This document shows, in pieces, positions 1 to 64,000 of a DNA stretch of 64,000 nt (positions within the stretch are counted from its first letter, which is position 1; every line of letters starts with the position of its first letter). Under the pieces are notes generated by a model that was not told where the DNA came from, did not search any database, and saw nothing but the letters and a program-made list of their open reading frames with translations. A program made the position numbers and the translations under genes. The DNA comes from Candidatus Puniceispirillum marinum IMCC1322 (GTDB lineage: Bacteria > Pseudomonadota > Alphaproteobacteria > Puniceispirillales > Puniceispirillaceae): positions 1,922,001 to 1,986,000 of the forward strand of contig NC_014010.1 in NCBI RefSeq assembly GCF_000024465.1. The letters are read 5' to 3'.

Positions 1-1
1 G

Positions 2-160
2 CCAACAGCGAACCTGTATGCGGCAGGTGAGATCATGGCGGGCAACATCCTTGGACAAGGCTATCTGGCGGGTATTGGCATGACGATTGGGGGCGTCTTT
101 GGTCGCATCGCTGGTCAGGCTGCGGCGCGCTCTTTGAATAAAGTGGGATTAGTTGAATGA
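2..160 (+). CDS. tcuA: TcuA, C-terminal end (partial)
   Basis: This is the last 52 codons of a gene that begins before the window. The peptide contains NLYAAGEIMAGNILGQGYLA followed by a Gly-rich stretch, the typical FAD-contacting C-terminus of FAD-dependent tricarballylate/fumarate-reductase-like dehydrogenases. In the known Tcu system TcuA oxidises tricarballylate to cis-aconitate and passes electrons to TcuB. The TGA stop at 158-160 overlaps the tcuB start as ATGA, which indicates translational coupling. Only the C-terminus is visible, so substrate specificity cannot be judged. Confidence 0.85.
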   Translation, partial: PTANLYAAGEIMAGNILGQGYLAGIGMTIGGVFGRIAGQAAARSLNKVGLVE

Positions 161-1299
161 ATTTATTCCAGCTCATAAATGATACAAATATAGCTTCATC
201 TGCGGCGCATTTGGAAACAAGCCGCATCATGCAAATCTGTAATGCCTGTCGTTATTGTGAAGGATTTTGTGCGGTCTTTCCTGCGATGGAACGCCGCCGG
301 ACCTTTGAAGAGGGCGACACGGCATTTTTGGCCAATCTCTGTCATAATTGCGGGGCGTGTTATCATGCCTGCCAATATGCGCCACCGCATGAGTTTGCTG
401 TGAATGTGCCACAGACATTGGCTGACAGGCGGCTGTCTTCCTATACAGATTATGCGTGGCCAACGCCATTGGCTGGGCTGTTTTCGCGTAACGGCCTTGT
501 CGTCAGTATCATCTGTGTGATCGTATTTTCGATAGTTGTGGGCGCCATGCTGGCAATGATTGCCCCGCATTTGTTCTGGGGTGTTCATCTTGGAGAAGGA
601 GCATTCTATCAGATCATGCCGCATAGCGTCATGGCGGGTATTCCGATGGCTATAATGGCGTTTGTCATCATGTCTCTGGTGATTGGCTGGCGGCGCTATT
701 GGCGGGAAACGGGTGCTGTCTGGGGTGGTATGCCGAGCCTTGCTGATGCTTTCCATGCCGTGGCGACGCTGCGCAATCTGGGCGGTGACAATTCCGGCAA
801 TGGCAGTGGCTGTTCAGCTGTCGATGAACGTGCCAGCAATGCCCGAAAATGGTTTCATCATCTGACTTTTTACGGCTTTATGTTATGTCTTGCATCGACC
901 TCGCTTGCCACTTTGTATCATTATCTGTTGGGGTGGGAAGCACCATATGGATATTTCGAGGCGCCAGTCATTCTTGGAACTGTCGGTGGTGTCATTCTTT
1001 GTATTGGCACTGCCGGTCTATGGCGGGAAAAACGCCGCGCCGCGCCAGCCACTTTATCGCTGGCCACCATGGGTATGGATTATGCCTTTATCTGGTTATT
1101 ATTCTGGGTCAGCATGACCGGACTTATTCTGCTTGCGGTGCGCGAGACAAGTTTCATGGGCGTTGCGCTTGCTGTGCATCTTGGCCTTGTCTATGCTTTT
1201 TTCCTGATCATGCCCTTTTCGAAATTCGTGCATGGTTTATATCGCTTTGCAGCCTTACTTGCCGATGCAGGTGAACGCCAAGTTGCTTCTAGATATTGA
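157..1299 (+). CDS. tcuB: TcuB, tricarballylate/citrate utilization Fe-S membrane protein
   Basis: TcuB re-oxidises the FADH2 of TcuA and feeds electrons to the membrane quinone pool. The 380-residue protein has the family's usual length. The N-terminus carries two ferredoxin-like clusters: Cys28, 31, 34 and 38, then Cys62, 65, 68 and 72, each in C-x2-C-x2-C-x3-C spacing. About six hydrophobic membrane segments follow from residue 110 to 365, separated by a cytoplasmic loop around 185-230. The ATG overlaps the tcuA stop. It is the last recognisable gene of the tcu operon before the mobile-element remnants. A truncated antisense AlpA-like frame runs into its 3' end, but the protein looks intact. 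Confidence 0.88.
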   Translation: MNLFQLINDTNIASSAAHLETSRIMQICNACRYCEGFCAVFPAMERRRTFEEGDTAFLANLCHNCGACYHACQYAPPHEFAVNVPQTLADRRLSSYTDYAWPTPLAGLFSRNGLVVSIICVIVFSIVVGAMLAMIAPHLFWGVHLGEGAFYQIMPHSVMAGIPMAIMAFVIMSLVIGWRRYWRETGAVWGGMPSLADAFHAVATLRNLGGDNSGNGSGCSAVDERASNARKWFHHLTFYGFMLCLASTSLATLYHYLLGWEAPYGYFEAPVILGTVGGVILCIGTAGLWREKRRAAPATLSLATMGMDYAFIWLLFWVSMTGLILLAVRETSFMGVALAVHLGLVYAFFLIMPFSKFVHGLYRFAALLADAGERQVASRY

Positions 1300-1485
1300 A
1301 CAATGACTATCTGTTTGACGAACGCGCTCAGGGAAATCAGGGCGATTAGCAAGCGCGTATAGATGCTTGCGACTAATGCCAAGAATAGCTGCCGCTTCTC
1401 TTGGGCGAACCAGAGTTTGATTGGATAGTGCGCGCGCGTACTCAAGAGCGCGTGACAGGCTATTTTGATTTTTATAATTAGACAT
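1255..1485 (-). pseudogene. AlpA-like excisionase/regulator remnant
   Basis: The 76-residue frame starts MSNYKNQNSL and contains a winged-helix segment of the AlpA/excisionase type at about residues 27-52 (RPREAAAILGISRKHLYALA, then a PDFPERV wing). In intact relatives a further stretch of about 15 residues with a conserved Trp follows the wing. Here the frame diverges after PERVRQT and stops inside the tcuB 3' end, so I read it as truncated. It lies just downstream of an integrase remnant on the same strand, as in integrative elements that insert at tRNA 3' ends. It could still be a functional short DNA-binding protein. Confidence 0.55.
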
Positions 1486-1538
1486 TTCGAATTGCCTTCT
1501 AACAGTGCGTTAGAGGCAGTTCCAAAGTGCACATGTCT

Positions 1539-2024
1539 CTAACGCTGATTAACGTTATGAGACATCGCCCTTTGCCACTTGCAGTGCCGAGTGCTGTGGC
1601 CTTCCTGTGGGGATGTTAGATTGTCATGACCTAGGCATTCTTCAAGATAACGGATACTACGTTTTGATACATCATAGAATAGTTTTGTCTTACCTCCGCC
1701 TTTTAGTCGGTGATAGAGCGCCAGTGCGTCTGACAGTCTGTACTCACCAGTCGTGCAAGGCTTGGTTTCCTGCAGAACTTTAAGACCAAGCTCACGAGAA
1801 TATATCATTTCCATCCGCAAACTATCCCAATAGCTTTCAAGCCTATCAGACAGAGCGGCGGCAGACTTGGCAGCTTTTGCTTCAGATTTTGTACGAAGTG
1901 AAATCTCGATCTTCCGCTTATTGAAGCGGTGCTGAAGATCAGAGGGGATTGATCGAGAGACGTAAAAGTTTCGTTTCGCTTGTAAAAGTATGCCGGCAAC
2001 CTTACCCACACCATAGGAAATCAA
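1539..2024 (-). pseudogene. Tyrosine integrase, N-terminal fragment
   Basis: The 161-residue frame begins with an arm-binding/DUF6538-like segment (LLQAKRNFYVSRSIPSDLQH at about residues 13-32). A charged helical region rich in Lys and Ala follows, as at the start of phage integrases. After residue 137 the reading becomes unrelated, and no catalytic domain (Arg, His-x-x-Arg, Tyr) is present. It starts 76 bp beyond the 3' end of tRNA-Gly, the classical integrase position for a tRNA-inserted element. It is unrelated in sequence to the two intact integrases at 2305-4754. I infer a decayed older element. Confidence 0.65.
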
Positions 2025-2099
2025 ACACCTGTTCTAAAACGTTAAACGTTTAGAAACAGTCACTTGAACCTTGGCCCGGGGACCTTTGATCTAGGAAAC

Positions 2100-2174
2100 T
2101 GGAGCGGGTGAAGGGATTCGAACCCTCGACCCCAACCTTGGCAAGGTTGTGCTCTACCACTGAGCTACACCCGC
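2100..2174 (-). tRNA. tRNA-Gly (GCC anticodon)
   Basis: The reverse strand reads GCGGGTG...CACCCGC as a seven-pair acceptor stem. A D-arm with AGCTCAGTGGTAGAGC, an anticodon loop TTGCCAA (GCC) and a T-arm with GGTTCGAATCC follow, and the discriminator plus CCA is encoded at 2100-2103. The length is 75 nt including CCA. It is flanked on its 3' side by a decayed integrase and on its 5' side by an intact one. Its first nine bases are reproduced in the direct repeat at 32209. Confidence 0.95.
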
Positions 2175-2378
2175 GCGCACCCCTATTTTAGGGGGGTGCT
2201 TAAGCATCTGTTTTGTTAACAAAATTTATCTCAAGCCTAACCAAAATGGGGTGATTCTGGGGGTATTATTTCCCCAGCGCCCATCACAATAAGGTGGGAT
2301 AAATATGCTAAAACGTAATCAAGTTCCAAAACAAACGCATATAAATCGCGAACCGCTGGATGCTGGTATAATCCAAGC
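2166..2378 (+). repeat. Direct repeat A, copy 1 (tRNA 5' end to integrase start)
   Basis: This 213-bp stretch recurs at 32209-32421, with only about five mismatches, all near the right end. It begins inside the tRNA acceptor stem (TACACCCGCGCGCACCCC), crosses the integrase leader and ends about 24 codons into the integrase. It holds a hairpin at 2177-2199, a perfect palindrome TTTTGTTAACAAAA at 2211-2224 and a hairpin at 2257-2277 just upstream of the integrase start. The position suggests an attachment or left-end sequence of an integrative element. The exact crossover point cannot be fixed from sequence alone. Confidence 0.85.
2211..2224. promoter_or_regulatory. 14-bp perfect palindrome in integrase leader
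   Basis: TTTTGTTAACAAAA is a perfect dyad 81 bp upstream of the integrase start and is preserved in the copy at 32254-32267. Its symmetry suits a dimeric DNA-binding protein such as a recombination directionality factor or repressor, but no such protein is assigned. The adjacent GC-rich hairpin at 2177-2199 could isolate the tRNA promoter from the integrase. Confidence 0.4.
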
Positions 2379-3567
2379 GGTGACGCCACGCAAGAGACAA
2401 ATTAAGCGATCAGCTTGTGATAACCCCGGTTTTTATATTCATGAGCCGTTTATGGAAGCCGGATGTTCAAATAAGTATCGGGTTTTTAGCGTTGCTTTTC
2501 GACATAAGGGGCGGCGCTTCAGCAAAACCATTGGTCATGATGGTGACATGACCGTGGCCGAAGCGCGCGCGATTGCCGCTCAGATTATCGGCGATGTGAA
2601 AACGGGTCGTTGTCACAAACCGATCACGCCGAAGGAGCGGCGCTTCGAGGTGTTTGCCGAAACATTCTTCAAACGCTACGGCCATAATTGGAAACCGGTG
2701 ACGCTGGCGGGAAGCAGACGGGCTTATGAAGCCTATATTGTGCCGTTCTTCACGGGCATGGATGTTCAGACCGTCACGCCTGAAAATGTCCGACGGTGGT
2801 TCGCCGCGTTGCATGACAGGCCGGGGGCGGCGAACCGGTCATTGGCATTATTGTCGGTGATGATGCGCGAGGCCGAACGCTATGGTTATCGCGACGCAAA
2901 CACAAACCCCTGCAAAGGTATGCGCCGTTATCGGCTCCGGAAACAAGAACGCTTTCTGAGTGATGATGAATACCGGCATCTGGGGCGTATGCTGGCGGCG
3001 CAGGAATCCGTCACGCCATTAAGGGTGGCCATGATCCGGCTGTTGCTGTTGACGGGATGCCGCAAGTCAGAAATCCGCACGCTGAAATGGTGCTATTACC
3101 GAAACGGCCGCAATGGTCGAAAGCATCTGTTTTTACCCGATAGCAAGACCGGTCAAAAAATGATTTATCTGTCCGATCCGGCCAGGGCTATTCTGGATAA
3201 AATACCGCGTAAAAGCGCATGGGTGTTTCCAACAACGATCAAGCGCAAGCGCGGGCGACCCCGCAAGGATGCGGTGCCGTTCTTTGATATAGACTTTTGG
3301 AATATATTTAGAACCCGCGCTGGGCTTGATGATGTGCGGCTACATGATCTGCGGCATTCCTATGCCAGCCTAGCGATCCGCAATGGCGTGTCACTGGTGA
3401 CGTTGGGGCGGTTGGTGGGGCATGTCGATCCAGAAACAACACTACAATATACGCATCTGACGGATGGGGCGCTTGGCGATGCGGTAGAGATAATCGCACA
3501 ATCCTTCCTTGATGAGGATGTGGTCGAACCTGATAAGGCTCTCTTCGATAAAGCAGGCACGTCATGA
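2305..3567 (+). CDS. Tyrosine recombinase/integrase 1
   Basis: This 420-residue site-specific recombinase catalyses strand exchange through a 3'-phosphotyrosine intermediate. An arm-binding domain of the DUF4102 type lies at about residues 56-105 (HKGRRFSKTIGHDG), a core-binding SAM-like domain at about 115-205, and the catalytic domain at 215-390. All active-site residues are visible: Arg253 (LLLLTGCRKSEIR), Lys281 (DSKTG), His347 and Arg350 (LHDLRHSYAS), His373 (GRLVGH) and Tyr382. The ATG follows AAGGTGGG at good spacing. The gene starts 131 bp from tRNA-Gly, and its stop overlaps the next recombinase as ATGA. Fragments of the same gene recur at 32348 and 48383, so it marks a family of elements inserted here more than once. 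Confidence 0.93.
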   Translation: MLKRNQVPKQTHINREPLDAGIIQAVTPRKRQIKRSACDNPGFYIHEPFMEAGCSNKYRVFSVAFRHKGRRFSKTIGHDGDMTVAEARAIAAQIIGDVKTGRCHKPITPKERRFEVFAETFFKRYGHNWKPVTLAGSRRAYEAYIVPFFTGMDVQTVTPENVRRWFAALHDRPGAANRSLALLSVMMREAERYGYRDANTNPCKGMRRYRLRKQERFLSDDEYRHLGRMLAAQESVTPLRVAMIRLLLLTGCRKSEIRTLKWCYYRNGRNGRKHLFLPDSKTGQKMIYLSDPARAILDKIPRKSAWVFPTTIKRKRGRPRKDAVPFFDIDFWNIFRTRAGLDDVRLHDLRHSYASLAIRNGVSLVTLGRLVGHVDPETTLQYTHLTDGALGDAVEIIAQSFLDEDVVEPDKALFDKAGTS

Positions 3568-4754
3568 AGCGGTGCAAAAGCCTGAGTGATGATCTGGTCG
3601 CCCGCCTGCCAGCCGCATCGAATATGAAATCGCGTGAATATACAATATATGACCGTGCGGTTTCGGTGTTTGGTGTACGGGTGCGTGATACGGGACATAA
3701 AAGCTATATTCTGATGACCAAGCGCAAAGGACGCCCCCTACGCATGACGATTGGTGCGGTGCAACATATGACGTGCGATGCGGCGCGGCAACGGGCTCTG
3801 GATCATCTTGCCACGGATTGTGGTGCGTCCTCTGATCCAGCTATCACGCTTGGCGCGTTGGTTGCGGGGCGATGGCATGATGAACATTTAATGCGGTGCA
3901 AGCCATCGACCCAGCGCACATATCGCAACATGCTACAAAATCAGCTGATCCCCAATTTTGGTACGATGCAACTGGATGCGATCACGCGTGAGGCGATTGC
4001 GGACTGGTTCGACAGGTTCAGCCAGACCGCGCCGGGCAATGCCAATCGCGGGCTGATCCTGTTGAACCAGATCCTTAACTTTGCCGTGCGACATGGCTTG
4101 CTGGCGAGGAATGTGGCGGCGGGTCTGACCAAGAATAAGGGCAAAAAGCTGACCCGTTTTTTATCAGGTGAGGAGCTAGCCAGACTCTATCATGTGATGG
4201 ATGAACATGTTGCCGATTGTCCGCGTACAGAACGCAAACAGGGGCGTGATATTGTGCGGTTATTGATCCTGACCGGATGTCGCAAAGGCGAGATTTTGCG
4301 CCTGCGCTGGGATGAGATTGATGGTGATCGATTGCGTCTCAAAGACAGTAAAACCGGACCGCGCGAGGTGCATTTGTCACTGTCAGCACGCGCCATATTA
4401 GACCGCCATAAAAGAGCTACGCGAAGCCATGCAGGGGGGCATGGGAGCCAATATAGAGACGGATATGTTTTTCCGTCAAAGATATGCCCGGATCAACCGA
4501 TTACGAGCATTGAGAGCTTTTGGTATGCGGTGCGCCAGCGCGCCGGACTGGATGACGTGCGGCTGCATGATCTGCGGCACACATTCGCCAGCCATGCGGT
4601 GATGAGCGGCGTGCCGCTGCCAGTGGTGGCGCGATTGCTTGGGCATTCCAAAATCAGCATGACGATGCGCTATGCCCATGTCGGCGATGCGCAAGCCGCA
4701 GCGGCGGCGGAACTGGTCGGCGCAAGAGTGGCGGAATTGCTGGATGTACCCTAG
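3564..4754 (+). CDS. Tyrosine recombinase/integrase 2
   Basis: This second recombinase of 396 residues is translationally coupled to the first. It has a DUF4102-like arm-binding domain at about residues 1-90, a core-binding domain at about 95-190 and a catalytic domain at 195-390. Active-site residues are Arg240 (LLILTGCRKGEI), Lys263 (DSKTG), His335 and Arg338 (LHDLRHTFAS), His361 (ARLLGH) and Tyr370. It resembles integrase 1 in the catalytic motifs but differs elsewhere, so it is a diverged paralogue and not a recent duplicate. Two overlapping recombinases may act as a heteromeric pair or serve different sites. Its stop overlaps the convergent herA stop in the four bases CTAG at 4751-4754. 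Confidence 0.92.
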   Translation: MKRCKSLSDDLVARLPAASNMKSREYTIYDRAVSVFGVRVRDTGHKSYILMTKRKGRPLRMTIGAVQHMTCDAARQRALDHLATDCGASSDPAITLGALVAGRWHDEHLMRCKPSTQRTYRNMLQNQLIPNFGTMQLDAITREAIADWFDRFSQTAPGNANRGLILLNQILNFAVRHGLLARNVAAGLTKNKGKKLTRFLSGEELARLYHVMDEHVADCPRTERKQGRDIVRLLILTGCRKGEILRLRWDEIDGDRLRLKDSKTGPREVHLSLSARAILDRHKRATRSHAGGHGSQYRDGYVFPSKICPDQPITSIESFWYAVRQRAGLDDVRLHDLRHTFASHAVMSGVPLPVVARLLGHSKISMTMRYAHVGDAQAAAAAELVGARVAELLDVP

Positions 4755-6592
4755 TCGGCCTTCAACAAATCAGCGAAGGACAAGGTGGAACTTTTCGGTC
4801 TATTGCTATCTGGTAGTAGCCAGATTTTAAGTTTCATCGGCATTTGTGTGGCCACACCGCTGAATATGCAGGTGCCGACTGGAAGGACGGGTATAGATTC
4901 TTCGGTTAGTTTGTCGATGTAAGAAACCGCCTTGGATATTGCCCGCAGATCACCTTCATTGATCAGTCGGTGGATAAAATAATTATGCGCCTGCGACGTA
5001 ATGGTGGGTGATATATCGCTGGGGCGCTGGCTGGCGATTGTAACAAAAGTACCAAATTTGCGGCCTTCCTTTATGATCTCTTCAAAGGTTTCCAGACGAT
5101 AGCTTTTCCAGCTTTCGGCTTCACGCGAAGACTCGGTTGACAGAATATTATGAGCCTCGTCGATTACTATCGACAGAGAGCCTTGGTCCACATTGCTCTT
5201 TTGATCCTGATAAATTTTGCGACACACCAGCAGAGGAATGGTTTTCTTCATTTCCAGATTGACGTCATTCAGCGAGATGATCACCACATTTTTGTCAAAA
5301 AGAGAGTCCTCGGAATTAGGATCAAAAATTTTCTCGATGTCGGCTTGTTTACTTTTCAGTTTATTGATAACCGGCGCTATATGCTCATTTTGTGCACGAT
5401 TTGACAGGACGTCATAAATCAATTGAACGTAACAAATGATAATGAGGGTCGATAAAATGTCGTTAGCAGGTGTAAAACTTGATGCTGCATGAAATGCTTT
5501 TGTTTGCTCAATATGGTCAGGTTTGGAATGAAAGAATATGTTGTTGTTCGACTTAAGCATGAATCCTTCTGATTTATTGTGCCACTCAAGATCATCTGTT
5601 AGTGCTTGCTCGCCATTCCCTTTTTCATCAGAACGCAGAATTTGCGAGAGATAGTCTAACAATAGGAAAGCCCGATCCTTGTCGGCCATTTGTAAAATTT
5701 GTTGCACTTGCAGTGTCAGAGTGTTTCGGAGGTAACAAACCGGATCTTCAGACTGAAAAATTTTGTGATAGAGACCAATTGATCGCCGTAGGAATGGCTT
5801 TTGCGTCTTCTCGGTCGCGTCTGCCAGTATCGAGATCATTTCAAGATTCAGCAGACTGTCAACATCAAGCGGAATTTTCCGGCCATTATCATTGCGGGTG
5901 GACAGATTGTAGATTGATTTCTTGGTGGTTAGGCAATCATCCCTTGAATATTCCCCATTGAAATCGAAAATGATCACTCTGCATCTTTTAGTGAAGTGAT
6001 CGCTGTTTTCTGTCTGCATGCGTTTTATAAATGCCTGATAAAGATGAGCCAATGTGTTTGACTTCCCGCTACCCGTATTTCCGAAAATGGCAATATGGCT
6101 GTTCATTAACCCGTCAATAGGAAGTTCAATTTTGTATTTTTCGTAGGCTGTTTCTCCGATTGTGATGGAAAGATCACCTTCTTGTTTCAGAAGGTTGTGG
6201 ATTTTCTGAATGCGATCCCGCGTCGGGACAAAAGCCTGATTACCTATCAGGGGAAGTTCCGACGTGCCCCCAGTAAACATGCCCCGATTGTTGATGAAGC
6301 CAACCAGCGAGACTTCCAGTTCTCGTTGGAAGAGTCCGTTATTGGCTCGATCCGTTTTCTTGGAGCCGTCCGGTTCGGAATGTTCTCCATCCACCTTGCC
6401 AATCAGTGTCAAAAATCCTTTCTTCATCTCCACATAACTGCCGACAGCGACACTCTTTACCAGATCACCATCAAAGAATATGTCTGGCAGGTTTTTGGCC
6501 TTGTCCATCCTGATAGATACCTTGCGGCCACTGACCCCCGTAACCTCCCCAATCCGAAGTACCGCTTCCTGATTCAGCCTATGATCAGTCAT
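4751..6592 (-). CDS. herA: HerA-type ATPase of a SIR2-HerA defence system
   Basis: The 613-residue hexameric FtsK/HerA-clade ATPase has an N-terminal HAS-barrel-like region at 1-130, Walker A GNTGSGKS at about 171-178 and Walker B SIVIDEA at about 474-480. The RecA-core segment SQRPSDIS at 521-528 is typical of HerA. In known SIR2-HerA systems this ATPase assembles with a SIR2 NADase into a complex that restricts phage. The start overlaps the upstream SIR2 stop by a few bases, so the two are co-translated. The AT-rich composition compared with the integrases suggests separate acquisition. An archaeal-type DNA-end-processing role with NurA is less likely because no NurA is adjacent. Confidence 0.9.
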   Translation of the reverse strand: MTDHRLNQEAVLRIGEVTGVSGRKVSIRMDKAKNLPDIFFDGDLVKSVAVGSYVEMKKGFLTLIGKVDGEHSEPDGSKKTDRANNGLFQRELEVSLVGFINNRGMFTGGTSELPLIGNQAFVPTRDRIQKIHNLLKQEGDLSITIGETAYEKYKIELPIDGLMNSHIAIFGNTGSGKSNTLAHLYQAFIKRMQTENSDHFTKRCRVIIFDFNGEYSRDDCLTTKKSIYNLSTRNDNGRKIPLDVDSLLNLEMISILADATEKTQKPFLRRSIGLYHKIFQSEDPVCYLRNTLTLQVQQILQMADKDRAFLLLDYLSQILRSDEKGNGEQALTDDLEWHNKSEGFMLKSNNNIFFHSKPDHIEQTKAFHAASSFTPANDILSTLIIICYVQLIYDVLSNRAQNEHIAPVINKLKSKQADIEKIFDPNSEDSLFDKNVVIISLNDVNLEMKKTIPLLVCRKIYQDQKSNVDQGSLSIVIDEAHNILSTESSREAESWKSYRLETFEEIIKEGRKFGTFVTIASQRPSDISPTITSQAHNYFIHRLINEGDLRAISKAVSYIDKLTEESIPVLPVGTCIFSGVATQMPMKLKIWLLPDSNRPKSSTLSFADLLKAD

Positions 6593-7614
6593 GTATCGGA
6601 ACCACGGTGAGGCATTATGGCACCGAGTATGGAAATGAATGTTTTGAACTTAATCTTTTGCTTATTGATCGGCGTGATAATAGTGACGTTTCTATGAGCC
6701 TCAAATTTCTTCCTATACTTCTTAGATTCATCTTCATTGAACGCGAAGATCAGAATTTTCAAAGTGGGGTTTCTAAGTGCTCGCTTTGTAATATTAAGGA
6801 TGTGCTCGTCATCAAAAGAAAATCCTAAGACAAGAAGCACGGAATTTTCTCGATCCAGTGCATTGGCAAAAATTCGAAGTAGATCGTAATAGGTGCCTTC
6901 AAGCAGCGTCTTGTTGAACTTGTTTAGATTCGGAAGAATAAGTGCGAGCTGTTCCAAGGCACTACGGATGCCATCGGCGTCCGTCTCCTTTATGCTAGAA
7001 AGCTCAATCGCGGTCTGTCTCAATTTGACGGAGTTTTCGATGATGCTCCATGAAAGTGACCCATGAAGCTTGCACAGGTTAATTGACGGCATCTCGGCAG
7101 AGTGGCCATAGACCGATGATGACCGATAAACCCTGTCGAAATACTTTTCTGGTGTGAAAGGAACAGGTTTGCCTAAAGGTACGTTCCGATCAAAACCATC
7201 ATTCAGGATCAGAGACGGAACAATGGTGCAAGCGTGCTCGATAAACAGATCGTAATTGGTCGAGAAGATCGTGGCCTGTCTGGGAAGAAGTGGAGTCTGG
7301 CGCTTGAAAAGAATGTCGTCAAGAAGTTTGAGAAAGTTGACATAGGTTTCGAATGTGTCGCCGCTTGACTGATCAACAGCTACCATGTCTCGAATGAATT
7401 TGAAGGCCTCGAGGTTTGCTTTTTCATCTTCTCCTGCTTCCAAATTTTTATTTATAGTTTTCTCGATATTGCCGAGGACGTTTATGGCTGGCCTCGAGGT
7501 ACCCGCACCAATCAAGAAGTTAATGTTTCCAGATTGGATATAAGGCGAAATAGCGTCACCGAGGCACTTTACGCACTCATTTTCAGTTACATCAATGTTG
7601 TAAACCCGTGTCAT
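6589..7614 (-). CDS. SIR2-domain NADase effector
   Basis: This 341-residue SIR2_2-type protein has the NAD-binding signature IGAGTSRP at about 35-42, FSTNYD at 117-122, LHGS with the likely catalytic His184, and the C-terminal LGFSFDDEH motif at about 268. It lacks the Cys4 zinc module of protein deacetylases, as expected for defence SIR2 proteins that hydrolyse NAD+. It is the first gene of a two-gene operon with herA. Established SIR2-HerA systems trigger NAD+ loss or DNA cleavage on infection. The ATG at 7614 has only a weak ribosome-binding site. A TTGACA-like -35 lies upstream on this strand at 7646-7651, without a convincing -10. Confidence 0.9.
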   Translation of the reverse strand: MTRVYNIDVTENECVKCLGDAISPYIQSGNINFLIGAGTSRPAINVLGNIEKTINKNLEAGEDEKANLEAFKFIRDMVAVDQSSGDTFETYVNFLKLLDDILFKRQTPLLPRQATIFSTNYDLFIEHACTIVPSLILNDGFDRNVPLGKPVPFTPEKYFDRVYRSSSVYGHSAEMPSINLCKLHGSLSWSIIENSVKLRQTAIELSSIKETDADGIRSALEQLALILPNLNKFNKTLLEGTYYDLLRIFANALDRENSVLLVLGFSFDDEHILNITKRALRNPTLKILIFAFNEDESKKYRKKFEAHRNVTIITPINKQKIKFKTFISILGAIMPHRGSDT

Positions 7615-7756
7615 GCACTAGAAACTAGAGGGTATAGTATTAGTATGTCAAACACTTGATTTATATAAGAAAACTATAATTTAAGAGTAAGATTTAACTG
7701 GTTCAATTCTTTTTGTACTGTTAATCTATGATACTTAACTTAGAGAGGTATCCATG

Positions 7757-7790
7757 CCACCGATTTTCCCTGCGGGGATATAGCCGGTGG
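7757..7790 (+). promoter_or_regulatory. Inverted repeat covering the relaxase start codon
   Basis: CCACCG at 7757-7762 pairs with CGGTGG at 7785-7790, and an inner hairpin (TCCC/GGGA around TGCG) lies between them. The GTG start at 7787-7789 sits in the outer stem, and the purine-rich ribosome-binding site GGGGA lies in the inner one. The structure could restrain relaxase translation. Alternatively it is part of an origin of transfer, since relaxases often bind inverted repeats close to their own gene. Confidence 0.4.
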
Positions 7791-10700
7791 TTGCCAGTTT
7801 TTCATCATTAGGGTCTGCATCAGCAACCACGGGCTATTTTGAAAAAGACGGCTATTATGCACGCGATGATCCGGAGCATCGGCAGGCGAGTTTCTGGTAT
7901 GGACGCGGTGCCGAAGAACTTGGCCTTGCCGCCCCGCGTGATGACCCGGACGCCCGCGCCCGCCATATCGATGCCGAAGACTTCCGATCCATCCTTGAGG
8001 GCTATGTGCCGGATACCGACATCCGCCTTGGTCATAAGCGCGATGGTGAACATAAACACCGCCCGGGTTTTGACCTAACACTATCGGCGCCGAAATCGGT
8101 GTCGCTGGCGGCGTTACTGCATGGCGATAAGCGGGTCATTGCGGCGCATGATGCGGCGGTCAAAGCGACGCTCGATCATGTTGAACAAAACTATCTGCAA
8201 GTGCGCATTCACGACCCTGCCACTGGCCGTAAGCCGCGTTTTAATGCCCCGCATTTGATCGCTGGTGTGTTCCGGCATGAGGCAAGCCGTAATCTTGATC
8301 CACAGCTTCACAGCCACGCTGTCATTGCCAATATGGTGCGGGATAATGAGGGCAAATGGCGTTCCGTTGAACCAACCGAGATATTTCAGAATAAAAAGCT
8401 GCTTGGGGCGTTCTACCGCAATGAACTGGCGGGCAACCTGATCGAACTGGGCTACAAGCTCGATCCGTTGCAACTTGGCACTATGCAGTCCTTTGAGATA
8501 TCCGGCTATGACAAGGCGTTGCGTGATGCCTTTTCCACCCGCCGTCAGGACATTCTGAAATATATGGATGAACGCGGATGGGAGAAAAATGAGAAGATGG
8601 CGCAGCGCGCGGCGCTGATCACAAGAGGGCGCAAGAATGAACCCGACCGTGCTTTAATGCATGCGCAATGGGGCGAACGGCTGGCCGAATTACAACGTGA
8701 CGGTATAGGGCTTGGCATCACCACCCCGCGCCGGACAGCGGCATTGGCCGAACGGGTGGCGGCGATGAACACGCCCGATATGCGTAATGAGATAGCGCAG
8801 GGCGCACTGGCCTGGGCGCTTGCGCATCTGGAAGAACGCAAAACCGTATTCACGCATCCTGAGCTGGTTGCAACGGCTTTAAGTCAGACACCGGGTAAGA
8901 CCGGACTGGATGAAATTGAGACGGGATTGACCGGTCTTAAGAATTCGGGCCGTGTGATCGACGCTGTTATCCCCGATCGGCGATCTGATCGGGCTATGGC
9001 CGTTTTGACCACGGATCGCGCGATTGAGACTGAACGCGATATTCTGCAACGGCTTGAGCATGGACGTGGCGGCGGCGGTTCTGTCCCTGTCACACGTGAT
9101 CTGGAACAGACACTGACAAGCGGGCAACTAACATCCGGACAGCAGGATGCGATCCGCACTATTTTGCAAAGTGATGACAAAATCATTGGCATTCAGGGGC
9201 GGGCGGGTACAGGTAAGACGCATATGCTCAACACCGTGGTTGATCTTGCCGAGGATGCCAAAATTTTCGGCTTGGCACCAACGGCCTCGGCCGCGCGTAC
9301 GCTGGAAGCCGAAGCACAGATACCCGCCGGTACGCTGCAAGGGTTTTTAATGCGTAATGCTGGGCTTGCCGATGGCAGTATGGATCCGGCGCGGGTGGCG
9401 ACGATCAAAGCCAGATTAGACGGTGCCATCATTGTCGTTGATGAGGCCTCGCTCGCCAGCGCGGTGGAAATGCGTGATCTGCTACAGATCACTGACAAAC
9501 TTGATCTACAGCGTCTGGTGCTGGTTGGTGACACACGGCAACTGAACGGTGTTGGTGCGGGTGCGCCTTTTCGGCTGATGCAACAGGCGGGCATGGAAAC
9601 GGCCAGTATGCGTGACATTGTACGCCAGCGTGATCCGTTGCTGAAAGACGCCGTGCATGAGGCCAGCCTTGGGCGCGGCGAAGCGGCGCTGGAGATGCTG
9701 AAAGAGTCAGTGATCGAAACGGACAAACAATCTTTATCCATTGAAGCGGCGGAACAATGGCTGGAGCTTGGAGATGACGAACGTGCGGCCACTTTGCTGG
9801 TGGCACCGATGCGTCATCAGCGCGATGAGATTAACGAACATATCCGTGAGGCACTGGTCGATGATGGCACAATTCATGGTGATGTGATGGAGATTACGCG
9901 GCTGGATTCTTATTGTATGACGCGCGCACAAAAACAGGATCCGGCAAATTATCAGGCAGGTGACAAAGTGGTCTTCGCCGTTGACAGCAACCGGACTGGC
10001 CTGAAGGCAAATGAGATATATACCGTTGCCGATCATGATGAACGATTTGTCACACTCGTGGATGGTGATGGTGAGATGCGCTGCTTTGACCCTGGTGGCG
10101 GCATCGTCACCCGCCGTGATATAGCATCACGGCTTGATGTGTTTGAACCGGTGGAGATGTCACTGCAGGCGGGCGATCATATACGCTGGACGCGCAATGA
10201 TAATGCGCGTGGTTTGATTAACGCCCGGCAGGCAGAAGTGACAGACATCACATCCGAGCAGGGCATCCAGTCGGTTCATATGCGTACCAATGATGGGCGC
10301 ACCCTGTCACTGGATCACGATGATCCGCAGCTTGGCCATTGCGATTATGCCTTTGCCAGCACGGCACATGGCGCGCAGGGTCAGACAATGGACAGGGTGA
10401 TCGCGGTGATGGACAGTGACCATGTCGCGCTTAGTAACCAGAAGACCTTTTATGTCGAGATCAGCCGCGCGCGTGATGAAGTGACCATCGTGACCGATGA
10501 CCGGCTACAGCTTGCCGACACGCTGGCAAGCAACAGCGGCGAGATGGCCTCGGCGCTGGAGGCGATTGGTGAGGTAACGACAAGAGAGGCACCAGCGGCA
10601 CCCGCCCTTGATGTGAACCATGACAGGGTAACAGATATCGCTACTGCCGAAATGACGCCCACCGAACCAATGCTGGAGCGGTATGACGAGCCGCCCCCAC

Positions 10701-10843
10701 CAACGCATGAGGCTGAATATGGTGAGACGGTTCGGCATGAACCGACAAGCGAAGACGGATCAATTGTTACGCGTGAGAGAGAGCCGGAGCCGACAGAAGA
10801 AAAAACCAAGGAACGAGACATAGGCATGGAGATGGGGCTGTGA
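7787..10843 (+). CDS. traA: MobF-family conjugative relaxase-helicase (TraA/TrwC-like)
   Basis: This 1018-residue protein would nick and unwind plasmid or element DNA for transfer. The N-terminal TrwC-type relaxase domain at 1-300 shows candidate catalytic tyrosines 17, 23 and 24 and the metal-binding His motif PQLHSHAV at about residues 171-178. A superfamily 1 helicase follows: Walker A GRAGTGKT at about 470, Walker B IIVVDEAS, VLVGDTRQL, and the C-terminal UvrD-like STAHGAQGQT near 860 with VEISRARDE. The acidic, Pro-rich tail from 925 to 1018 looks unstructured. The GTG start is forced by an in-frame stop six bases upstream, and MVAS is the usual opening of this family. No coupling protein or secretion genes are near, so the element would need a helper. 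The stop overlaps the next gene. Confidence 0.92.
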   Translation: MVASFSSLGSASATTGYFEKDGYYARDDPEHRQASFWYGRGAEELGLAAPRDDPDARARHIDAEDFRSILEGYVPDTDIRLGHKRDGEHKHRPGFDLTLSAPKSVSLAALLHGDKRVIAAHDAAVKATLDHVEQNYLQVRIHDPATGRKPRFNAPHLIAGVFRHEASRNLDPQLHSHAVIANMVRDNEGKWRSVEPTEIFQNKKLLGAFYRNELAGNLIELGYKLDPLQLGTMQSFEISGYDKALRDAFSTRRQDILKYMDERGWEKNEKMAQRAALITRGRKNEPDRALMHAQWGERLAELQRDGIGLGITTPRRTAALAERVAAMNTPDMRNEIAQGALAWALAHLEERKTVFTHPELVATALSQTPGKTGLDEIETGLTGLKNSGRVIDAVIPDRRSDRAMAVLTTDRAIETERDILQRLEHGRGGGGSVPVTRDLEQTLTSGQLTSGQQDAIRTILQSDDKIIGIQGRAGTGKTHMLNTVVDLAEDAKIFGLAPTASAARTLEAEAQIPAGTLQGFLMRNAGLADGSMDPARVATIKARLDGAIIVVDEASLASAVEMRDLLQITDKLDLQRLVLVGDTRQLNGVGAGAPFRLMQQAGMETASMRDIVRQRDPLLKDAVHEASLGRGEAALEMLKESVIETDKQSLSIEAAEQWLELGDDERAATLLVAPMRHQRDEINEHIREALVDDGTIHGDVMEITRLDSYCMTRAQKQDPANYQAGDKVVFAVDSNRTGLKANEIYTVADHDERFVTLVDGDGEMRCFDPGGGIVTRRDIASRLDVFEPVEMSLQAGDHIRWTRNDNARGLINARQAEVTDITSEQGIQSVHMRTNDGRTLSLDHDDPQLGHCDYAFASTAHGAQGQTMDRVIAVMDSDHVALSNQKTFYVEISRARDEVTIVTDDRLQLADTLASNSGEMASALEAIGEVTTREAPAAPALDVNHDRVTDIATAEMTPTEPMLERYDEPPPPTHEAEYGETVRHEPTSEDGSIVTREREPEPTEEKTKERDIGMEMGL

Positions 10844-11337
10844 TCGGGGACGCGCTGGAAGCAGTCATACAGGCATTGATCCAGTTAATATGGAGAGTCG
10901 GCTTTATGATCTTTCTGCCAGTTCTCGGCCTCTATTATACGCGCTGGCACAAGCCGCTAATTGTGGTGCTGCTGCTGATACCGGTGCTGATGGTATCAAT
11001 TGAAGTGCATCGGCAGTGGCTCACGGACAAGCATCGTTTCGTGACGGCCTACGTCATCGCGAAGACCGAGCATTTGCCGTTCATCTATCATAATGAACGA
11101 TCTTTTCCCGATATTGTCCTCGGCCTCAACTTTCCTGACGAATGGAAGACCTATGGTGACGCCAGGGTAGCATTGTTGCAGTCACGAGGTGGCCGAGACT
11201 ACTGGACGGTGAGATATTTTATTGACTGGCAATGGGGCAAGGCCATTCAGCTTAATTTGTGTTTCATCGCGCTTGGCTACGTCTATGGCGCATTTTACGC
11301 GATGCTCGCGGCCCGGGCGGCGCTGCGGGAGCACTAG
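10840..11337 (+). CDS. Small membrane protein coupled to the relaxase
   Basis: I do not recognise a family for this 165-residue protein. It has hydrophobic segments at about residues 5-30, 35-55 and 135-158, with a polar, aromatic-rich loop between them that would lie on one side of the membrane. A GTG start overlaps the relaxase TGA as GTGA, so it is translated with the relaxase. That coupling suggests a role in DNA transfer or entry exclusion. This is inference from position only. Confidence 0.7.
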   Translation: MIGDALEAVIQALIQLIWRVGFMIFLPVLGLYYTRWHKPLIVVLLLIPVLMVSIEVHRQWLTDKHRFVTAYVIAKTEHLPFIYHNERSFPDIVLGLNFPDEWKTYGDARVALLQSRGGRDYWTVRYFIDWQWGKAIQLNLCFIALGYVYGAFYAMLAARAALREH

Positions 11338-11375
11338 CCTCAAATCTGGTTCTCCTCAAAATATTCAAGGCGTCC

Positions 11376-11879
11376 TCAAAGACGCATCTTACGCATGAGG
11401 CGTTCGGTAAAAGTCCGGTGTTTGTTCGGGTCATCATTCGCGGCGAGCAGCAGACGGAGCTGATGTTCCTGCGCCGTGTTGATCTTCGCCGCCCTGTCCG
11501 TTTCGATGGCAAGCGTCTGAAGAATACGGCGTAATTCGGCATGGAGTGACTGAAAAACCTCCTGCGCCTGCGCGATCTCGGTTGATTGCGGGTCCGGCTG
11601 GTCGGGATCCTGTTCAGCCACAAGCTCCGTTTTCAGACGATCAAGCACCCGTTCGATATCCGTCAGGCGGTTCGAGATATTCACCGTAAGCGCGGTCTGT
11701 TTTTCTGCGCTATAGTCCTTGTTGTTTTCATCCTCGTTGCGAACATAGGCGTCTGCCGCGTCTTTCAGGAAATGCGAAACCGACAGGCCGCGTTCAGTTG
11801 CCCATTCTCTGATTTGTGCCATCTCAGAGGGCGTCATCGAGATGGAGGTTCTTTCGGGTTTCGTCCGATTCTTCATCAC
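11376..11879 (-). CDS. Ribbon-helix-helix relaxosome protein (MobC-like)
   Basis: The 167-residue protein opens with a ribbon-helix-helix DNA-binding motif (RTSISMTPSEMAQIREWA at about 10-27, then GLSVSHFLKDAADAY). A long charged, predicted coiled-coil region runs from 55 to 165. This layout resembles MobC/NikA/TraY accessory proteins that bind the origin of transfer and help the relaxase nick. It is the second gene of a leftward pair, one base after the upstream stop, and converges with the relaxase operon. GTG at 11879 or the adjacent ATG at 11876 may start it. Confidence 0.7.
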   Translation of the reverse strand: MMKNRTKPERTSISMTPSEMAQIREWATERGLSVSHFLKDAADAYVRNEDENNKDYSAEKQTALTVNISNRLTDIERVLDRLKTELVAEQDPDQPDPQSTEIAQAQEVFQSLHAELRRILQTLAIETDRAAKINTAQEHQLRLLLAANDDPNKHRTFTERLMRKMRL

Positions 11880-11880
11880 C

Positions 11881-12204
11881 CTAGAACCCCAGTTGCCACG
11901 CGTTGATCCGCTTCTCCACCTCGGCGCGGATCGCTTCTAGGCGATCTGTGTCGCCGCGCCGGGTCATATTCTCTTCGGTAATTTGCATCAGAGTCAGCAC
12001 TGCGTGAAGCTGATCCCACTGCGCAGTTTCCGGCAATGCAGATTGGTCTGCATCTGTCGTGATTGGGGATGGCGTGAGTACCCGTTGCAGCACAAAACGC
12101 GAGATCGGCATGCCGGCCACCCGCGCCATCTCCGTGACCGCTTGCCATTCGGAATCTGTAGCCGAAATACATCTGTTTTTGCGTTTGCGGTTTTTGGTAT
12201 CCAT
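11881..12204 (-). CDS. Second ribbon-helix-helix relaxosome protein
   Basis: This 107-residue protein has a basic N-terminus (KNRKRKNRCISATDSEWQAV), then a helix and the phrase AGMPISRFVLQRVL. That matches the MobC-type ribbon-helix-helix, where a short beta strand is followed by two helices ending in S-x-F/Y. It lies immediately upstream of the other such protein, so the two may form a heteromeric accessory complex at the origin of transfer. A 40-bp stretch resembling its coding region reappears at about 32571-32610 in a scar. Confidence 0.68.
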   Translation of the reverse strand: MDTKNRKRKNRCISATDSEWQAVTEMARVAGMPISRFVLQRVLTPSPITTDADQSALPETAQWDQLHAVLTLMQITEENMTRRGDTDRLEAIRAEVEKRINAWQLGF

Positions 12205-12436
12205 AGGAGACTATATGAGGCCGATGGATATTTTCTCAAATCACGAAATTGTGATTATATTAGCATTTTTAGCTACCTAGTAATGGTTGACTCACCCGGT
12301 TGCCTTGTTTTTAGATGTTATGTCACTCGGGTAGCGCGTGAATAAAACCGCTCCGGATTGAGGTTGTTTTTCTGTTTCCTTCTTCGTTTTCCTCAGGCTC
12401 GCGCCGCCCGGAATCGTCAAGCAGGAGGAAACAGCC
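12205..12436. promoter_or_regulatory. Divergent intergenic region, candidate oriT/operator
   Basis: The region separates the leftward relaxosome genes from the rightward cadherin gene. It holds a perfect inverted repeat, AATCAC and GTGATT around GAAATT, at 12239-12256 in an AT-rich block. A weaker ACCCG/CGGGT pair lies further right. A strong AGGAGG site sits at about 12421-12427 ahead of the ATG at 12437. Inverted repeats beside accessory relaxosome genes are common at transfer origins. No nick consensus can be asserted. Confidence 0.3.
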
Positions 12437-15400
12437 ATGCCATTCGTCAGCACTAATAGCGCGAGATTCGACACCACCACAAACGCCTATCAACTGACCA
12501 TCGCCGAAAACAGCGCCGTCGGCACTCTTATCGGCAGGATCGCGTTCGAAGGTGAAAGCGGTGCTGTCGGCAGCGTCTATTTCAACAAGTCCGGCGCTGA
12601 CGCGGCGAAAATCCGTATTGAGCCCGACGGCTCTATCTATGTCGCCTCGGACGAACCCCTGAATTATGAAGCCGTTGGCGGGCCACCGGTACTGGATGTT
12701 GATTTTTCCGTGCTGTTTATCGGTTCGGACGGCTCTGTTGAACAGAGTGCCACCTCCGGGTCCCGCGTAGCGACAACCGATGTCGATGAAGGGCCGACCT
12801 TGCGCGTGGAAGTGGAGACCGATCCGTTCGATGAACATGTGGTCGACAGGAACGGCATCACCGACACCACGGCCTTTGCCAGCCTCACCGGAGAGGATGA
12901 GGATGACGATACGGTGACCTACAGCCTGTCCGGCGATCATGCCGGGTTGTTCCATGTCGTCGATAACGAGGTGCGGCTGAAAGATGTCACGACATTTGAT
13001 TTCGAGACGCTGGGTCCCTCGATCGACCTGACCGTCACTGCCGCATCGACCGGAGCCGGGGGCGGCAGACAGACCACCGAACAGACCATCACGATCACCA
13101 TCAATGATGTGAATGAACCGATTATCTGGAACCACGCCCCGAAAACCTTCACCCTTGCCGAGAACAGCAACGCCAGCACCCCTGTCGGCAGCGTTTCGGC
13201 GCAGGATGGGGATGGTGATCCGGTCAGCTACAGCATGTCGGGCGAGCACGCCGACAAGTTCGATATCGACCGCGACACCGGCGCGATCACAGTCAAGACA
13301 GGCGCGGTGCTGGATTATGAGGAATTTGCCGCCACCAACGGCGTCTTCACCTTTCAGGTTCACGCCGCCGCCAATGGCCCGGAGGGACGCACCAGCGACG
13401 AGGAACAGACCGTCACCATCAATCTGACGGATCTGAATGAACCCACCGGCTGGAATCACGCGCCGAGGGCCTTCACCCTTGCCGAGAACAGCGTTGGCGG
13501 CACCCCCGTCGGCGCTGTATCGGCGCGTGACGGTGATGGTGATCCGGTCACCTACAGCCTGACGAATACCCTGGCCGGAAAGGAAGACAATGAGGCCGGA
13601 AAATTCCAGATCAACACCACAACCGGCGCGATCACGGTCAGGGACAATGCGGTGCTGGATTACGAGGCGCAGGCCGGCGCACCGCTGAGCTTCAAGGTCG
13701 TTGCCATCGCGGAAGGTCCGGACGGGCGGACCAGCCGGGCGGAGCAGGAGGTTACAGTCACCCTGTCGAATGTGAACGAGCCGATCTCCTGGAACCACGT
13801 CCCGCGGACCTTCACCATCGCCGAGAACAGCACCGGCAACACACCCGTCGGCGCGGTGACGGCGCGCGACGGTGACGGTGATCCGATCACCTATACCAAG
13901 TCGGGTGACGATGCTGACAAGTTCGATATCGACCGCGACACCGGCGCGATCACGGTCAGGGACAATGCGGTGCTGGATTACGAGGCACAGGCTGGCACGC
14001 CGTTGAGCTTCACCGTCATCGCCACCGCCAGCGGGGCGGACGGGCGGATCAGCACCTCGGAGCAGCAGGTCACGGTTCACCTGTCCAACGTGAATGAACC
14101 GATTATCTGGAACCACGTCCCGAAAACCTTCACCCTTGCCGAGAACAGCAACGCCAGCACCCCTGTCGGCAGCGTTTCGGCGCAGGATGGTGACGGCGAT
14201 CCGGTCACCTACAGCATGTCCGGCGATCACGCCGACAAGTTCGATATCGACCGCGACACCGGCGCGATCACGGTCAGGAAAGGCGCGGTGCTGGATTATG
14301 AGGCATTTGCCGCCACCAAAGGCGTCTTCACCTTTCAGGTTCACGCCGCCGCCAATGGCCCCGATGGTCGCACCAGCAATTCATCACAGACCGTCACCAT
14401 CGATCTGACGGACCTGAATGAACCGACCGGCTGGAATCACGCGCCGAAAACCTTCACCCTTGCCGAGAACAGCAACGCCAGCACCCCTGTCGGCGCGGTG
14501 TCGGCGCGCGATGGGGATGGCGATCCGGTCAGCTACAGCCTGTCCGGCGTCCATGCCGACAAGTTCGATATCGACCGCGACACCGGCGTGATCACGGTCA
14601 AGAAAGGCGCGGTGCTGGATTATGAGGGTTTTGCCGCCACCAACGGCGTCTTCACCTTTCAGGTTCACGCCACCGCCAATGGCCCGGACGGGCGCACCAG
14701 CAGCGGCGAACAGACCGTGACCATCGATCTGACCAATATAGACGAACCCCCGACATTCGTTGATGCCGCCGGACAGGTCATAATGTCCGACACGGCCGCG
14801 GTCGATGAAGGCCAGACCGGTGCGGGGCTGGCCGCGCTGGCGACATTGCGCGCAGTCGATCCCGATGGTGATCCGGTCCTTGATATCTATGTCACCTCGC
14901 ATGCCAATCTGTTCCACAAGGTTGGCGATGAATTGCGCCTGCGGCCCACGGTTGAGCTGGATTATGAAAACCTGCCGGATGACGCGGTGGATGGCGTCAT
15001 TCCGGTGCGGGTGACGGCGGTCAGCCGGAAGCCGGGCCAACTGCCGAAACTCACCCATATGACCGTGAATGTCGAAGTCGGGGATGTTGGACCAATCGAC
15101 AGCGTCAGCATCGGCACCGCCGAACACCCGAACATCGTGCAGGTGGATGCCGCGGTTGGCGACGTTGTCGGCCGGGTGGCGGCGTCATCACCAACCGGGG
15201 ATGCCATCACCTATGGCCTGACCAACGCCGATAGCAGCGTATCGCGATATTTCACCATCGGGGATGATGGCACCATCACCATGAAGGCCGGCATTACCGA
15301 TCCGGTGTTTCTGTTGCGCGGTTACGTTCCGCTGACGGTGACGGCCAGCGCCGGCGGCGAGAGCGAGAGCCGGGACATAACCATCCAGGTGAACAGCATC

Positions 15401-17182
15401 ACTGGGGTTCATACGAGACCTTTCCCCAGTCTGGCCGGGCGGACGAAGACGGTTCAGCTGGACCTGCCGTCACGCGACGGCGATGGTGACTTGCTGCATT
15501 TTGTCCCGACAAACGGTATGGTCACAACGGCCAATGGCGGCCGGTACAGCGTCGCCGCCGACGGTACCCTGACCTATACCGCCAGGGCGGGGTTTGAGGG
15601 GTACGACAACGTTATGGTGACCTATGGCGACAGCCGCGGCGGTACGTCACAAATCCGAATGGAGTTCGATGTCAGCCTGCCAACCGTAACGGTGGTTGAG
15701 GGGCAGTCGCAAACCGTGACATGGGACCTGTTGAACCTTGCCGGGCTGGCAGACCCGTCGGGCAGCGTGCGATTCACCACCCTGCCAACACGCGGGACGT
15801 TGCAGGTGAAGCGCGGTGAAAATATCGTCGACGTGACGACATCGATGGATATCAGCGCGGCCGACATCGCCGGTGGGCGGCTGACCTACCGCGCCGAGGC
15901 GAATTTCGACGATGCGCACTGGCAGACCGCCGGATTCACCCTGACGCATCAGGGCGATTCCCGGTCCGGCAATGTCGCCATCGCGGTGCGGGATTTCGAC
16001 ATCACCGACCTGCAGCATATCGATGACAGCCAGGATTCGCGGTATGAACTGAAAAATGCGCGTGATGTGAAGTTCATCGACATTGGTGACCGCACCTTCC
16101 TCCTTGCAACAGGTGGTAAAGATGACGGTGTGACAGTGTTTGAATTTAACCCAGCGACAAAGCGCCTGACCTTCACCGACAGTATCAGTGACAATACAGC
16201 CTACACGCTGAATTCCGCCTCGGTGATGGTGCATGTGGAGAAGAATGGCAGGCATTTCGTTTATGTTTCCGGCAATGAAGATGACGGAATCACCCGCTTT
16301 ACCCTGACATCCGATGGGGAGCTGGAGTTCGAGAACACGCCCGGGGCAGTGGTCCGTAACAGCCAGGATTCCCGATACACCATGGATGGTGGGCGGTCAC
16401 TGACACTGGTGCAGTTCGACAATGCCGATTATCTGATCGCCGCCGGAAATAGCGATACCGGATACACGGTGTTTCGCATCGCTGACAATGGCGATCTGAA
16501 TTTCGTCCGCGCCGTCACCGCGCCGGTAACCGGTGATAACGGACAATCTCTGTCACTTGGCAGTCTGTGGGGCGGAATCGCGGCTGAGGCAGGTGGGCAG
16601 ACATATTTTGTCATTGGATCAGAGACGAATGACAGTCTGTTTGTCTATCGCATGGCATCGGACGGCGACGTGACCCTGACCGACACATTGACCGACACAT
16701 CCAGCCTTGAACTGGACCATCCCCGCTTTGGCGATAGTTTTTCTATCGGCGGCCGGACCTTTCTGACGGTTGCCGCGGGGGGTGATGACGGATTTGGAAT
16801 TTATGAACTTTCCGCCGCCGGCAGGCTGTCTGTCATTTCAAGCATTCGCGACAGCGCAAGGCTTGAACTGGATAGTGCCTGGGACAGCAAGGCTTTCACC
16901 CTTGACGGCCAGACGTTCATCGTAACCACCGGACATAACGATGACGGCTTTTCGATCTTTCTGGTACAGGATGACGGCACGCCGCGATTCCTGCGATCCG
17001 TCGCCGACAATAACGCGCGTCAGCTTGACAGAACCGAACATGTGTTTTTCACCCGCGCCGATGATGGTGATCTGGTGATGGCCGTAGCTGGTTGGCGTGA
17101 TCACGGCATCTCGCTGTTCGAGATTGATCTGGACGATCCCGATGCGGCGAACCCGCTATTGACCCCGATGCCCGAGATGTGA
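12437..17182 (+). CDS. Cadherin-repeat protein with C-terminal seven-bladed propeller
   Basis: This 1581-residue probable surface or secreted adhesin begins with two divergent cadherin-like units (about 15-225). Five clear repeats of 105-113 residues follow at about 230, 338, 451, 557 and 665, each opening WNHxPxxFTxAEN and containing DGDGDP calcium-site motifs. A further cadherin unit spans 770-980. A tandem-type domain (LPSRDGDGD) follows near 1000, then a CSPG-like domain at 1080-1180. From about 1190 to 1570 there are seven units of about 54 residues with the theme (G/A)xxDDGxxxFE(L/I), which I read as a seven-bladed propeller. No N-terminal signal peptide is visible, so type I export is possible but unproven. 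AGGAGG precedes the ATG. Confidence 0.85.
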   Translation: MPFVSTNSARFDTTTNAYQLTIAENSAVGTLIGRIAFEGESGAVGSVYFNKSGADAAKIRIEPDGSIYVASDEPLNYEAVGGPPVLDVDFSVLFIGSDGSVEQSATSGSRVATTDVDEGPTLRVEVETDPFDEHVVDRNGITDTTAFASLTGEDEDDDTVTYSLSGDHAGLFHVVDNEVRLKDVTTFDFETLGPSIDLTVTAASTGAGGGRQTTEQTITITINDVNEPIIWNHAPKTFTLAENSNASTPVGSVSAQDGDGDPVSYSMSGEHADKFDIDRDTGAITVKTGAVLDYEEFAATNGVFTFQVHAAANGPEGRTSDEEQTVTINLTDLNEPTGWNHAPRAFTLAENSVGGTPVGAVSARDGDGDPVTYSLTNTLAGKEDNEAGKFQINTTTGAITVRDNAVLDYEAQAGAPLSFKVVAIAEGPDGRTSRAEQEVTVTLSNVNEPISWNHVPRTFTIAENSTGNTPVGAVTARDGDGDPITYTKSGDDADKFDIDRDTGAITVRDNAVLDYEAQAGTPLSFTVIATASGADGRISTSEQQVTVHLSNVNEPIIWNHVPKTFTLAENSNASTPVGSVSAQDGDGDPVTYSMSGDHADKFDIDRDTGAITVRKGAVLDYEAFAATKGVFTFQVHAAANGPDGRTSNSSQTVTIDLTDLNEPTGWNHAPKTFTLAENSNASTPVGAVSARDGDGDPVSYSLSGVHADKFDIDRDTGVITVKKGAVLDYEGFAATNGVFTFQVHATANGPDGRTSSGEQTVTIDLTNIDEPPTFVDAAGQVIMSDTAAVDEGQTGAGLAALATLRAVDPDGDPVLDIYVTSHANLFHKVGDELRLRPTVELDYENLPDDAVDGVIPVRVTAVSRKPGQLPKLTHMTVNVEVGDVGPIDSVSIGTAEHPNIVQVDAAVGDVVGRVAASSPTGDAITYGLTNADSSVSRYFTIGDDGTITMKAGITDPVFLLRGYVPLTVTASAGGESESRDITIQVNSITGVHTRPFPSLAGRTKTVQLDLPSRDGDGDLLHFVPTNGMVTTANGGRYSVAADGTLTYTARAGFEGYDNVMVTYGDSRGGTSQIRMEFDVSLPTVTVVEGQSQTVTWDLLNLAGLADPSGSVRFTTLPTRGTLQVKRGENIVDVTTSMDISAADIAGGRLTYRAEANFDDAHWQTAGFTLTHQGDSRSGNVAIAVRDFDITDLQHIDDSQDSRYELKNARDVKFIDIGDRTFLLATGGKDDGVTVFEFNPATKRLTFTDSISDNTAYTLNSASVMVHVEKNGRHFVYVSGNEDDGITRFTLTSDGELEFENTPGAVVRNSQDSRYTMDGGRSLTLVQFDNADYLIAAGNSDTGYTVFRIADNGDLNFVRAVTAPVTGDNGQSLSLGSLWGGIAAEAGGQTYFVIGSETNDSLFVYRMASDGDVTLTDTLTDTSSLELDHPRFGDSFSIGGRTFLTVAAGGDDGFGIYELSAAGRLSVISSIRDSARLELDSAWDSKAFTLDGQTFIVTTGHNDDGFSIFLVQDDGTPRFLRSVADNNARQLDRTEHVFFTRADDGDLVMAVAGWRDHGISLFEIDLDDPDAANPLLTPMPEM

Positions 17183-17190
17183 TGCGGCCA

Positions 17191-17203
17191 CCGGGGCCCC
17201 CGG
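17191..17203 (+). terminator. Possible terminator after the cadherin gene
   Basis: CCGGGGCCCCCGG forms a five-pair GC stem with a three-base loop, nine bases after the stop, and is followed by a moderately T-rich tail (ATTTTGAATTTT). The stem is short and the tail interrupted, so it is only a candidate. Confidence 0.35.
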
Positions 17204-17277
17204 ATTTTGAATTTTCAGAGGGATTCATCCCGCGCCGTGACGCCCGTTCTGCCGCGGCGAAATCCGCCACCACACGG

Positions 17278-20200
17278 CTACAGAATCGGAACGTCATGTC
17301 CGGGCTGGTCGAACCAGTCCTCAATCTCGGCATAGAGGCCGTGATAATCCGTCCCCGGAATGCCATAGAGGAACTGCAGCGCGTTGATGTCGTTCTGCGT
17401 GATGGTGCTTTTTTCCACCGGACCATAGGTCATGATGCTGTTTGATGTATTTTCTTCATCCGGGGTTTTTCCGAAATGTCCCTGTTTTGGCGGGCCGGTA
17501 TGGGTAGACGAATCCGTATAGCCAAACGGATGAGCAAGACCCAACACATGCCCTATCTCATGAATATAGGTTGAAATATGAATTCCTAGTCCCGTACTTA
17601 CCCCGCCCCCCCACCGGACCAGGCTTGCAAAGCCCCCTGAAGACCCAGAATTTTTATTGATGGAAAACTCCAACGCCCCCAACGAATGGGCATTATGCGC
17701 CACCTCAATGAAATCGATAGTGAGGAATGTTTCATATTCGGCCAGCGCGCGTTCCACCTTCGCCCGCGCCGCGTCAATCGTCTGCTGGCTGTTCAACCGC
17801 TTTGTGTTCAGCGACCATGACATATGAAGCGTGCTGCCATCGGGCGGTGTCCACCAAGCCTCGCCATCGAGCAGATATTTCAGATATTGTGTCTGCGTGG
17901 CGGTTTCCTGCGGCGTCAGGCCGGAACGATAGTCGCGGAACCAGTCATCGATCAGCCCGGCGATGCGCTCCTTCAGAACCTCCGAATCCATCCGCAGATA
18001 ATGGTATACCATCCCGATCGAATCGCCGCGGGTGGCTTCGGTCCGCTCCACCGTCTCGCCATGCGCGTTCACCACCGGCAAATCCTGCACCGTCAGTGCC
18101 AGATCGATGGTCTCAACCGTGCCGTCGGGCGCGGTGCGGGTGAGTCGCAAATCATAGGTGCCATCGCCCCCCACGTCGCGGTCATCCTCGGCATCCAGCA
18201 GGTGATAGTCGCCCGGGTCCTGTTCCCCGTCGCCATCCGGATCATAAGGCACGAACCAGATTTTCCCCGTCGCCGCGTCCACCCGGAAGAATTGATTGTC
18301 GGGCGCGCCGGCCGCCGGTGCCATCGTGAAGACACCCGTGCCATCCAGATCGATGATCGGTTTTGTCAGCGGGTGGTTTTCATGGATTTCCCGCGCCAGG
18401 TTGCGGGTTGCGGGCGTGGGCGGTGGCGGCGCGGGCGTGGTCACGGTGACGGGATCGCTGGTGAAGCTCCGCGTGTTGCCGAGGCTGTCGGTGACGGTCA
18501 AGATGGCCCGCCATTCGCCGGCCTCGCCCACACCCGGGGTCACGCTGTTACCGGTGACAGGCCGGCCGTCATCACCCGTGACCGGCACGCCGTCACGGGT
18601 CCAGGTGACGAGTTGCGAGGCGATGCCGTCATCATCGCTGGCGCGGGATGTGGCCGTCAGCGCCTGGCCTGTCCGCGGTGACGCCGGGCCGGTGACCGTC
18701 ACCGATCCGGTGGCCGGGTCGTCGGCATTGGTCAGTTGGAGAGTGAGTATGCGCCGAACGCTATGGCCAGCATCGTCTGTCGCGGTGATCCGAAGGGTGA
18801 TCACGCCGTTCGGATTGTTGGGGTCCTCATAGTCGAGCTGTTTATCTGGTCTGATGATCAGCTGATTGTTCTGTAGCGCAAAACGTTCATCAACCTCCCA
18901 TTCACCATCCCGCTGGCTTTCGACCCGGATCTGGTCAAGGTCATGATTTGGGTCAATGACTAAAACTCTGATACCGGTGTTGAGGGAACGTTCGGTGCGT
19001 TCGTCACCCACAGTTTCCATGATAGCTTGATGTTCGTCATTTATTGTGATGTGTGGTGGTTTGGATGGGGCAGCGTGCTGTCTGACATCCTCCGGATCAA
19101 GAGGGTCAAAAATAACGATTTTTGAAACAGCGGTTTTGCTAAATGTTGTGTTGCCAGCACCTCTGACATTGGGAAAATACAGCGCAGAAATGGTGAATTG
19201 CAATTCAGCAAGACCGTTCACACCTTCGGCATCGAGATCGACATCTCTGCCAAGGAAAAGAATGCCTTCACTGCTAAGGCGCAGCAGGTGGCTGTGCTTG
19301 CCGCCAAGTGTATACAGCGTATAGCCGGGTGATAGATTCGGGTTCAGGTGATCCCCATAGCGCACTTTGCCGATAATGTGATAGTCATCGACAGTTTCCG
19401 GCAATGAAAACACGTAAGCATTATCTTCGAATATGCCGGTCTCGGTGCTGAAAAACCGGATATTCTGTCCAGGATATTCGGTTACTGGCGCAGAGGATGA
19501 TGGTGTTGGATTTGATGTGCCAGATCCGGTTACTGTGAATTCCTGTCGTACCCATTCATGTGTATTGAAGTTGTTGTCATGAATAAGCACGGTCAGCACA
19601 TATGTTCCAGGTGTGCTGGGCGTGAAAGATTGCGATCTGGATACTGGCTCGGTGCGGGTTTCGTGTAGCCACAAATATGTGTATTCAAGCGTGCTGACAT
19701 CCGAATCATGAGCGTCTATCTCTGCAGTAAGAGATGTGCCTGTTTGAACCGATCCATTGCTGAGCCCTGTAATCGACAGGCTGTTCACGATTATCGGTTC
19801 ATCCGCATTGGTCAGCTGGATGGTAAGGTTGCGATAGACGCTGTTGCCAGCAGCATCGGTTGCGGTGATTCGCAGTGCGATTTCGCCGTTTGGATTGTCC
19901 AAATCTTCATAATCGAACTGCTTGCCGGCCTTGACGAATAATGTGTCATTACGCACTTCAAATCGGTCATCGGCCTGCCAGCGTCCATCCTGCTGGCTTT
20001 CGATCCGAATTTGATCAAGATCATCATTCGGATCGCCAGTGATAACGGATATCCCCGTGGGACGCGACGAAACGGTACGTTCGTCCCCCACAGTTTCGCG
20101 AATCATGGTCTGGTCACCATCAATGCCGATATAGGGCGGGGCCGGTGTCACGGAGTCCGGTTCGCTGTGTGGATTGAGCGGATCAAAAATAACAACGCGT

Positions 20201-23200
20201 GAGACAGCCGTCCTGGCAAACTCCAACGTTCCGTTTTCCCTGTCGTGGGGCCAAAAGAGTGCGGAAACAGTAAACTCCAGTTCAGCAAGGCCGTTCACCC
20301 CCTCGGCATCGAGATCGACACCCCTGCCAAGTTTGAGAACACCATCATTTCCGAGGCGCAACAGGTGCCGGTGTTTGCCGCCAAGTGTATAAAGTGTTCG
20401 TCCCGCCGATTCATCAGGGTCAAGATGGTCGCCATAACGCACTGTTCCGATAATGTGATAATCCTCGTCAGTTTCCGGCAGTGAAAACACGTAACCATTG
20501 TCCTTGAATACTCCGATCTCGGTGCTGTAGAAGCGGGCGTTCTGGCTCGGATGCTCGGTTTCTGGTGTAGTTGGTGGTGTAGTTGGTGGTGGGGTTGGAT
20601 TTGAAAGCGCGGGCTCGGTTACCGTGAATTGCTGTTGTGCCGATTTATAATCATTAGAATTGTTGTCACGAATAAGCACAATCAGAACATATGTTCCGGG
20701 TTTACTGGGTGTGAAAGATTTCGATCTGGACAATGGCCCACTATCGGCTTGGTCTGGCTGTGCATATAGATAATACCATACATAGCTGTAGTTGAGCGCG
20801 TTGACATCGGGATCATGAGCTTCAACCACCGCTGTAAGAGACGTGCCTGTTTGAACCGATCCGTTGGTGAGCCCTGTAATCGATAGGCCGTTCACGATTG
20901 TCGGTTCATCCGCATTGGTCAGCTGGATGGTGGTTGTTCGCGAAACTGAATTGTGGATTTCGTCGCGTGCGATGATCCACAGGGTGATTTCACCGTTTGG
21001 ATTATCCTGGCTCTCATAATCAAACTGCTTGCCTTTCTTGATAATCAGTTTGTCCTTTTGAACATCAAATCGGTCGTCAACCTGCCAGCGTCCTTTCTGC
21101 CAGCTTTTGATCACCAGTGAACTAAGGTTGTTATCGACATCACGTACTATCACCGCGATGCCCGTATCGATGTGTTGGGTTACTTCATTGCCAACGGTTT
21201 CGGTGATTTGTGTCTGTTGGGCAGGTAGCCGAATGGTGATGGTGGGCGATGAATCGGCCACGGTAATCGGCTCGCTGAAAAATCGCTCCACATTACCATC
21301 ATTATCCCGTATGTGCAGAATTGCCCGCCAGACGCCTGGTGCATTTGGAATGATTTTGGTGCCAGTCAAAAATGAAACACCTAGAGGATTCTCGCGCACC
21401 GAATACCAAGTGATCCATTGCGCGGCAATACTGTTTTCGCTACTGACTTCGGTGTGAGCTGTCAGCTGCTGACCGGTTAGCGGCGATTCCGAACTGGGGA
21501 CGATGCGAATGGAGCTTATGGTCGGCGCGATATTCGGCGGTGCTTGTAGTGGCGGCGCGGTGACCTCCATATTCTGGCTGTCGATTTCCTGTTGATTATC
21601 GTCATTGTCAACCACGATGGCGACAGCGCGATAGGTGCCGGCGGATGTGGGGGTGAAGCTGCTGCCCTCACCCACCTGAGTGCCGGCACCGTCACGCCAG
21701 ATAAAGGTCTTGCTCTTGATCCCGTCCTCATCGGCGATCGGGGTTGTCTCATGAACCGTCAGCACGGTGTTTGTATTCACGGCTCCCGACAGCTCCGTGC
21801 CATCGGCGGTGATGGCGATTACCCCCGTCGTCGCCTCATTCACGTTGGTCAGGGTGATTGTCACACGCTGTATCGCGCTGCGTGTTGCTGTCTCGTCGGT
21901 TGACGTTGCCGTCGCCGTAATCTCGATTTCATAGATGTTGTCGCGATCCGCATCGCGCGCGGTGTCATGATCCGATTTCGCCGTGAATGTCACAACGCCG
22001 GTTCTGGCGTCGATGTCGAATTTCCTGCCGTCCGTCCCGCCAGTGATGGCATAACTCACCGTACCCGCTGTCGCTGTCGCCTGCGCCGTATAGCCGGTGG
22101 TGGTGCTGCCTTCCGGGATGGAACGCGAGACTGTGCCGGTGCTGGCAAACTCTGGTACCGCCACATCGTTATCCGGATCATTGCGCACGGTCAGCGTGAA
22201 AGTCACCGGGGCAGGATTATCGCCGGTGCCGTTGCCGGTCGCCTGAATGGTTACGCTATGGGTGCCGACACTTAACTGGTCCAGCGTGACGCCGGATGCC
22301 AGATAAAGGTCATACTTTCCGTGCTGACCCGGACCCGCCACCGGCTCATATCTAAACAGGCCGCTGTCCGCCCCCGACAGCGTCAGACCAACCGTGCCAA
22401 GGCCGTCATCCTGAATCGTGATCCGCGCCAGCGCGCCGCCGGGGAGATCGCCACCCTCTTCAACCTGACGGGTTCTCTGACTCAACGACACACTGGTTGG
22501 CCTGGCGTTGGCGGGAACCACAGGCGACGCTTTTGGTGGCGGTGTTGACTCTGTCGGATCAAGCACTTCCTCTTGCGGACCCTGTTCAGGGTCTTCGGGC
22601 GCTTCCTCCGCTGTGCTGAATGACCTTTTCATCAAAATGGCAATCTGCTTGCGCATTTCAGCAACGATCTCCTGAAGGCCTCCTAATTTTGTCTCAATAT
22701 TTCTGATCGTTGAGGTGAGACTCTTGGCAATCTGCTTGATCTTTGCAATGTCCGCCGGTGTGATGTTGGTGGGCCTGCCATCCTCCAGCCAGGCGTTATG
22801 GTTGAGAGGGTCGTAACCATTTGGGGAACGCTCCTTGAGCGCCGCCTCAGTGGCATAACCCTGTACAACCGAATGCGAAAAGGCTGAAATAACCTTGGCG
22901 TTCGCGGGCGCTTTCAGAACCTCTGGCAAGGTGCCAGCATCCGTACCGTCAGGGTTTTTATGGACGACGCCCGCGGCACTGGTATGCGCTATTCGGATAT
23001 TGTTTTTCAGGCTGTCGGGAACAGAACCGCTGTAACGCCCTTGTGCATCGGTGCGGCCAATCAGATAATCCTCGCCCTCCTCCCAGATACCATCGCCATC
23101 ATCGGGATTGAGCTCACCATCACCATTGGCATCGACATAAACAGGCGCGTTTTGTACCGGCGGGTCAAAAACCGACCCGCTAGCCCTCGCAAACCCCTGC

Positions 23201-23436
23201 GTTCCGCCTGATGTTGTGGGGCCACCAGTGTCATCACCTTCCTTGCCAGGTGGTGCTCCCTCCGTTGTAAGGGCAGGTCCACCACCGCCGCCGCCGCAGG
23301 CAGCAAGGATCAGCGCCCAGAAAGACGCACCATAAGGCGTCAGGCTGGTGCTATACCGGCCTGATGGTAATAGGCTATAAGGGCGGTGTAAGCTTCGCTC
23401 AACCAACCCCTGGTTTGATTTGCGCGTTGCTATCAT
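17278..23436 (-). CDS. Giant lipoprotein with cadherin/Ig-like repeats and metzincin protease
   Basis: The 2052-residue protein has a type II signal: a positively charged N-region, then FWALILAAC with lipid-acceptor Cys47 and six glycines. A Ca-site-like DANGDGELNPDDGDG segment follows near residue 105, then Pro/Glu-rich linkers and a cadherin unit near 430-540. A module of about 365 residues is then repeated more than twice (about 740-1570). The C-terminus holds a zinc metalloprotease of the metzincin clan: HEIGHVLGLAH near 1959 and the Met-turn NSIMTYG about 37 residues later, then a serralysin-like NDINALQFLYG. I chose ATG 23436 because GGAAG lies at proper spacing. A TTG 42 bases upstream is the alternative. 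Membrane-tethered serralysin-like enzymes are unusual, since that family is normally secreted. Confidence 0.85.
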   Translation of the reverse strand: MIATRKSNQGLVERSLHRPYSLLPSGRYSTSLTPYGASFWALILAACGGGGGGPALTTEGAPPGKEGDDTGGPTTSGGTQGFARASGSVFDPPVQNAPVYVDANGDGELNPDDGDGIWEEGEDYLIGRTDAQGRYSGSVPDSLKNNIRIAHTSAAGVVHKNPDGTDAGTLPEVLKAPANAKVISAFSHSVVQGYATEAALKERSPNGYDPLNHNAWLEDGRPTNITPADIAKIKQIAKSLTSTIRNIETKLGGLQEIVAEMRKQIAILMKRSFSTAEEAPEDPEQGPQEEVLDPTESTPPPKASPVVPANARPTSVSLSQRTRQVEEGGDLPGGALARITIQDDGLGTVGLTLSGADSGLFRYEPVAGPGQHGKYDLYLASGVTLDQLSVGTHSVTIQATGNGTGDNPAPVTFTLTVRNDPDNDVAVPEFASTGTVSRSIPEGSTTTGYTAQATATAGTVSYAITGGTDGRKFDIDARTGVVTFTAKSDHDTARDADRDNIYEIEITATATSTDETATRSAIQRVTITLTNVNEATTGVIAITADGTELSGAVNTNTVLTVHETTPIADEDGIKSKTFIWRDGAGTQVGEGSSFTPTSAGTYRAVAIVVDNDDNQQEIDSQNMEVTAPPLQAPPNIAPTISSIRIVPSSESPLTGQQLTAHTEVSSENSIAAQWITWYSVRENPLGVSFLTGTKIIPNAPGVWRAILHIRDNDGNVERFFSEPITVADSSPTITIRLPAQQTQITETVGNEVTQHIDTGIAVIVRDVDNNLSSLVIKSWQKGRWQVDDRFDVQKDKLIIKKGKQFDYESQDNPNGEITLWIIARDEIHNSVSRTTTIQLTNADEPTIVNGLSITGLTNGSVQTGTSLTAVVEAHDPDVNALNYSYVWYYLYAQPDQADSGPLSRSKSFTPSKPGTYVLIVLIRDNNSNDYKSAQQQFTVTEPALSNPTPPPTTPPTTPETEHPSQNARFYSTEIGVFKDNGYVFSLPETDEDYHIIGTVRYGDHLDPDESAGRTLYTLGGKHRHLLRLGNDGVLKLGRGVDLDAEGVNGLAELEFTVSALFWPHDRENGTLEFARTAVSRVVIFDPLNPHSEPDSVTPAPPYIGIDGDQTMIRETVGDERTVSSRPTGISVITGDPNDDLDQIRIESQQDGRWQADDRFEVRNDTLFVKAGKQFDYEDLDNPNGEIALRITATDAAGNSVYRNLTIQLTNADEPIIVNSLSITGLSNGSVQTGTSLTAEIDAHDSDVSTLEYTYLWLHETRTEPVSRSQSFTPSTPGTYVLTVLIHDNNFNTHEWVRQEFTVTGSGTSNPTPSSSAPVTEYPGQNIRFFSTETGIFEDNAYVFSLPETVDDYHIIGKVRYGDHLNPNLSPGYTLYTLGGKHSHLLRLSSEGILFLGRDVDLDAEGVNGLAELQFTISALYFPNVRGAGNTTFSKTAVSKIVIFDPLDPEDVRQHAAPSKPPHITINDEHQAIMETVGDERTERSLNTGIRVLVIDPNHDLDQIRVESQRDGEWEVDERFALQNNQLIIRPDKQLDYEDPNNPNGVITLRITATDDAGHSVRRILTLQLTNADDPATGSVTVTGPASPRTGQALTATSRASDDDGIASQLVTWTRDGVPVTGDDGRPVTGNSVTPGVGEAGEWRAILTVTDSLGNTRSFTSDPVTVTTPAPPPPTPATRNLAREIHENHPLTKPIIDLDGTGVFTMAPAAGAPDNQFFRVDAATGKIWFVPYDPDGDGEQDPGDYHLLDAEDDRDVGGDGTYDLRLTRTAPDGTVETIDLALTVQDLPVVNAHGETVERTEATRGDSIGMVYHYLRMDSEVLKERIAGLIDDWFRDYRSGLTPQETATQTQYLKYLLDGEAWWTPPDGSTLHMSWSLNTKRLNSQQTIDAARAKVERALAEYETFLTIDFIEVAHNAHSLGALEFSINKNSGSSGGFASLVRWGGGVSTGLGIHISTYIHEIGHVLGLAHPFGYTDSSTHTGPPKQGHFGKTPDEENTSNSIMTYGPVEKSTITQNDINALQFLYGIPGTDYHGLYAEIEDWFDQPGHDVPIL
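18725..20935 (-). repeat. Two long in-gene duplications of about 1.1 kb
   Basis: Matching landmarks such as the QLTNADEP junction occur at about 18725, 19800 and 20910, spacings of about 1.08 and 1.11 kb. Each unit encodes an ETVGDE...FDYEDxDNPNGEI cadherin-like part, an Ig-like SITGLxNGSVQTGTSLTA part and a YxFSLPET...LYTLGGKH part. The copies have diverged to roughly similar but not identical protein, so this is an old internal duplication within the metalloprotease lipoprotein. Confidence 0.75.
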
Positions 23437-23635
23437 AATCTTCCAATGGCGGCACCTATGCCGCACTATTCGGTTCAACCTAATGCATAAGTTTTAACAA
23501 AACGTTAATTTTACCAATTTTTTTGCTGCATTCAGCCCAGCTAATCACGCCGGATGAACGACGGTTCAAGATGTTTGCGGCGGTTGTCAGATTATCCGCC
23601 AACTGAGCTGGCAATTATGCCTGTCGCGTTAATCT

Positions 23636-24634
23636 TCAATTTTGTGAGGTTGTAAGGCGTTTCAGAAGTTTGCGCGAAAACCCTGCAAATCCGGATGGCA
23701 ATAGAACCACAAAGACCACAAGAACAAGACCGACAATCATGTTGCGAATATCGCCGTAATCCTTGGCTAGTTCGACAACCACCATCATTACCGCAGCCCC
23801 AACCAATGGCCCCCAGGTCGATTTGAGCCCGCCAACAATGACCATGGCCAGCACGAACATTAACAGCGAGAAGTCAAAAAGGCTGGGCCCCGCACTTTTG
23901 AAATGCGCGGCATAGGCGGCACCAGTCAGGCCGGTAAAAAAGGCGGTGATTACAAAGGCTAGTAATTGAAATTTGGTGCGGTTCAATCCGCGAGAAATCG
24001 CGTAGGTGCGGCTGTCACTCAATGCAAGGAATGCCAGTCCAAGCCGCCCGTGGATAACGCTGATTGCGGCGATTAGCGATGCGGCCAGCACGCCAAGAAC
24101 CACATAGAAATTTCCTACCATCCACTGCCCACGCAAGAGCTTGCGGAAACCCAGATCGTCAAGCCGCGAAAATCCCGTTGTCCCGCCAAAGAAACGCTGA
24201 CAACCGCCGCCAACATTGGTGTAGCAGGTGGCCTCGGTGATGATTAAAACGAAAACCATGTAGGATATGGCAAAGGTCAGTAGCGCCACATAAGCCGTGC
24301 CAAGACGCAGACAGGCGAGCCCGATGAAAGCTGCGCATAGCGCCGCTATCAGCCCCGCGAGCGGCATAGCTGCCCAAGGCGAAATATCAAAATAGCTGTT
24401 TAGCATTGCCAGCCCGTAGGCACCGATTGCGAAAATCAGCATCTGTGCCAACGAAAACACGCCTGCATGACCGATGAGCACGTTCCATTGCACGGCTACC
24501 GAAGCCCAAATCATGAAGACGATGATTTGGCTGAGAAAATAACGTTGTGTGACGATCAGCGGCAGGATGGCCATGACAGACAAGAACAGCAATGCTATCA
24601 GCAGATTCCGTTGCAAGGCGGTCAGGCTGTTCAT
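23636..24634 (-). CDS. livM: HAAT-family ABC permease, LivM type
   Basis: The 332-residue inner-membrane permease has about nine hydrophobic segments and the family sequence RLGLAFLALSDSRTYAISRG, the coupling region in the last cytoplasmic loop. The loop GLKSTWGPLVGAA follows, as in LivM. It pairs with LivH to form the translocation path. It is the last gene of a leftward operon, and its start overlaps the livH stop by four bases. The family also carries urea, amides and aromatic acids. The neighbouring enzymes hint at polyamine-like substrates. Confidence 0.9.
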   Translation of the reverse strand: MNSLTALQRNLLIALLFLSVMAILPLIVTQRYFLSQIIVFMIWASVAVQWNVLIGHAGVFSLAQMLIFAIGAYGLAMLNSYFDISPWAAMPLAGLIAALCAAFIGLACLRLGTAYVALLTFAISYMVFVLIITEATCYTNVGGGCQRFFGGTTGFSRLDDLGFRKLLRGQWMVGNFYVVLGVLAASLIAAISVIHGRLGLAFLALSDSRTYAISRGLNRTKFQLLAFVITAFFTGLTGAAYAAHFKSAGPSLFDFSLLMFVLAMVIVGGLKSTWGPLVGAAVMMVVVELAKDYGDIRNMIVGLVLVVFVVLLPSGFAGFSRKLLKRLTTSQN

Positions 24635-25509
24635 GACCGTATCACCTCCTGACGGCCAAAGAGTCCCGCCGGACGGAAGATCAGTACGATGATAACAAGC
24701 CCCAGCATCAATGGCAGGCCATAGCGCGCGCCGATATAGAACTGAACAACAGCCTCGAAAAGTCCCAATATAAGCGCTGCTATGCCAGCCCCCGGAACGC
24801 TTCCTAGCCCGGCCACCACGCAGATGACAAAGGCACGTACTGCCGGGTTGGTTCCCATTTCGGGTGACAGCGTTGACAGCGAGGAAATCATCACGCCCGC
24901 CGCTCCAGCCAGAGCGCCAGCCATTAACAATACTGTCAGATAGGTGTGCTCGGTTCGTACGCCCATCAGTTGCGCAGCTTCCCGGTTCATGGCAGTGGCG
25001 CGGATCGACAGGCCAAATCTTGTTTTGGTCAGGATCAAACCCATACAGCCCAACAGGATTCCGGCAAGCACCAAAATGGCAACTGACTGGTAGGGAATCG
25101 ATGAACCTAGAATGCGGAAAACCCCCTCAATCTGCACGGGCTGCGCAAAAGGATAGGCACCGTAGGCCTTTAGCACGAGATCTTGCAACAACATCCCCAC
25201 ACCCGCCGTGGCCACCAGAATATTGATCTCAAAATCCCGAGTCCCCAGCATGTGACGCACCATCGCTAGATGCATCAACCCCGCCACCAGACCGGCAAAC
25301 ATCACGCCGCCCAGAAAGCTTAGCCATAGTGGCAGGCCCATCTGGCCGGCCAGCGTATAGGCGCAGTAAGCACCTAATGTCATAAATACCCCATGCGCCA
25401 TGTTGAACATCCGCATCGTGCCATAGGTCAGGGCAAGGCCAATGGATCCTAGCGCATACATCGCGCCCAGTGTCAGTCCGCTGAGAATAACCTGAATGAC
25501 TGCGTCCAT
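24631..25509 (-). CDS. livH: HAAT-family ABC permease, LivH type
   Basis: The 292-residue permease has about eight membrane segments and the LivH hallmark near its N-terminus (GLTLGAMYALGSIGLALTYG). The coupling helix RFGLSIRATAMNREAAQLMG and the GLGSVPGAGIAALILG loop are present. It overlaps livM by four bases and follows livF by six, so all are one transcript. Length and hydrophobic pattern match the family. Confidence 0.92.
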   Translation of the reverse strand: MDAVIQVILSGLTLGAMYALGSIGLALTYGTMRMFNMAHGVFMTLGAYCAYTLAGQMGLPLWLSFLGGVMFAGLVAGLMHLAMVRHMLGTRDFEINILVATAGVGMLLQDLVLKAYGAYPFAQPVQIEGVFRILGSSIPYQSVAILVLAGILLGCMGLILTKTRFGLSIRATAMNREAAQLMGVRTEHTYLTVLLMAGALAGAAGVMISSLSTLSPEMGTNPAVRAFVICVVAGLGSVPGAGIAALILGLFEAVVQFYIGARYGLPLMLGLVIIVLIFRPAGLFGRQEVIRS

Positions 25510-25515
25510 GATCCG

Positions 25516-26226
25516 TTAGCCCCCTAGATAAGTTCGCAAGATGTCGTCAAAGCCAGATAATTCATGCCGATCACCGCGCCAGGCGATCTGTCCACCATCC
25601 ATGAGGAAGAATTGTGATCCGATGTTAGTCACCCGGCTTGGGTTTTCCTCAACAACAAGGATGGAGCGGTTCTCGGTTGCCAGCGCTGCCAGCGCCGCGT
25701 AAATCTGTTCGATGATCAGTGGGGCGAGGCCAAGGGACGGCTCGTCAATCAACATCAGATCGCCTTCGGCCATCATGCCACGCCCAATGCCAACCATGCG
25801 CCGTTCACCACCGGACAGCGAATTTGCCCGCTGTTTGCGTCGATCTGCCAGCTTTGGAAAAAGAGCATAGACCGCATCAAGTGATTGGCGCAGACGCAAT
25901 ATGTCCGACTGCGTATATCCACCCATGATTAGGTTCTCTTCAACGGTCATATCGGCAAATAGCTGATCGCCTTGCGGTACAAGAATAATGCCTGCCCCTG
26001 CACGATCCGCAGGCGTTGGCGGAACAGGTGCATTCCGAAAGGTGATCTTGCCTGACCAGGTTTTGTTCAACCCTGCAATGGTGCGCAGAAGGGTTGATTT
26101 ACCATGGCCATTAGGTCCGATCAGCGCGCCCACGGTGCCTTTTTCAAGATCAAGGTCAATGTCGTGTAATACTTGAAGATGGCCATAGCCTGAACATACA
26201 CCGCGGAGTGAAAGCAGAGAGGTCAC
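25516..26226 (-). CDS. livF: HAAT-family ABC ATPase, LivF type
   Basis: The 236-residue ATPase has Walker A GPNGHGKST near residue 37, signature LSGGERRMVGIGRGMM, Walker B LMLIDEPSLGLAP and a switch region near residue 195. The signature and GLAP are characteristic of LivF. It starts with GTG overlapping the livG stop (GTGA). It would drive import together with the LivG subunit, which has an altered signature loop. Confidence 0.92.
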   Translation of the reverse strand: MTSLLSLRGVCSGYGHLQVLHDIDLDLEKGTVGALIGPNGHGKSTLLRTIAGLNKTWSGKITFRNAPVPPTPADRAGAGIILVPQGDQLFADMTVEENLIMGGYTQSDILRLRQSLDAVYALFPKLADRRKQRANSLSGGERRMVGIGRGMMAEGDLMLIDEPSLGLAPLIIEQIYAALAALATENRSILVVEENPSRVTNIGSQFFLMDGGQIAWRGDRHELSGFDDILRTYLGG

Positions 26227-26990
26227 TGCGTTGCCTCCCGCAGTTCTTCGGCCGCAGATCCAAGATAAACGGATTTGACTGTTTCATCACTGGCGATGCC
26301 TGCTGGTGCGCCATCATAGATCAATTTTCCCTGATGCATGATCAGAGCGCGTTCTGCCACCGTCATCAAGAACCGCATGACATGCTCGATGAAAACGATG
26401 CAGATGCCTGATTTTCGAAGCGCCAGCACCATCTCGATGAAGCTGTCTACCTCAGGTGGCATCAAACCGCTTACGGGTTCGTCCAGCAGGAGAAGCTTGG
26501 GTTCATGTGCCACGGCGGTGGCCACCATCAGTTTTTTGCGCGCCAGAGCCGGTATTTCGGCCACCTCGGTATCTGCTAGGTGGCTGAGATTGAAACGGTC
26601 GAGCTGTTCTGCCGCGCGCCGCCGATGTTTGGTTTGGATGCGAAGGTCGGGTCGCTCGAGACCCGATCCGAAAAGGATCGAGACCAGCATGTTCTGCATC
26701 ACAGTAAGGCTGGTAAAGCCGCTTGAGACCTGAAAGGTACGCGCCATGCCCATAGGCAGAAATTTATGCGCCGGAATGCGAGAAATGGATCGCCCATGAA
26801 ACAGAATATCGCCGCCACTAGCGGGGGTAAGACCCGAAATCAGGTCAAAAAAAGTGGTCTTGCCGGCACCATTGGGGCCGCCAATACCGATGGTTTCGCC
26901 CGCATGCACGCTCAGGTCAACCCCGTCAACCGCCGCCAGTGCACCATAGTCCTTTCGTACATTGCGACATTCAAGTAACGGGGCGACCAA
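26223..26990 (-). CDS. livG: HAAT-family ABC ATPase, LivG type, atypical signature
   Basis: The 255-residue ATPase has a clear Walker A (GGPNGAGKTT) and Walker B (LLLLDEPVSGLMPPE), with the switch His in IVFIEHVM. The ABC signature loop, usually like LAYGQQRRLEIA in LivG, reads EIPALARKKLMVATAVA and lacks the Ser/Gly pair. One of the two ATP sites of the LivF-LivG pair may therefore be degenerate. TTG at 26990 is the likely start because no ATG lies before the first strand. It follows the binding-protein gene by 16 bases. Confidence 0.88.
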   Translation of the reverse strand: MVAPLLECRNVRKDYGALAAVDGVDLSVHAGETIGIGGPNGAGKTTFFDLISGLTPASGGDILFHGRSISRIPAHKFLPMGMARTFQVSSGFTSLTVMQNMLVSILFGSGLERPDLRIQTKHRRRAAEQLDRFNLSHLADTEVAEIPALARKKLMVATAVAHEPKLLLLDEPVSGLMPPEVDSFIEMVLALRKSGICIVFIEHVMRFLMTVAERALIMHQGKLIYDGAPAGIASDETVKSVYLGSAAEELREATQ

Positions 26991-27006
26991 GGCTCACATT
27001 CCCTGT

Positions 27007-28314
27007 CTATGACCAGTCAGGTTGTTGGAACCTGGCAACATCATAGGGAGCGGGTGCGATGATATAACCGTTTTCCGCCTTATTCTGAATCTGACTGAAT
27101 ATGTGTGGCATACCAAGCGACGGGTCGTTGGTATCGCCCGGGTATGAATAGGCCGAAAGGGTTTCCGGATCGATCCGGATCGTGCCAACCGGGCTTCGAT
27201 AAATCAGCTTGCCAAGACGCTCGGCGATCTTGCGGTTCTGTTCTTCTTCATAAGGCTGACCAGCACCGCCGGCAAGCGCCGCTGCCACCGCATATGCCCA
27301 TAAGGCGGAATAGGTCTGACCGCCACCATTTGACGATGCGTTATTGCCAAAGGCATCAAGATAACGGGCGGTGAAATCATTACCTATTTCATCCTGCAAC
27401 GCGCCGATAGTGGTGGCGTAAAGCACACCTTCTGACGCATCACCTGCAATATCGCGGAACGCGGCAAGCGAGGCACCATATTGCATATAGATCAAGCTGT
27501 CAGTCGGATCATTCACGAATTGCTGCATGAACTGCGCTTGATCCTGCGGGAAGAAATGCGTTACCGCGATCATCGCAGGTGGATTCTGCCGGATTTTGGC
27601 TAGGGTTGGCCCCCATTCGCTGGTCGGTGCTTGGACACTTTCAAAAAGCGAGACCTCGAACCCATAATCGGCGGCTCCGTCGCGGATTGCGTTGGCGATG
27701 TTGATCGAATAGGCAATCGGGCCGGTAATCACAGCGATCCTGTTATTGGCCGGTTTGAAATCACCATCGTCGATCAGCTTGCGCATATATTGTAGGTAGG
27801 CGATGCCGTAGTAAATCTCGGCTGGATCATACTGGAAGCTACCCCAGAATGTCTCGGGGTCGGATTTAATAAGCTCGTTATGCGCGACCACCGTATCGGC
27901 GTGCATATAGATGACCGAAGCGTCTGCGGCAACAACTGGCAAAGCGGTGGAGCTTCCAAGATTATAGCCGGAGATCAGTACCGAGGCGTTGGAACGGTCT
28001 ATCAACCGTTGGCCAGCACTGGCAATCACATCATCGCCCTGGGATTGTGTGTCTTCGATGGCCAGTTCGAGAGGATGCCCCAGAATACCGCCAATTGCGT
28101 TGATTTCCTCTACGGCCATTTCCAGCCCGTTGCGAAACTCAATGCCGTCAGCGGCCACGAGGCCGGTCAATGGCAATGGCGCACCGATCACAATTGGTTC
28201 GCCACCCAGTGCAGTGGCGGTATTCGCTGAGGCTAGAAGCGCCGCGGATCCGACACCGCCGGCACCGATGGTTTTAAGAAATTGGCGACGAGACGCCGAA
28301 GAATGATTTGTCAT
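27007..28314 (-). CDS. HAAT-family substrate-binding protein, Tat-exported
   Basis: The 435-residue periplasmic LivK/AmiC-like protein begins with a twin-arginine signal (SRRQFLKTIG, then a hydrophobic stretch ending near ATALG, about residue 37). The mature part starts PIVIGAPLPLTGLVAADG, the classic opening of this fold. It supplies ligand to the LivHMGF complex encoded downstream. The stop of the deacetylase-like gene overlaps its ATG (28311-28314), so both belong to one operon. The ligand is unknown. Neighbouring enzymes suggest an acetylated or free polyamine, or another omega-amine. Confidence 0.9.
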   Translation of the reverse strand: MTNHSSASRRQFLKTIGAGGVGSAALLASANTATALGGEPIVIGAPLPLTGLVAADGIEFRNGLEMAVEEINAIGGILGHPLELAIEDTQSQGDDVIASAGQRLIDRSNASVLISGYNLGSSTALPVVAADASVIYMHADTVVAHNELIKSDPETFWGSFQYDPAEIYYGIAYLQYMRKLIDDGDFKPANNRIAVITGPIAYSINIANAIRDGAADYGFEVSLFESVQAPTSEWGPTLAKIRQNPPAMIAVTHFFPQDQAQFMQQFVNDPTDSLIYMQYGASLAAFRDIAGDASEGVLYATTIGALQDEIGNDFTARYLDAFGNNASSNGGGQTYSALWAYAVAAALAGGAGQPYEEEQNRKIAERLGKLIYRSPVGTIRIDPETLSAYSYPGDTNDPSLGMPHIFSQIQNKAENGYIIAPAPYDVARFQQPDWS

Positions 28315-29441
28315 GACAAAGGCTCCCTATATGGTTCGAGTTGATGCAAGCTGGCAATTTCTGCGATCACCGTAGCTTGGTGGGGCTGGAGGCTCTGGCC
28401 TCCGTATCCGACGATGAATTCGTCAAAAGGATCTGTGATGCCTGTTTGGTGGCCGCTCAACGTCTCCAGTACAGCTAAGCCGCAATAGGGCACATGCGAC
28501 GCGGCGTATCCGCCTTCATGGGTGAAGATTATGCGGCCAGCGCATGTTTTTTCGCTGACCTTGCGAAGCGCCCCAGCCAAGGCACGATAGTCGGCCGCGC
28601 CAAGCATCATGTGAGCCAGAGGATCCATGGCCGAGGCGTCAAAGCCTGATGCGACAAAGATCAGTTCAGGCTCGAACCTGTAAAGAGATGGCAGAACGAT
28701 GCGTTCAAAGGCTTCGGCATAGGCGCCAGATCCCGAACCGGGCGGCAAAGGAATGTTGATATTCGCGCCCTTGGCATGGGAACCGCCCGTTTCTGTCAGC
28801 TTGCCACGATCCGGCGGAAATAGATTGTCCTGATGCACGGAGATTGTCAGAATATTGGGGTCGTCATAGAAAATCGTCTCGCAGCCATTGCCGTGATGCA
28901 CGTCGTAATCGACCACAGCAATGCGTTTGACCCCGTGCACCTGTCGTGCATGCTCAATACCGATGGCACCATTGGCCAAAAGGCAGAATCCTGTAACAAG
29001 TTCCGGTTCGGCGTGGTGCCCCGGTGGGCGGCAAAGAACATAGGCATTGTCAACATCGCCCGACATCACCGCATCCACGGTGGCGATGACACCACCAGCT
29101 GCGAGCTTGGCGATATCGTAACTGGCTACGCCTACGGGGGTTGCATCGCCTGCCTCGCCACCACCAGCAGCGCAGAGTGCTTCCAAACGGTCAAGATGGG
29201 CTCGGGTGTGAATACGAAGTATTTCATCATCACTGGCGACGCGCGGCTTTATCCGGATGACTTCGTCTGCAAGCGAAGATATTTCGAGTAAATTTGCAAA
29301 CCGTCGTTTGGTGTCTTCGTTTTCGGCGTGGATGCCAGGTTGTACAGTCAGGCTGGGCGGTGTCAAAAGGCTGTAGCTACCCGTGTCATGCCAGAGATAA
29401 TGTTCGGAGAATGTCCAGCCGGTTTTGCGTATCTTAGACAT
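28311..29441 (-). CDS. Histone-deacetylase-like amidohydrolase (acetylpolyamine type)
   Basis: This 376-residue zinc hydrolase of the class II HDAC/AcuC/acetylpolyamine amidohydrolase superfamily removes acyl groups from amines. Visible motifs are RPPGHHAEP (general-base His pair), VDYDVHHGNG (Zn-binding Asp and His), SGFDASAMDP (Zn-binding Asp) and HEGGY with the catalytic-loop Tyr absent or shifted. The ATG at 29441 is chosen because GGAGAG lies seven bases upstream. An upstream in-frame ATG at 29489 would lie deeper in the aminotransferase gene. It overlaps the aminotransferase stop by 8 bp and the binding-protein start. The context suits deacetylation of an imported acetyl-amine before transamination. 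Confidence 0.87.
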   Translation of the reverse strand: MSKIRKTGWTFSEHYLWHDTGSYSLLTPPSLTVQPGIHAENEDTKRRFANLLEISSLADEVIRIKPRVASDDEILRIHTRAHLDRLEALCAAGGGEAGDATPVGVASYDIAKLAAGGVIATVDAVMSGDVDNAYVLCRPPGHHAEPELVTGFCLLANGAIGIEHARQVHGVKRIAVVDYDVHHGNGCETIFYDDPNILTISVHQDNLFPPDRGKLTETGGSHAKGANINIPLPPGSGSGAYAEAFERIVLPSLYRFEPELIFVASGFDASAMDPLAHMMLGAADYRALAGALRKVSEKTCAGRIIFTHEGGYAASHVPYCGLAVLETLSGHQTGITDPFDEFIVGYGGQSLQPHQATVIAEIASLHQLEPYREPLS

Positions 29442-30807
29442 GTGAACTCTCCAACATAAACTGGCTTTGTGCGACTGCGTTGATGGCATCGTGAAGAATC
29501 TGGTGGATTTCTACTATCTGGTCTTTGCTGAGGATAAGAGGAGGCGACAGGACGATAGCGTCGGTAATGGGTCGCACGATCAGGCCACGCGCACGCGCCG
29601 CATCGCCAACCAGTTGGCCGATATTGATATTGTCCGGTGCGCCACTGGGACGATTGAATTCCACCGCGGCCATGAAATGGCTTGCGCGCGCTTCCTTCAC
29701 AAGATCAAGATCGGCGAGAGATTTGATGCCGGCTTCGAACAACTTGCCTGTTTTGCGCACCTGCTCGGGGATGGCCTCGCGCTCCATCACGGCGATATTG
29801 GCAAGGGCGCAAGCGCAGGCGGCAGGATGGCCGGAATAAGTCATTCCATGCAAGAACGCGGCGCCGTCCTGAGAAATAACATCGAAAATTTCATCGGATA
29901 GGATTGTCGCCGCCAGCGGCTGATAGCCTGATGTAAGCCCCTTGGCGGTGGTGATGATGTCGGGCTCGATGCCAAAAACCTCTTTCGAGGCAAACATATG
30001 CCCTAGTCGGCCAAAGGCGGTGATGACTTCGTCAGATATATATTTGATGTCATGGGCATGAACGAGGTCTAGCATGCGTTTGTGATAGCCCTCTGGCGGG
30101 ATGATGACGCCACAGGCACCCATGATCGGTTCTGCAATGAAACAGGCGATGTTTTCGGCACCAATTTTGCTAATGGCCTGTTCCATATCCTCGGCCAGAA
30201 TGTCTATAAAATCGGCGTCGCTGAGATTCATTTCGTCTGGTTCACGTTTTGGGCACCGAATGTGATGCACCAAATCCCGCGCAGCATCCCATCCCTGTGA
30301 AAAGACTGGCGTGGTCATTGCGATCGCCAGATAGGTCGAACCGTGATAGGCGTTGACCCGTGATAGAATTTTCTTTTTCTTCGGGTGTCCTCTGAGATTG
30401 TTGTAGTGGTGCAGGATGCGGATGGCCGTGTCGTTTGCTACCGAACCGGAATTTGAGAAATAGACATGATTCAACCGGTCAGGTGCCAGGGTGGCCAATT
30501 TGCGCGCAAGCTCTGCCGCGACCGGGTGCGTAAATTCGAAAAAGGTTGAAAAATAGTCTAGCGTCTCAAGTTGCCGGGTTACGGCCGCGATCACATCGGC
30601 ATTGCCATGACCGATATTAACGCACCACAGCCCACCCATGCCGTCAAAATAGCGCTTGCCTTCGCTGTCGGTGACATAGACGCCTTTCGCACCTGTAATA
30701 GCAAGGCGGCCAATGCTTTGCTTCAGGTTGTTTAGATCAGCAAAAGACTGGATGAGATGGGTATCATCTGAAAAAATTTTATCTGAATTATTCTCTGAAT
30801 TATTCAT
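29434..30807 (-). CDS. Class III omega-aminotransferase (PLP)
   Basis: This 457-residue fold-type I aminotransferase of the beta-alanine/polyamine:pyruvate group moves an amino group from an omega-amine to a keto acid. Motifs are YFDGMGGLWCVNIGHG, SNSGSVANDTAIR for phosphate binding, ISDEVITAFGRLG with the cofactor Asp, and TTAKGLTSGYQPL with the Schiff-base Lys at about residue 290. It is the first gene of the leftward operon, preceded by GGGAGGAA ten bases before the ATG. That site is caught in a hairpin. Its position ahead of a deacetylase and an importer resembles polyamine catabolism such as SpuC. Other omega-amines or ectoine-derived diaminobutyrate remain possible. Confidence 0.88.
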   Translation of the reverse strand: MNNSENNSDKIFSDDTHLIQSFADLNNLKQSIGRLAITGAKGVYVTDSEGKRYFDGMGGLWCVNIGHGNADVIAAVTRQLETLDYFSTFFEFTHPVAAELARKLATLAPDRLNHVYFSNSGSVANDTAIRILHHYNNLRGHPKKKKILSRVNAYHGSTYLAIAMTTPVFSQGWDAARDLVHHIRCPKREPDEMNLSDADFIDILAEDMEQAISKIGAENIACFIAEPIMGACGVIIPPEGYHKRMLDLVHAHDIKYISDEVITAFGRLGHMFASKEVFGIEPDIITTAKGLTSGYQPLAATILSDEIFDVISQDGAAFLHGMTYSGHPAACACALANIAVMEREAIPEQVRKTGKLFEAGIKSLADLDLVKEARASHFMAAVEFNRPSGAPDNINIGQLVGDAARARGLIVRPITDAIVLSPPLILSKDQIVEIHQILHDAINAVAQSQFMLESSHV

Positions 30808-30813
30808 TGTGCC

Positions 30814-30836
30814 GCGTTCCTCCCATCAGGAGGCGC
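30814..30836 (-). promoter_or_regulatory. Hairpin hiding the aminotransferase ribosome-binding site
   Basis: On the minus strand CCTCC pairs with GGAGG around a TGATG loop, and GCG/CGC extend the stem past a two-base AA bulge. The second arm is the ribosome-binding site of the 30807 start. The stem would reduce translation of the operon unless opened, which suggests post-transcriptional control or chance. No conserved riboswitch is recognised. Confidence 0.35.
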
Positions 30837-30882
30837 ATCACAATGCGACTAAGACCTTTTACCACCGGCCTCCAGCTTTTAG

Positions 30883-30913
30883 TTGAACATTACAGTATTC
30901 GGGGGTATATACC
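30883..30913 (+). promoter_or_regulatory. Candidate promoter with GGTATATACC operator
   Basis: TTGAAC at 30883-30888 and TATATA at 30906-30911 are separated by 17 bases, a good sigma-70-type layout. The -10 lies within the perfect palindrome GGTATATACC at 30904-30913, and a half-site GGGTATATGG follows at 30921-30930. That geometry would let a dimeric regulator, perhaps the LuxR-type protein itself, block the promoter. If transcription starts near 30918, the leader before the chosen ATG would be very short. Confidence 0.4.
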
Positions 30914-30926
30914 ACTAGAGGGGTAT

Positions 30927-31712
30927 ATGGTCAGACATCACTGTACGGCACCGCGTCTGCTCGCTAAAGCCATCACACATATCCAGCACCCTGACTTCGA
31001 ATCCGTTCTCACTGCGTGGCTACGGGCAGAGTTCGTTTTCGACAATTTGCTGATTATTGCATATCTTGGCCATCAACAGCCGAGCCTGTTGTACCATCAG
31101 GGTCATGCGCGTACTGCGATTTCTCATGTTGAGACACAATATCTGCCATTTGCTTATCAGCTTGACCCCTATTTTCAACTTCATGCCAAAGGCATTGCAT
31201 CAGATGTATTTCGATTGGACGAAGTTGCGCCAGACAAATTCCAGTCCAGTCGATATTTCAGAGAATATTACGGTAATGCGAAGCTGGAAGATGAGCTGGT
31301 TTTTGTGAACCGGATTGGTGATGATATTTCAGTCCATGTTTGTCTTGGGAATGATACTGCCAATGGCCGGAGATTTTCAGCCCGCATGATACGTGACGCG
31401 CGTGCTCTCCAGCCCGTTGTCACAGCATTGATAGAAGGCCACTGGCACGACCTGAGCCCAAAGAATGAGGGTATTAAGATGCACGGCGTCAGGGAATTGC
31501 GTGTATCGTTCGAACGCACCCATGGGATTTTTCTGACCCCAAGGCAGGCCGAGGTTGCGCTGATGATTCTGCAGGGACATTCATCGACCTCAATCGGTCT
31601 CAATCTTGGTATCTCGGCGCAGACCGTAAAGGTATTTCGCCGGCAGATATATCGACGATGTGATATTTCCTCACAGGCTGAATTGTTCAATTTGATAGTG
31701 TCTTCGCGATGA
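30927..31712 (+). CDS. LuxR-family HTH transcription regulator
   Basis: The protein is 261 residues from the ATG at 30927, which has AGAGGGG just upstream. An in-frame ATG at 30843 would add 28 residues. The C-terminus is a GerE/LuxR helix-turn-helix (LTPRQAEVALMILQGHSSTS, ISAQTVKVFRRQIYRR). The N-terminal domain of about 190 residues has no receiver-type Asp pocket and is not a clear autoinducer domain. It is divergent from the aminotransferase-deacetylase-importer operon and is its likely regulator, sensing the imported compound or a product. The ligand is unknown. Confidence 0.82.
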   Translation: MVRHHCTAPRLLAKAITHIQHPDFESVLTAWLRAEFVFDNLLIIAYLGHQQPSLLYHQGHARTAISHVETQYLPFAYQLDPYFQLHAKGIASDVFRLDEVAPDKFQSSRYFREYYGNAKLEDELVFVNRIGDDISVHVCLGNDTANGRRFSARMIRDARALQPVVTALIEGHWHDLSPKNEGIKMHGVRELRVSFERTHGIFLTPRQAEVALMILQGHSSTSIGLNLGISAQTVKVFRRQIYRRCDISSQAELFNLIVSSR

Positions 31713-32208
31713 TCCGGCGAGTTAGTGAAGGTGGATGATGGAATCTCTGTATCCTTTTTTGCTGCGCCCCATCGGATCAGCCGCCAATGTGGGCGATAGG
31801 GAATTCTTCGTGGCTGCGCTACCGGACTAGGAACTAGTGATCGTCTACCGGATTCATGCAGATTGGCGGTTGTCAGACAGTGTATGACAGGCGTTATTAT
31901 CGTGTCATGTGCTGGTCTTATCTCATATGAAACTCATATGGTGTAAAGCATAATAATTGTGCCTGATATGGTGCTATTGCCTTCCACCAAAGGGATACAG
32001 ACATGAGGCATAGTTGACGTAATATTTATGCGCTTTTCCCTAATGCCGCTTTTATGGCAGCAAAAGCGTCCCAAAACCCGCCCCGCATTATGTCACGCAA
32101 ATGTGATTGGAAAGCAGGTTTAAATGCCTGTATTTATAATGATATTCGCTTGGGATGAAAATCTGTTATGCGGGTTATGTAACGTTATGCTTGAGGCAGT
32201 CTCTTTGT
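31713..32208. other. Gene-free stretch, probable right end of a 30-kb module
   Basis: No convincing gene is seen. The region holds repeat D (31870-31945), a nested stem at 32031-32068 (CGCTTTT pairing with AAAAGCG around an inner TGCC/GGCA pair) and little else. It ends where direct repeat A begins. The position between the regulator and the repeated integrase leader suggests the terminal part of an inserted module. Confidence 0.5.
31870..31945 (+). repeat. Repeat D, copy 1
   Basis: The stretch resembles 48297-48370. Both contain TGAC...GTCA hairpin arms and the 18-mer CATATGAAACTCATATGG (31924-31941; one base differs in the 48349-48366 copy). The core also appears inverted at 32687-32703. 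The two direct copies lie at the right-hand ends of the 30-kb and 16-kb modules. Confidence 0.65.
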
Positions 32209-32421
32209 TACACCCGCGCGCACCCCTATTTTAGGGGGGTGCTTAAGCATCTGTTTTGTTAACAAAATTTATCTCAAGCCTAACCAAAATGGGGTGATTC
32301 TGGGGGTATTATTTCCCCAGCGCCCATCACAATAAGGTGGGATAAATATGCTAAAACGTAATCAAGTTCCAAAACAAACGCATATAAATCGCGAACCGCT
32401 AGATGGGTGTATAATCCAAGC
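32209..32421 (+). repeat. Direct repeat A, copy 2
   Basis: This near-perfect copy of 2166-2378 begins with TACACCCGCGCGCACCCC, which at copy 1 forms the 5' end of tRNA-Gly. Here no tRNA precedes it. It carries the same hairpins and palindrome and the first codons of the integrase. It bounds the 2.2-32.2 kb module on the right and may be the left end of the next one. Confidence 0.85.
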
Positions 32422-32497
32422 ATCGCTCGCTTGCAAGTGGCAAAATGGGGTATGTGATGCGGTTTTACATCAAAAGCAAAGCCAAAAACCACTATAG
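32348..32497 (+). pseudogene. Integrase 1, 5' fragment
   Basis: A 49-codon frame opens with MLKRNQVPKQTHINREPLD, identical to the first 19 residues of integrase 1, with matching leader and ribosome-binding site. It leaves the homology after about codon 24 and stops at 32497. The rest of the recombinase is missing, so this is a broken copy left by recombination between related elements. Confidence 0.8.
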
Positions 32498-32999
32498 AAA
32501 CCAATAGTGGGGCAGGGTACCGAAAAGCCTGAATCCTTGTTGCCTTTACCCGGCTTTCGCAAGCGCCGTTTCCGTGACCGCTGGCCATTCGGAATTCGTG
32601 GTAGAAACATAGCAGTTGCGATGGTGGCGCGTGGTGTCACTTTGCACTATTCATCGTCTTCAATGAAACCTGACCATATGAAAAAACATATGAGTTTCAT
32701 ATGGCATAACCAAATCACTAATGCGGGATGATGGTGACAAGGCGCGATCAAAGGCATGATGACAGGGTATGCCAAAGTCTGAGTAAAATAGTATTGACTT
32801 TGGATTTTGATTGACCTTAGGGTATTGAAAAATCTCGGGCTGTTTATGGCCGTTATGGTTTCGTCACTGAGGTTGTTTATCTGTTATATTTTTGTGTTTC
32901 CTCGTGCCATGCATTGCCCGAAAGGCTTAGTCGCGCGCCCAATTGTCATGACTATGTTGTGACATGGTTGGCGAGCAGAGTATGGATGGAGATTGAGAC
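32498..32999. other. Mosaic scar of mobile-element fragments
   Basis: No intact gene is visible. The sequence around 32448-32560 matches 48366-48475 (shared peptide EKPESLLPLPGFR in one frame). Bases 32571-32610 resemble 12131-12170 inside the second ribbon-helix-helix gene, at about three quarters identity. The repeat D core is present inverted at 32687-32703. The final 250 bp before the amine oxidase hold its leader, with no strong promoter that I can name. Confidence 0.55.
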
Positions 33000-35489
33000 A
33001 TGAAAAAGGATATTCATTCTGCAGTATCGGAACCGGTGGACGCTGAAGTTGAAAACCGAACATTTACGAGAAGGGAGTTTTTGGAAGGTTCTTCCGTCGC
33101 ATTATCAGCAGTGATTCTTTCACAGGCGGGTTGGCTTGGTCAGGCCACAGACGCAAAAGCTCTTGAAAACATACTTTATGAAACGGAAGCCAGTCTGTAT
33201 TTTAGGGATCGATTGCCAGACTATCAGACCCCTTTTACCAACAGTTCAGCATCACTGAGTTCATTATTTGACTGGAATTTCCCCGCTTTAATTAAGAGTG
33301 CGACCGGTGATGGTTTTTTTGGCACCGAAGGCATGCCAAGTAACTTTAGTAGCCATACCACGGTGCCAGAAAAGTATAATAATTTGCCGGTGGCAATTAT
33401 TGGAGCTGGAGCTTCTGGATTGGTGGTGGGATATGAGCTAATGAAGCTTGGGTTAGAGCCACATTTTTATGAGATGCAAACGCAAACCAGTGCTACTGGG
33501 CAGATGTATTCGCGCCCAAATGGTCGTGCATATAGTTGGGATTTTGGTGGCAACGGTGTAAAGGCTGGCGCGGCAGCGGGCTGGTATACAAATGACACAT
33601 TGACACCAAATTCTGTAAAACCCAGCTATAATAGAAACGTACATTCATACGGACGTCGCATAGCGGAATTGGGAGCAATGCGTTTTCCTGCAACGCACCT
33701 TACGCTTAGAACATATACCGACACTATTTTTGCCAGTGATTATTATTATGGGGACTCTGGTATCAGTGGTTCATGGGTGCCATTTAGAGATCCCGGTCTT
33801 TATCACGGCACAAACCCACCCATGACAGATCGAGGCGGTGTTACAAGACCAGGAGGAAACGATACAATTATATTCGACACCGCGTATTACACGAAGGGTA
33901 TATTTAAAAATAGAAAGAGTGCAAATCCACCCCATCCAGGAGGGTATTCAGAATTTGATCGAGTTAGAAGCGGTACGACCTTGGCAAATTCAAATGCTGC
34001 GGTCTTGAATCTTTCTCAAAAATATTTTGATTTACTTTTTGGAGACCTAGATCCGTCTAAACCTTATCAGGGTGTGCTGACTACAATCTTACAATTATAT
34101 TCTGAATACACCAAAGACCAGAGTCCAGCCAACGCGAAAGCAATAGCGGATGAATGGACAAGGCTTATCGATACATATGATAGCAAATCTTTAGGAGAAG
34201 TCCTTCAGGAGGCAGGATGGGATTCGTTGCCAGCATATGAAGATGAATGGGGAGATTTGAATCTGTCATTAGCGGAAATGTTTGGTGAAATCGGAACAGG
34301 CACAGGCCCGTTTGCGATGTTCTATTACTCCAGCTTCATGGAACTCCTGAGGATTGCACTTCAGGCTGCTGACTCCAATCAGGACTATTTCAGAGGTGGT
34401 GTTGCCTACATGCTACAGCCCTTCCTTACTAATTTCACAAAAACCAAATTAAGTGGTGGGGCACTAACATGTCTCTGGAATGAAACAAAAGGTAGCGTGG
34501 TTGTCGATAAGGTGGTTTCAGTTAAAAAGCAGGCAACAGGTGGCGTGTTAATTACAACCCAGGATTCAAGCGGTGTAACAACGGACCGCTCATATGCCGC
34601 GGCTGTTGTTACGGCAAGTCCTGCAGCAATACGCGCCATGGATATGTTTCCCGAGCCAGATCAATTTTTGCCCTCGCGCACCGTTTCATATTTCAAACGC
34701 ATAAGAATAAACAACAACAGCAAGATAGCGATAAATTTCCCAAATATAAAAGGCGAGTCAAGTAGTGCGGCTTTTTGGATGCGTAGAATAGACGATAATG
34801 ATACCAACCCTAATAATGATCTGATTGTTACCACACTGACTGACAAGACTATCCGGCAGATTTACACCTTTGACAATTATCATTGGGCAACCAGTTACAA
34901 TGACACCACCATTGGTGATCTAAGCAAATCAGGCACATTAATGTTGAATTATGGCTGGGATTACAACGCCCAATCATGGACAGCATCCGATACAGACACT
35001 GCCGTTCGGAAGGCGTGGAACCAGATGAAGTCAATTTATGGTTTTGGCACCCAATATGATAATTACCTAAACTGGGCGATCGAAAACGAACAAACAGCTT
35101 TTGTCGTTTGGGAAAAGATTGATGGGTTCAACGCTGCGTGGCGCATGGCTCAACCAGGTCGTGGGACAGCTTATGGGGATTTAAAGGGTAAAACCTATGC
35201 ACGTCTTTCCGAATTACAAACGGCACAGATTTTTGGGATGACAAGTTATAACCCTGAGACGTCACAATATACAGGGCTCTTTATCGCGGGTGAGGCTACA
35301 GCATCACCTGGATTAAGTGGCTGGATCGAAGGTTCGCTTCAAACCGGCCTTCAGGCTGTGGCAGGCATTGTTAAATATCTTAATGAAGCCAACCCATCTG
35401 TGCTGGCGCCTAAAAAGCCAGTAACAGGCAAAAACTTTGCGTTGCAAGCTCATCCAGGCATAACCCCTGTGTCTAGGGAAAATGCTTAG
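33000..35489 (+). CDS. Tat-exported flavin monoamine/L-amino-acid oxidase
   Basis: The 829-residue FAD-dependent amine oxidase would oxidise an amine or L-amino acid to the imine, giving H2O2 and ammonia. A twin-arginine signal is present (FTRREFLEG, residues 22-30, then a hydrophobic stretch), so it acts outside the cytoplasm. The FAD-binding motif is VAIIGAGASGLVVGYELMKL at about 131-150, followed by ELGAMRFP near 224-231, which contacts the flavin in this family. The C-terminal FAD motif is FIAGEATASPGLSGWIEGSL near 761-780. It is longer than typical monoamine oxidases (about 450-550) and nearer tryptophan 2-monooxygenase-like or L-amino-acid oxidases with inserted substrate domains. Two glycosyltransferases follow after a strong hairpin. 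Confidence 0.85.
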   Translation: MKKDIHSAVSEPVDAEVENRTFTRREFLEGSSVALSAVILSQAGWLGQATDAKALENILYETEASLYFRDRLPDYQTPFTNSSASLSSLFDWNFPALIKSATGDGFFGTEGMPSNFSSHTTVPEKYNNLPVAIIGAGASGLVVGYELMKLGLEPHFYEMQTQTSATGQMYSRPNGRAYSWDFGGNGVKAGAAAGWYTNDTLTPNSVKPSYNRNVHSYGRRIAELGAMRFPATHLTLRTYTDTIFASDYYYGDSGISGSWVPFRDPGLYHGTNPPMTDRGGVTRPGGNDTIIFDTAYYTKGIFKNRKSANPPHPGGYSEFDRVRSGTTLANSNAAVLNLSQKYFDLLFGDLDPSKPYQGVLTTILQLYSEYTKDQSPANAKAIADEWTRLIDTYDSKSLGEVLQEAGWDSLPAYEDEWGDLNLSLAEMFGEIGTGTGPFAMFYYSSFMELLRIALQAADSNQDYFRGGVAYMLQPFLTNFTKTKLSGGALTCLWNETKGSVVVDKVVSVKKQATGGVLITTQDSSGVTTDRSYAAAVVTASPAAIRAMDMFPEPDQFLPSRTVSYFKRIRINNNSKIAINFPNIKGESSSAAFWMRRIDDNDTNPNNDLIVTTLTDKTIRQIYTFDNYHWATSYNDTTIGDLSKSGTLMLNYGWDYNAQSWTASDTDTAVRKAWNQMKSIYGFGTQYDNYLNWAIENEQTAFVVWEKIDGFNAAWRMAQPGRGTAYGDLKGKTYARLSELQTAQIFGMTSYNPETSQYTGLFIAGEATASPGLSGWIEGSLQTGLQAVAGIVKYLNEANPSVLAPKKPVTGKNFALQAHPGITPVSRENA

Positions 35490-35519
35490 GCCTTACTTGA
35501 CATGAGTTGGCAGTTAAGC

Positions 35520-35553
35520 CCCCTGTTTGCTTTTAGGAAAAATCAAACAGGGG
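35520..35553 (+). terminator. Strong hairpin after the amine oxidase
   Basis: CCCCTGTTTG and CAAACAGGGG form a perfect ten-pair stem around a 14-base loop, 30 bases after the oxidase stop. The T-run expected of an intrinsic terminator is missing on the + strand, so it may act as an mRNA-stabilising stem or a Rho-assisted terminator. Confidence 0.5.
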
Positions 35554-35607
35554 TGCACTTTAGGCTAGAGCGCAACATGGCATTCGCTAGGCTGGATTTA
35601 TAAAGTC

Positions 35608-37350
35608 ATGCTTTTACAACACAGGCGATTTGTAAATCCACCGCCTAAACCTCTATTTGCGCTTTCCTACGATCAAGACAGCTTCGCTCATGATGGAGTG
35701 CCGATTGTCGGCAGGCGTTCAGCTGGGACAAGTTTATTAGATGCCTTGTACCGTTATCTTCCAGAAGGTGGCTTTGCTGCAATTCCCTCTGATTTAGCGA
35801 GTCTGAATGACTTTTTCAGGGATGCTGATAAAAGGGGTACGTTCGGTGCTACTGTACCTATTCTTGATCCAAACCGGATAGAACATTTAAAGGCGGCAGG
35901 CTCAGTATTTTCACCTATTCCCAATATCGATAGGCTGGCCATGCTGCGACGCTCAGAAAGCGAGACGGCCTTTTCTGTCATTGGTTTGACGCATACGCTT
36001 TCCACTGACAGAATCTATGGTTTGTTGCTCAATCTTTTGCTGGCACCCTTGCATCCTTGGGATGCGCTGATTTGCACGTCCTTTGCGGCTAAGGCGGCGG
36101 TTAAAAACATTCTGAAATCTCATTCTGCTTATCTTGAAACTCGCGGTTTCAAGGTGCCTGAAATACCGTTCCAAATGCCCGTGATTCCACTTGGTATTCA
36201 TTGTGACCAATTTGAACGGACATGGCCGCGCCAGAATGCCGCTAGGCAATGGCGAGCGCAGAAAGGTATTAACAATAGCGATATTGTTTTTCTCAATTTT
36301 GGTCGCATTGATCCGTTTACAAAAAGCCACCCTCTCCCATTGCTTTTGGCTATGGATACTGCTCAGAAACGCATTGGAGACTTTCCAAAGCTGCATTTGC
36401 TGTTTGTAGGCGCTCCATCTGATCAGGAGGTGGAAGCGAAGGTTAGCAAGCTTGTTGATGAGCTCACCCCATCATGTATTGTTCATTTCATAGATGGTAA
36501 AAATGCCGATATTACAGATTTTATATGGTCTGCGGCTGATGTGTTTATTTCTCTGTCCGACAATGTCCAAGAGAGTTTTGGGCTTACACCGCTTGAGGCA
36601 ATGGCCGCATCATTACCCTGTATTGTGAGTGATTGGAGCGGTTATCGAGATACAGTAATTAATCAAAAAACAGGGTTTTTGATTCCATCTATAATCCCAT
36701 CTGACTCTTCCAATCTAGGGCAATATTTTGGTGATTCTTACTTTGAGGGCCAAGCTGATTATTTAGACTATGTGGGCGGGTTGTCACAGTTAACGTCCAT
36801 TGATGTTTTTGAATGCGCAAACCGTATTGAATCTTTGGCGAAATCTGCAACGGAACGTCAAAGAATGGGACAAAACGGACTTCAAAATGTAACTAAAAAT
36901 TATGATTGGGGTGTGGTGCTTCCAAAATATCTGGCACTGTTTTCCGAATTGACAAATCTTCGTCAAAACGCAATCTGCAAAGATATGCCTTCAAGAGGAT
37001 GTATCCACCCTTTCAATCCTGATCCATTTATGGCTTTTCAAAGTTTTGCCAGTGAAACAGCTACTGCTGATAGCTATGTTTGTGTAGCTGATCCGACACA
37101 GGTCACAGTTGAGTGGCTCAAATCATGTTCTTTGACAAATTTTGCTGAAGACGTTCTTTTTGAGGATCTAGACACGATGTTATCACTCATCACATCATAC
37201 AAGACCCCGCAAATAAGCGACATTTGCAGACAGCTTCCCGATGCCAGCCCCGAGTCTGTAATAGCAAGTTGCCTATGGCTTGCGAAATATGGTGTCGTGC
37301 GCTTGTCCAACAGTAAGAGGTCAGTGGATGATTCCTTCAATTCTATATAA
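35608..37350 (+). CDS. GT4-like glycosyltransferase with extra C-terminal domain
   Basis: This 580-residue retaining glycosyltransferase of the GT-B fold has the donor-binding motif ESFGLTPLEAMAASLPCIVS at about 322-341 (E-x7-E) and NFGRIDPFTKSHP near 228. Family members are usually 350-420 residues. Here about 120 more follow, ending in a segment (SPESVIASCLWLAKYGVVRL) resembling a winged helix. The ATG has only a weak ribosome-binding site. The last 23 bases overlap the next glycosyltransferase. Acceptor and sugar are unknown. Modification of an exported protein or envelope glycan is plausible. Confidence 0.8.
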   Translation: MLLQHRRFVNPPPKPLFALSYDQDSFAHDGVPIVGRRSAGTSLLDALYRYLPEGGFAAIPSDLASLNDFFRDADKRGTFGATVPILDPNRIEHLKAAGSVFSPIPNIDRLAMLRRSESETAFSVIGLTHTLSTDRIYGLLLNLLLAPLHPWDALICTSFAAKAAVKNILKSHSAYLETRGFKVPEIPFQMPVIPLGIHCDQFERTWPRQNAARQWRAQKGINNSDIVFLNFGRIDPFTKSHPLPLLLAMDTAQKRIGDFPKLHLLFVGAPSDQEVEAKVSKLVDELTPSCIVHFIDGKNADITDFIWSAADVFISLSDNVQESFGLTPLEAMAASLPCIVSDWSGYRDTVINQKTGFLIPSIIPSDSSNLGQYFGDSYFEGQADYLDYVGGLSQLTSIDVFECANRIESLAKSATERQRMGQNGLQNVTKNYDWGVVLPKYLALFSELTNLRQNAICKDMPSRGCIHPFNPDPFMAFQSFASETATADSYVCVADPTQVTVEWLKSCSLTNFAEDVLFEDLDTMLSLITSYKTPQISDICRQLPDASPESVIASCLWLAKYGVVRLSNSKRSVDDSFNSI

Positions 37351-38317
37351 GTGCGGTAATCATCGATCTTTTATTGATGCAGGTAAGGCAAACATCAAAG
37401 CCCTTGAAACGTCAGGAGTGAAAATAGTTCCTTGTTTTGATCAGGCGGATTTGGTGATCCTTCATGACATGCCAATATTTTTTCCACGCCATTTTATGTT
37501 GAACCCAAAAATCACAGAAAAATATATAATCGCATATAGCGTATGGGAAACTGACTGCCTTCCAGATGCTTTCAAGCATAATTTGCGTTTTGTTGATGAA
37601 ATTTGGACGCCCTCAACATACTGCAAAGCAGTATTTGGTGACCATCATGACAATGTCCATGTGATGCCACATGTAACCGATATACCCCCTCTTAATGAGA
37701 AAGCGCTGGATATACTAAAAGACATGATCGACTTTAAGGAAGATGAATTTTATTTCTACACGATCGCAGATGCAACAGCCCGACGTAAGAATTTGCCGAT
37801 AGCTCTTAGAATGTTCCCACAATTATTAAGAGGACGAAACGCTCGTTATATTCTGAAGACTGATGTGCTGCCACCGCATGGCTGGGAACCTGGAACCGAT
37901 CAGATCACAATTTTGCCCTCTTCGTTATCAACCGAAATAATACATGCCCTACACCATATCGGACATTGTTATGTTAGCCCTCATGCCAGTGAAGGGTGGG
38001 GGCTTTGCCTTTCTGACGCAATGGCGCATGGTAATCTGGTTGTTGCAACAGATTATGGCGGTAATACGGATTTTATGAATAGTCGTAATTCGCTTCCTGT
38101 GAACTTCCAGATAGCTCCAGCGCATATGAACACACCTTTTCCATCTTCTGGAAACTGGGCGTCAATTGATCGACAGCACCTTATGGACTGTTTAATGCAT
38201 GCTATTGATGACTGGGATGCCTTGAAACCATTGCGTGACCGTGCTGCATTGGACAGTCAGCAATTTGATGTCAGCACTATCGGGCAACAGATGGTGAATC
38301 GCATAAAGCAGATATAA
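37328..38317 (+). CDS. GT4-like glycosyltransferase
   Basis: This 329-residue GT-B enzyme has the motif SEGWGLCLSDAMAHGNLVVA at about 223-242 and, in the N-terminal lobe, IAYSVWETDCLPD and VDEIWTPSTYCK, typical of group 1 transferases. The ATG at 37328 has AAGAGG eight bases upstream and lies inside the preceding gene. An in-frame start 48 bases earlier adds residues that look unlike a protein start. The tight overlap suggests both transferases act in one glycan or glycoprotein pathway. Confidence 0.82.
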   Translation: MIPSILYKCGNHRSFIDAGKANIKALETSGVKIVPCFDQADLVILHDMPIFFPRHFMLNPKITEKYIIAYSVWETDCLPDAFKHNLRFVDEIWTPSTYCKAVFGDHHDNVHVMPHVTDIPPLNEKALDILKDMIDFKEDEFYFYTIADATARRKNLPIALRMFPQLLRGRNARYILKTDVLPPHGWEPGTDQITILPSSLSTEIIHALHHIGHCYVSPHASEGWGLCLSDAMAHGNLVVATDYGGNTDFMNSRNSLPVNFQIAPAHMNTPFPSSGNWASIDRQHLMDCLMHAIDDWDALKPLRDRAALDSQQFDVSTIGQQMVNRIKQI

Positions 38318-38335
38318 TCACCGATAAATTCAAGT

Positions 38336-39238
38336 TTATTCCGCGCCCATAGATAAATGCATGAAATCTATCAGGGCCTTGGTGACGTCGCTATGCGTGG
38401 CGTTGGTGCGCCATGTGACACCCACATCCATAGTCGGAATGGTTTCGTCAACATCGATAACATCTACCCGGCGCCCTTCCAAAGACCAGGGGCGATACAC
38501 CATATCGGATAAAATGGCGACACCCATATCATTTGCGACCATGCTTCTGACAGCCTCGACTGACGATGTTCGAAATACTGTGTTTGGTTTGAAGGGGGTT
38601 TTATTCCAATAGCGCTGCGTGGTGTTACTGGCTTCATCGACGGTGAGCATGATATAGGGTTCGGTAGAAATATCCTGCAAAGTCACGGCGGCTTGTTTGG
38701 TGAATTTATGGTTGGAACTAACCCAGAGACGCCGCCGAGATTGAATCAATGTGGTTTGTGACAAGTCTTCATGATTGATAATATTTGATGTAAGCATCAC
38801 GGCAAGATCAAAACCGCCAGTCACAAGCCCTTCTTCGATCTCCGTCCGGTTTGCTTCGGTCATATGAATTTTGATATTCGGAAAGGTGCGCATAAACCGT
38901 GCCATCAGTTTTGGTAAAAAATAGCCAATTACGGTGAAAGAGACAGCCAGGTTAACCGTACCAGACAAATCCTCCTTTATACGCCGGGGAATCCGTACCG
39001 CCTCATCTACTGATTCCATGATATGAACAGCGTGATTCAAGAATAAGCTGCCCTCATAAGTCAAGGCCATGCCCGCCGCATGCCTTTCAAATAAAGGCGT
39101 CCCAACCATCTCCTCAAGTGACTTGATGGCTGTGGTAATAACGGATTGTGAAATATTGATATCCATCGCGGCTCTTGATATCTGTCCGGCATTTGCCGCC
39201 GCGATAAAGTACCGAATTTGCCGTAACGTTGGCTCCAT
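38336..39238 (-). CDS. LysR-type transcription regulator
   Basis: The 300-residue protein has an N-terminal winged helix-turn-helix (LRQIRYFIAAANAGQISRAA, INISQSVITTAIKSLEEMVG) and the two-lobed substrate-binding domain from residue 90. It is divergent from the TorT-ABC-Pxp operon across 379 bp and so likely controls it, probably with an intermediate or the transported compound as inducer. It converges with the glycosyltransferase 18 bases away. An AT-rich inverted repeat lies upstream. Confidence 0.9.
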   Translation of the reverse strand: MEPTLRQIRYFIAAANAGQISRAAMDINISQSVITTAIKSLEEMVGTPLFERHAAGMALTYEGSLFLNHAVHIMESVDEAVRIPRRIKEDLSGTVNLAVSFTVIGYFLPKLMARFMRTFPNIKIHMTEANRTEIEEGLVTGGFDLAVMLTSNIINHEDLSQTTLIQSRRRLWVSSNHKFTKQAAVTLQDISTEPYIMLTVDEASNTTQRYWNKTPFKPNTVFRTSSVEAVRSMVANDMGVAILSDMVYRPWSLEGRRVDVIDVDETIPTMDVGVTWRTNATHSDVTKALIDFMHLSMGAE

Positions 39239-39617
39239 CTGTTTTTCCGATATTATTTATAGATTATTAAAATTAATAAATAATTAGCATTTGTGCCTAG
39301 GTGGCACTATAGCCCAAGTCTATTAAAAATTTTCAAGCAAATAACTCAAAAAATTGAATAACACAGGCTTAGCCCATATTCCAGAAATCATGTTGTTCAC
39401 TTTTGATAACTATATGCTTTCTGTTTTTCCAAAAAATTATACTACAAATTCGTATTTGAAAAAAGCGATACGTAATCTTAGCCTTTTTATAGTGAACTGG
39501 CTTAAAGAATAAGAGGTTAGAGGACAGACGCGTTCATAAACCAAACGGGTGAAGGATTAAGATTAAACAAAGTCGGTTCATTTGAAAATTCAGCATATCA
39601 GCAAAAGGGAGTTGAAA
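39239..39617. promoter_or_regulatory. Divergent LysR/operon control region
   Basis: The AT-rich region has no gene. TTATTAaaatTAATAA at 39264-39279 is a perfect six-base inverted repeat 26 bp from the LysR start and is a candidate autoregulatory site. No clear -35/-10 pair can be fixed for the rightward operon. AAGGGAG at about 39605-39611 is the ribosome-binding site of the binding-protein gene. Confidence 0.4.
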
Positions 39618-40688
39618 ATGAAAAAGACAATGTTCGGCTTGATGGCATCATGCGCAGTCTTGATTGGTGCTACAGCCCTTGCCGATACCAAATGGTTTCC
39701 CTATCCTGTACAAGTCTGGAAACCAGCTTTTAATATGGATAGCCCGCGGACAGATTTGGATTATGTGGCGCTATCAAAAGCAGCCACAGCGCATGAATTA
39801 TGCGTATCCTTTCCCCACATGAAAGACGCCTATTGGTTGGGTGTGAATTACGGTGTTACGGAAGAGGCCAAACGGCTTGGCGTGAAAATGCAAGTTGTTG
39901 AGGCTGGCGGTTATACCGAACTTAACAATCAGATTTCGCAAATTGAAGATTGCGTTGCCGCAGGTGCCGATGCGGTCATCATCGGTGCGATTTCCTTTGA
40001 TGGGATGAATAATCTTGTAAAGGAGATCAGCAAAAAGGGTATTCCGGTCATTGATGTAATCAATGGCATGTCAGCCCCGGAGTTGACGGCAAAATCTTTG
40101 GTATCTTTTGGTGAAATGGGCGCTAAGACGGGTGCTTATCTTGCCGAGCTTCATCCGGCGGGTACAGCAACGGTTGAGGTTGCCTGGTTCCCAGGTCCGG
40201 CAGGCGCTGGCTGGGTAGAGGCCGGTAATAGCGGATTTGCCGATGCCATTAAAGGCAGTGCGATCAATCTGGTTGCCACAAAATATGGAGATACAGGCAA
40301 AGAAGCACAGGCAAAGCTTGTCGAGGATACTTTGGCTGCTTTTCCTGACTTAGACTATATCGTTGGCACAGCTGTGACAGCCGAAGCGGCCATACCCATT
40401 CTCAGATCTCAGGGCCTTGCCGATGATATTAAGATAGCCGCCTATTATTTCACACCAGGTGTATATCAGGGTATCAAGCGTCGGCAGATACTCGCGGCGC
40501 CGACTGACTCGACGGTTATTCAGGGGCGTATTGCCGTGGATATAGCTGTACGCGCACTTGAAGGACGGTCTTTTGAAAAGCATGTCGGGCCAGAACTATA
40601 TGTTGTCAGTCAGGACAATATAAAGAGTTTTGATCCTACCTCCACATTGGCACCCGCAGGCTTTAAGCCCATATTCCGCGTGGATTGA
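39618..40688 (+). CDS. TorT-like periplasmic sugar-binding-fold protein
   Basis: The protein is 356 residues from ATG 39618, which has AAGGGAG upstream. A standard Sec signal ends near ATALADT (about residue 23). The mature part begins KWFPYPVQVW, the conserved opening of the TorT family, and continues in a ribose-binding-like type I fold (WLGVNYGVTEEAKRLGVKMQ, GADAVIIGAISFDGM). TorT normally signals trimethylamine N-oxide to the TorS kinase, but no kinase is here and an ABC ATPase and permease follow directly. I therefore infer the ligand-binding part of an importer. The ligand is unknown. Confidence 0.85.
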   Translation: MKKTMFGLMASCAVLIGATALADTKWFPYPVQVWKPAFNMDSPRTDLDYVALSKAATAHELCVSFPHMKDAYWLGVNYGVTEEAKRLGVKMQVVEAGGYTELNNQISQIEDCVAAGADAVIIGAISFDGMNNLVKEISKKGIPVIDVINGMSAPELTAKSLVSFGEMGAKTGAYLAELHPAGTATVEVAWFPGPAGAGWVEAGNSGFADAIKGSAINLVATKYGDTGKEAQAKLVEDTLAAFPDLDYIVGTAVTAEAAIPILRSQGLADDIKIAAYYFTPGVYQGIKRRQILAAPTDSTVIQGRIAVDIAVRALEGRSFEKHVGPELYVVSQDNIKSFDPTSTLAPAGFKPIFRVD

Positions 40689-40697
40689 TCGGGCGCT

Positions 40698-42293
40698 ATG
40701 TGTGCTGTAACTCGAAACAGTGATGCGGAAATGTCAGTAGATCAACATGATGACCAGAAGCAGCCGTTGGATGGTGATTCTGGTCATCCCCATCATTTAA
40801 TTTCAACAACTGGCCTCAGCAAGGACTATCAGGGCATCCGGGCATTGGATCGGGTGGACTTCAATCTGCAGGCAGGTGAGGTTCATGTTTTATTTGGTGA
40901 AAATGGCGCTGGCAAATCAACGATGATCTCGATGCTTGCCGGTGCGATAAAACCAACCGCCGGCACTATTCTATTTAAGGGACAGCAGGTATCGCTGACC
41001 AATGTGCATCATGCCCATGCGCTTGGTATCAGAACCGTCTTTCAAGAATTTTCGCTAGTGCCACAGATGAGTGTGGCAGAAAATATATTTCTGGGATCAG
41101 CGCCCTCGTCCAGAGGGTTCCTGCAAAGAAGGACATTGAAGAAAAAGGCACAAGAGGTTTTGGATGGCCTCAATTTCACTCTTGATCCAGATATGCTTGT
41201 CGATGGTTTGACCCGCGCTGAACAGCAGATGGTTGAGATTGCAAAAGCGTTTCGTTCTGATTTATCGGTGCTCATCCTTGATGAACCGACAGCGTCGCTT
41301 ACCGATATTGAAACAAAACAACTTTTCAAACTTATTGCGCATCTGAAATCACAGAATGTGGGGATCATTTATATCACCCACCGCCTAGCCGAAATTCAGC
41401 AGATAGGTGATCGCATCACGGTTCTGCGTGATGGCAAATCAATCAAGACGATTGCGGCAAAAGATGCCACAGAAGATTTGCTGATTGGATTGATGTCAGG
41501 CAGGAAAGCCGGCAGCGTATTTCCCAAAATAAAATCCAAACCAGGCGAAACCGTGCTGCAGGTCAAAAACCTTATTACGGTTGGCGGTCAGGTAAATAAT
41601 GTATCGCTACATGTGCGTCGCGGCGAAATTATCGGGCTTGCTGGTCTGGTGGGGTCCGGAAAATCAAAATTTGGCCAGGCATGTTTTGGTGCATTACGGA
41701 TTAGCTCGGGTGAAATAACGCTTAAAGGCGAGATAATCCAGCAGCCAAAGATTGGTAATATGCTGGCGCGTGGCTTTTTATATGTTCCCTCCGACCGACG
41801 ACAGGATGGTCTGTTTATGATGCGGCCAGCGCGTGAAAACATATCCATCCCATCACTTGAACGTGCGCCATTTTCAAAACTTAAAGGCTACTTTCTTAAC
41901 CACAAAGGTGAGTCAGACGAAGTTTCAGAACTTATCAAGCGGCTTACCGTCTCGCCACCGGAACCTGAAAGGTTGGCGGCATATTTTTCAGGTGGAAACC
42001 AACAGAAATTAATGTTGATCCGAAGCCTAACACGTCAATTTGACCTTATTATTTTTGATGAGCCAACTGTGGGCGTCGATGTGAGCACGCGGGCAATTAT
42101 ATATGAATTTATCGCCGAGCTGTGCGCCAATGGCGTTGCCATTGTTCTGATTTCTTCAGACCTTCCCGAAATCCTCAATCTTTCAAGCCGTGTCTATGTG
42201 TTCAGCAAAGGTCAGGTGCGCGCGGAGCTTCGTGGTAGCACCATCAATGAAACAAATGTCCTGTCTCACTTTTTTGATCGCGAGGTTGCATGA
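40698..42293 (+). CDS. Ribose-type ABC importer, double ATPase (RbsA-like)
   Basis: The 531-residue tandem ATPase has NBD1 with Walker A GENGAGKSTM, degenerate signature LTRAEQQMVEIAKAF and Walker B VLILDEPTASLT. NBD2 has AGLVGSGKSKFG, signature FSGGNQQKLMLIRSL and IIFDEPTVGVDVS. This arrangement is specific to the carbohydrate/nucleoside (CUT2) importers. The start may be ATG 40698 or 40731, neither with a strong ribosome-binding site. The stop overlaps the permease start (ATGA at 42290-42293). Confidence 0.92.
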   Translation: MCAVTRNSDAEMSVDQHDDQKQPLDGDSGHPHHLISTTGLSKDYQGIRALDRVDFNLQAGEVHVLFGENGAGKSTMISMLAGAIKPTAGTILFKGQQVSLTNVHHAHALGIRTVFQEFSLVPQMSVAENIFLGSAPSSRGFLQRRTLKKKAQEVLDGLNFTLDPDMLVDGLTRAEQQMVEIAKAFRSDLSVLILDEPTASLTDIETKQLFKLIAHLKSQNVGIIYITHRLAEIQQIGDRITVLRDGKSIKTIAAKDATEDLLIGLMSGRKAGSVFPKIKSKPGETVLQVKNLITVGGQVNNVSLHVRRGEIIGLAGLVGSGKSKFGQACFGALRISSGEITLKGEIIQQPKIGNMLARGFLYVPSDRRQDGLFMMRPARENISIPSLERAPFSKLKGYFLNHKGESDEVSELIKRLTVSPPEPERLAAYFSGGNQQKLMLIRSLTRQFDLIIFDEPTVGVDVSTRAIIYEFIAELCANGVAIVLISSDLPEILNLSSRVYVFSKGQVRAELRGSTINETNVLSHFFDREVA

Positions 42294-43321
42294 TGCCAAA
42301 CCTTATCATCTGGAAAAATAATTTTATAAAGATGTTAATTGCCATTTCAACGCGGCTTTTCATACGTATTGGCATATTGCCATTCCTGTTGATGGTCGCG
42401 GTGATCGTATTCACCTTAATGTCGGATAATTTTCTGACTGGTAAAAACCTCATGAATGTTCTGCGTCAGTCAGTTTATCTGACCATTGTTTCTATGGGGC
42501 AGATGCTGGCTTTGCTAACAGGCGGCTTCGATCTTTCTGTTGGTACCGTTCTGGCACTGACGTCGGTTATCGGCGCCTTGACCATGACCACAATCTATAT
42601 GGCCAGTCCGGACGCGGTTTTTCTGGCCATTACGCTTGGCTGCTTGGCAGGTATTTTGGCGGGAACATTGATTGGTGTGATCAATGGGATCGGGGTGGCT
42701 TTCTTTGGCGTTTCGCCTTTTATGATGTCCCTTGGCATGGCGTCAGTTGGCTTTGGTATTGCTCTTTATCTAACCGGTGGTGTCCCGGTTTACGGTATGC
42801 CGCAGGCATTTGGGGACATTATTGGGTTCGGCGTTTTTCTGGGTATTCCGACGCCGGTATATGTGACGATTCTGATCGCTATCTTGCTGTATATATTTTT
42901 ATACAGAACGACATTTGGCCGGTATCTTTATGCGGTTGGCGGCAATCTAAAGGCGGCGCGGCTATCCGGCATAAGTACCCGTGCGGTGCTATTCACAACC
43001 TATACGCTGTGTGCTGCTCTTGCGGCGCTGTCTGGGATGTTGCTGACCGCACGCCTTGATACGGGCGAAGCTAATATTGGTGCATCTATGCCACTTCAGT
43101 CGATTGCGGCATGCGTCATTGCCGGCGTGAGCCTGCGCGGTGGCGTGGGGCGTCTGGAAAGCGTGATCCTTGGTGCATTGTTCATCGGCCTTGTGCAGAA
43201 CGGCATGAATCTCGCGCGGATTGAATCATATCTTCAAACGGTAGTGCTTGGCGCGTTGTTAATTCTAGCGGTGATCGCAGACCAGCTACGGCTGCGCTAT
43301 TTAGCTTCGGCAAAACACTAA
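42290..43321 (+). CDS. Ribose-type ABC importer permease (RbsC-like)
   Basis: The 343-residue permease has about nine hydrophobic segments and the family motif GGFDLSVGTVLALTSVIGAL near 83-102, followed by TTFGRYLYAVGGNLKAARLS in the cytoplasmic coupling loop. One permease gene is enough for a homodimer in this family. It sits between its ATPase and pxpA, 21 bases before the latter, so transport and catabolism share a transcript. Confidence 0.92.
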   Translation: MMPNLIIWKNNFIKMLIAISTRLFIRIGILPFLLMVAVIVFTLMSDNFLTGKNLMNVLRQSVYLTIVSMGQMLALLTGGFDLSVGTVLALTSVIGALTMTTIYMASPDAVFLAITLGCLAGILAGTLIGVINGIGVAFFGVSPFMMSLGMASVGFGIALYLTGGVPVYGMPQAFGDIIGFGVFLGIPTPVYVTILIAILLYIFLYRTTFGRYLYAVGGNLKAARLSGISTRAVLFTTYTLCAALAALSGMLLTARLDTGEANIGASMPLQSIAACVIAGVSLRGGVGRLESVILGALFIGLVQNGMNLARIESYLQTVVLGALLILAVIADQLRLRYLASAKH

Positions 43322-43342
43322 CTGACAAGAGGGAGAGGGCGC

Positions 43343-44077
43343 ATGACTATAGATATCAATTGTGACATGGGCGAAAGCTTTGGCATTTACAAAATGGGCA
43401 ATGATGAAGCGCTTATGCCCTTTATAACCGAAGCCAATGTAGCGTGTGGGTTTCATGCGTCTGATCCCAACCATATGCGTACCACTGTGACTTTGGCCAA
43501 ACAGCATAATGTCAAGATAGGCGCCCATTTTTCACTTCCAGATCTGGCGGGATTTGGCCGCCGCGAAATGGTGATCGAACGGGATGAACTGGCCAATATA
43601 ATCATCTATCAAATTGGCGCGCTTAAAGAATTTCTAAAGATTCTTAATGTGTCGCTTTGCCATCTGAAACCACATGGATCATTATATGGCATGGCAGCGC
43701 GATATGAGCATGTGGCGCATGCAGTTTGCGATGCGACAGAACATCTTCAACTGCCCGTTTTTGGGTTGGCTGGCACCCTTCATGAGCAGGTCTATGAAGC
43801 CCGCGGCATAATGTTCAAAGCCGAGTTCTTTGCCGATCTTGATTATGATGATGACGGCAAATTGTTAATCACCCGCGAGCATCCCCGGCTCGATCCTGTG
43901 AAGGTTGCCGATAAGGCACTTCGCGCCGTGACGGATGGTATCGTTGTTAGCGCTTCGGGTAAGAAAAACAAGGTACGAGCTGATACGATTTGTATCCATT
44001 CTGACACGCCCAATGCGCTGGAAATTGTCAAGGCGGTGAATGCGTCCCTGTCTGGCTACATGCAAGCGTCTAACTAA
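43343..44077 (+). CDS. pxpA: PxpA/LamB-YcsF family hydrolase
   Basis: The 244-residue protein starts with the family hallmark MTIDINCDMGESFGIYKMG and carries ANVACGFHASDP, KIGAHFSLPDLAGFGRREM (usual form HPSYPDLxGFGRR) and HLKPHGSLYGMA. In the PxpABC 5-oxoprolinase, PxpA is the metal-dependent subunit acting on the activated lactam ring. A Ser-Leu replaces the usual Ser-Tyr/Pro in the HPS/YPD motif, a small departure. It is followed by biotin-carboxylase components, an arrangement not needed for ordinary 5-oxoprolinase. Confidence 0.9.
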   Translation: MTIDINCDMGESFGIYKMGNDEALMPFITEANVACGFHASDPNHMRTTVTLAKQHNVKIGAHFSLPDLAGFGRREMVIERDELANIIIYQIGALKEFLKILNVSLCHLKPHGSLYGMAARYEHVAHAVCDATEHLQLPVFGLAGTLHEQVYEARGIMFKAEFFADLDYDDDGKLLITREHPRLDPVKVADKALRAVTDGIVVSASGKKNKVRADTICIHSDTPNALEIVKAVNASLSGYMQASN

Positions 44078-44108
44078 ACCCAACCTGCATATTTAAAAGG
44101 AGTAAGAC

Positions 44109-44351
44109 ATGGCAGCATCAAAAATTCAATCTCCACTTCCCGGCATATTCTATCGTCGGCCAGCACCGGATCAGCCAAATTTCAAAGAGGTTGGCGATAA
44201 AATAGAGGCTGGTGATGTCATTGGCCTTGTCGAGGTTATGAAAACCTATACCCAAATTCAGTCCGATGTGAACGGCGTTATCACCGCATTTCTGGTTGAT
44301 AATGAAACGTCAGTTACACCGGGGCAGGTGCTAGCCGAAATAAAAACATGA
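44109..44351 (+). CDS. Biotin carboxyl carrier protein, short
   Basis: This 80-residue single biotinyl domain has the attachment site GLVEVMKTYTQI, with biotinyl Lys at about residue 45, where typical carriers read EAMKM. Hydrophobic residues flank it in the hammerhead order. Fatty-acid AccB proteins have about 150 residues with a Pro/Ala-rich linker; this one has none. GGAG lies just before the ATG. It stands seven bases upstream of the biotin carboxylase, so the two form a stoichiometric pair. Confidence 0.9.
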   Translation: MAASKIQSPLPGIFYRRPAPDQPNFKEVGDKIEAGDVIGLVEVMKTYTQIQSDVNGVITAFLVDNETSVTPGQVLAEIKT

Positions 44352-44358
44352 GCCAACC

Positions 44359-45774
44359 ATGAAAATCAAAAAGCTCTTTATTGCTAATAGAGGTGAAATA
44401 GCGGTTCGCATAATTCGTGCCGCCAGAGATTTGGGCATTGAAACCGTGCAGGCGTTTAGCACGGCTGATGCCACGGCGCTTGCTGTTGAACTGGCCGACC
44501 ATGCTGTTGAAATAGGGCCAGCTCCGGCGGCACAATCCTATCTATCGGGTGACGCCATAATCGCTGCTGCCAAGAAAGCCGATGCAGATGCCATTCATCC
44601 CGGCTATGGATTTTTGTCGGAGAATGCCGATTTTGCCGATGCGGTGACAGAAGCCGGATTGATTTTTATTGGCCCAAGCGGTGATACGATCCGTCTTATG
44701 GGTGATAAAGCCATGGCGCGGCAAAAGGCCGCCGAAGCAGGTGTTCCGACCATTCCGGGAAGCGATGGCGTGTTGGATAATCTGGATGAGGCCGCGGATA
44801 TGGCTGAGGCCATAGGGTTTCCGGTGATGATAAAGGCCGCCGCAGGAGGTGGTGGCCGCGGCATCCGGATAGCCGAAAACGCAGAGGATTTCGTGAAGAT
44901 TGCTGCAGAGGCGACAAGTGAAGCCAAAGCTGCGTTTGGGGATGGGCGGCTCTATGTTGAGAAGCTAATAAGCAACGCTCGTCATGTCGAAGTGCAAATA
45001 TTGGGCGACGGGCAGCGATTTGTACATTGTTTTGAGAGAGAATGTTCATTACAACGCCGCCGACAGAAATTATGGGAAGAGGCCCCCTGTCTGGCATTAT
45101 CGGATGATATGCGTGATAGGCTGTGTAATTCAGCGGTTAAATTGGCTCAGGCGGTTGGGTATAAAGGCGCTGGAACAATAGAATTTTTATATGACGACGT
45201 ATCGCGCACATATTACTTCATCGAAATGAACACACGAATACAGGTTGAACATCCAGTTACCGAAGCGATAACGGGAATTGATCTGGTAGCCGAGATGATC
45301 AGGATCGCCAGCGATGAGCCACTTGCCATCACACAAAATGACATCAGCGTAAACGGGCATGCCATTGAAGTGCGCATTAATGCCGAAGATCCCGAAAATA
45401 ATTTTTTGCCATTTCCCGGCATTATTGATGACCTGAGAGTGCCGGGTGGCATAGGGATCCGTTTTGATCACATGTTATTTAATGAATACCAAATTCCACC
45501 CTTCTACGACTCACTTCTGGGCAAGTTGATTGCGTATGGGCAAAATCGCGAGATCGCCATCAAGCGCTTACGACGTGCGCTTGCCGAATTGCGCCTTGGT
45601 AAAAATCTCAAGACCACAAGTACTCTTTTGCATCGCTTATCGCATGATCCAGATGTCCTGTCAGGCGCGGTTCATGTCAACTGGCTCGAACCCTGGATCA
45701 AGGCAAATTTTACAAGGAAGAATAACGAAACGACAGAAACAACAGGAGGATACAAGCATGACCAGCCGATATAG
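44359..45774 (+). CDS. Biotin carboxylase subunit (AccC-like)
   Basis: The 471-residue ATP-grasp enzyme carboxylates biotin with bicarbonate and ATP. Motifs are FIANRGEIAVRIIRAARDLG at the N-terminus, HPGYGFLSEN, the Gly-rich loop KAAAGGGGRGIRI near 158-170, VEVQILGDG, ERECSLQRRRQK, EMNTRIQVEHPVTE (catalytic Glu and Arg) and EVRINAEDP. Every key residue seems present. Length is slightly above the 450 of AccC. Its partner subunits are not the acetyl-CoA carboxyltransferase but PxpB and PxpC, which points to an amide or lactam substrate. It overlaps pxpB by 17 bases. Confidence 0.93.
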   Translation: MKIKKLFIANRGEIAVRIIRAARDLGIETVQAFSTADATALAVELADHAVEIGPAPAAQSYLSGDAIIAAAKKADADAIHPGYGFLSENADFADAVTEAGLIFIGPSGDTIRLMGDKAMARQKAAEAGVPTIPGSDGVLDNLDEAADMAEAIGFPVMIKAAAGGGGRGIRIAENAEDFVKIAAEATSEAKAAFGDGRLYVEKLISNARHVEVQILGDGQRFVHCFERECSLQRRRQKLWEEAPCLALSDDMRDRLCNSAVKLAQAVGYKGAGTIEFLYDDVSRTYYFIEMNTRIQVEHPVTEAITGIDLVAEMIRIASDEPLAITQNDISVNGHAIEVRINAEDPENNFLPFPGIIDDLRVPGGIGIRFDHMLFNEYQIPPFYDSLLGKLIAYGQNREIAIKRLRRALAELRLGKNLKTTSTLLHRLSHDPDVLSGAVHVNWLEPWIKANFTRKNNETTETTGGYKHDQPI

Positions 45775-46633
45775 TTTTGGTGCGGACGAACATGTTTTTG
45801 TAGAAATCAGTGAAGACATGTCTCTTGATTCATTCTTTAAATCACTATTTATCACCAACACGGTTCGCGAATCGAACATTGATGGTGTCACTGAAATATG
45901 TCCTGCCAATGCGTCATTTCAGATAAAGTTTAATCCTGATGTGATCCATCCAGATGATCTGTTGCTAGAGCTCAAGCGCATAGAGGAAACAGCTGAATTG
46001 GCAGATCCAGTTTTAAGCACACGAATCATAGAAATACCGGTTTTTTATCAAGACCCCTGGACGCATGAAACGCTGATGCGATTCAGGGAACGTCATCAAG
46101 ACCCCAATGCAACAGATATCGAATATGCTGCACGGATTAACGGGTTCGACACGGTTCAGGCCTTCATCGAGGCACATTCGGCAGCGCCATGGTTTGTATC
46201 CATGGTCGGGTTTGTATCAGGACTGCCATTTCTGTATCAGATGGTTGATCGTGACAGGCAAATTCAGGTACCAAAATATCTGCGCCCCCGCACAGATACA
46301 CCAAAGCTGACGGTTGGGTATGGTGGCTGTTTTTCCTGCATATATTCGGTGCGAGGGGCTGGCGGCTATCAGATGTTTGGCGTGACACCTATGCCTATTT
46401 ATGATCCTGAACAGAACATCAGCTATCTGAAAGATTTCATGGTGTTTTTCAAACCGGGCGACATCGTCAAATGGAAACCCATAAATCGTGAGCAATATGA
46501 TCAGTGCCTTGCCGATGTAGAGGCGGGAACCTTTGAACCGCGCATCCGGGAGGTTTTCTTTTCTTTAGACGAATTCAACAAGGATATTGATGCGACAAAC
46601 ACAAAACTGATGGAGGCGCTTTATGTCAGCTAA
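45758..46633 (+). CDS. pxpB: PxpB/KipI-like subunit, urea-carboxylase flavour
   Basis: The protein is 291 residues from ATG 45758, which has AGGAGG at ideal distance. The frame extends upstream within accC but that part is not protein-like. It belongs to the allophanate hydrolase subunit 1 (KipI/PxpB) family. The core motif reads VGYGGCFSCIYSVRGAGGYQ, closer to what I recall of the carboxyltransferase part of urea carboxylase (VGxGGxxxCIYxxxGPGGYQ) than to KipI (AGxQTGIYPxxxPGGW). It is also longer than the usual 220-240 residues. The neighbours suggest it forms the carboxyltransferase site together with PxpC. Confidence 0.85.
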   Translation: MTSRYSFGADEHVFVEISEDMSLDSFFKSLFITNTVRESNIDGVTEICPANASFQIKFNPDVIHPDDLLLELKRIEETAELADPVLSTRIIEIPVFYQDPWTHETLMRFRERHQDPNATDIEYAARINGFDTVQAFIEAHSAAPWFVSMVGFVSGLPFLYQMVDRDRQIQVPKYLRPRTDTPKLTVGYGGCFSCIYSVRGAGGYQMFGVTPMPIYDPEQNISYLKDFMVFFKPGDIVKWKPINREQYDQCLADVEAGTFEPRIREVFFSLDEFNKDIDATNTKLMEALYVS

Positions 46634-47603
46634 CATTTTATCTGCCGGCTTTGCGACAACAATTCAGGATATGGGACGTCCTGGATATTATCATCTTGGC
46701 ATCCCAATGGGCGGTGCGATGGATCGCTTTGCCCTGCGTTGCGCCAATCTTCTTGTAGGCAATAGTGAAGATGCGGCTGGTTTGGAATGCGTGTTCACAG
46801 GACCTGAAATTGAATTTACCTCGGATACGGTGATTGCTGTCACGGGTGCAAATTTGCCACCAAAGCGTGATGGAAAAGTGATGAAAACATGGACGGCGAT
46901 TCCATTTAAAGCGGGACAAATACTGTCGTTTGATTTTCTTAAGGCAGGTGCCCGCGCTTATGTGGCAATCGCCGGTGGTATCGATACGCCACCCATTCTG
47001 GATAGCCGGTCAACATATGGCATAGGCGCATTAGGTGGTATCGAGGGGCGCGCTGTCCAGACTGGCGACGCCTTACCCATCGGCACCGCAACATTGCCAG
47101 TGCATTTGGATACACGATCAATTCCTGCAACGATGCGACGGTCTGTAAAAACACCAACAGCACTTCGCGTGGTGCCAGGGTTATATTGGCATCGGCTGAC
47201 CAATGAATCGGGTGACCAGTTTTTTCAAGACCGGTGGAAAGTGGCTTCGGAAGCGGATCGCATGGGCTATCGGTTTGGTGGCGGATCGCCTCTGACCTTT
47301 GTCGAGCGCGAGCCTCCCTTTGGGGCAGGTTCAGAACCATCGAACATTACCGACGCCTGCTATCCCTACGGGTCGATACAGGTGCCAGGTGGCACCGAGC
47401 CCATTATCCTGCATCGCGATGCTGTATCAGGTGGTGGATACTGCATGGTGGGCACTGTCATATCGGCTGATATGGATCTTATTGGTCAGCTTGTTCCAGG
47501 TGATGAGGTGAATTTTGTGAAGGTAAACATGCATACGGCGCTCAAAGCACGACGGAGCCGAGCGGAGATGCTGGATACGGTTCGTCGTCATCTTAATGGA
47601 TAA
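46623..47603 (+). CDS. pxpC: PxpC/KipA-like carboxyltransferase-family subunit
   Basis: The 326-residue protein is of the allophanate hydrolase subunit 2/KipA family, with the opening AGFATTIQDMGRPGYYHLGI, then PMGGAMDRFALRCANLLVGN and VAIAGGIDTPPILDSRSTYG, all standard. In PxpABC it works with PxpB to phosphorylate the lactam. In urea carboxylase the homologous domains form the carboxyltransferase. The start overlaps pxpB by 11 bases. Confidence 0.9.
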   Translation: MSANILSAGFATTIQDMGRPGYYHLGIPMGGAMDRFALRCANLLVGNSEDAAGLECVFTGPEIEFTSDTVIAVTGANLPPKRDGKVMKTWTAIPFKAGQILSFDFLKAGARAYVAIAGGIDTPPILDSRSTYGIGALGGIEGRAVQTGDALPIGTATLPVHLDTRSIPATMRRSVKTPTALRVVPGLYWHRLTNESGDQFFQDRWKVASEADRMGYRFGGGSPLTFVEREPPFGAGSEPSNITDACYPYGSIQVPGGTEPIILHRDAVSGGGYCMVGTVISADMDLIGQLVPGDEVNFVKVNMHTALKARRSRAEMLDTVRRHLNG

Positions 47604-47628
47604 AGATCAAACAGAGGAGACATATAAA

Positions 47629-48228
47629 ATGGTTGCGAATGTTACATCATATCCCACACTTTTTGAGGCAATATGGCCTAAAACCAACTCATGGGGCGCA
47701 AAAGTCACCGTGGCGTTAGTTGGTAGTTTGGCACTATGGATGTCTGCCAAAATTCAGGTACCCTTTTATCCTGTTCCGCTGACGTTGCAAACAATGCTGG
47801 TACTTGCTCTTGGAGCGGCATTGGGGTGGCGGCTGGCCGGATTGACGATTTGTTTCTATCTTCTCGAAGGTGCCGTTGGATTACCCGTTTTTGCAGGCAC
47901 ACCTGAACGGGGCATTGGTCTGTTATATATGGCAGGACCAACAGGCGGGTTTCTGATCGGGTTTCTAGCAGCAGCGATGATGGTGGGGTATCTCGCACAA
48001 AGAGGATGGGATCGTCATATTCTGTCAATGACATTGGCGATGCTGATCGGAAATATAATCATTTACGGGTTTGGTCTGATATGGCTAGGCAACAGCCTTG
48101 GCTGGGACAAGCCAATTCTGGCATGGGGGTTTTATCCCTTCATCATTGGCGATTGTGCAAAAATTGTCATTGCGGCTATTGGCCTTCCTCTTATATGGCG
48201 CATGATGGGCCGGACATATTCACGGTGA
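47629..48228 (+). CDS. bioY: BioY biotin transporter S-component
   Basis: This 199-residue membrane protein has six hydrophobic segments and BioY motifs: AKIQVPFYPVPLTLQTM near the first loop, LEGAVGLPVFAG, and GPTGGFLIGF. BioY binds and imports biotin, alone or with an ECF module; no EcfA/T genes are near. ATG 47629 is preferred because GAGGAG lies nine bases before it. ATG 47596, 33 bases earlier, is possible. Being last in an operon with a biotin carboxylase and carrier, it would supply cofactor for them. Confidence 0.9.
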   Translation: MVANVTSYPTLFEAIWPKTNSWGAKVTVALVGSLALWMSAKIQVPFYPVPLTLQTMLVLALGAALGWRLAGLTICFYLLEGAVGLPVFAGTPERGIGLLYMAGPTGGFLIGFLAAAMMVGYLAQRGWDRHILSMTLAMLIGNIIIYGFGLIWLGNSLGWDKPILAWGFYPFIIGDCAKIVIAAIGLPLIWRMMGRTYSR

Positions 48229-48296
48229 TTATGCTACTAACAGATATGCGTCATCAGATGCGATGATGCCGCATAGTGGTTTGCCTTTGGATGGCT

Positions 48297-48370
48297 GTCT
48301 TACAGCGTATGACCGGCGTCATAATCATGTCATATGTCAGTCACAGCGCATATGAAACGCATATGGGTTA
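48297..48370 (+). repeat. Repeat D, copy 2
   Basis: This matches 31870-31945, including TGAC/GTCA hairpin arms and the core CATATGAAACGCATATGG at 48349-48366. It lies between bioY and the integrase remnant, at the right-hand end of the 16-kb module. Confidence 0.65.
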
Positions 48371-48382
48371 TGTGATACGGGT

Positions 48383-48778
48383 TTGCATCAAAAGCAAAGC
48401 CAGAAATCAATAAAGGGTCAGGTCATCGAAAAGCCTGAATCCTTGTTGCCTTTACCGGGCTTTCGCATGGATTCCGTGCCGTCTCCCAGTAGTGGGGGGT
48501 ATAAATATCAAGCCGGATACGTCATTTTCATCGTTGCTCTCAAGCATAAAGGACGGCGTTTCAGCAAAACCATTGGCCATAACGGTTACACCATAACGGT
48601 GACACGAGCGTGGCCGAAGCGCGCGCGATTGCCGCCCAGATGATTGGCGATGTGAAAACGGGTCGCTGTCACAAACCGATCACGCCAAAGGAGCGGCGCT
48701 TCGAGGTGTTTGTAAAACATTTTGCAGGCGGAATGGTCAAAAACATCTGTATCTGTCAGATAGTAAAACAGCTCAGAT
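48383..48778 (+). pseudogene. Degraded integrase related to integrase 1
   Basis: Two pieces of the integrase 1 gene are recognisable. Bases 48512-48720 match about 2475-2690, covering the arm-binding domain (ALKHKGRRFSKTIGH), with a frameshift after it. Bases about 48730-48778 match about 3112-3160 around the catalytic Lys hairpin. About 430 bp between them are deleted, and the catalytic His-Arg-Tyr part is absent. The upstream portion 48366-48475 matches the scar at 32448-32560. This is a third trace of the same integrase family in the window. Confidence 0.8.
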
Positions 48779-49180
48779 GACCACCTCTATGGCGGCACCG
48801 GTAAAGACTGGATTTGATTTGGTGGTGATACATGCCTGAAAACGGTTCTGGCTGTCGGACAATTTCCGCATAATGATTATGCACTTTTCCAAACCTGTTG
48901 TTGATATTGCTGTGATGGATGCATGGGTAACACGCACCCTCGCCATGACCAAGCATGGGTATTAATCCGATGCGCGCATAAGAATAGGCGTATATAATCT
49001 ACATTGAGTATTAAATAACTCATTAAAAACAATGGGTTGACATGATTATGAATATTTGTCACTCTAAACTATATTTCAAGATTTTTCGATATTATGACCC
49101 CCTGCATGCTGTAGTGGCATGAATGAAATCGGAGCAGAATATTTGAAATAACAGTCCAAAAAAGCAACAGATAAGAGAAA
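48779..49180. other. Gene-free stretch upstream of the giant lipoprotein
   Basis: I see no gene here. The left part may be further decayed element sequence. From about 48970 it is AT-rich and probably holds the promoter of the downstream gene, but no convincing -35/-10 pair stands out. Confidence 0.4.
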
Positions 49181-49243
49181 ATGGATCGCGCCTATAAACC
49201 GGATTTTCCGTTTGGTGGATGCGAATCCGTAGCAAATATATGA
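49181..49243 (+). CDS. Possible 20-codon leader ORF coupled to the giant gene
   Basis: ATG at 49181 follows AAGAGA by four bases and opens a 20-codon frame (MDRAYKPDFPFGGCESVANI). Its TGA overlaps an in-frame ATG of the giant gene as ATGA at 49240-49243. This arrangement would couple translation of the long gene to the leader. There is no other evidence that it is expressed. Confidence 0.35.
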   Translation: MDRAYKPDFPFGGCESVANI

Positions 49244-52200
49244 AAAATTATAGACATGACAAAGAATTCGCTAATGATGAGAAATTAGCTGATACACCCC
49301 CTCTGGTAGTCACTATAAACACTCGGGCTATATCTGCTTTGGCGAGATATTCTTCGTCCGTTTTGTTTGGTTCTAAGCAACCAAAGATGATGAAGCAGGA
49401 TGCTGGCAGAGGCCTCATCTGGACATTATTGGCGATCGGGTTGGCGGCTTGTTCCGACAGATCAGTTTATGATAATAAAAAAACTGATACGCATGGCTAT
49501 GACGATGATCAATCCCAGATTCAGAATAGCGATGATCCTATCAGAGTGGCTGACGGGCCCATAGAAGGGGCGCTTGTCTATGGGCGACGGGCAGACGGGA
49601 GCTATAGCTCGTCACCACTTGGAAAAACCAATTCCAAAGGTGAGTTCACCCCTACATCTGCACAACGTGCCGAATTTGTCGGTTATAAATTTGATCTGAC
49701 AAATGCACGTGATGTGAATAGCGGAAAAGTATATGACAAGGGTGAACAATTAGAAACGCTGGATGATGGCGACATCGCAACGCCCCTGACCACATTGATA
49801 CGGGCTGCGCGAAAGATCGCTGAAACCGATGATGACAACACGACCACTGCTGAGAATGCGACAGAGCAAGTCATCCAAGGTCTTTTCGGTTCTGAGACAG
49901 ATGTAACACTCAAACAGATTCAAGATTTTGAGATTTATCGTGTTGGTGACCGGGATAATGAGATCGTCAAAAAGGCGGTACAGGTGATGGCCACGATCAC
50001 CAAGAAAATGGATGAATCGGGTGGTGCTTCAAGCGAAGCGGTGAATATCGTCAACAATATGGCTATGGCCGCGCAGAAAGTTGGTGCCAGCAAAGGCCAA
50101 GCGCGTGAGGACGCAGAGACCGAGCTCGGGCTTATTTCAGAAAATGATCCGGTCATTCAAGTTTTACTTAATAAGGTCCCAACCGGCGGGGTAACCATTA
50201 CCGGCACGCTGAGGGCTGGAGAGAGGCTGACGGCCGATTTTAGTGCGCTTCGGGATGCTGACGGGATACCGGACCAGGATAGTAGTGGCGGTCTGAGCGC
50301 GGATGATCTGACCTTTCAATGGAAGAAGGATGGCGTCGATATTGCCGGTGCGAGAGGTGAAAGCTATGTGCTGGCGGCTGATGATGTTGGCGGGCAGATA
50401 ACGGTAAAGGTATCCTGGCGGGATGCTGGTGGGACCGATGAGAGCGTGACCTCAACACCGACCGCGGCTATCACCGCAGCTAATCAAGCCCCAACCGGCG
50501 GGGTAACCATTACCGGCACGCTGAGGGCTGGAGAGAGGCTGACGGCCGATTTTAGTGCGCTTCGGGATCGTGACGGGATACCGGACCAGGATAGTAGTGG
50601 CGATCTGAGCGCGGATGATCTGACCTTTCAATGGAAGAAGGGTGGCGTCGATATTGCCGGTGCGAGAGGTGCCAGCTATGTGCTGGCGGCTGATGATGTT
50701 GGCGGGCAGATAACGGTAAAGGTATCCTGGCGGGATGCTGGTGGGACCGATGAGAGCGTGACCTCAACACCGACCACGGCTATCACCGCAGCTAATCAAG
50801 TCCCAACCGGCGGGGTAACCATTACCGGCACGCTGAGGGCTGGAGAGAGGCTGACGGCCGATTTTAGTGCGCTTCGGGATGCTGACGGGATACCGGACCA
50901 GGATAGTAGTGGCGGTCTGAGCGCGGATGATCTGACCTTTCAATGGAAGAAGGATGGCGTCGATATTGCCGGTGCGAGAGGTGCCAGCTATGAGCTGACG
51001 GCTGATGATGTTGGCGGGCAGATAACGGTAAAGGTATCCTGGCGGGATGCTGGTGGGACCGATGAGAGCGTGACCTCAACACCGACCACGGCTATCACCG
51101 CAGCTAATCAAGCCCCAACCGGCGGGGTAACCATTACCGGCACGCTGAGGGCTGGAGAGAGGCTGACGGCCGATTTTAGTGCGCTTCGGGATGCTGACGG
51201 GATACCGGACCAGGATAGTAGTGGCGGTCTGAGCGCGGATGATCTGACCTTTCAATGGAAGAAGGATGGCGTCGATATTGCCGGTGCGAGAGGTGAAAGC
51301 TATGTGCTGGCGGCTGATGATGTTGGCGGGCAGATAACGGTAAAGGTATCCTGGCGGGATGCTGGTGGGACCGATGAGAGCGTGACCTCAACACCGACCA
51401 CGGCTATCACCGCAGCTAATCAAGCCCCAACCGGCGGGGTAACCATTACCGGCACGCTGAGGGCTGGAGAGAGGCTGACGGCCGATTTTAGTGCGCTTCA
51501 GGATCGTGACGGGATACCGGACCAGGATAGTAGTGGCGGTCTGAGCGCGGATGATCTGACCTTTCAATGGAAGAAGGATGGCGTCGATATTGCCGGTGCG
51601 AGAGGTGCCAGCTATGAGCTGACGGCTGATGATGTTGGCGGGCAGATAACGGTAAAGGTATCCTGGCGGGATGCTGGTGGGACCGATGAGAGCGTGACCT
51701 CAACACCGACCACGGCTATCACCGCAGCTAATCAAGCCCCAACCGGCGGGGTAACCATTACCGGCACGCTGAGGGCTGGAGAGAGGCTGACGGCCGATTT
51801 TAGTGCGCTTCGGGATGCTGACGGGATACCGGACCAGGATAGTAGTGGCGGTCTGAGCGCGGATGATCTGACCTTTCAATGGAAGAAGGATGGCGTCGAT
51901 ATTGCCGGTGCGAGAGGTGCCAGCTATGAGCTGACGGCTGATGATGTTGGCGGGCAGATAACGGTAAAGGTATCCTGGCGGGATGCTGGTGGGACCGATG
52001 AGAGCGTGACCTCAACACCGACCACGGCTATCACCGCAGCTAATCAAGCCCCAACCGGCGGGGTAACCATTACCGGCACGCTGAGGGCTGGAGAGAGGCT
52101 GACGGCCGATTTTAGTGCGCTTCAGGATCGTGACGGGATACCGGACCAGGATAGTAGTGGCGGTCTGAGCGCGGATGATCTGACCTTTCAATGGAAGAAG

Positions 52201-55200
52201 GGTGGCGTCGATATTGCCGGTGCGAGAGGTGCCAGCTATGTGCTGGCGGCTGATGATGTTGGCGGGCAGATAACGGTAAAGGTATCCTGGCGGGATGCTG
52301 GTGGGACCGATGAGAGCGTGACCTCAACACCGACCACGGCTATCACCGCAGCTAATCAAGTCCCAACCGGCGGGGTAACCATTACCGGCACGCTGAGGGC
52401 TGGAGAGAGGCTGACGGCCGATTTTAGTGCGCTTCAGGATCGTGACGGGATACCGGACCAGGATAGTAGTGGCGATCTGAGCGCGGATGATCTGACCTTT
52501 CAATGGAAGAAGGATGGCGTCGATATTGCCGGTGCGAGAGGTGCCAGCTATGAGCTGACGGCTGATGATGTTGGCGGGCAGATAACGGTAAAGGTATCCT
52601 GGCGGGATGCTGGTGGGACCGATGAGAGCGTGACCTCAACACCGACCGCGGCTATCACCGCAGCTGCTGAACCCAGCACTCCACCGGCGAATACGGGACC
52701 AACTATTTTGCTTTATATGACAGAAACGCCGGTTCTGAGACATACACAGTCCGAGGCGGCTGACACGGGCTTTATTGTCAGTACGACTGACCCAGATGAA
52801 GGCGATGAAGTCACCTTGTTGGTTAGCGATGAGAGATTTGAGATTGTGAATGGTAGCCTGCGAATCAAAGCCAACCAGACCTTTGATTTTGCAAATGAAC
52901 CAATCATTAGAGTGACAATTACCGCCACAGATCGGAGTGGGACGCCCGACAGGCAGGTTGTCTATGTTATGGCTCCTGAAGAAACCTTACCCAGCCCGGC
53001 ACTCTATACCAAAGAAAGGGATGTGACGGTTCCCGATCTCGCCATATCGGGTGATTTTACGATTGAAGGTTGGATGTATTTTACGACTCGTGGCAATGCA
53101 ATTTCTGATCGAACCGATGGGATGTTCAGGGGGGTGACCGCTTCGGGTGAGAAGATCACGTTGAATTTTCTTGACAATAAGGCGCGGCTATTTATCGGCG
53201 CTAATGCAATGAATCACCTCAAGGCCACAGCAGACGTGAAAGGACAACCACCGGTATATAACCCTGAAAATGACTATGTTGTTTCAAAAAAGGTGGTTGC
53301 TGTGTCGCAGTGGCTGCATTTTGCGCTGGTACGCGAAAATGGCGCTTTGAGGCTCTATCAGGATGGTGAACTGGTCAGTGAAGTCTTGACGACTAAAATG
53401 TGGAGCGCTGATTTTACCCTCAAGCAGATTGCCAAAGGGTGGACCAACGATAGCGGCCTGAATGGGCAGATGGATGAATTTCGGGTATGGAACATGGCAC
53501 GTACTGAAACAGATATTCAGGACAATATGCGTTCGCGTGTCGATCCATCTGATGTTGATTTGTTACGTTATTATAAATTTGATAAGCCGGGTGTTATCAA
53601 GGATTCGATTACGCATGGAACACCGGCTGCAGATGTGACTTTGCCTACCCGTGATGAGGACCTAAAAATTGGTGGTAGTAACGATGCTGAAATTCTGAAC
53701 CCAATCGAAATTGACAATCAGGGGTTTGAGGCGCCAATCCAGATAGGGCTTGTTGATGACGAAATTCCGTTGGATAAATGGGTGTTCACCGGCGAGTCAG
53801 GTACGTTTATGCCCCCAGCTGATGATCTTAACAACGGTGCGCCCGAGGGCCACAATGTGGCATATATCAATGGGCGCGGAGAGATTTCACAAACACTTTC
53901 GACGCTTCTTACGCGGGCAGACGGCGTGCGTTATCTTGATTATGTGCTGAAGCTGACGCTTGGTGATTCCAGTGCAGATATTGGCGATGCTGCCAGTTGG
54001 GAAGTGGCACTTTATGCTGGTGACACGCTGATAGGGCGGTTGACCAGTCAAGATGTGCGATTGAGTAGCGGGACTGTGTCCGAAGCGGTGCTGGTCGTTG
54101 ATGCCGCACGGCTTTACAAACTCAGCCTTCATAAAGCTGTTTATGGACAGAAGCTGAAAATCGTTCTGCGTGACTCAGGTGATTCCGAGGGGTGGATCAG
54201 ATTTGACGATGTACAACTTTATTCACGTGCGTCTAATTTTACGCCACGCCTTGATGACAGTGACGGTGACGGGATACCCAAGATACCCAAATTAAGTATC
54301 GGCGACAGCATCATGCTGGATTTTCAGGCTGCGGCAAAAGCGATTGGTGATAATCCCGCACCAGTCACATCACAATGGGATCCAGATGGCGTGAATGGAC
54401 CAAACGGAAATGTCTGGAATCCTTTTACCATTGGCCCAGGTCACACTTATGGTAGCACATGGACAGCAAAAAAGATTGAAGGTGATGGGATCAGAGTCGC
54501 GAATCTGAAAACAAGTCATGGCATTGTAACGAAGGTAGGTTTGAAAATCACTGGCAAGATAGGTGCTTATAATTCTGGTAGCAACCCGCGACCCAATCCG
54601 AATCATATTGATTCCCTAATCCTAGACCATCATTATTTTGATCTAAAAGGTTTTAAAGCTTATGGCGATAAACGTGTCGCGCCCGATGGCGCGGAAATAA
54701 CTGGTAAAGAAACACATAGCACGCCCTGGATACCCGGAAGCCAATGGGTGCCAACTAATAACAATTGGGGTGCGCGTGGGCCAGTGACCTATAGCTATAC
54801 GAATCTACAGCCAGGTATTTATTCGCTCGAATTCTTTATTAACTCCACAGCACATGCGCCCCCGCGTGAATATATGGTCAATATCAACGGTGAGACCGAA
54901 GCAGGCGGAACAACGTTGAAATGGGTGACAGTGACATCAGAGGTCACTAATCCAGCTCATGGTCGTGGCGCCGCTGATGCCGACAATCGGATTACGGTTA
55001 ATAATGTTGAGGTCGGCCAGGATGGTCAACTTACCCTCAGATATAAGGGGCCAAACGACGCGCAGGGTTCAGATCCCAGTCCGGCCGGAATCATTCTGAC
55101 ATACACAGGAAGGCCGGAAACGCCAAGTGGACAAACCCCTGAACAGGTTGAAGACGCGCGTGCCGCCGAGGCGGATATCACCGACATTCCGCCAGAATCA

Positions 55201-58200
55201 CGTTTTAGCTCCGAGCTGGTGATCCCTGCACTTGATGGTGCGACCGATCTTGAGTTTCTGCCATCCAACATGCCAGGCAAGGAGCATCTGCAGAACAGCC
55301 TGCTGGTCGTGACGCTGGGTGGCAAAGTTTTGAAATATGGTAACCCAAGCGCGGGTGACATTGCCGTGCAAACTGTTCTTGAGATTCCTAGTGCAAATAT
55401 TCTGACTAAGAGTGGCGAACGTGGCCTGTTCGCTATTGAGATAGATCCATCATTCAATCAGAATGGATTTTTCTATCTGATGTATACAAAAGCTGTTGGC
55501 AATGGAAAGCATCTGACCACTGTATCGCGCTTTACCTATAGTGAAACGGAAGAAAGAACGCCAGATAGCGCCAGTATTCTGAGTAGTGAAACGGTTTTGT
55601 GGCAGGAACATGATCCTAATTTTGTGGACAATTATGCACACCAGGGTGGTGGTCTTGCCATCGGCTGGAGTCCAAGCGATGGTAGGGCGAAGCCAGAAAT
55701 TCTGACCGCTGATGATCGCCAGCATTTTAAGATTTTTATCACTACAGGCGAAGAATTTCAGGAGAAAAATTCCCGCAATCTGGGGCATTCAGACGGCAAG
55801 ACACATCGGATCAATCTTGATGGGTCGATCCCCAGTGATAATCCCTATTATGATGCAGATGTGGCAGGTAAATACGACATCAGCAATCCGGCCTCAGCAA
55901 TCGCGAGAACCACATCGGGCACTGTGACCTATGCGATCTCGGATGGAGCGGATAAGGATAAATTCGACATTAATGTCAACACCGGTGTCGTGACCTTCAA
56001 AACGAATTCGGATTTTGACAGCCGGGCTGATGCCGACCAAGACAATATCTATGTCATCAAAGTCCGGGCGACCATAGTGGATGGTTCATATACCGAAAGT
56101 ATAGAGCAGACGGTATCGATCAAGCTAAGTAAAAGCGTTGTCAAGCCCCCGAGTTTTGAGAATAGCGATCCGGTCATTGTTCCCGTCTTGGAAGGTACCA
56201 CCGATACCGACTATACAGCGAGTCACCTCTCGGAAATTCTTGAGAAGCGATTGATGACCATCTGGTCCTATGGATTGCGTAATCCGTGGCGGGCTTGGTT
56301 TGATGATGAAACGGGCATGTTGTTTATCGGCGAGGTCGGTGGCAATAACAATAACGCGGGAAAATCAACCGAGGATATCCATATTGCCTATAAGAATGCC
56401 GATCATGGTTGGATAGGGGATGGCTCGGAAACAACTTTTAATAAAAATGATGGTGGAACGCCACTGTATCTCTATTCTCATTTTAACGGACCGGGACGAG
56501 ATGGTAACATTCTGAATGGCCCTGCCGGTGCCTCGATCACGGGTGGGGTGGTGTATCGGTATAAAGGCGATGGTGAATTCAAGTTTCCAGACGAATATCA
56601 AGGTCGCTATATGTATGGTGACTGGATACGGACTGTGATTCATTCATTAAAGCTGGAACCTGTGGCATCGCCAGTGGCTGGTGGTCATAAAATGAAAGTG
56701 GCTGAAATTAAGGGCGACCAGTTTATGACTAATATGGCTGGTAGGCCATTGGCGATGACAGTTGGGCCGGACGGCGCGCTATATGTCATTACAACGCATC
56801 AGGTAGGTGGTATTTTCGATTTCACCAGCCGTATATTTCGGGTGGTTTTTGGCAATAATTTACCACTTACGGGCACAGGGATTGTTATAGGTGAGGAGCA
56901 AAAGGAATCCGACACAGCCCCACATACTGTAACCTTTACCGCCGATGTCGAGGATCCAGATGGGGCAGATTCGCAACTACGCTATAAATGGTACTTTGAT
57001 CATGGAGGGGACAATAGTCTGGTGGCAGAAGGGCGCCAGGTAACGTATACATATACCAGCCTTGGGGTGTATGATGTGTTGCTTGAAGTTACCGATTTCA
57101 GGGGCAAAGTGACGCGCTTTGAGACCCGCAAAATCAAGATCGGAAAGCGTCCAGAAGTGAGTTTTAGCGAGATCAAGGAAGAAGGTTTGGAAACAAATAT
57201 TCAACCTGATGACTCAACATACCGATTCAAGGCGGGACATGAAGTGCGCCTGAAAGCCACCGCTATTGACCCTGATCTTCCTATTGGTAATCAAAGTTTG
57301 GATTCATCTGACATCAGATGGTCGTCGCAGCTGAAGCATAATGAGCATTCGCATCCCGGAGGTGACGGCGTGATGGATAAGGATGGCTATATCATCTTTT
57401 TCATCCCAAACACAGGGCATGGTTATCCTGGCCCCACCTATTACAGAGTCACGCCATCGATACGCGATGGTTCCGGGATGACCGGATACAATCCATATAA
57501 TTTGAAGGTTAAAAAAACCACACTCGAGCTGGTCGCACCTGGCGATGATTATCAGTTCCTACGCCTTAAATCGCCAGATAATCCCAGTTCCGGATCGCAT
57601 AGGTTTAGTGATGTTGCTGTCGGATTTCTCGATGTGTTTGTGGCACAACCTTTCTATATTGACGGTTTGACAAGGCGTGTATTCTCGCATTGGAAAATCA
57701 ATGGCGTTGATGAAAGGCAAAAGAACAATCCGGTTTTGCTCTATCAAATACCAGATCAAGCCAACTTAAGTTTAGAACCAATTTATGTGCTGGCCAATTC
57801 AGACCGATATTATCTGAGGCTAGATGGGACTACACCTGTATCTCTTGGAAATCAGCCCATTGAACTAAGCGGGGACTTCACCATTGAGATGCAGGTGAGT
57901 ATTGATGAGCCTTTGAACAATAATGACTCACTTTTATTTGGAACAATTACAGACGGTGGAGCACCCAAAACCTTTGATATGAATTTCTACCAGCAACTGT
58001 TTCGCATTTATGACGGTATAAACCATGCCGTGGTGACACAGAAAGTTGAGGCCAATACATGGTTTCATATCGCGCTTGTCAGGCAGAACGACACCATTAC
58101 CGTTTATCTGGATGGAGTGCCCATTAATGCCACAGGCCGTTTAAGTTGGGTCGGAAATGTGACGGTTACGCATATAGGCAAGTCAATTTCGTCGTCACAG

Positions 58201-59601
58201 GATTTCATGGGTAAGATGGATAATATCAGATTCTGGAATACCGCCCGATCCCAGCAACAGATTAATGAAAATAAAGAAAGGGATGTAGAGGCAGACGAAA
58301 ATGGGTTGTTACGTAAATATAGCTTTGATAGCGATTCGAGTCGTATAGTTGACGATACCAATAATTCAAGACCACTTCCCCTTTTTTCGGATGGATCCAT
58401 ATCGATAGACCCTCCTAGAGGGGGTTCTAACGTATTCAAATACTTTCATTTTGATGGTACGAGAGGCATTGATATTCCCGACTGGCAGGTTGCAGCAGAC
58501 CAGGATTTTACCATGGAAACATGGGTTAGGGTTTCCACGCCGCTGTCACCGGTGGATGGCGTATTCTGGGGATTCAAGGATGACTCAAATACAAATTTAG
58601 CAGTCCTTATTAATGCGCGGTGGTGGCGATTTAGGGATCTGGAGTACGCGGAGACGAACCATGGTGATATTGTTAGTGCGGGTAAACCTTTTGAAAAAAA
58701 TCAGTGGGTACATATCGCCCTGACACGCGAAAGTGGTGTTCTTAAACAATATATCAATGGTGAATATTCTGTTTGGAGTAATTTACAAAATAATTCTTGG
58801 ACAGATGCTTTCACGATCACAGATATAGGCAAAGGTTTTTATAATGGCTTCTTTGAAGGTGACCTCTATAACATTCGTTTCTGGAATACAGCCCGAAATG
58901 CAAACCAGATAAAGCAAAATAAACATAGGGAACTGGAAAACGAAGATGGTTTAGCTCGCCAGTACCGTTTTGATAAAGCCAACCATAGAATAATCGATGT
59001 GACCGAAAATGAAAATTCCGAAAACCGCGCCATATCTTTGCCAAGGGATGAGAAAGAAACAGCTTCATCACCACATATTGGTCTGGTCAGAAGCAATGGC
59101 GAGCCACTTACGACCGCAGAAAATCGTCCACCTGTGCCGGTGCCAGACTTTAAGGCTGTACCACACGATACTCCCGCGTTGATTGGTGTTACGGGAAACG
59201 ATGCCGACGACAAGACCCTAGCCAAGAATCTTATTTTACTTGATTATCATCGTATTGAGATCATCAGTGATGATCGCACGCCGGCACAAAAAGAATCTGG
59301 AACCAATGTGGGCAACGTCACAATCGATACGGCAAATAAGAATGTTACCTTTACGCCACAGAATAATTTTCACGGTAAGGTAAAGATTTTTTACAAAATC
59401 ACCGATGCCGATGGTGCAGAAGCGGAAGGCTATATTATGATAAGGGTTGGTGCGCCCCCACCTGATCAGGATTCCAGCCCAGGTGAGGATGCACATAATA
59501 GTGGTAGTTCGGAGTTACTGCCAAGTGTTTCTCCGCTTGTCGAGATGCAGTTCAGTATGCAAGATATGGCGTTGCAAGATATGGCGTTGGACGTTATGTA
59601 G
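49240..59601 (+). CDS. Giant multidomain surface lipoprotein
   Basis: The protein has about 3,450 residues. ATG 49240 overlaps the short leader; 49219 and 49387 are alternative starts, the last giving a compact lipoprotein signal (lipobox LAAC). Counting from 49219: lipid Cys78; a conserved N-terminal region to 315; eight 104-residue Ig-like repeats at about 320-1151; a LamG domain at 1257-1480; a carbohydrate-binding-like jelly roll near 1500-1670; and a glucose/sorbosone-dehydrogenase propeller in two halves (about 1996-2224 and 2343-2547). A cadherin-like segment splits the halves. Then come a PKD domain (about 2554-2647), two more LamG domains (about 2874-3044 and 3074-3260) and a terminal cadherin-like unit. 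It is probably an outer-membrane-anchored adhesin or sugar-processing protein. Whether the propeller still binds PQQ is unknown. Confidence 0.88.
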   Translation: MKNYRHDKEFANDEKLADTPPLVVTINTRAISALARYSSSVLFGSKQPKMMKQDAGRGLIWTLLAIGLAACSDRSVYDNKKTDTHGYDDDQSQIQNSDDPIRVADGPIEGALVYGRRADGSYSSSPLGKTNSKGEFTPTSAQRAEFVGYKFDLTNARDVNSGKVYDKGEQLETLDDGDIATPLTTLIRAARKIAETDDDNTTTAENATEQVIQGLFGSETDVTLKQIQDFEIYRVGDRDNEIVKKAVQVMATITKKMDESGGASSEAVNIVNNMAMAAQKVGASKGQAREDAETELGLISENDPVIQVLLNKVPTGGVTITGTLRAGERLTADFSALRDADGIPDQDSSGGLSADDLTFQWKKDGVDIAGARGESYVLAADDVGGQITVKVSWRDAGGTDESVTSTPTAAITAANQAPTGGVTITGTLRAGERLTADFSALRDRDGIPDQDSSGDLSADDLTFQWKKGGVDIAGARGASYVLAADDVGGQITVKVSWRDAGGTDESVTSTPTTAITAANQVPTGGVTITGTLRAGERLTADFSALRDADGIPDQDSSGGLSADDLTFQWKKDGVDIAGARGASYELTADDVGGQITVKVSWRDAGGTDESVTSTPTTAITAANQAPTGGVTITGTLRAGERLTADFSALRDADGIPDQDSSGGLSADDLTFQWKKDGVDIAGARGESYVLAADDVGGQITVKVSWRDAGGTDESVTSTPTTAITAANQAPTGGVTITGTLRAGERLTADFSALQDRDGIPDQDSSGGLSADDLTFQWKKDGVDIAGARGASYELTADDVGGQITVKVSWRDAGGTDESVTSTPTTAITAANQAPTGGVTITGTLRAGERLTADFSALRDADGIPDQDSSGGLSADDLTFQWKKDGVDIAGARGASYELTADDVGGQITVKVSWRDAGGTDESVTSTPTTAITAANQAPTGGVTITGTLRAGERLTADFSALQDRDGIPDQDSSGGLSADDLTFQWKKGGVDIAGARGASYVLAADDVGGQITVKVSWRDAGGTDESVTSTPTTAITAANQVPTGGVTITGTLRAGERLTADFSALQDRDGIPDQDSSGDLSADDLTFQWKKDGVDIAGARGASYELTADDVGGQITVKVSWRDAGGTDESVTSTPTAAITAAAEPSTPPANTGPTILLYMTETPVLRHTQSEAADTGFIVSTTDPDEGDEVTLLVSDERFEIVNGSLRIKANQTFDFANEPIIRVTITATDRSGTPDRQVVYVMAPEETLPSPALYTKERDVTVPDLAISGDFTIEGWMYFTTRGNAISDRTDGMFRGVTASGEKITLNFLDNKARLFIGANAMNHLKATADVKGQPPVYNPENDYVVSKKVVAVSQWLHFALVRENGALRLYQDGELVSEVLTTKMWSADFTLKQIAKGWTNDSGLNGQMDEFRVWNMARTETDIQDNMRSRVDPSDVDLLRYYKFDKPGVIKDSITHGTPAADVTLPTRDEDLKIGGSNDAEILNPIEIDNQGFEAPIQIGLVDDEIPLDKWVFTGESGTFMPPADDLNNGAPEGHNVAYINGRGEISQTLSTLLTRADGVRYLDYVLKLTLGDSSADIGDAASWEVALYAGDTLIGRLTSQDVRLSSGTVSEAVLVVDAARLYKLSLHKAVYGQKLKIVLRDSGDSEGWIRFDDVQLYSRASNFTPRLDDSDGDGIPKIPKLSIGDSIMLDFQAAAKAIGDNPAPVTSQWDPDGVNGPNGNVWNPFTIGPGHTYGSTWTAKKIEGDGIRVANLKTSHGIVTKVGLKITGKIGAYNSGSNPRPNPNHIDSLILDHHYFDLKGFKAYGDKRVAPDGAEITGKETHSTPWIPGSQWVPTNNNWGARGPVTYSYTNLQPGIYSLEFFINSTAHAPPREYMVNINGETEAGGTTLKWVTVTSEVTNPAHGRGAADADNRITVNNVEVGQDGQLTLRYKGPNDAQGSDPSPAGIILTYTGRPETPSGQTPEQVEDARAAEADITDIPPESRFSSELVIPALDGATDLEFLPSNMPGKEHLQNSLLVVTLGGKVLKYGNPSAGDIAVQTVLEIPSANILTKSGERGLFAIEIDPSFNQNGFFYLMYTKAVGNGKHLTTVSRFTYSETEERTPDSASILSSETVLWQEHDPNFVDNYAHQGGGLAIGWSPSDGRAKPEILTADDRQHFKIFITTGEEFQEKNSRNLGHSDGKTHRINLDGSIPSDNPYYDADVAGKYDISNPASAIARTTSGTVTYAISDGADKDKFDINVNTGVVTFKTNSDFDSRADADQDNIYVIKVRATIVDGSYTESIEQTVSIKLSKSVVKPPSFENSDPVIVPVLEGTTDTDYTASHLSEILEKRLMTIWSYGLRNPWRAWFDDETGMLFIGEVGGNNNNAGKSTEDIHIAYKNADHGWIGDGSETTFNKNDGGTPLYLYSHFNGPGRDGNILNGPAGASITGGVVYRYKGDGEFKFPDEYQGRYMYGDWIRTVIHSLKLEPVASPVAGGHKMKVAEIKGDQFMTNMAGRPLAMTVGPDGALYVITTHQVGGIFDFTSRIFRVVFGNNLPLTGTGIVIGEEQKESDTAPHTVTFTADVEDPDGADSQLRYKWYFDHGGDNSLVAEGRQVTYTYTSLGVYDVLLEVTDFRGKVTRFETRKIKIGKRPEVSFSEIKEEGLETNIQPDDSTYRFKAGHEVRLKATAIDPDLPIGNQSLDSSDIRWSSQLKHNEHSHPGGDGVMDKDGYIIFFIPNTGHGYPGPTYYRVTPSIRDGSGMTGYNPYNLKVKKTTLELVAPGDDYQFLRLKSPDNPSSGSHRFSDVAVGFLDVFVAQPFYIDGLTRRVFSHWKINGVDERQKNNPVLLYQIPDQANLSLEPIYVLANSDRYYLRLDGTTPVSLGNQPIELSGDFTIEMQVSIDEPLNNNDSLLFGTITDGGAPKTFDMNFYQQLFRIYDGINHAVVTQKVEANTWFHIALVRQNDTITVYLDGVPINATGRLSWVGNVTVTHIGKSISSSQDFMGKMDNIRFWNTARSQQQINENKERDVEADENGLLRKYSFDSDSSRIVDDTNNSRPLPLFSDGSISIDPPRGGSNVFKYFHFDGTRGIDIPDWQVAADQDFTMETWVRVSTPLSPVDGVFWGFKDDSNTNLAVLINARWWRFRDLEYAETNHGDIVSAGKPFEKNQWVHIALTRESGVLKQYINGEYSVWSNLQNNSWTDAFTITDIGKGFYNGFFEGDLYNIRFWNTARNANQIKQNKHRELENEDGLARQYRFDKANHRIIDVTENENSENRAISLPRDEKETASSPHIGLVRSNGEPLTTAENRPPVPVPDFKAVPHDTPALIGVTGNDADDKTLAKNLILLDYHRIEIISDDRTPAQKESGTNVGNVTIDTANKNVTFTPQNNFHGKVKIFYKITDADGAEAEGYIMIRVGAPPPDQDSSPGEDAHNSGSSELLPSVSPLVEMQFSMQDMALQDMALDVM
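50176..52671 (+). repeat. Eight tandem 312-bp repeats
   Basis: Eight units in exact 312-bp register begin at 50176, 50488, 50800, 51112, 51424, 51736, 52048 and 52360. Each encodes a 104-residue Ig-like domain starting PTGGVTITGTLRAGERLTAD. They are almost identical even at silent positions. Differences are confined to a few codon choices (RDADG/RDRDG/QDRDG, SSGG/SSGD, KKDG/KKGG, RGES/RGAS, YVLA/YELT, PTAA/PTTA) shuffled between copies. That is the pattern of recent expansion or gene conversion. The array length is likely to vary between strains. Confidence 0.97.
55891..56245 (+). other. Cadherin-like insertion within the dehydrogenase propeller
   Basis: Between the propeller halves (ending near NPYYDADVAGKYD and resuming at IWSYGLRNPWRAWFDDETG) lies a segment with TVTYAISDGADKDKFDINVN and DNIYVIKVRATI, typical of the cadherin-like repeats in the metalloprotease lipoprotein at 17.3-23.4 kb. 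The parts appear in permuted order: the body of the repeat comes first, and its usual opening (PVLEGTTDTDYTAS) comes last, just before the propeller resumes. Confidence 0.6.
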
Positions 59602-59615
59602 ATTTTGCCCCGCGC

Positions 59616-60056
59616 TTAAGACCGAATGGCCTTTTCCAAAGCCTTGAAACCGCCGGCGAACACCTCATCACGCACAAAAGCCTGCCAGTGATCATCGCGG
59701 CCGTCGCCAGCCTTAAAATCGGCCACCCAACGCGCAAATGTTTCGTCGCGGTCGGTGATGGCCTGAAATGACATGATAGCGACATAGTCAATAAAGGGCA
59801 AAGGCGCATCCAGCATGTCATAGGTTAGACTGTGGTCAATTTGTGAGATAGCAAGCAGGGTTTCGCGTACGCGCCCCGACCCGTCAGACAGGGCAAAATT
59901 GCGTATACAGCCAACTTCACCATTATGTTTACCGTCTTCGATATAGCTTTCTGTTGCGGCGGGGTGCCAGTTTGGCAAGCCGTTAAAGTCGGCAACGATG
60001 GACCATACCGACGCTATGGGTGCCGGAATGATGGTTGAATAATCTACATGGATCAT
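59616..60056 (-). CDS. SRPBCC-family protein
   Basis: This 146-residue START/polyketide-cyclase-like protein has a hydrophobic ligand cavity. The opening DYSTIIPAPIASVWSIVADF and the WHPAATES segment are typical of SRPBCC polyketide_cyc2 members, and the length fits. AGGAG precedes the ATG. It is the last gene of the leftward operon, 33 bases after the TIM-barrel gene, and converges with the giant gene 14 bases away. No catalytic residues can be assigned; it may bind or process a small metabolite of this pathway. Confidence 0.82.
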   Translation of the reverse strand: MIHVDYSTIIPAPIASVWSIVADFNGLPNWHPAATESYIEDGKHNGEVGCIRNFALSDGSGRVRETLLAISQIDHSLTYDMLDAPLPFIDYVAIMSFQAITDRDETFARWVADFKAGDGRDDHWQAFVRDEVFAGGFKALEKAIRS

Positions 60057-60089
60057 GGGTATCTCCTATAGTTATTAAATATGTGGGGT

Positions 60090-60923
60090 TTAAGGTTTTA
60101 GATCGCTGAATTCTTTTGTGCGCGCGGTGATTGCCAGTTCGGTGGGTAGCCGTTCCATACTGCTGGCACCATAAAATCCATGGCATTCAGAACAAAGAGC
60201 TAGAAATTTCCGAACGTCCTGCGGTTCTGCCAGAGGGCCACCATGCGCGATCAGGATGATATCGGAACGGATGCTTAACGCCGCCTCGGCCCAGTCATTG
60301 AAATGTGCGGCGCATGCCTCAATCGAGCTGGTATCCACCGCGCCAATGGTGCCCCCAGCTGTCAAACCAAAATGGGGGACGACGATATCGGCACCTGCTT
60401 CTGTCATCGCGATGACTTCTTCTTTGGTGAAGGCATAGGGTGTTGTGAGAAGATCTTTCTTATGGGCGCGGGCAATCATGTCGATTTCAGCATCATAACC
60501 CATGCCAGTAGCTTCTAAAGAGGCACGAAAAGCCCCATCAATCAGCCCCATTGTGGGAAAATTCTGGACGCCAGCAAAGCCGATTTGCTTAATCTCATCC
60601 AGGAAGGGATCAATCAATAAAAAGGGATCGGTCGCATTGACGCCCGCCAGAACCGGAACATGATGCACCACCGGCAATACCTCTTTGGCCATTTCCATAA
60701 CGATTTCATTAGCATTGCCATAGGCCATATAGCCCGCAAGTGATCCCCGCCCCGCCATGCGATAGCGACCAGAATTATAAATGACAATCAGATCAGCGCC
60801 GCCAGCCTCCTCGCAACGTGCCGACAGGCCAGTGCCAGCACCCCCGCCAATAATTAACTGCTTATCGGTAATTTTTGCACGCAAACGTTTCAGGATGCTG
60901 GCGCGGTCATTTTTTTGAGACAT
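60090..60923 (-). CDS. PEP-hydrolase-like TIM-barrel protein (Tm-1 C-terminal type)
   Basis: The 277-residue TIM barrel is of the phosphoenolpyruvate hydrolase-like family. Visible signatures are [20 protein letters not shown] with [20 protein letters not shown], then [19 protein letters not shown] and [13 protein letters not shown]. In tomato Tm-1 and fungal relatives this domain is fused behind the UPF0261 domain encoded by the neighbouring gene. Here they are separate genes 14 bases apart. Its reaction in bacteria is not established. Confidence 0.85.
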
Positions 60924-60937
60924 GATTTATTTTCCCA

Positions 60938-62158
60938 TTATTTTGATGATTGTCTGGCGATGGCGTTTTGGAATAACGAGACAGCAGCCTTTGCAAATGC
61001 TGGGTCATTTATGTGAAGATCAAGTTTGTGAAGGCGGCGCTTGCTGGTCTGTTTGACTGTATCTTCCAGTGCTGAAAATAAAGCCGTATTGGCGGTTTTG
61101 TCATGGAAAGGACCATTTTCAATATCCAGTGCTGACAGACCTTTTAATGGCAGAAGAAAATCGACTTCGCCATCACAAGCGTTCAGTTTATTGCCAATCC
61201 ATGCGCCAATTTGGGCGCATTCTGCAGGCGTGGTTCGCATCAGGGTGATCTGTTCATTATGTCGGTATAGATTGCGTGACTTGAATTTGTCAGGCACGCT
61301 ATCAATACCCCAGAAATTGACCATATCCAGCGCACCACATGAGCCGATAAAGGGTATTTGAGTGCGGGCAACGGCACCAAGCCGATCTTCGCCAGCACTT
61401 AGCACCCCGCCAACCAAAAGGTCACATATTTCAGTCGTTGTTATATCCAGAACGCCGCTAATATCCCCCTGATCGATCAGTTTTTCGAGTGATTGGCCAC
61501 CAACACCGGTGGCATGGAAAACGAGGCAATCAAAATCAGTTTCCAGCATGTCTGTGATCGCCAGAACACAAGGGGTGGTCACGCCAAACATGCTCAAACC
61601 AATGGCCGGCCTGCTGGTATCAATATCTGGTGTTGGCCCGGTCATCATTCCAGCCATCGCATGTGCCGCATTGCTAAGCACCTTGTAGGACACACGATTG
61701 AGGCCAGCTATATCGGTTACAGGATGAAGCATCGTGATGTCACTTGGCCCTACATATTCGGATACATCTCCAGATGCTAAAGTCGACACCATCAATTTTG
61801 GAATGCCGATTGGTAATGCGCGCATGCCAGGCGTAATCATTGCGGTGCCGCCTGAACCACCAAGACCAATAATGCCGCCAATGTCATCACGTGTGAGGAT
61901 TAAGGCTTTAAGCGCACGCGCCATTTCGGTGACGGCGTTTCCCCGATCATCAACAAAAACGCTAGATGCTGATACGGGATGATGCGCCGCGACGTCACGT
62001 GCTGATATATCTGCAAAATTTTGCTTGCTCTTAATACCAATATCAACGGTAGTTGTGTTAATACCCCTAGCCTTGATGAGGTCGGCAACATAGTCCAATT
62101 CACGCGCTTTGGTGTCAAACGTGCCTATTACATAGGCAGATTTTGGTGCTTTTTTCAT
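60938..62158 (-). CDS. Tm-1-like ATP-binding domain protein (UPF0261)
   Basis: This 406-residue protein has the opening AYVIGTFDTKARELDYVADL, the central IGLGGSGGTAMITPGMRALP with PIGIPKLMVSTLASGDVSEY, and VFHATGVGGQSLEKLIDQG, all hallmarks of the Tm-1-like ATP-binding family. In tomato the homologous domain binds ATP and a viral helicase; the bacterial role is not known to me. It overlaps the livF stop by four bases and precedes the TIM-barrel partner, so the two probably form one enzyme acting on the substrate of the linked ABC importer. Confidence 0.87.
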   Translation of the reverse strand: MKKAPKSAYVIGTFDTKARELDYVADLIKARGINTTTVDIGIKSKQNFADISARDVAAHHPVSASSVFVDDRGNAVTEMARALKALILTRDDIGGIIGLGGSGGTAMITPGMRALPIGIPKLMVSTLASGDVSEYVGPSDITMLHPVTDIAGLNRVSYKVLSNAAHAMAGMMTGPTPDIDTSRPAIGLSMFGVTTPCVLAITDMLETDFDCLVFHATGVGGQSLEKLIDQGDISGVLDITTTEICDLLVGGVLSAGEDRLGAVARTQIPFIGSCGALDMVNFWGIDSVPDKFKSRNLYRHNEQITLMRTTPAECAQIGAWIGNKLNACDGEVDFLLPLKGLSALDIENGPFHDKTANTALFSALEDTVKQTSKRRLHKLDLHINDPAFAKAAVSLFQNAIARQSSK

Positions 62159-62922
62159 AATGCTTTTGCCGTTTTAGGTTGTGTAGAGGTATTGTTGACG
62201 CCGATCCCCAGATGCCGCTGTTGCAGGTCCGGATCTGTAGCAAGTGTTGCTGAGGGGAGATACTCAACAATGGCACCATTAACCATAATGCCAACATGAT
62301 CCGCTACCTGAAGCGCCACCTGGAGATTCTGTTCAATAATCAGCAAAGCGATACCGTCTGCGCTGAGTTTTTGGAGAAGCGTGACTACCTGTTCCACAAT
62401 GACAGGTGCCAGCCCCTCTGTCGGTTCATCCATGATTAATAAATTCGGATTCAGAAGTAATGCCCGACCAATGGCAAGCATCTGCTTTTCGCCACCGGAT
62501 AGCTCATCACCAAGATGTGTGCGGCGTTCTTTCAAACGGGGGAAAATGTCGTATATGCGTTCAATAGTCCATTTGCCATTTGCTTTGGGATTGGCAATTA
62601 GTCGCAGATGTTCATCAGTAGTAAGTGAACGGAATAACCGTCGTCCTTGCGGCACATAGCCAATGCCCAATTTGGCACGGTCGTCAGGAGACCGGCTTGT
62701 GATGTCAATACCGTGAAATTCAAGGGTGCCCGATGTTACCGGCAATAACCCCATAATGGCGTTACATAAGGTGGTCTTTCCCATACCATTTCGTCCAACG
62801 ATGGATAATGGCTTGGCCGCGTCTAGGACAATGGTTGCGTTTTGCACTGCATAGCTACTGCCGTAATGGACGTTTAAGTCTTGGATTTTCAGGCATGATC
62901 GAGGCGAAGTTCCGGTGGCCAT
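62155..62922 (-). CDS. livF: HAAT-family ABC ATPase, LivF type (second set)
   Basis: The 255-residue ATPase has Walker A GRNGMGKTTLCNAIMG, signature LSGGEKQMLAIGRALL and Walker B LLIMDEPTEGLAP, with the IIEQN switch typical of LivF. Its last residues overlap the Tm-1-like gene, and its start abuts the LivG stop. Permease genes are not in the window and probably lie beyond its right edge. Confidence 0.92.
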   Translation of the reverse strand: MATGTSPRSCLKIQDLNVHYGSSYAVQNATIVLDAAKPLSIVGRNGMGKTTLCNAIMGLLPVTSGTLEFHGIDITSRSPDDRAKLGIGYVPQGRRLFRSLTTDEHLRLIANPKANGKWTIERIYDIFPRLKERRTHLGDELSGGEKQMLAIGRALLLNPNLLIMDEPTEGLAPVIVEQVVTLLQKLSADGIALLIIEQNLQVALQVADHVGIMVNGAIVEYLPSATLATDPDLQQRHLGIGVNNTSTQPKTAKAL

Positions 62923-63695
62923 TATGTGCCTCCCATATAGATCATGCGTACATGATCGTTATCCATAATGTCTGATGGGCTACCGTCAGCGATAATTTTG
63001 CCATTATGCATAACGCTGACCCAATCAGCATATTGCAAGGCAAGGTCAACATCATGCTCGATTATAATGAGTGTTATTTCCCTAGCTAACATGCCAAGCA
63101 GATTGCTCAAGAGGACACGTTCAGCAGGTGAGAGTCCGGCCGCAGGCTCATCAAGCAACAGCATTATGGGTTCGCCTGCCAAGGCCATACCGATTTCAAG
63201 TTGACGTCTTTTGCCGTGCGAAAGTGCGCCGGCAGTTTCGGATAGGGCATCAGTTAACCCAACCTGTTCGGCTACATTTTCGATAATTTCAGTAATCGGA
63301 GACTGGCTAAGCTGGGCAAAGGGTAGACATGACGTCCAGCCATTAGTTGCGCCCCATTGCGAAATCAACAAATTTTCTCGTACTGTAAGACCGTCAAACA
63401 ATTTGGCATTCTGATAGGTTCGGCGAAGGCCGAGATCCACACGTCTGTTCGGTGCCATTTTTGTGATGTCACACTGGTTTAAAAATACGCTACCTTCTGC
63501 CACAGGATGAATGCCAGCCAGTAAATTGAATAATGTGGTTTTTCCAGCACCATTTGGGCCAAGCACAGCGCGCCGTTCACCACGCCTGATACACATGGAA
63601 ACGTTATCTACGGCGGCAAGTCCGCCAAAGCGCCCGACAACACCCTCAATTTCGAGGGTGTTGTCATGCTTCATGTTTTTATTGGTCATGGGCAA
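62922..63695 (-). CDS. livG: HAAT-family ABC ATPase, LivG type (second set)
   Basis: The 257-residue ATPase has Walker A GPNGAGKTTLFNLLAG, signature LSHGKRRQLEIGMALA, Walker B LLLDEPAAGLSPAE and the switch IIEHDVDLAL. Unlike the LivG at 26223-26990, this copy keeps the signature loop. It overlaps the binding-protein stop by 10 bases. Confidence 0.92.
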   Translation of the reverse strand: MPMTNKNMKHDNTLEIEGVVGRFGGLAAVDNVSMCIRRGERRAVLGPNGAGKTTLFNLLAGIHPVAEGSVFLNQCDITKMAPNRRVDLGLRRTYQNAKLFDGLTVRENLLISQWGATNGWTSCLPFAQLSQSPITEIIENVAEQVGLTDALSETAGALSHGKRRQLEIGMALAGEPIMLLLDEPAAGLSPAERVLLSNLLGMLAREITLIIIEHDVDLALQYADWVSVMHNGKIIADGSPSDIMDNDHVRMIYMGGT

Positions 63696-64000
63696 GATGG
63701 GTTGTCGCGGCTGACCGGACCACGGGCAAGAAACGTTTCAGCATCCATACCAAGGGTCTGATTTACGTCACCGACAACTTTGATTACCTTATTACCAAGT
63801 GTGCCATCCGGCTTTTCAAACACTTCGGTGATGAAGTTGTCGATAATGCCGTTGCGATTGTGGTCAACGCGCATAATTCCCCCTGTGGGAGAAACAAACG
63901 CTAGGTTGGTCAATGCCGCACGATAGGCTTTATGGTTGTTGGATAAATTGCCATCCACCTGATCAAGACCCAGAAGCGCCGCTTTTGCACTCATATAATA
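63686..64000 (-). CDS. HAAT-family substrate-binding protein, C-terminus (partial)
   Basis: The reading frame remains open to the window edge. The visible 104 residues include AALTNLAFVSPTGGIMRVDH followed by NRNGIIDNFITEVFE, the usual C-terminal lobe of LivK-like proteins. The first gene of the operon visible here, it supplies ligand to the second Liv-type importer. The N-terminus and signal peptide lie outside the window. Confidence 0.85.
   Translation of the reverse strand, partial: YYMSAKAALLGLDQVDGNLSNNHKAYRAALTNLAFVSPTGGIMRVDHNRNGIIDNFITEVFEKPDGTLGNKVIKVVGDVNQTLGMDAETFLARGPVSRDNPSCP

Follow-up and report, generated by a model that had tools for sequence, protein, structure and literature searches.

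A recently homogenised array of eight predicted Ig-like units in a giant, probably lipid-anchored protein of Candidatus Puniceispirillum marinum IMCC1322

Within a 64,000-nucleotide stretch of the genome of Candidatus Puniceispirillum marinum IMCC1322, a marine SAR116 alphaproteobacterium (contig NC_014010.1, positions 1,922,001 to 1,986,000; henceforth the window, to which all coordinates refer) one very long gene contains eight consecutive copies of a 312-bp unit with scarcely any change between them. What has made or kept these copies alike, and what might they do for the protein that carries them? The reading that we favor, with a probability of roughly 0.8, is that the array is the stalk spacer of a giant, probably lipid-anchored surface protein, and that its Ig-like units have recently been multiplied, or kept alike, by homologous recombination.

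The array and its protein

The initial annotation of this DNA claimed eight near-identical 312-bp repeats, and TRF agrees: 8.0 copies at 50178-52665, with 98% match and 0% indels. The span first given to them, 50176-52671, has the right length (the same 2,496 bases) but is one codon out of register; the codon register of the array is 50179-52674, exactly eight units of 104 codons. Mean nucleotide identity among the eight 104-residue units is 0.982, so that these are highly identical tandem repeats of more than 50 residues in the sense of the Periscope Proteins discussed below. The array has sharp edges, the flanking 312-bp blocks being unrelated to the unit (213 mismatches with the consensus before it and 221 after it), and a DNA search of the single-contig genome (2,753,527 bp) found no second copy at E≤0.001. 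It lies wholly inside one ORF, the frame of which stays open. The parts of this ORF are as follows.

49219..59601, + strand: ORF holding the array, 3,460 aa (ORF translation)
49387/49390, + strand: likely true start, one of the paired ATGs (suggested by the signal-peptide-like stretch ahead of the lipobox)
49441..49452, + strand: lipobox LAAC with Cys78 (motif; sole cysteine of the protein)
49453..50178, + strand: N-terminal domain, from lipobox to array (60 other family genomes searched at E≤1e-5, no relative)
50179..50490, + strand: Ig-like unit 1 (TRF, copy comparison, AlphaFold model)
50491..50802, + strand: Ig-like unit 2 (TRF, copy comparison, AlphaFold model)
50803..51114, + strand: Ig-like unit 3, the same as unit 6 (TRF, copy comparison, AlphaFold model)
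51115..51426, + strand: Ig-like unit 4, one base off unit 1 (TRF, copy comparison)
51427..51738, + strand: Ig-like unit 5 (TRF, copy comparison)
51739..52050, + strand: Ig-like unit 6, the same as unit 3 (TRF, copy comparison)
52051..52362, + strand: Ig-like unit 7, two bases off unit 2 (TRF, copy comparison)
52363..52674, + strand: Ig-like unit 8, array edge, the most diverged (TRF, copy comparison)
53023..53520, + strand: Laminin_G_3 (LamG), best of three stretches (Pfam)
53701..54219, + strand: HpiC1-like domain (Pfam)
55369..55860, + strand: glucose/sorbosone dehydrogenase-like domain (GSDH), best of two stretches (Pfam)
55909-56127, + strand: cadherin match, just after the first GSDH stretch (Pfam)
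56902..57135, + strand: PKD domain (Pfam)
59122..59439, + strand: bacterial Ig domain (Big_9) near the C terminus (Pfam)

Cys78 is the only cysteine among the 3,460 residues and, if translation starts near 49387, a lipoprotein-like signal precedes the lipobox. On the strength of that lone cysteine the sequence can be read as that of a protein that is probably lipid-anchored and surface-exposed. Taken together, the predicted Ig-like fold (see below), the lipobox, and the LamG and other extracellular-type modules make it reasonable to infer that the array belongs to the stalk of a surface protein. It would then be a membrane-proximal spacer, with the LamG and sugar-dehydrogenase-like modules lying beyond it. 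The whole protein gives no RTX match (PF00353 is not among 13 Pfam families matched at E≤0.1, and the motif GGxGxDx[LIVFY] does not occur), so that secretion in the manner of the ice-binding adhesin MpAFP is not indicated.

Fold and relatives of the unit

The alignment behind a three-unit AlphaFold model comprised 16 stretches, three of them taken from the array and 13, which overlap, from the related loci L016-L019. The model consists of beta-sandwich repeats at a mean pLDDT of 86.6; its pTM of 0.55 does not fix how the domains are arranged, as a straight rod or otherwise. The units are thus predicted to fold as Ig-like domains. Residues 31-41 of the unit form an 11-residue insert with several Asp, at which most of the aligned relatives have a gap; the loop that the model places around it is of low confidence, with pLDDT at 59-60 in blocks. 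We take the insert to recall calcium-binding Asp-rich loops.

Among solved structures the model is matched best by an Ig domain, that of SCAB1 (4dix; Z 11.2, rmsd 2.0, 82 residues aligned). The same comparison, in which absence from the list does not exclude a family, also finds the RII repeats of the Marinomonas adhesin, which are stabilised by calcium (4p99; Z 9.0, rmsd 9.4, 254 residues aligned). The unit-profile search of PDB sequences lists Ig domains of phage tail and decoration proteins (9c2d, E 3.7e-13; 5lxk, E 7e-4) and, up to E 5, does not list RII; the 4p99 match is one of fold only.

Among sequence families, the NCBIfam family ZirU_fam (NF040485) is matched by the whole protein in eight stretches at 167.7 bits, against a cut-off of 100. 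The score places the protein with the ZirU family; it is a likeness of domains, not orthology. Bacterial Ig domains in the neighborhood of the Pfam families IG_AIR9 and SCAB-Ig are the other close group. Three of four related proteins that were scanned match IG_AIR9 and SCAB-Ig, whereas a single IMCC1322 unit, searched by itself, matches no Pfam family at E≤0.1 and carries the 11-residue insert.

The domain is scattered across genomes and plasmids. In 61 genomes of the family, including that of IMCC1322, the only member of its genus among them, no orthologue of the unit was found: at E≤1e-5 four of the 61 match, namely IMCC1322 itself and three genomes with one weak match each (38-40% identity). 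The C-terminal part finds two of the 61 at E≤1e-10 (its own genome and one that matches the cadherin stretch only), and the N-terminal domain finds its own genome alone at E≤1e-5. These absences are not firm, since many of the genomes are incomplete; 28 of the 61 are ≥90% complete with ≤5% contamination. A PEP-hydrolase-like gene at 60090-60923 is likewise absent from the 60 other family genomes at E≤1e-40, and the surroundings of the array thus look lineage-specific. Farther afield, the domain occurs in six of 385 genomes of the class at E≤1e-8 and in eight of 398 of the phylum at E≤1e-12 (IMCC1322 included in both), and in 14 plasmid records, among them ones from Salipiger, Sulfitobacter, Rhizobium, Azoarcus and Pseudoalteromonas. 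At least five unit-like loci lie in genome contigs and none of 91 candidate stretches in viral contigs; three phage records match the unit at 33-39% identity.

Probable exchange between the copies

When the eight copies are compared, 15 of the 312 positions vary. They fall in 11 codons, every one of which changes the residue; not one silent codon difference occurs in the 28 pairs of copies, as was to be expected from the original observation that the units match even at silent sites. Four of the positions (303, 304, 306 and 309, counted from 0) deviate in copy 8 only; through them codons 102 and 103 count as variable, and codon 104, Ala or Val in copies 1-7, is Pro in copy 8. Leaving out codons 102 and 103, we count nine internal variable codons (25, 27, 38, 51, 61, 64, 66, 96 and 104); in two of these, 27 and 61, the change affects a pair of adjacent bases. 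Copies 3 and 6, which had been noticed to agree at the variant codons compared, are in fact the same over all 312 bases; copies 1 and 4 are one base apart and copies 2 and 7 two bases apart. At codon 96 the two end copies have Ala, whereas all six inner copies have Thr, which is the expected outcome where inner copies homogenise most.

The variants are distributed as mosaics, and here too the first impression holds. At eight variable sites (codon 104 excluded) in eight copies, a small sample, all four allele combinations occur in 15 of 28 site pairs (the four-gamete test), a count near the 17.0 that freely shuffled alleles give on average, and at least three recombination events are needed (Rmin 3). 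Linkage (r-squared) weakens as sites in the unit lie farther apart (rho -0.59, permutation P 0.0022), and does so when one of two fully linked sites is left out (rho -0.52, P 0.006). Inter-copy recombination best explains three features at once: silent differences are missing, some copies are the same, and the variants form a mosaic. The proposal of recent expansion with gene conversion is well supported in the form of expansion or homogenisation by recombination between copies, given the identical copies, the mosaic and a synonymous divergence that is the lowest of all arrays compared (see below).

Two other origins of the pattern must be weighed. The copies might stem from one short and recent episode of duplication, in part copying three units at a time, after which the copies acquired a few point mutations but exchanged nothing. 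The pairs 1/4 and 3/6, nearly or fully identical, are indeed three units apart, and a spacing of three has the smallest mean difference between copies (P 0.022 taken singly, 0.072 as the best of lags 1-4; 10,080 permutations, a quarter of all), while copies four units apart are unusually unlike (P 0.019). Block duplication would also pair copies 2 and 5, however, and these differ at six positions. A history without exchange must, moreover, contend with the tree-incompatible site pairs, with two-adjacent-base changes at two codons that are improbable to recur, and with the decay of linkage within the unit. We regard it as very unlikely as the whole story; the signal at lag 3 suggests that block duplication may have contributed too.

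The second alternative is that the number of units is not really eight, or that their order was scrambled, in assembly. Collapse of repeats during assembly is described in a review (PMC6868369), and exact repeats within the array, the longest of which is 413 bp, exceed short reads. Against this, each state of eight of the nine internal variants is present in two or more copies, so that the variants are not scattered read errors, and adjoining variable sites are at most 90 bases apart throughout the array, so that any read of more than about 413 bases could, in principle, serve to put the units in order. An artefact of this kind seems highly improbable. The array is real, well formed and recently homogenised.

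Homologous recombination between the copies, by unequal crossing-over and by short conversion tracts inside the array, would wipe out silent differences and leave some nine replacement variants in mosaic combinations. With each unit gained or lost the stalk would become longer or shorter, letting the LamG/GSDH-like part reach farther or less far. Such change of stalk length may be ongoing, or the copy number may be fixed. The array had been likened to phase-variable adhesins. That comparison fails: 312 is a multiple of three, the frame never shifts, and on/off phase variation by unit number is accordingly rejected. Since 312 bp is 104 codons, whole units come and go in frame, and a change in their number could vary length without switching the gene off.

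Known systems

Arrays of this kind are already known from bacterial adhesins, in stalks that can vary in length. Periscope Proteins (SasG, Rib, Sgo_0707, CdrA) are described as having tandem folded domains of about 50-165 residues that are highly identical and commonly Ig-like, with homologous recombination as the proposed mechanism (PMC8201768, PMC9704523). The IMCC1322 protein resembles them, as there described, in being a single chain, probably at the surface, with such domains predicted and with the same mechanism proposed, and in-frame change of length by whole domains, which is the Periscope idea, could by analogy apply to it. In those accounts Periscope repeat number varies among strains, whereas the IMCC1322 array is known from one strain; attachment is by a C-terminal sortase signal, whereas the anchor predicted here is an N-terminal lipobox; and the class was defined in a collection of NCTC strains, to which the IMCC1322 genome does not belong.

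Region II of MpAFP, from Marinomonas primoryensis, is likewise reported to consist of tandem 312-bp units, each of which encodes an Ig-like domain of 104 residues, in a protein that is also giant and Gram-negative. There are about 120 copies of the same DNA save for the final one, which differs by one base; the protein has RTX-like repeats, and calcium is found at the linkers (PMC3492233, PMC4083281). The suggestion made there is that the region expanded recently, through duplication and unequal recombination (PMC3492233). The IMCC1322 protein, in contrast, has eight copies, 98% alike, with replacement variants, and no RTX match; the shared unit length of 312 bp is not to be taken as evidence for common descent.

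Among the papers listed for IMCC1322 no title or start of an abstract concerns the array. The main text of one paper (PMC11813361) contains none of the terms adhesin, cadherin, repeat, Ig-like and surface protein, and that of another (PMC8547437) none of surface protein, giant and genomic island. Such an array in a free-living ocean bacterium would let the effects of length variation be studied apart from host immunity.

Are the replacements selected?

That all of the variable codons are replacements might reflect more than chance. For comparison, related genomes and plasmids supplied further loci, which were scanned with the unit profile. In six other arrays with at least three copies (a first set), codons for the same residue are spelled identically in 43-66% of cases on average; here the figure is 100%. 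Mean pS here is 0.003, nonzero solely from path averaging of the two-base change at codon 61, and is the lowest of 25 arrays or rows with at least two copies (0.132-0.779 in the other 24); pN/pS is 8.9, against 0.24-0.77. Three loci (L087, L089 and L095) supply two rows each, equal in value for L089, and partial rows such as L042 and the shorter ORF of L087 are included (single-unit ORFs are not), so that these 24 rows are not 24 independent arrays.

It is possible, then, that the units are under positive selection: diversifying selection would retain replacement variants in an otherwise homogenised array, adding to recombination rather than substituting for it. Phages or grazers at the surface have been considered as the agents, or the avoidance of misfolding between identical neighbors. 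In Fisher tests that set the nine internal codons, pooled (9 replacement, 0 silent), against single closest pairs of other arrays, an uneven comparison, P is 3.1e-7 for L038, 1.4e-5 for L016 and 0.003-0.052 for nine further arrays; in the young Salipiger array (L093) the four most similar pairs, with silent-to-replacement counts of 3:1, 3:3, 4:2 and 4:3, give 0.011-0.044, so that silent and replacement changes occur side by side in the youngest comparators. In the Azoarcus array (L096), however, the most similar pair is replacement-only too (0:3, P 1), and L042 has 3:7 (P 0.12). Nine replacements out of nine would arise under neutrality with a chance of 0.04-0.06 by simple count, or of 0.08-0.12 if the two double changes are taken as single events, so that drift in a young array suffices. 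Nor are neighboring copies more unlike than distant ones (lag 1, P 0.32), for which reason the pattern expected of anti-misfolding selection, neighbors least alike, is rejected; and a tendency of the variant positions to lie at family-variable sites is a trend only (P 0.22, with seven of the nine internal codons scorable). The replacement-only pattern is mildly unusual; either constraint on the units is weak or the array is too young to reveal constraint, and we think diversifying selection unlikely. Quite unlikely is the further view of two opposing forces, recombination erasing silent differences and selection keeping replacements, by which the stalk would be a reshuffled surface code, for example against phages or grazers, and not solely an adjustable spacer. 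Even this bolder view has a precedent in the vls cassettes of Borrelia, in which diversifying selection is reported to be detectable despite concerted evolution (PMC3828179). Should further strains bear out the replacement-only pattern, it would be of use in telling a spacer from a recognition role.

Two further sources of the array's peculiarities were considered. Diversity-generating retroelements typically confine variation to adenine positions; the variants here fall beyond these, and such an element is rejected. The G+C content of the array is 59%, against 47-48% in the remainder of the gene, with the excess mainly at codon positions 1 and 2. Import of the array DNA was dropped as an explanation, since GC3, at 0.56, is ordinary: when 27 other ORFs of the 64,000-nucleotide stretch are divided into windows of 312 bp, 41% of these reach it.

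Repeat arrays

12437-17182 (+), 1,581-aa ORF with five cadherin stretches
L038 (comparison locus from a class relative), 1-9267, array of 19 Ig units of the same kind as those of the window array

The 324-bp tandem units that occupy 13110-14736 inside the 1,581-aa ORF (5.0 copies, with a match of 74% by TRF) are a second array within the window, older and diverged. GC3 over the region of these units is 0.79, and the entire protein is devoid of cysteine. The Ig units of L038 follow, for the most part, a two-unit alternation: base identity is 0.55-0.77 between neighbouring units and at least 0.75 in 13 of the 17 next-but-one pairs.

Giant proteins

17278-23478 (-), ORF of 2,066 aa that matches cadherin and Y_Y_Y
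55369-56800 (+), sugar-dehydrogenase-like propeller of the array gene, GSDH in two stretches

The 2,066-aa protein, a putative second giant lipoprotein of the window, has an LAAC lipobox-like motif followed by six glycines. In the 3,460-aa array protein, the cadherin match lies at residues 2231-2303 and a DUF7133 match at residues 2455-2525; a cadherin domain insertion may split its sugar-dehydrogenase-like propeller.

Upstream of the array gene

48356-48840 (+), broken-frame stretch
47596-48228 (+), BioY gene

Three open pieces of the broken-frame stretch gave no Pfam matches at E<=1; by eye, its interrupted frames resemble integrase remnants. The BioY gene is matched in 49 of the 61 family genomes (E<=1e-20), at 44-56% identity outside its own genome, and has a further match, of 49% identity, elsewhere in its own genome; this copy therefore looks like a paralogue.

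Follow-up and report, generated by a model that had tools for sequence, protein, structure and literature searches.

A cadherin unit in permuted order inside the GSDH-like propeller of a giant Candidatus Puniceispirillum marinum protein

The overall explanation that we favour, at roughly two chances in three, is that a surface lipoprotein of the LamG–GSDH–PKD kind gained an out-of-phase cadherin unit in a loop of its propeller, where this unit would likely serve as a binding module. The protein is encoded in the window (the whole 64,000-nucleotide stretch of DNA analysed) by a single giant ORF with the following landmarks outside the propeller.

49219–59601, + strand: giant uninterrupted ORF of 3460 aa (ORF list, Pfam, repeat comparison)
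49441–49452, + strand: lipobox-like LAAC, residues 75–78, after a hydrophobic stretch (sequence)
56902–57135, + strand: PKD domain after the propeller, residues 2562–2639 (Pfam; the Roseobacteraceae relatives have the same arrangement)

The order within the ORF is a lipobox-like N-terminus, eight Ig-like repeats, LamG, an HpiC1-like domain, the GSDH propeller with its insert, PKD, two LamG domains and Big_9. The LAAC motif and the hydrophobic stretch before it suggest that the product may be a surface lipoprotein. The Ig-like repeats, which the ZirU family model of NCBIfam recognises, are near-identical 104-aa units encoded by 312-bp stretches (50169–52652), and their 96–99% identity suggests recent expansion or conversion. 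Pfam places the HpiC1-cyclase-like domain at 53701–54219, and a weak cadherin-like stretch in normal order occupies residues ~1185–1251 (52772–52971). Elsewhere in the window, a gene for a TrwC-type relaxase (7787–10843) hints at an integrated mobile element.

The propeller itself comprises two parts, each bearing a motif aligned to conserved residues of sugar dehydrogenases.

55207–55911, + strand: N-terminal part of the GSDH propeller, residues ~1997–2231, including the native long loop NPYYDADVAGKYDISNPASAIART (Pfam, relatives' alignment, structural alignment)
55639–55641, + strand: His2141 in HQGGG, aligned to the conserved HxGG/HQSG histidine (alignment)
56221–56853, + strand: C-terminal part of the GSDH propeller, residues 2335–2545 (homology, structural alignment)
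56278–56283, + strand: Arg2354-Asn2355 in GLRNPW, aligned to the conserved GxRN motif (alignment)

The Pfam GSDH profile (PF07995) matches in two separate stretches with 82 bits versus a curated cut-off of 25, and the propeller as a whole spans residues ~1997–2545. Structure prediction of this region had been proposed in a preliminary description of the DNA. The AlphaFold2 model obtained is of low confidence (mean pLDDT 54; its shallow alignment held uninterrupted GSDH rows), and in it both halves match PQQ sugar dehydrogenases as a single propeller by Foldseek and VIA-align, with Z 22.4 over 310 residues against 7CGZ (model range 32–547) and Z 19.9 against 1C9U. Two mixed alignments that misplaced propeller segments on the insert were left out after tests of row sets. 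The prediction thus joins the halves and leaves the cadherin opening unplaced (pLDDT ~30–37 in two models from shallow alignments). That the two GSDH stretches belong to one predicted propeller fold running across the insert is well supported by these models. Soluble PQQ sugar dehydrogenases (1C9U sGDH, 2G8S E. coli Asd and 7CGZ) share the fold across both halves, and the His and Arg-Asn motifs near the cofactor, which the residue comparison covered, are kept; unlike the window protein, each is an enzyme on its own, and its loop at the insert site is short.

The insert and its closest homologue are located as follows.

55912–56220, + strand: cadherin insert, one unit of ~102 residues (~2232–2334; each boundary uncertain by several residues) (relatives' alignment, tandem-cadherin alignment)
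55915–56130, + strand: cadherin body, residues 2233–2304 (Pfam, neighbour homologue, insert model)
56149–56220, + strand: cadherin opening PSFENSDPVIVPVLEGTTDTDYTA, residues 2311–2334, behind the body (alignment to the neighbouring-gene cadherin)
21835–22155, − strand: normal-order cadherin of the neighbouring gene (17278–23478, − strand), closest homologue of the insert (sequence search, alignment)

Pfam Cadherin (PF00028) matches residues 2231–2303 of the ORF at profile positions 26–92 of 93 only, with 24.8 bits on the whole protein, below the 28.8 cut-off. With the normal-order cadherin of the neighbouring gene the body shares 52% identity, AlphaFold2 folds it confidently when the insert is modelled alone, and all of the 50 PDB matches listed by Foldseek for this model are cadherin-fold structures. 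The models thereby show the insert body as a predicted cadherin fold of strands C–G. The strand order is permuted and departs from the normal A-to-G succession, so by its sequence the insert resembles a cadherin unit but is no ordinary member of the Cadherin family. Its GC3 is 0.565 versus ~0.45 in the flanks, a difference that hints at a separate origin.

The opening PSFENSDPVIVPVLEGTTDTDYTA and that of the neighbouring-gene cadherin give a gap-free alignment with a score of 46, which was reached by none of 5,000 and none of 20,000 shuffles and is the top non-self match over all window ORFs (49,348 residues; runner-up 36). Against this neighbour opening, the stretch preceding the body scores 15, under the shuffle mean of 17. 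Rejoining the parts in normal order raises the Pfam Cadherin score by ~4 bits (29.2 versus 25.0), past the cut-off, and a generic eight-sequence cadherin profile gained nothing from adding the opening. Because of these small or absent profile gains, the evidence for the opening comes mainly from two sequences, the homologue in the neighbouring gene and a relative of that homologue in a same-family genome (L012). This relative carries an in-frame TAA within its own cadherin opening. The preliminary description, which placed a cadherin inside the GSDH propeller with its body first and its usual opening last, is thus borne out by the Pfam positions and by the opening score. The opening would presumably fold back onto the body and complete a permuted fold. 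Against this, the linker between body and opening has just the length seen in tandem arrays, though the opening must reach back along the whole domain.

Relatives with an uninterrupted propeller, which the preliminary description had also proposed to seek, were found by tblastn against plasmids in Salipiger sp. CCB-MM3 (WP_066111528.1) and Leisingera sp. M527 (WP_260008609.1). Both proteins, from Roseobacteraceae, have LamG before and PKD after GSDH, 42–44% propeller identity and the same long loop, but they are shorter and lack the loop cadherin, the eight Ig-like repeats and the HpiC1-like domain. Their loop thus represents an empty site NPYYDAAVAASYTPSVNTLSAISTSAANLAIDPEGVITTI, and its sequence NPYYDAAVAASYTPSVNTLSAISTSAANLAIDPEGVITTIFSYGLRNP matches the window on either side of the insert (NPYYDADVAGKYDISNPASAIART ... 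ASHLSEILEKRLMTIWSYGLRNP). The loop has ~35 residues in these two relatives and ~144 in the window protein; about 25 further relatives have 3–10, and the second GSDH of the genome itself has 7–8. The best-scoring deletion restoring the relatives' loop removes 102 residues, i.e. about one cadherin unit, instead of the ~118 first estimated; in a shuffle test of the exact insert boundaries 1 of 60 was as good, so that the boundary is not sharply fixed.

The ~35-residue loop of the Roseobacteraceae relatives might suggest that the segment is a native propeller extension merely resembling a cadherin. We consider this hardly credible given the Pfam match and the 52% identity to the neighbouring gene's cadherin, the fact that each of the 50 matches listed for the insert model is a cadherin-fold structure, and the absence of a cadherin from the sister loop; the normal-order homologue in the same window contradicts it as well. 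It is also very improbable that an assembly artefact rearranged a normal cadherin. Eight near-identical repeats lie upstream in the same ORF and could favour such an error, but the genome is a single contig of 2.75 Mb, the junctions are in frame and within unique sequence, and the genome has no second copy of this cadherin.

How the permuted order may have arisen is suggested by the tandem cadherins of another gene.

13214–14512, + strand: tandem normal-order cadherins of another gene, aligning end to end with the insert in a shifted register (alignment)

When the body of one of these repeats is read together with the opening of the next, the pair matches the whole insert, linker length included; the tandem cadherins of a further locus, L014, give the same result. 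Since register and linker length equal those of this combination in tandem arrays, the insert corresponds to one repeat period cut out of phase. Of the earlier proposal of a circular or tandem-duplicated repeat unit, the part that an out-of-phase unit was inserted is well supported by the empty-site relatives and by this alignment. Bacterial cadherin-like domains such as CabC/CabD of Saccharophagus degradans and RapA2 share the cadherin body sequence and fold with the insert; unlike it, they have the normal strand order and stand in tandem outside other domains. Their inter-repeat NxNE-type linker reads SKSVVKPP in the insert.

One can also suggest that the insert is a broken tandem fragment, in which the body folds alone with the upstream propeller loop standing in for the strands it lacks, while the opening behind it is left over from a second repeat and disordered. 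The insert-only model, which folds the body confidently and the opening not, agrees with this, and VIA-align sets model residues 2–94, including the native loop, over almost a whole EC domain. However, pLDDT is under 50 for the loop residues of that model, the upstream loop does not resemble a cadherin opening in sequence (the score of 15 above) and is homologous to the native loop of the relatives, and the insert is close in length to exactly one unit. The filling of the gap by the native loop thus finds faint backing in the models and none in sequence, and we regard a broken fragment as unlikely.

Whole-genome searches at the class, phylum, order and family levels, a sample of ~1,600 genomes and not a census, yielded no second inserted propeller, and a phage search gave no match. 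No relatives came from scanning viral contigs with A1, the insert or the GHRNPQG or GLRNPFR motifs; a scan with the GLRNPWR motif returned usable GSDH rows. At least 21 viral contigs of IMG/VR carry GSDH-like propellers, mostly inside ORFs of ~1000–2700 residues.

The integrin alpha-I domain and the Vibrio sialidase lectin are, like the cadherin of the window protein, folded domains inserted in a propeller. Neither of them is known to be permuted. Permutation and insertion were combined in a circularly permuted beta-lactamase engineered into maltose-binding protein; that construct was made in the laboratory, while the window case is natural. Among the titles and abstracts listed by literature searches on permuted cadherins and on permuted inserted domains there is no evident precedent. 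The preliminary description held domain insertion with both halves kept to be unusual, which does not agree with the ~20% of multidomain proteins given for domain insertions in PMC13114784. Insertion into a domain is itself common, and the uncommon part is a permuted insert with empty sites in sister proteins.

We suppose that a LamG–GSDH–PKD surface lipoprotein took up roughly one cadherin repeat unit from a tandem array or a circular copy. The cut would have lain between the opening (A–B strands) and the body (C–G strands); being out of phase, the unit would have landed body first and opening second, midway along a loop between two propeller blades that was long beforehand. In an ordinary cadherin domain the two ends lie at opposite tips. 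Because the cut falls in one turn, both new ends would lie together, and the unit would fit the loop without pulling the propeller apart. By analogy with known propellers, this loop probably lies on the active face, and the insert may form a small binding module beside it. The protein as a whole would bind polysaccharide or matrix sugars and possibly also oxidise them. The genes adjoining the Salipiger and Leisingera relatives encode a glycosyltransferase, a flippase and an O-antigen ligase, and marine bacteria have cadherin-like domains that are able to bind carbohydrate (work cited in PMC12153261). For these two reasons a polysaccharide-handling surface protein is our best guess; the carbohydrate role of the insert and catalysis by the propeller are putative.

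More tentatively, one can imagine that a natural circular permutation arose together with the insertion, making an end-to-end adhesion module insertable, and that the permuted cadherin forms a folded sugar-binding lid by the active site. Inserted domains need close ends (14.3 versus 29.8 Å, in PMC13114784), which cadherin units do not have, and out-of-phase units of tandem arrays may provide a simple route round this obstacle. The idea is directly testable, since there are relatives with an empty site and the genome itself encodes a normal-order cadherin. The window protein is a clean natural example of a domain rotated and inserted, the rotated unit having a putative fold.
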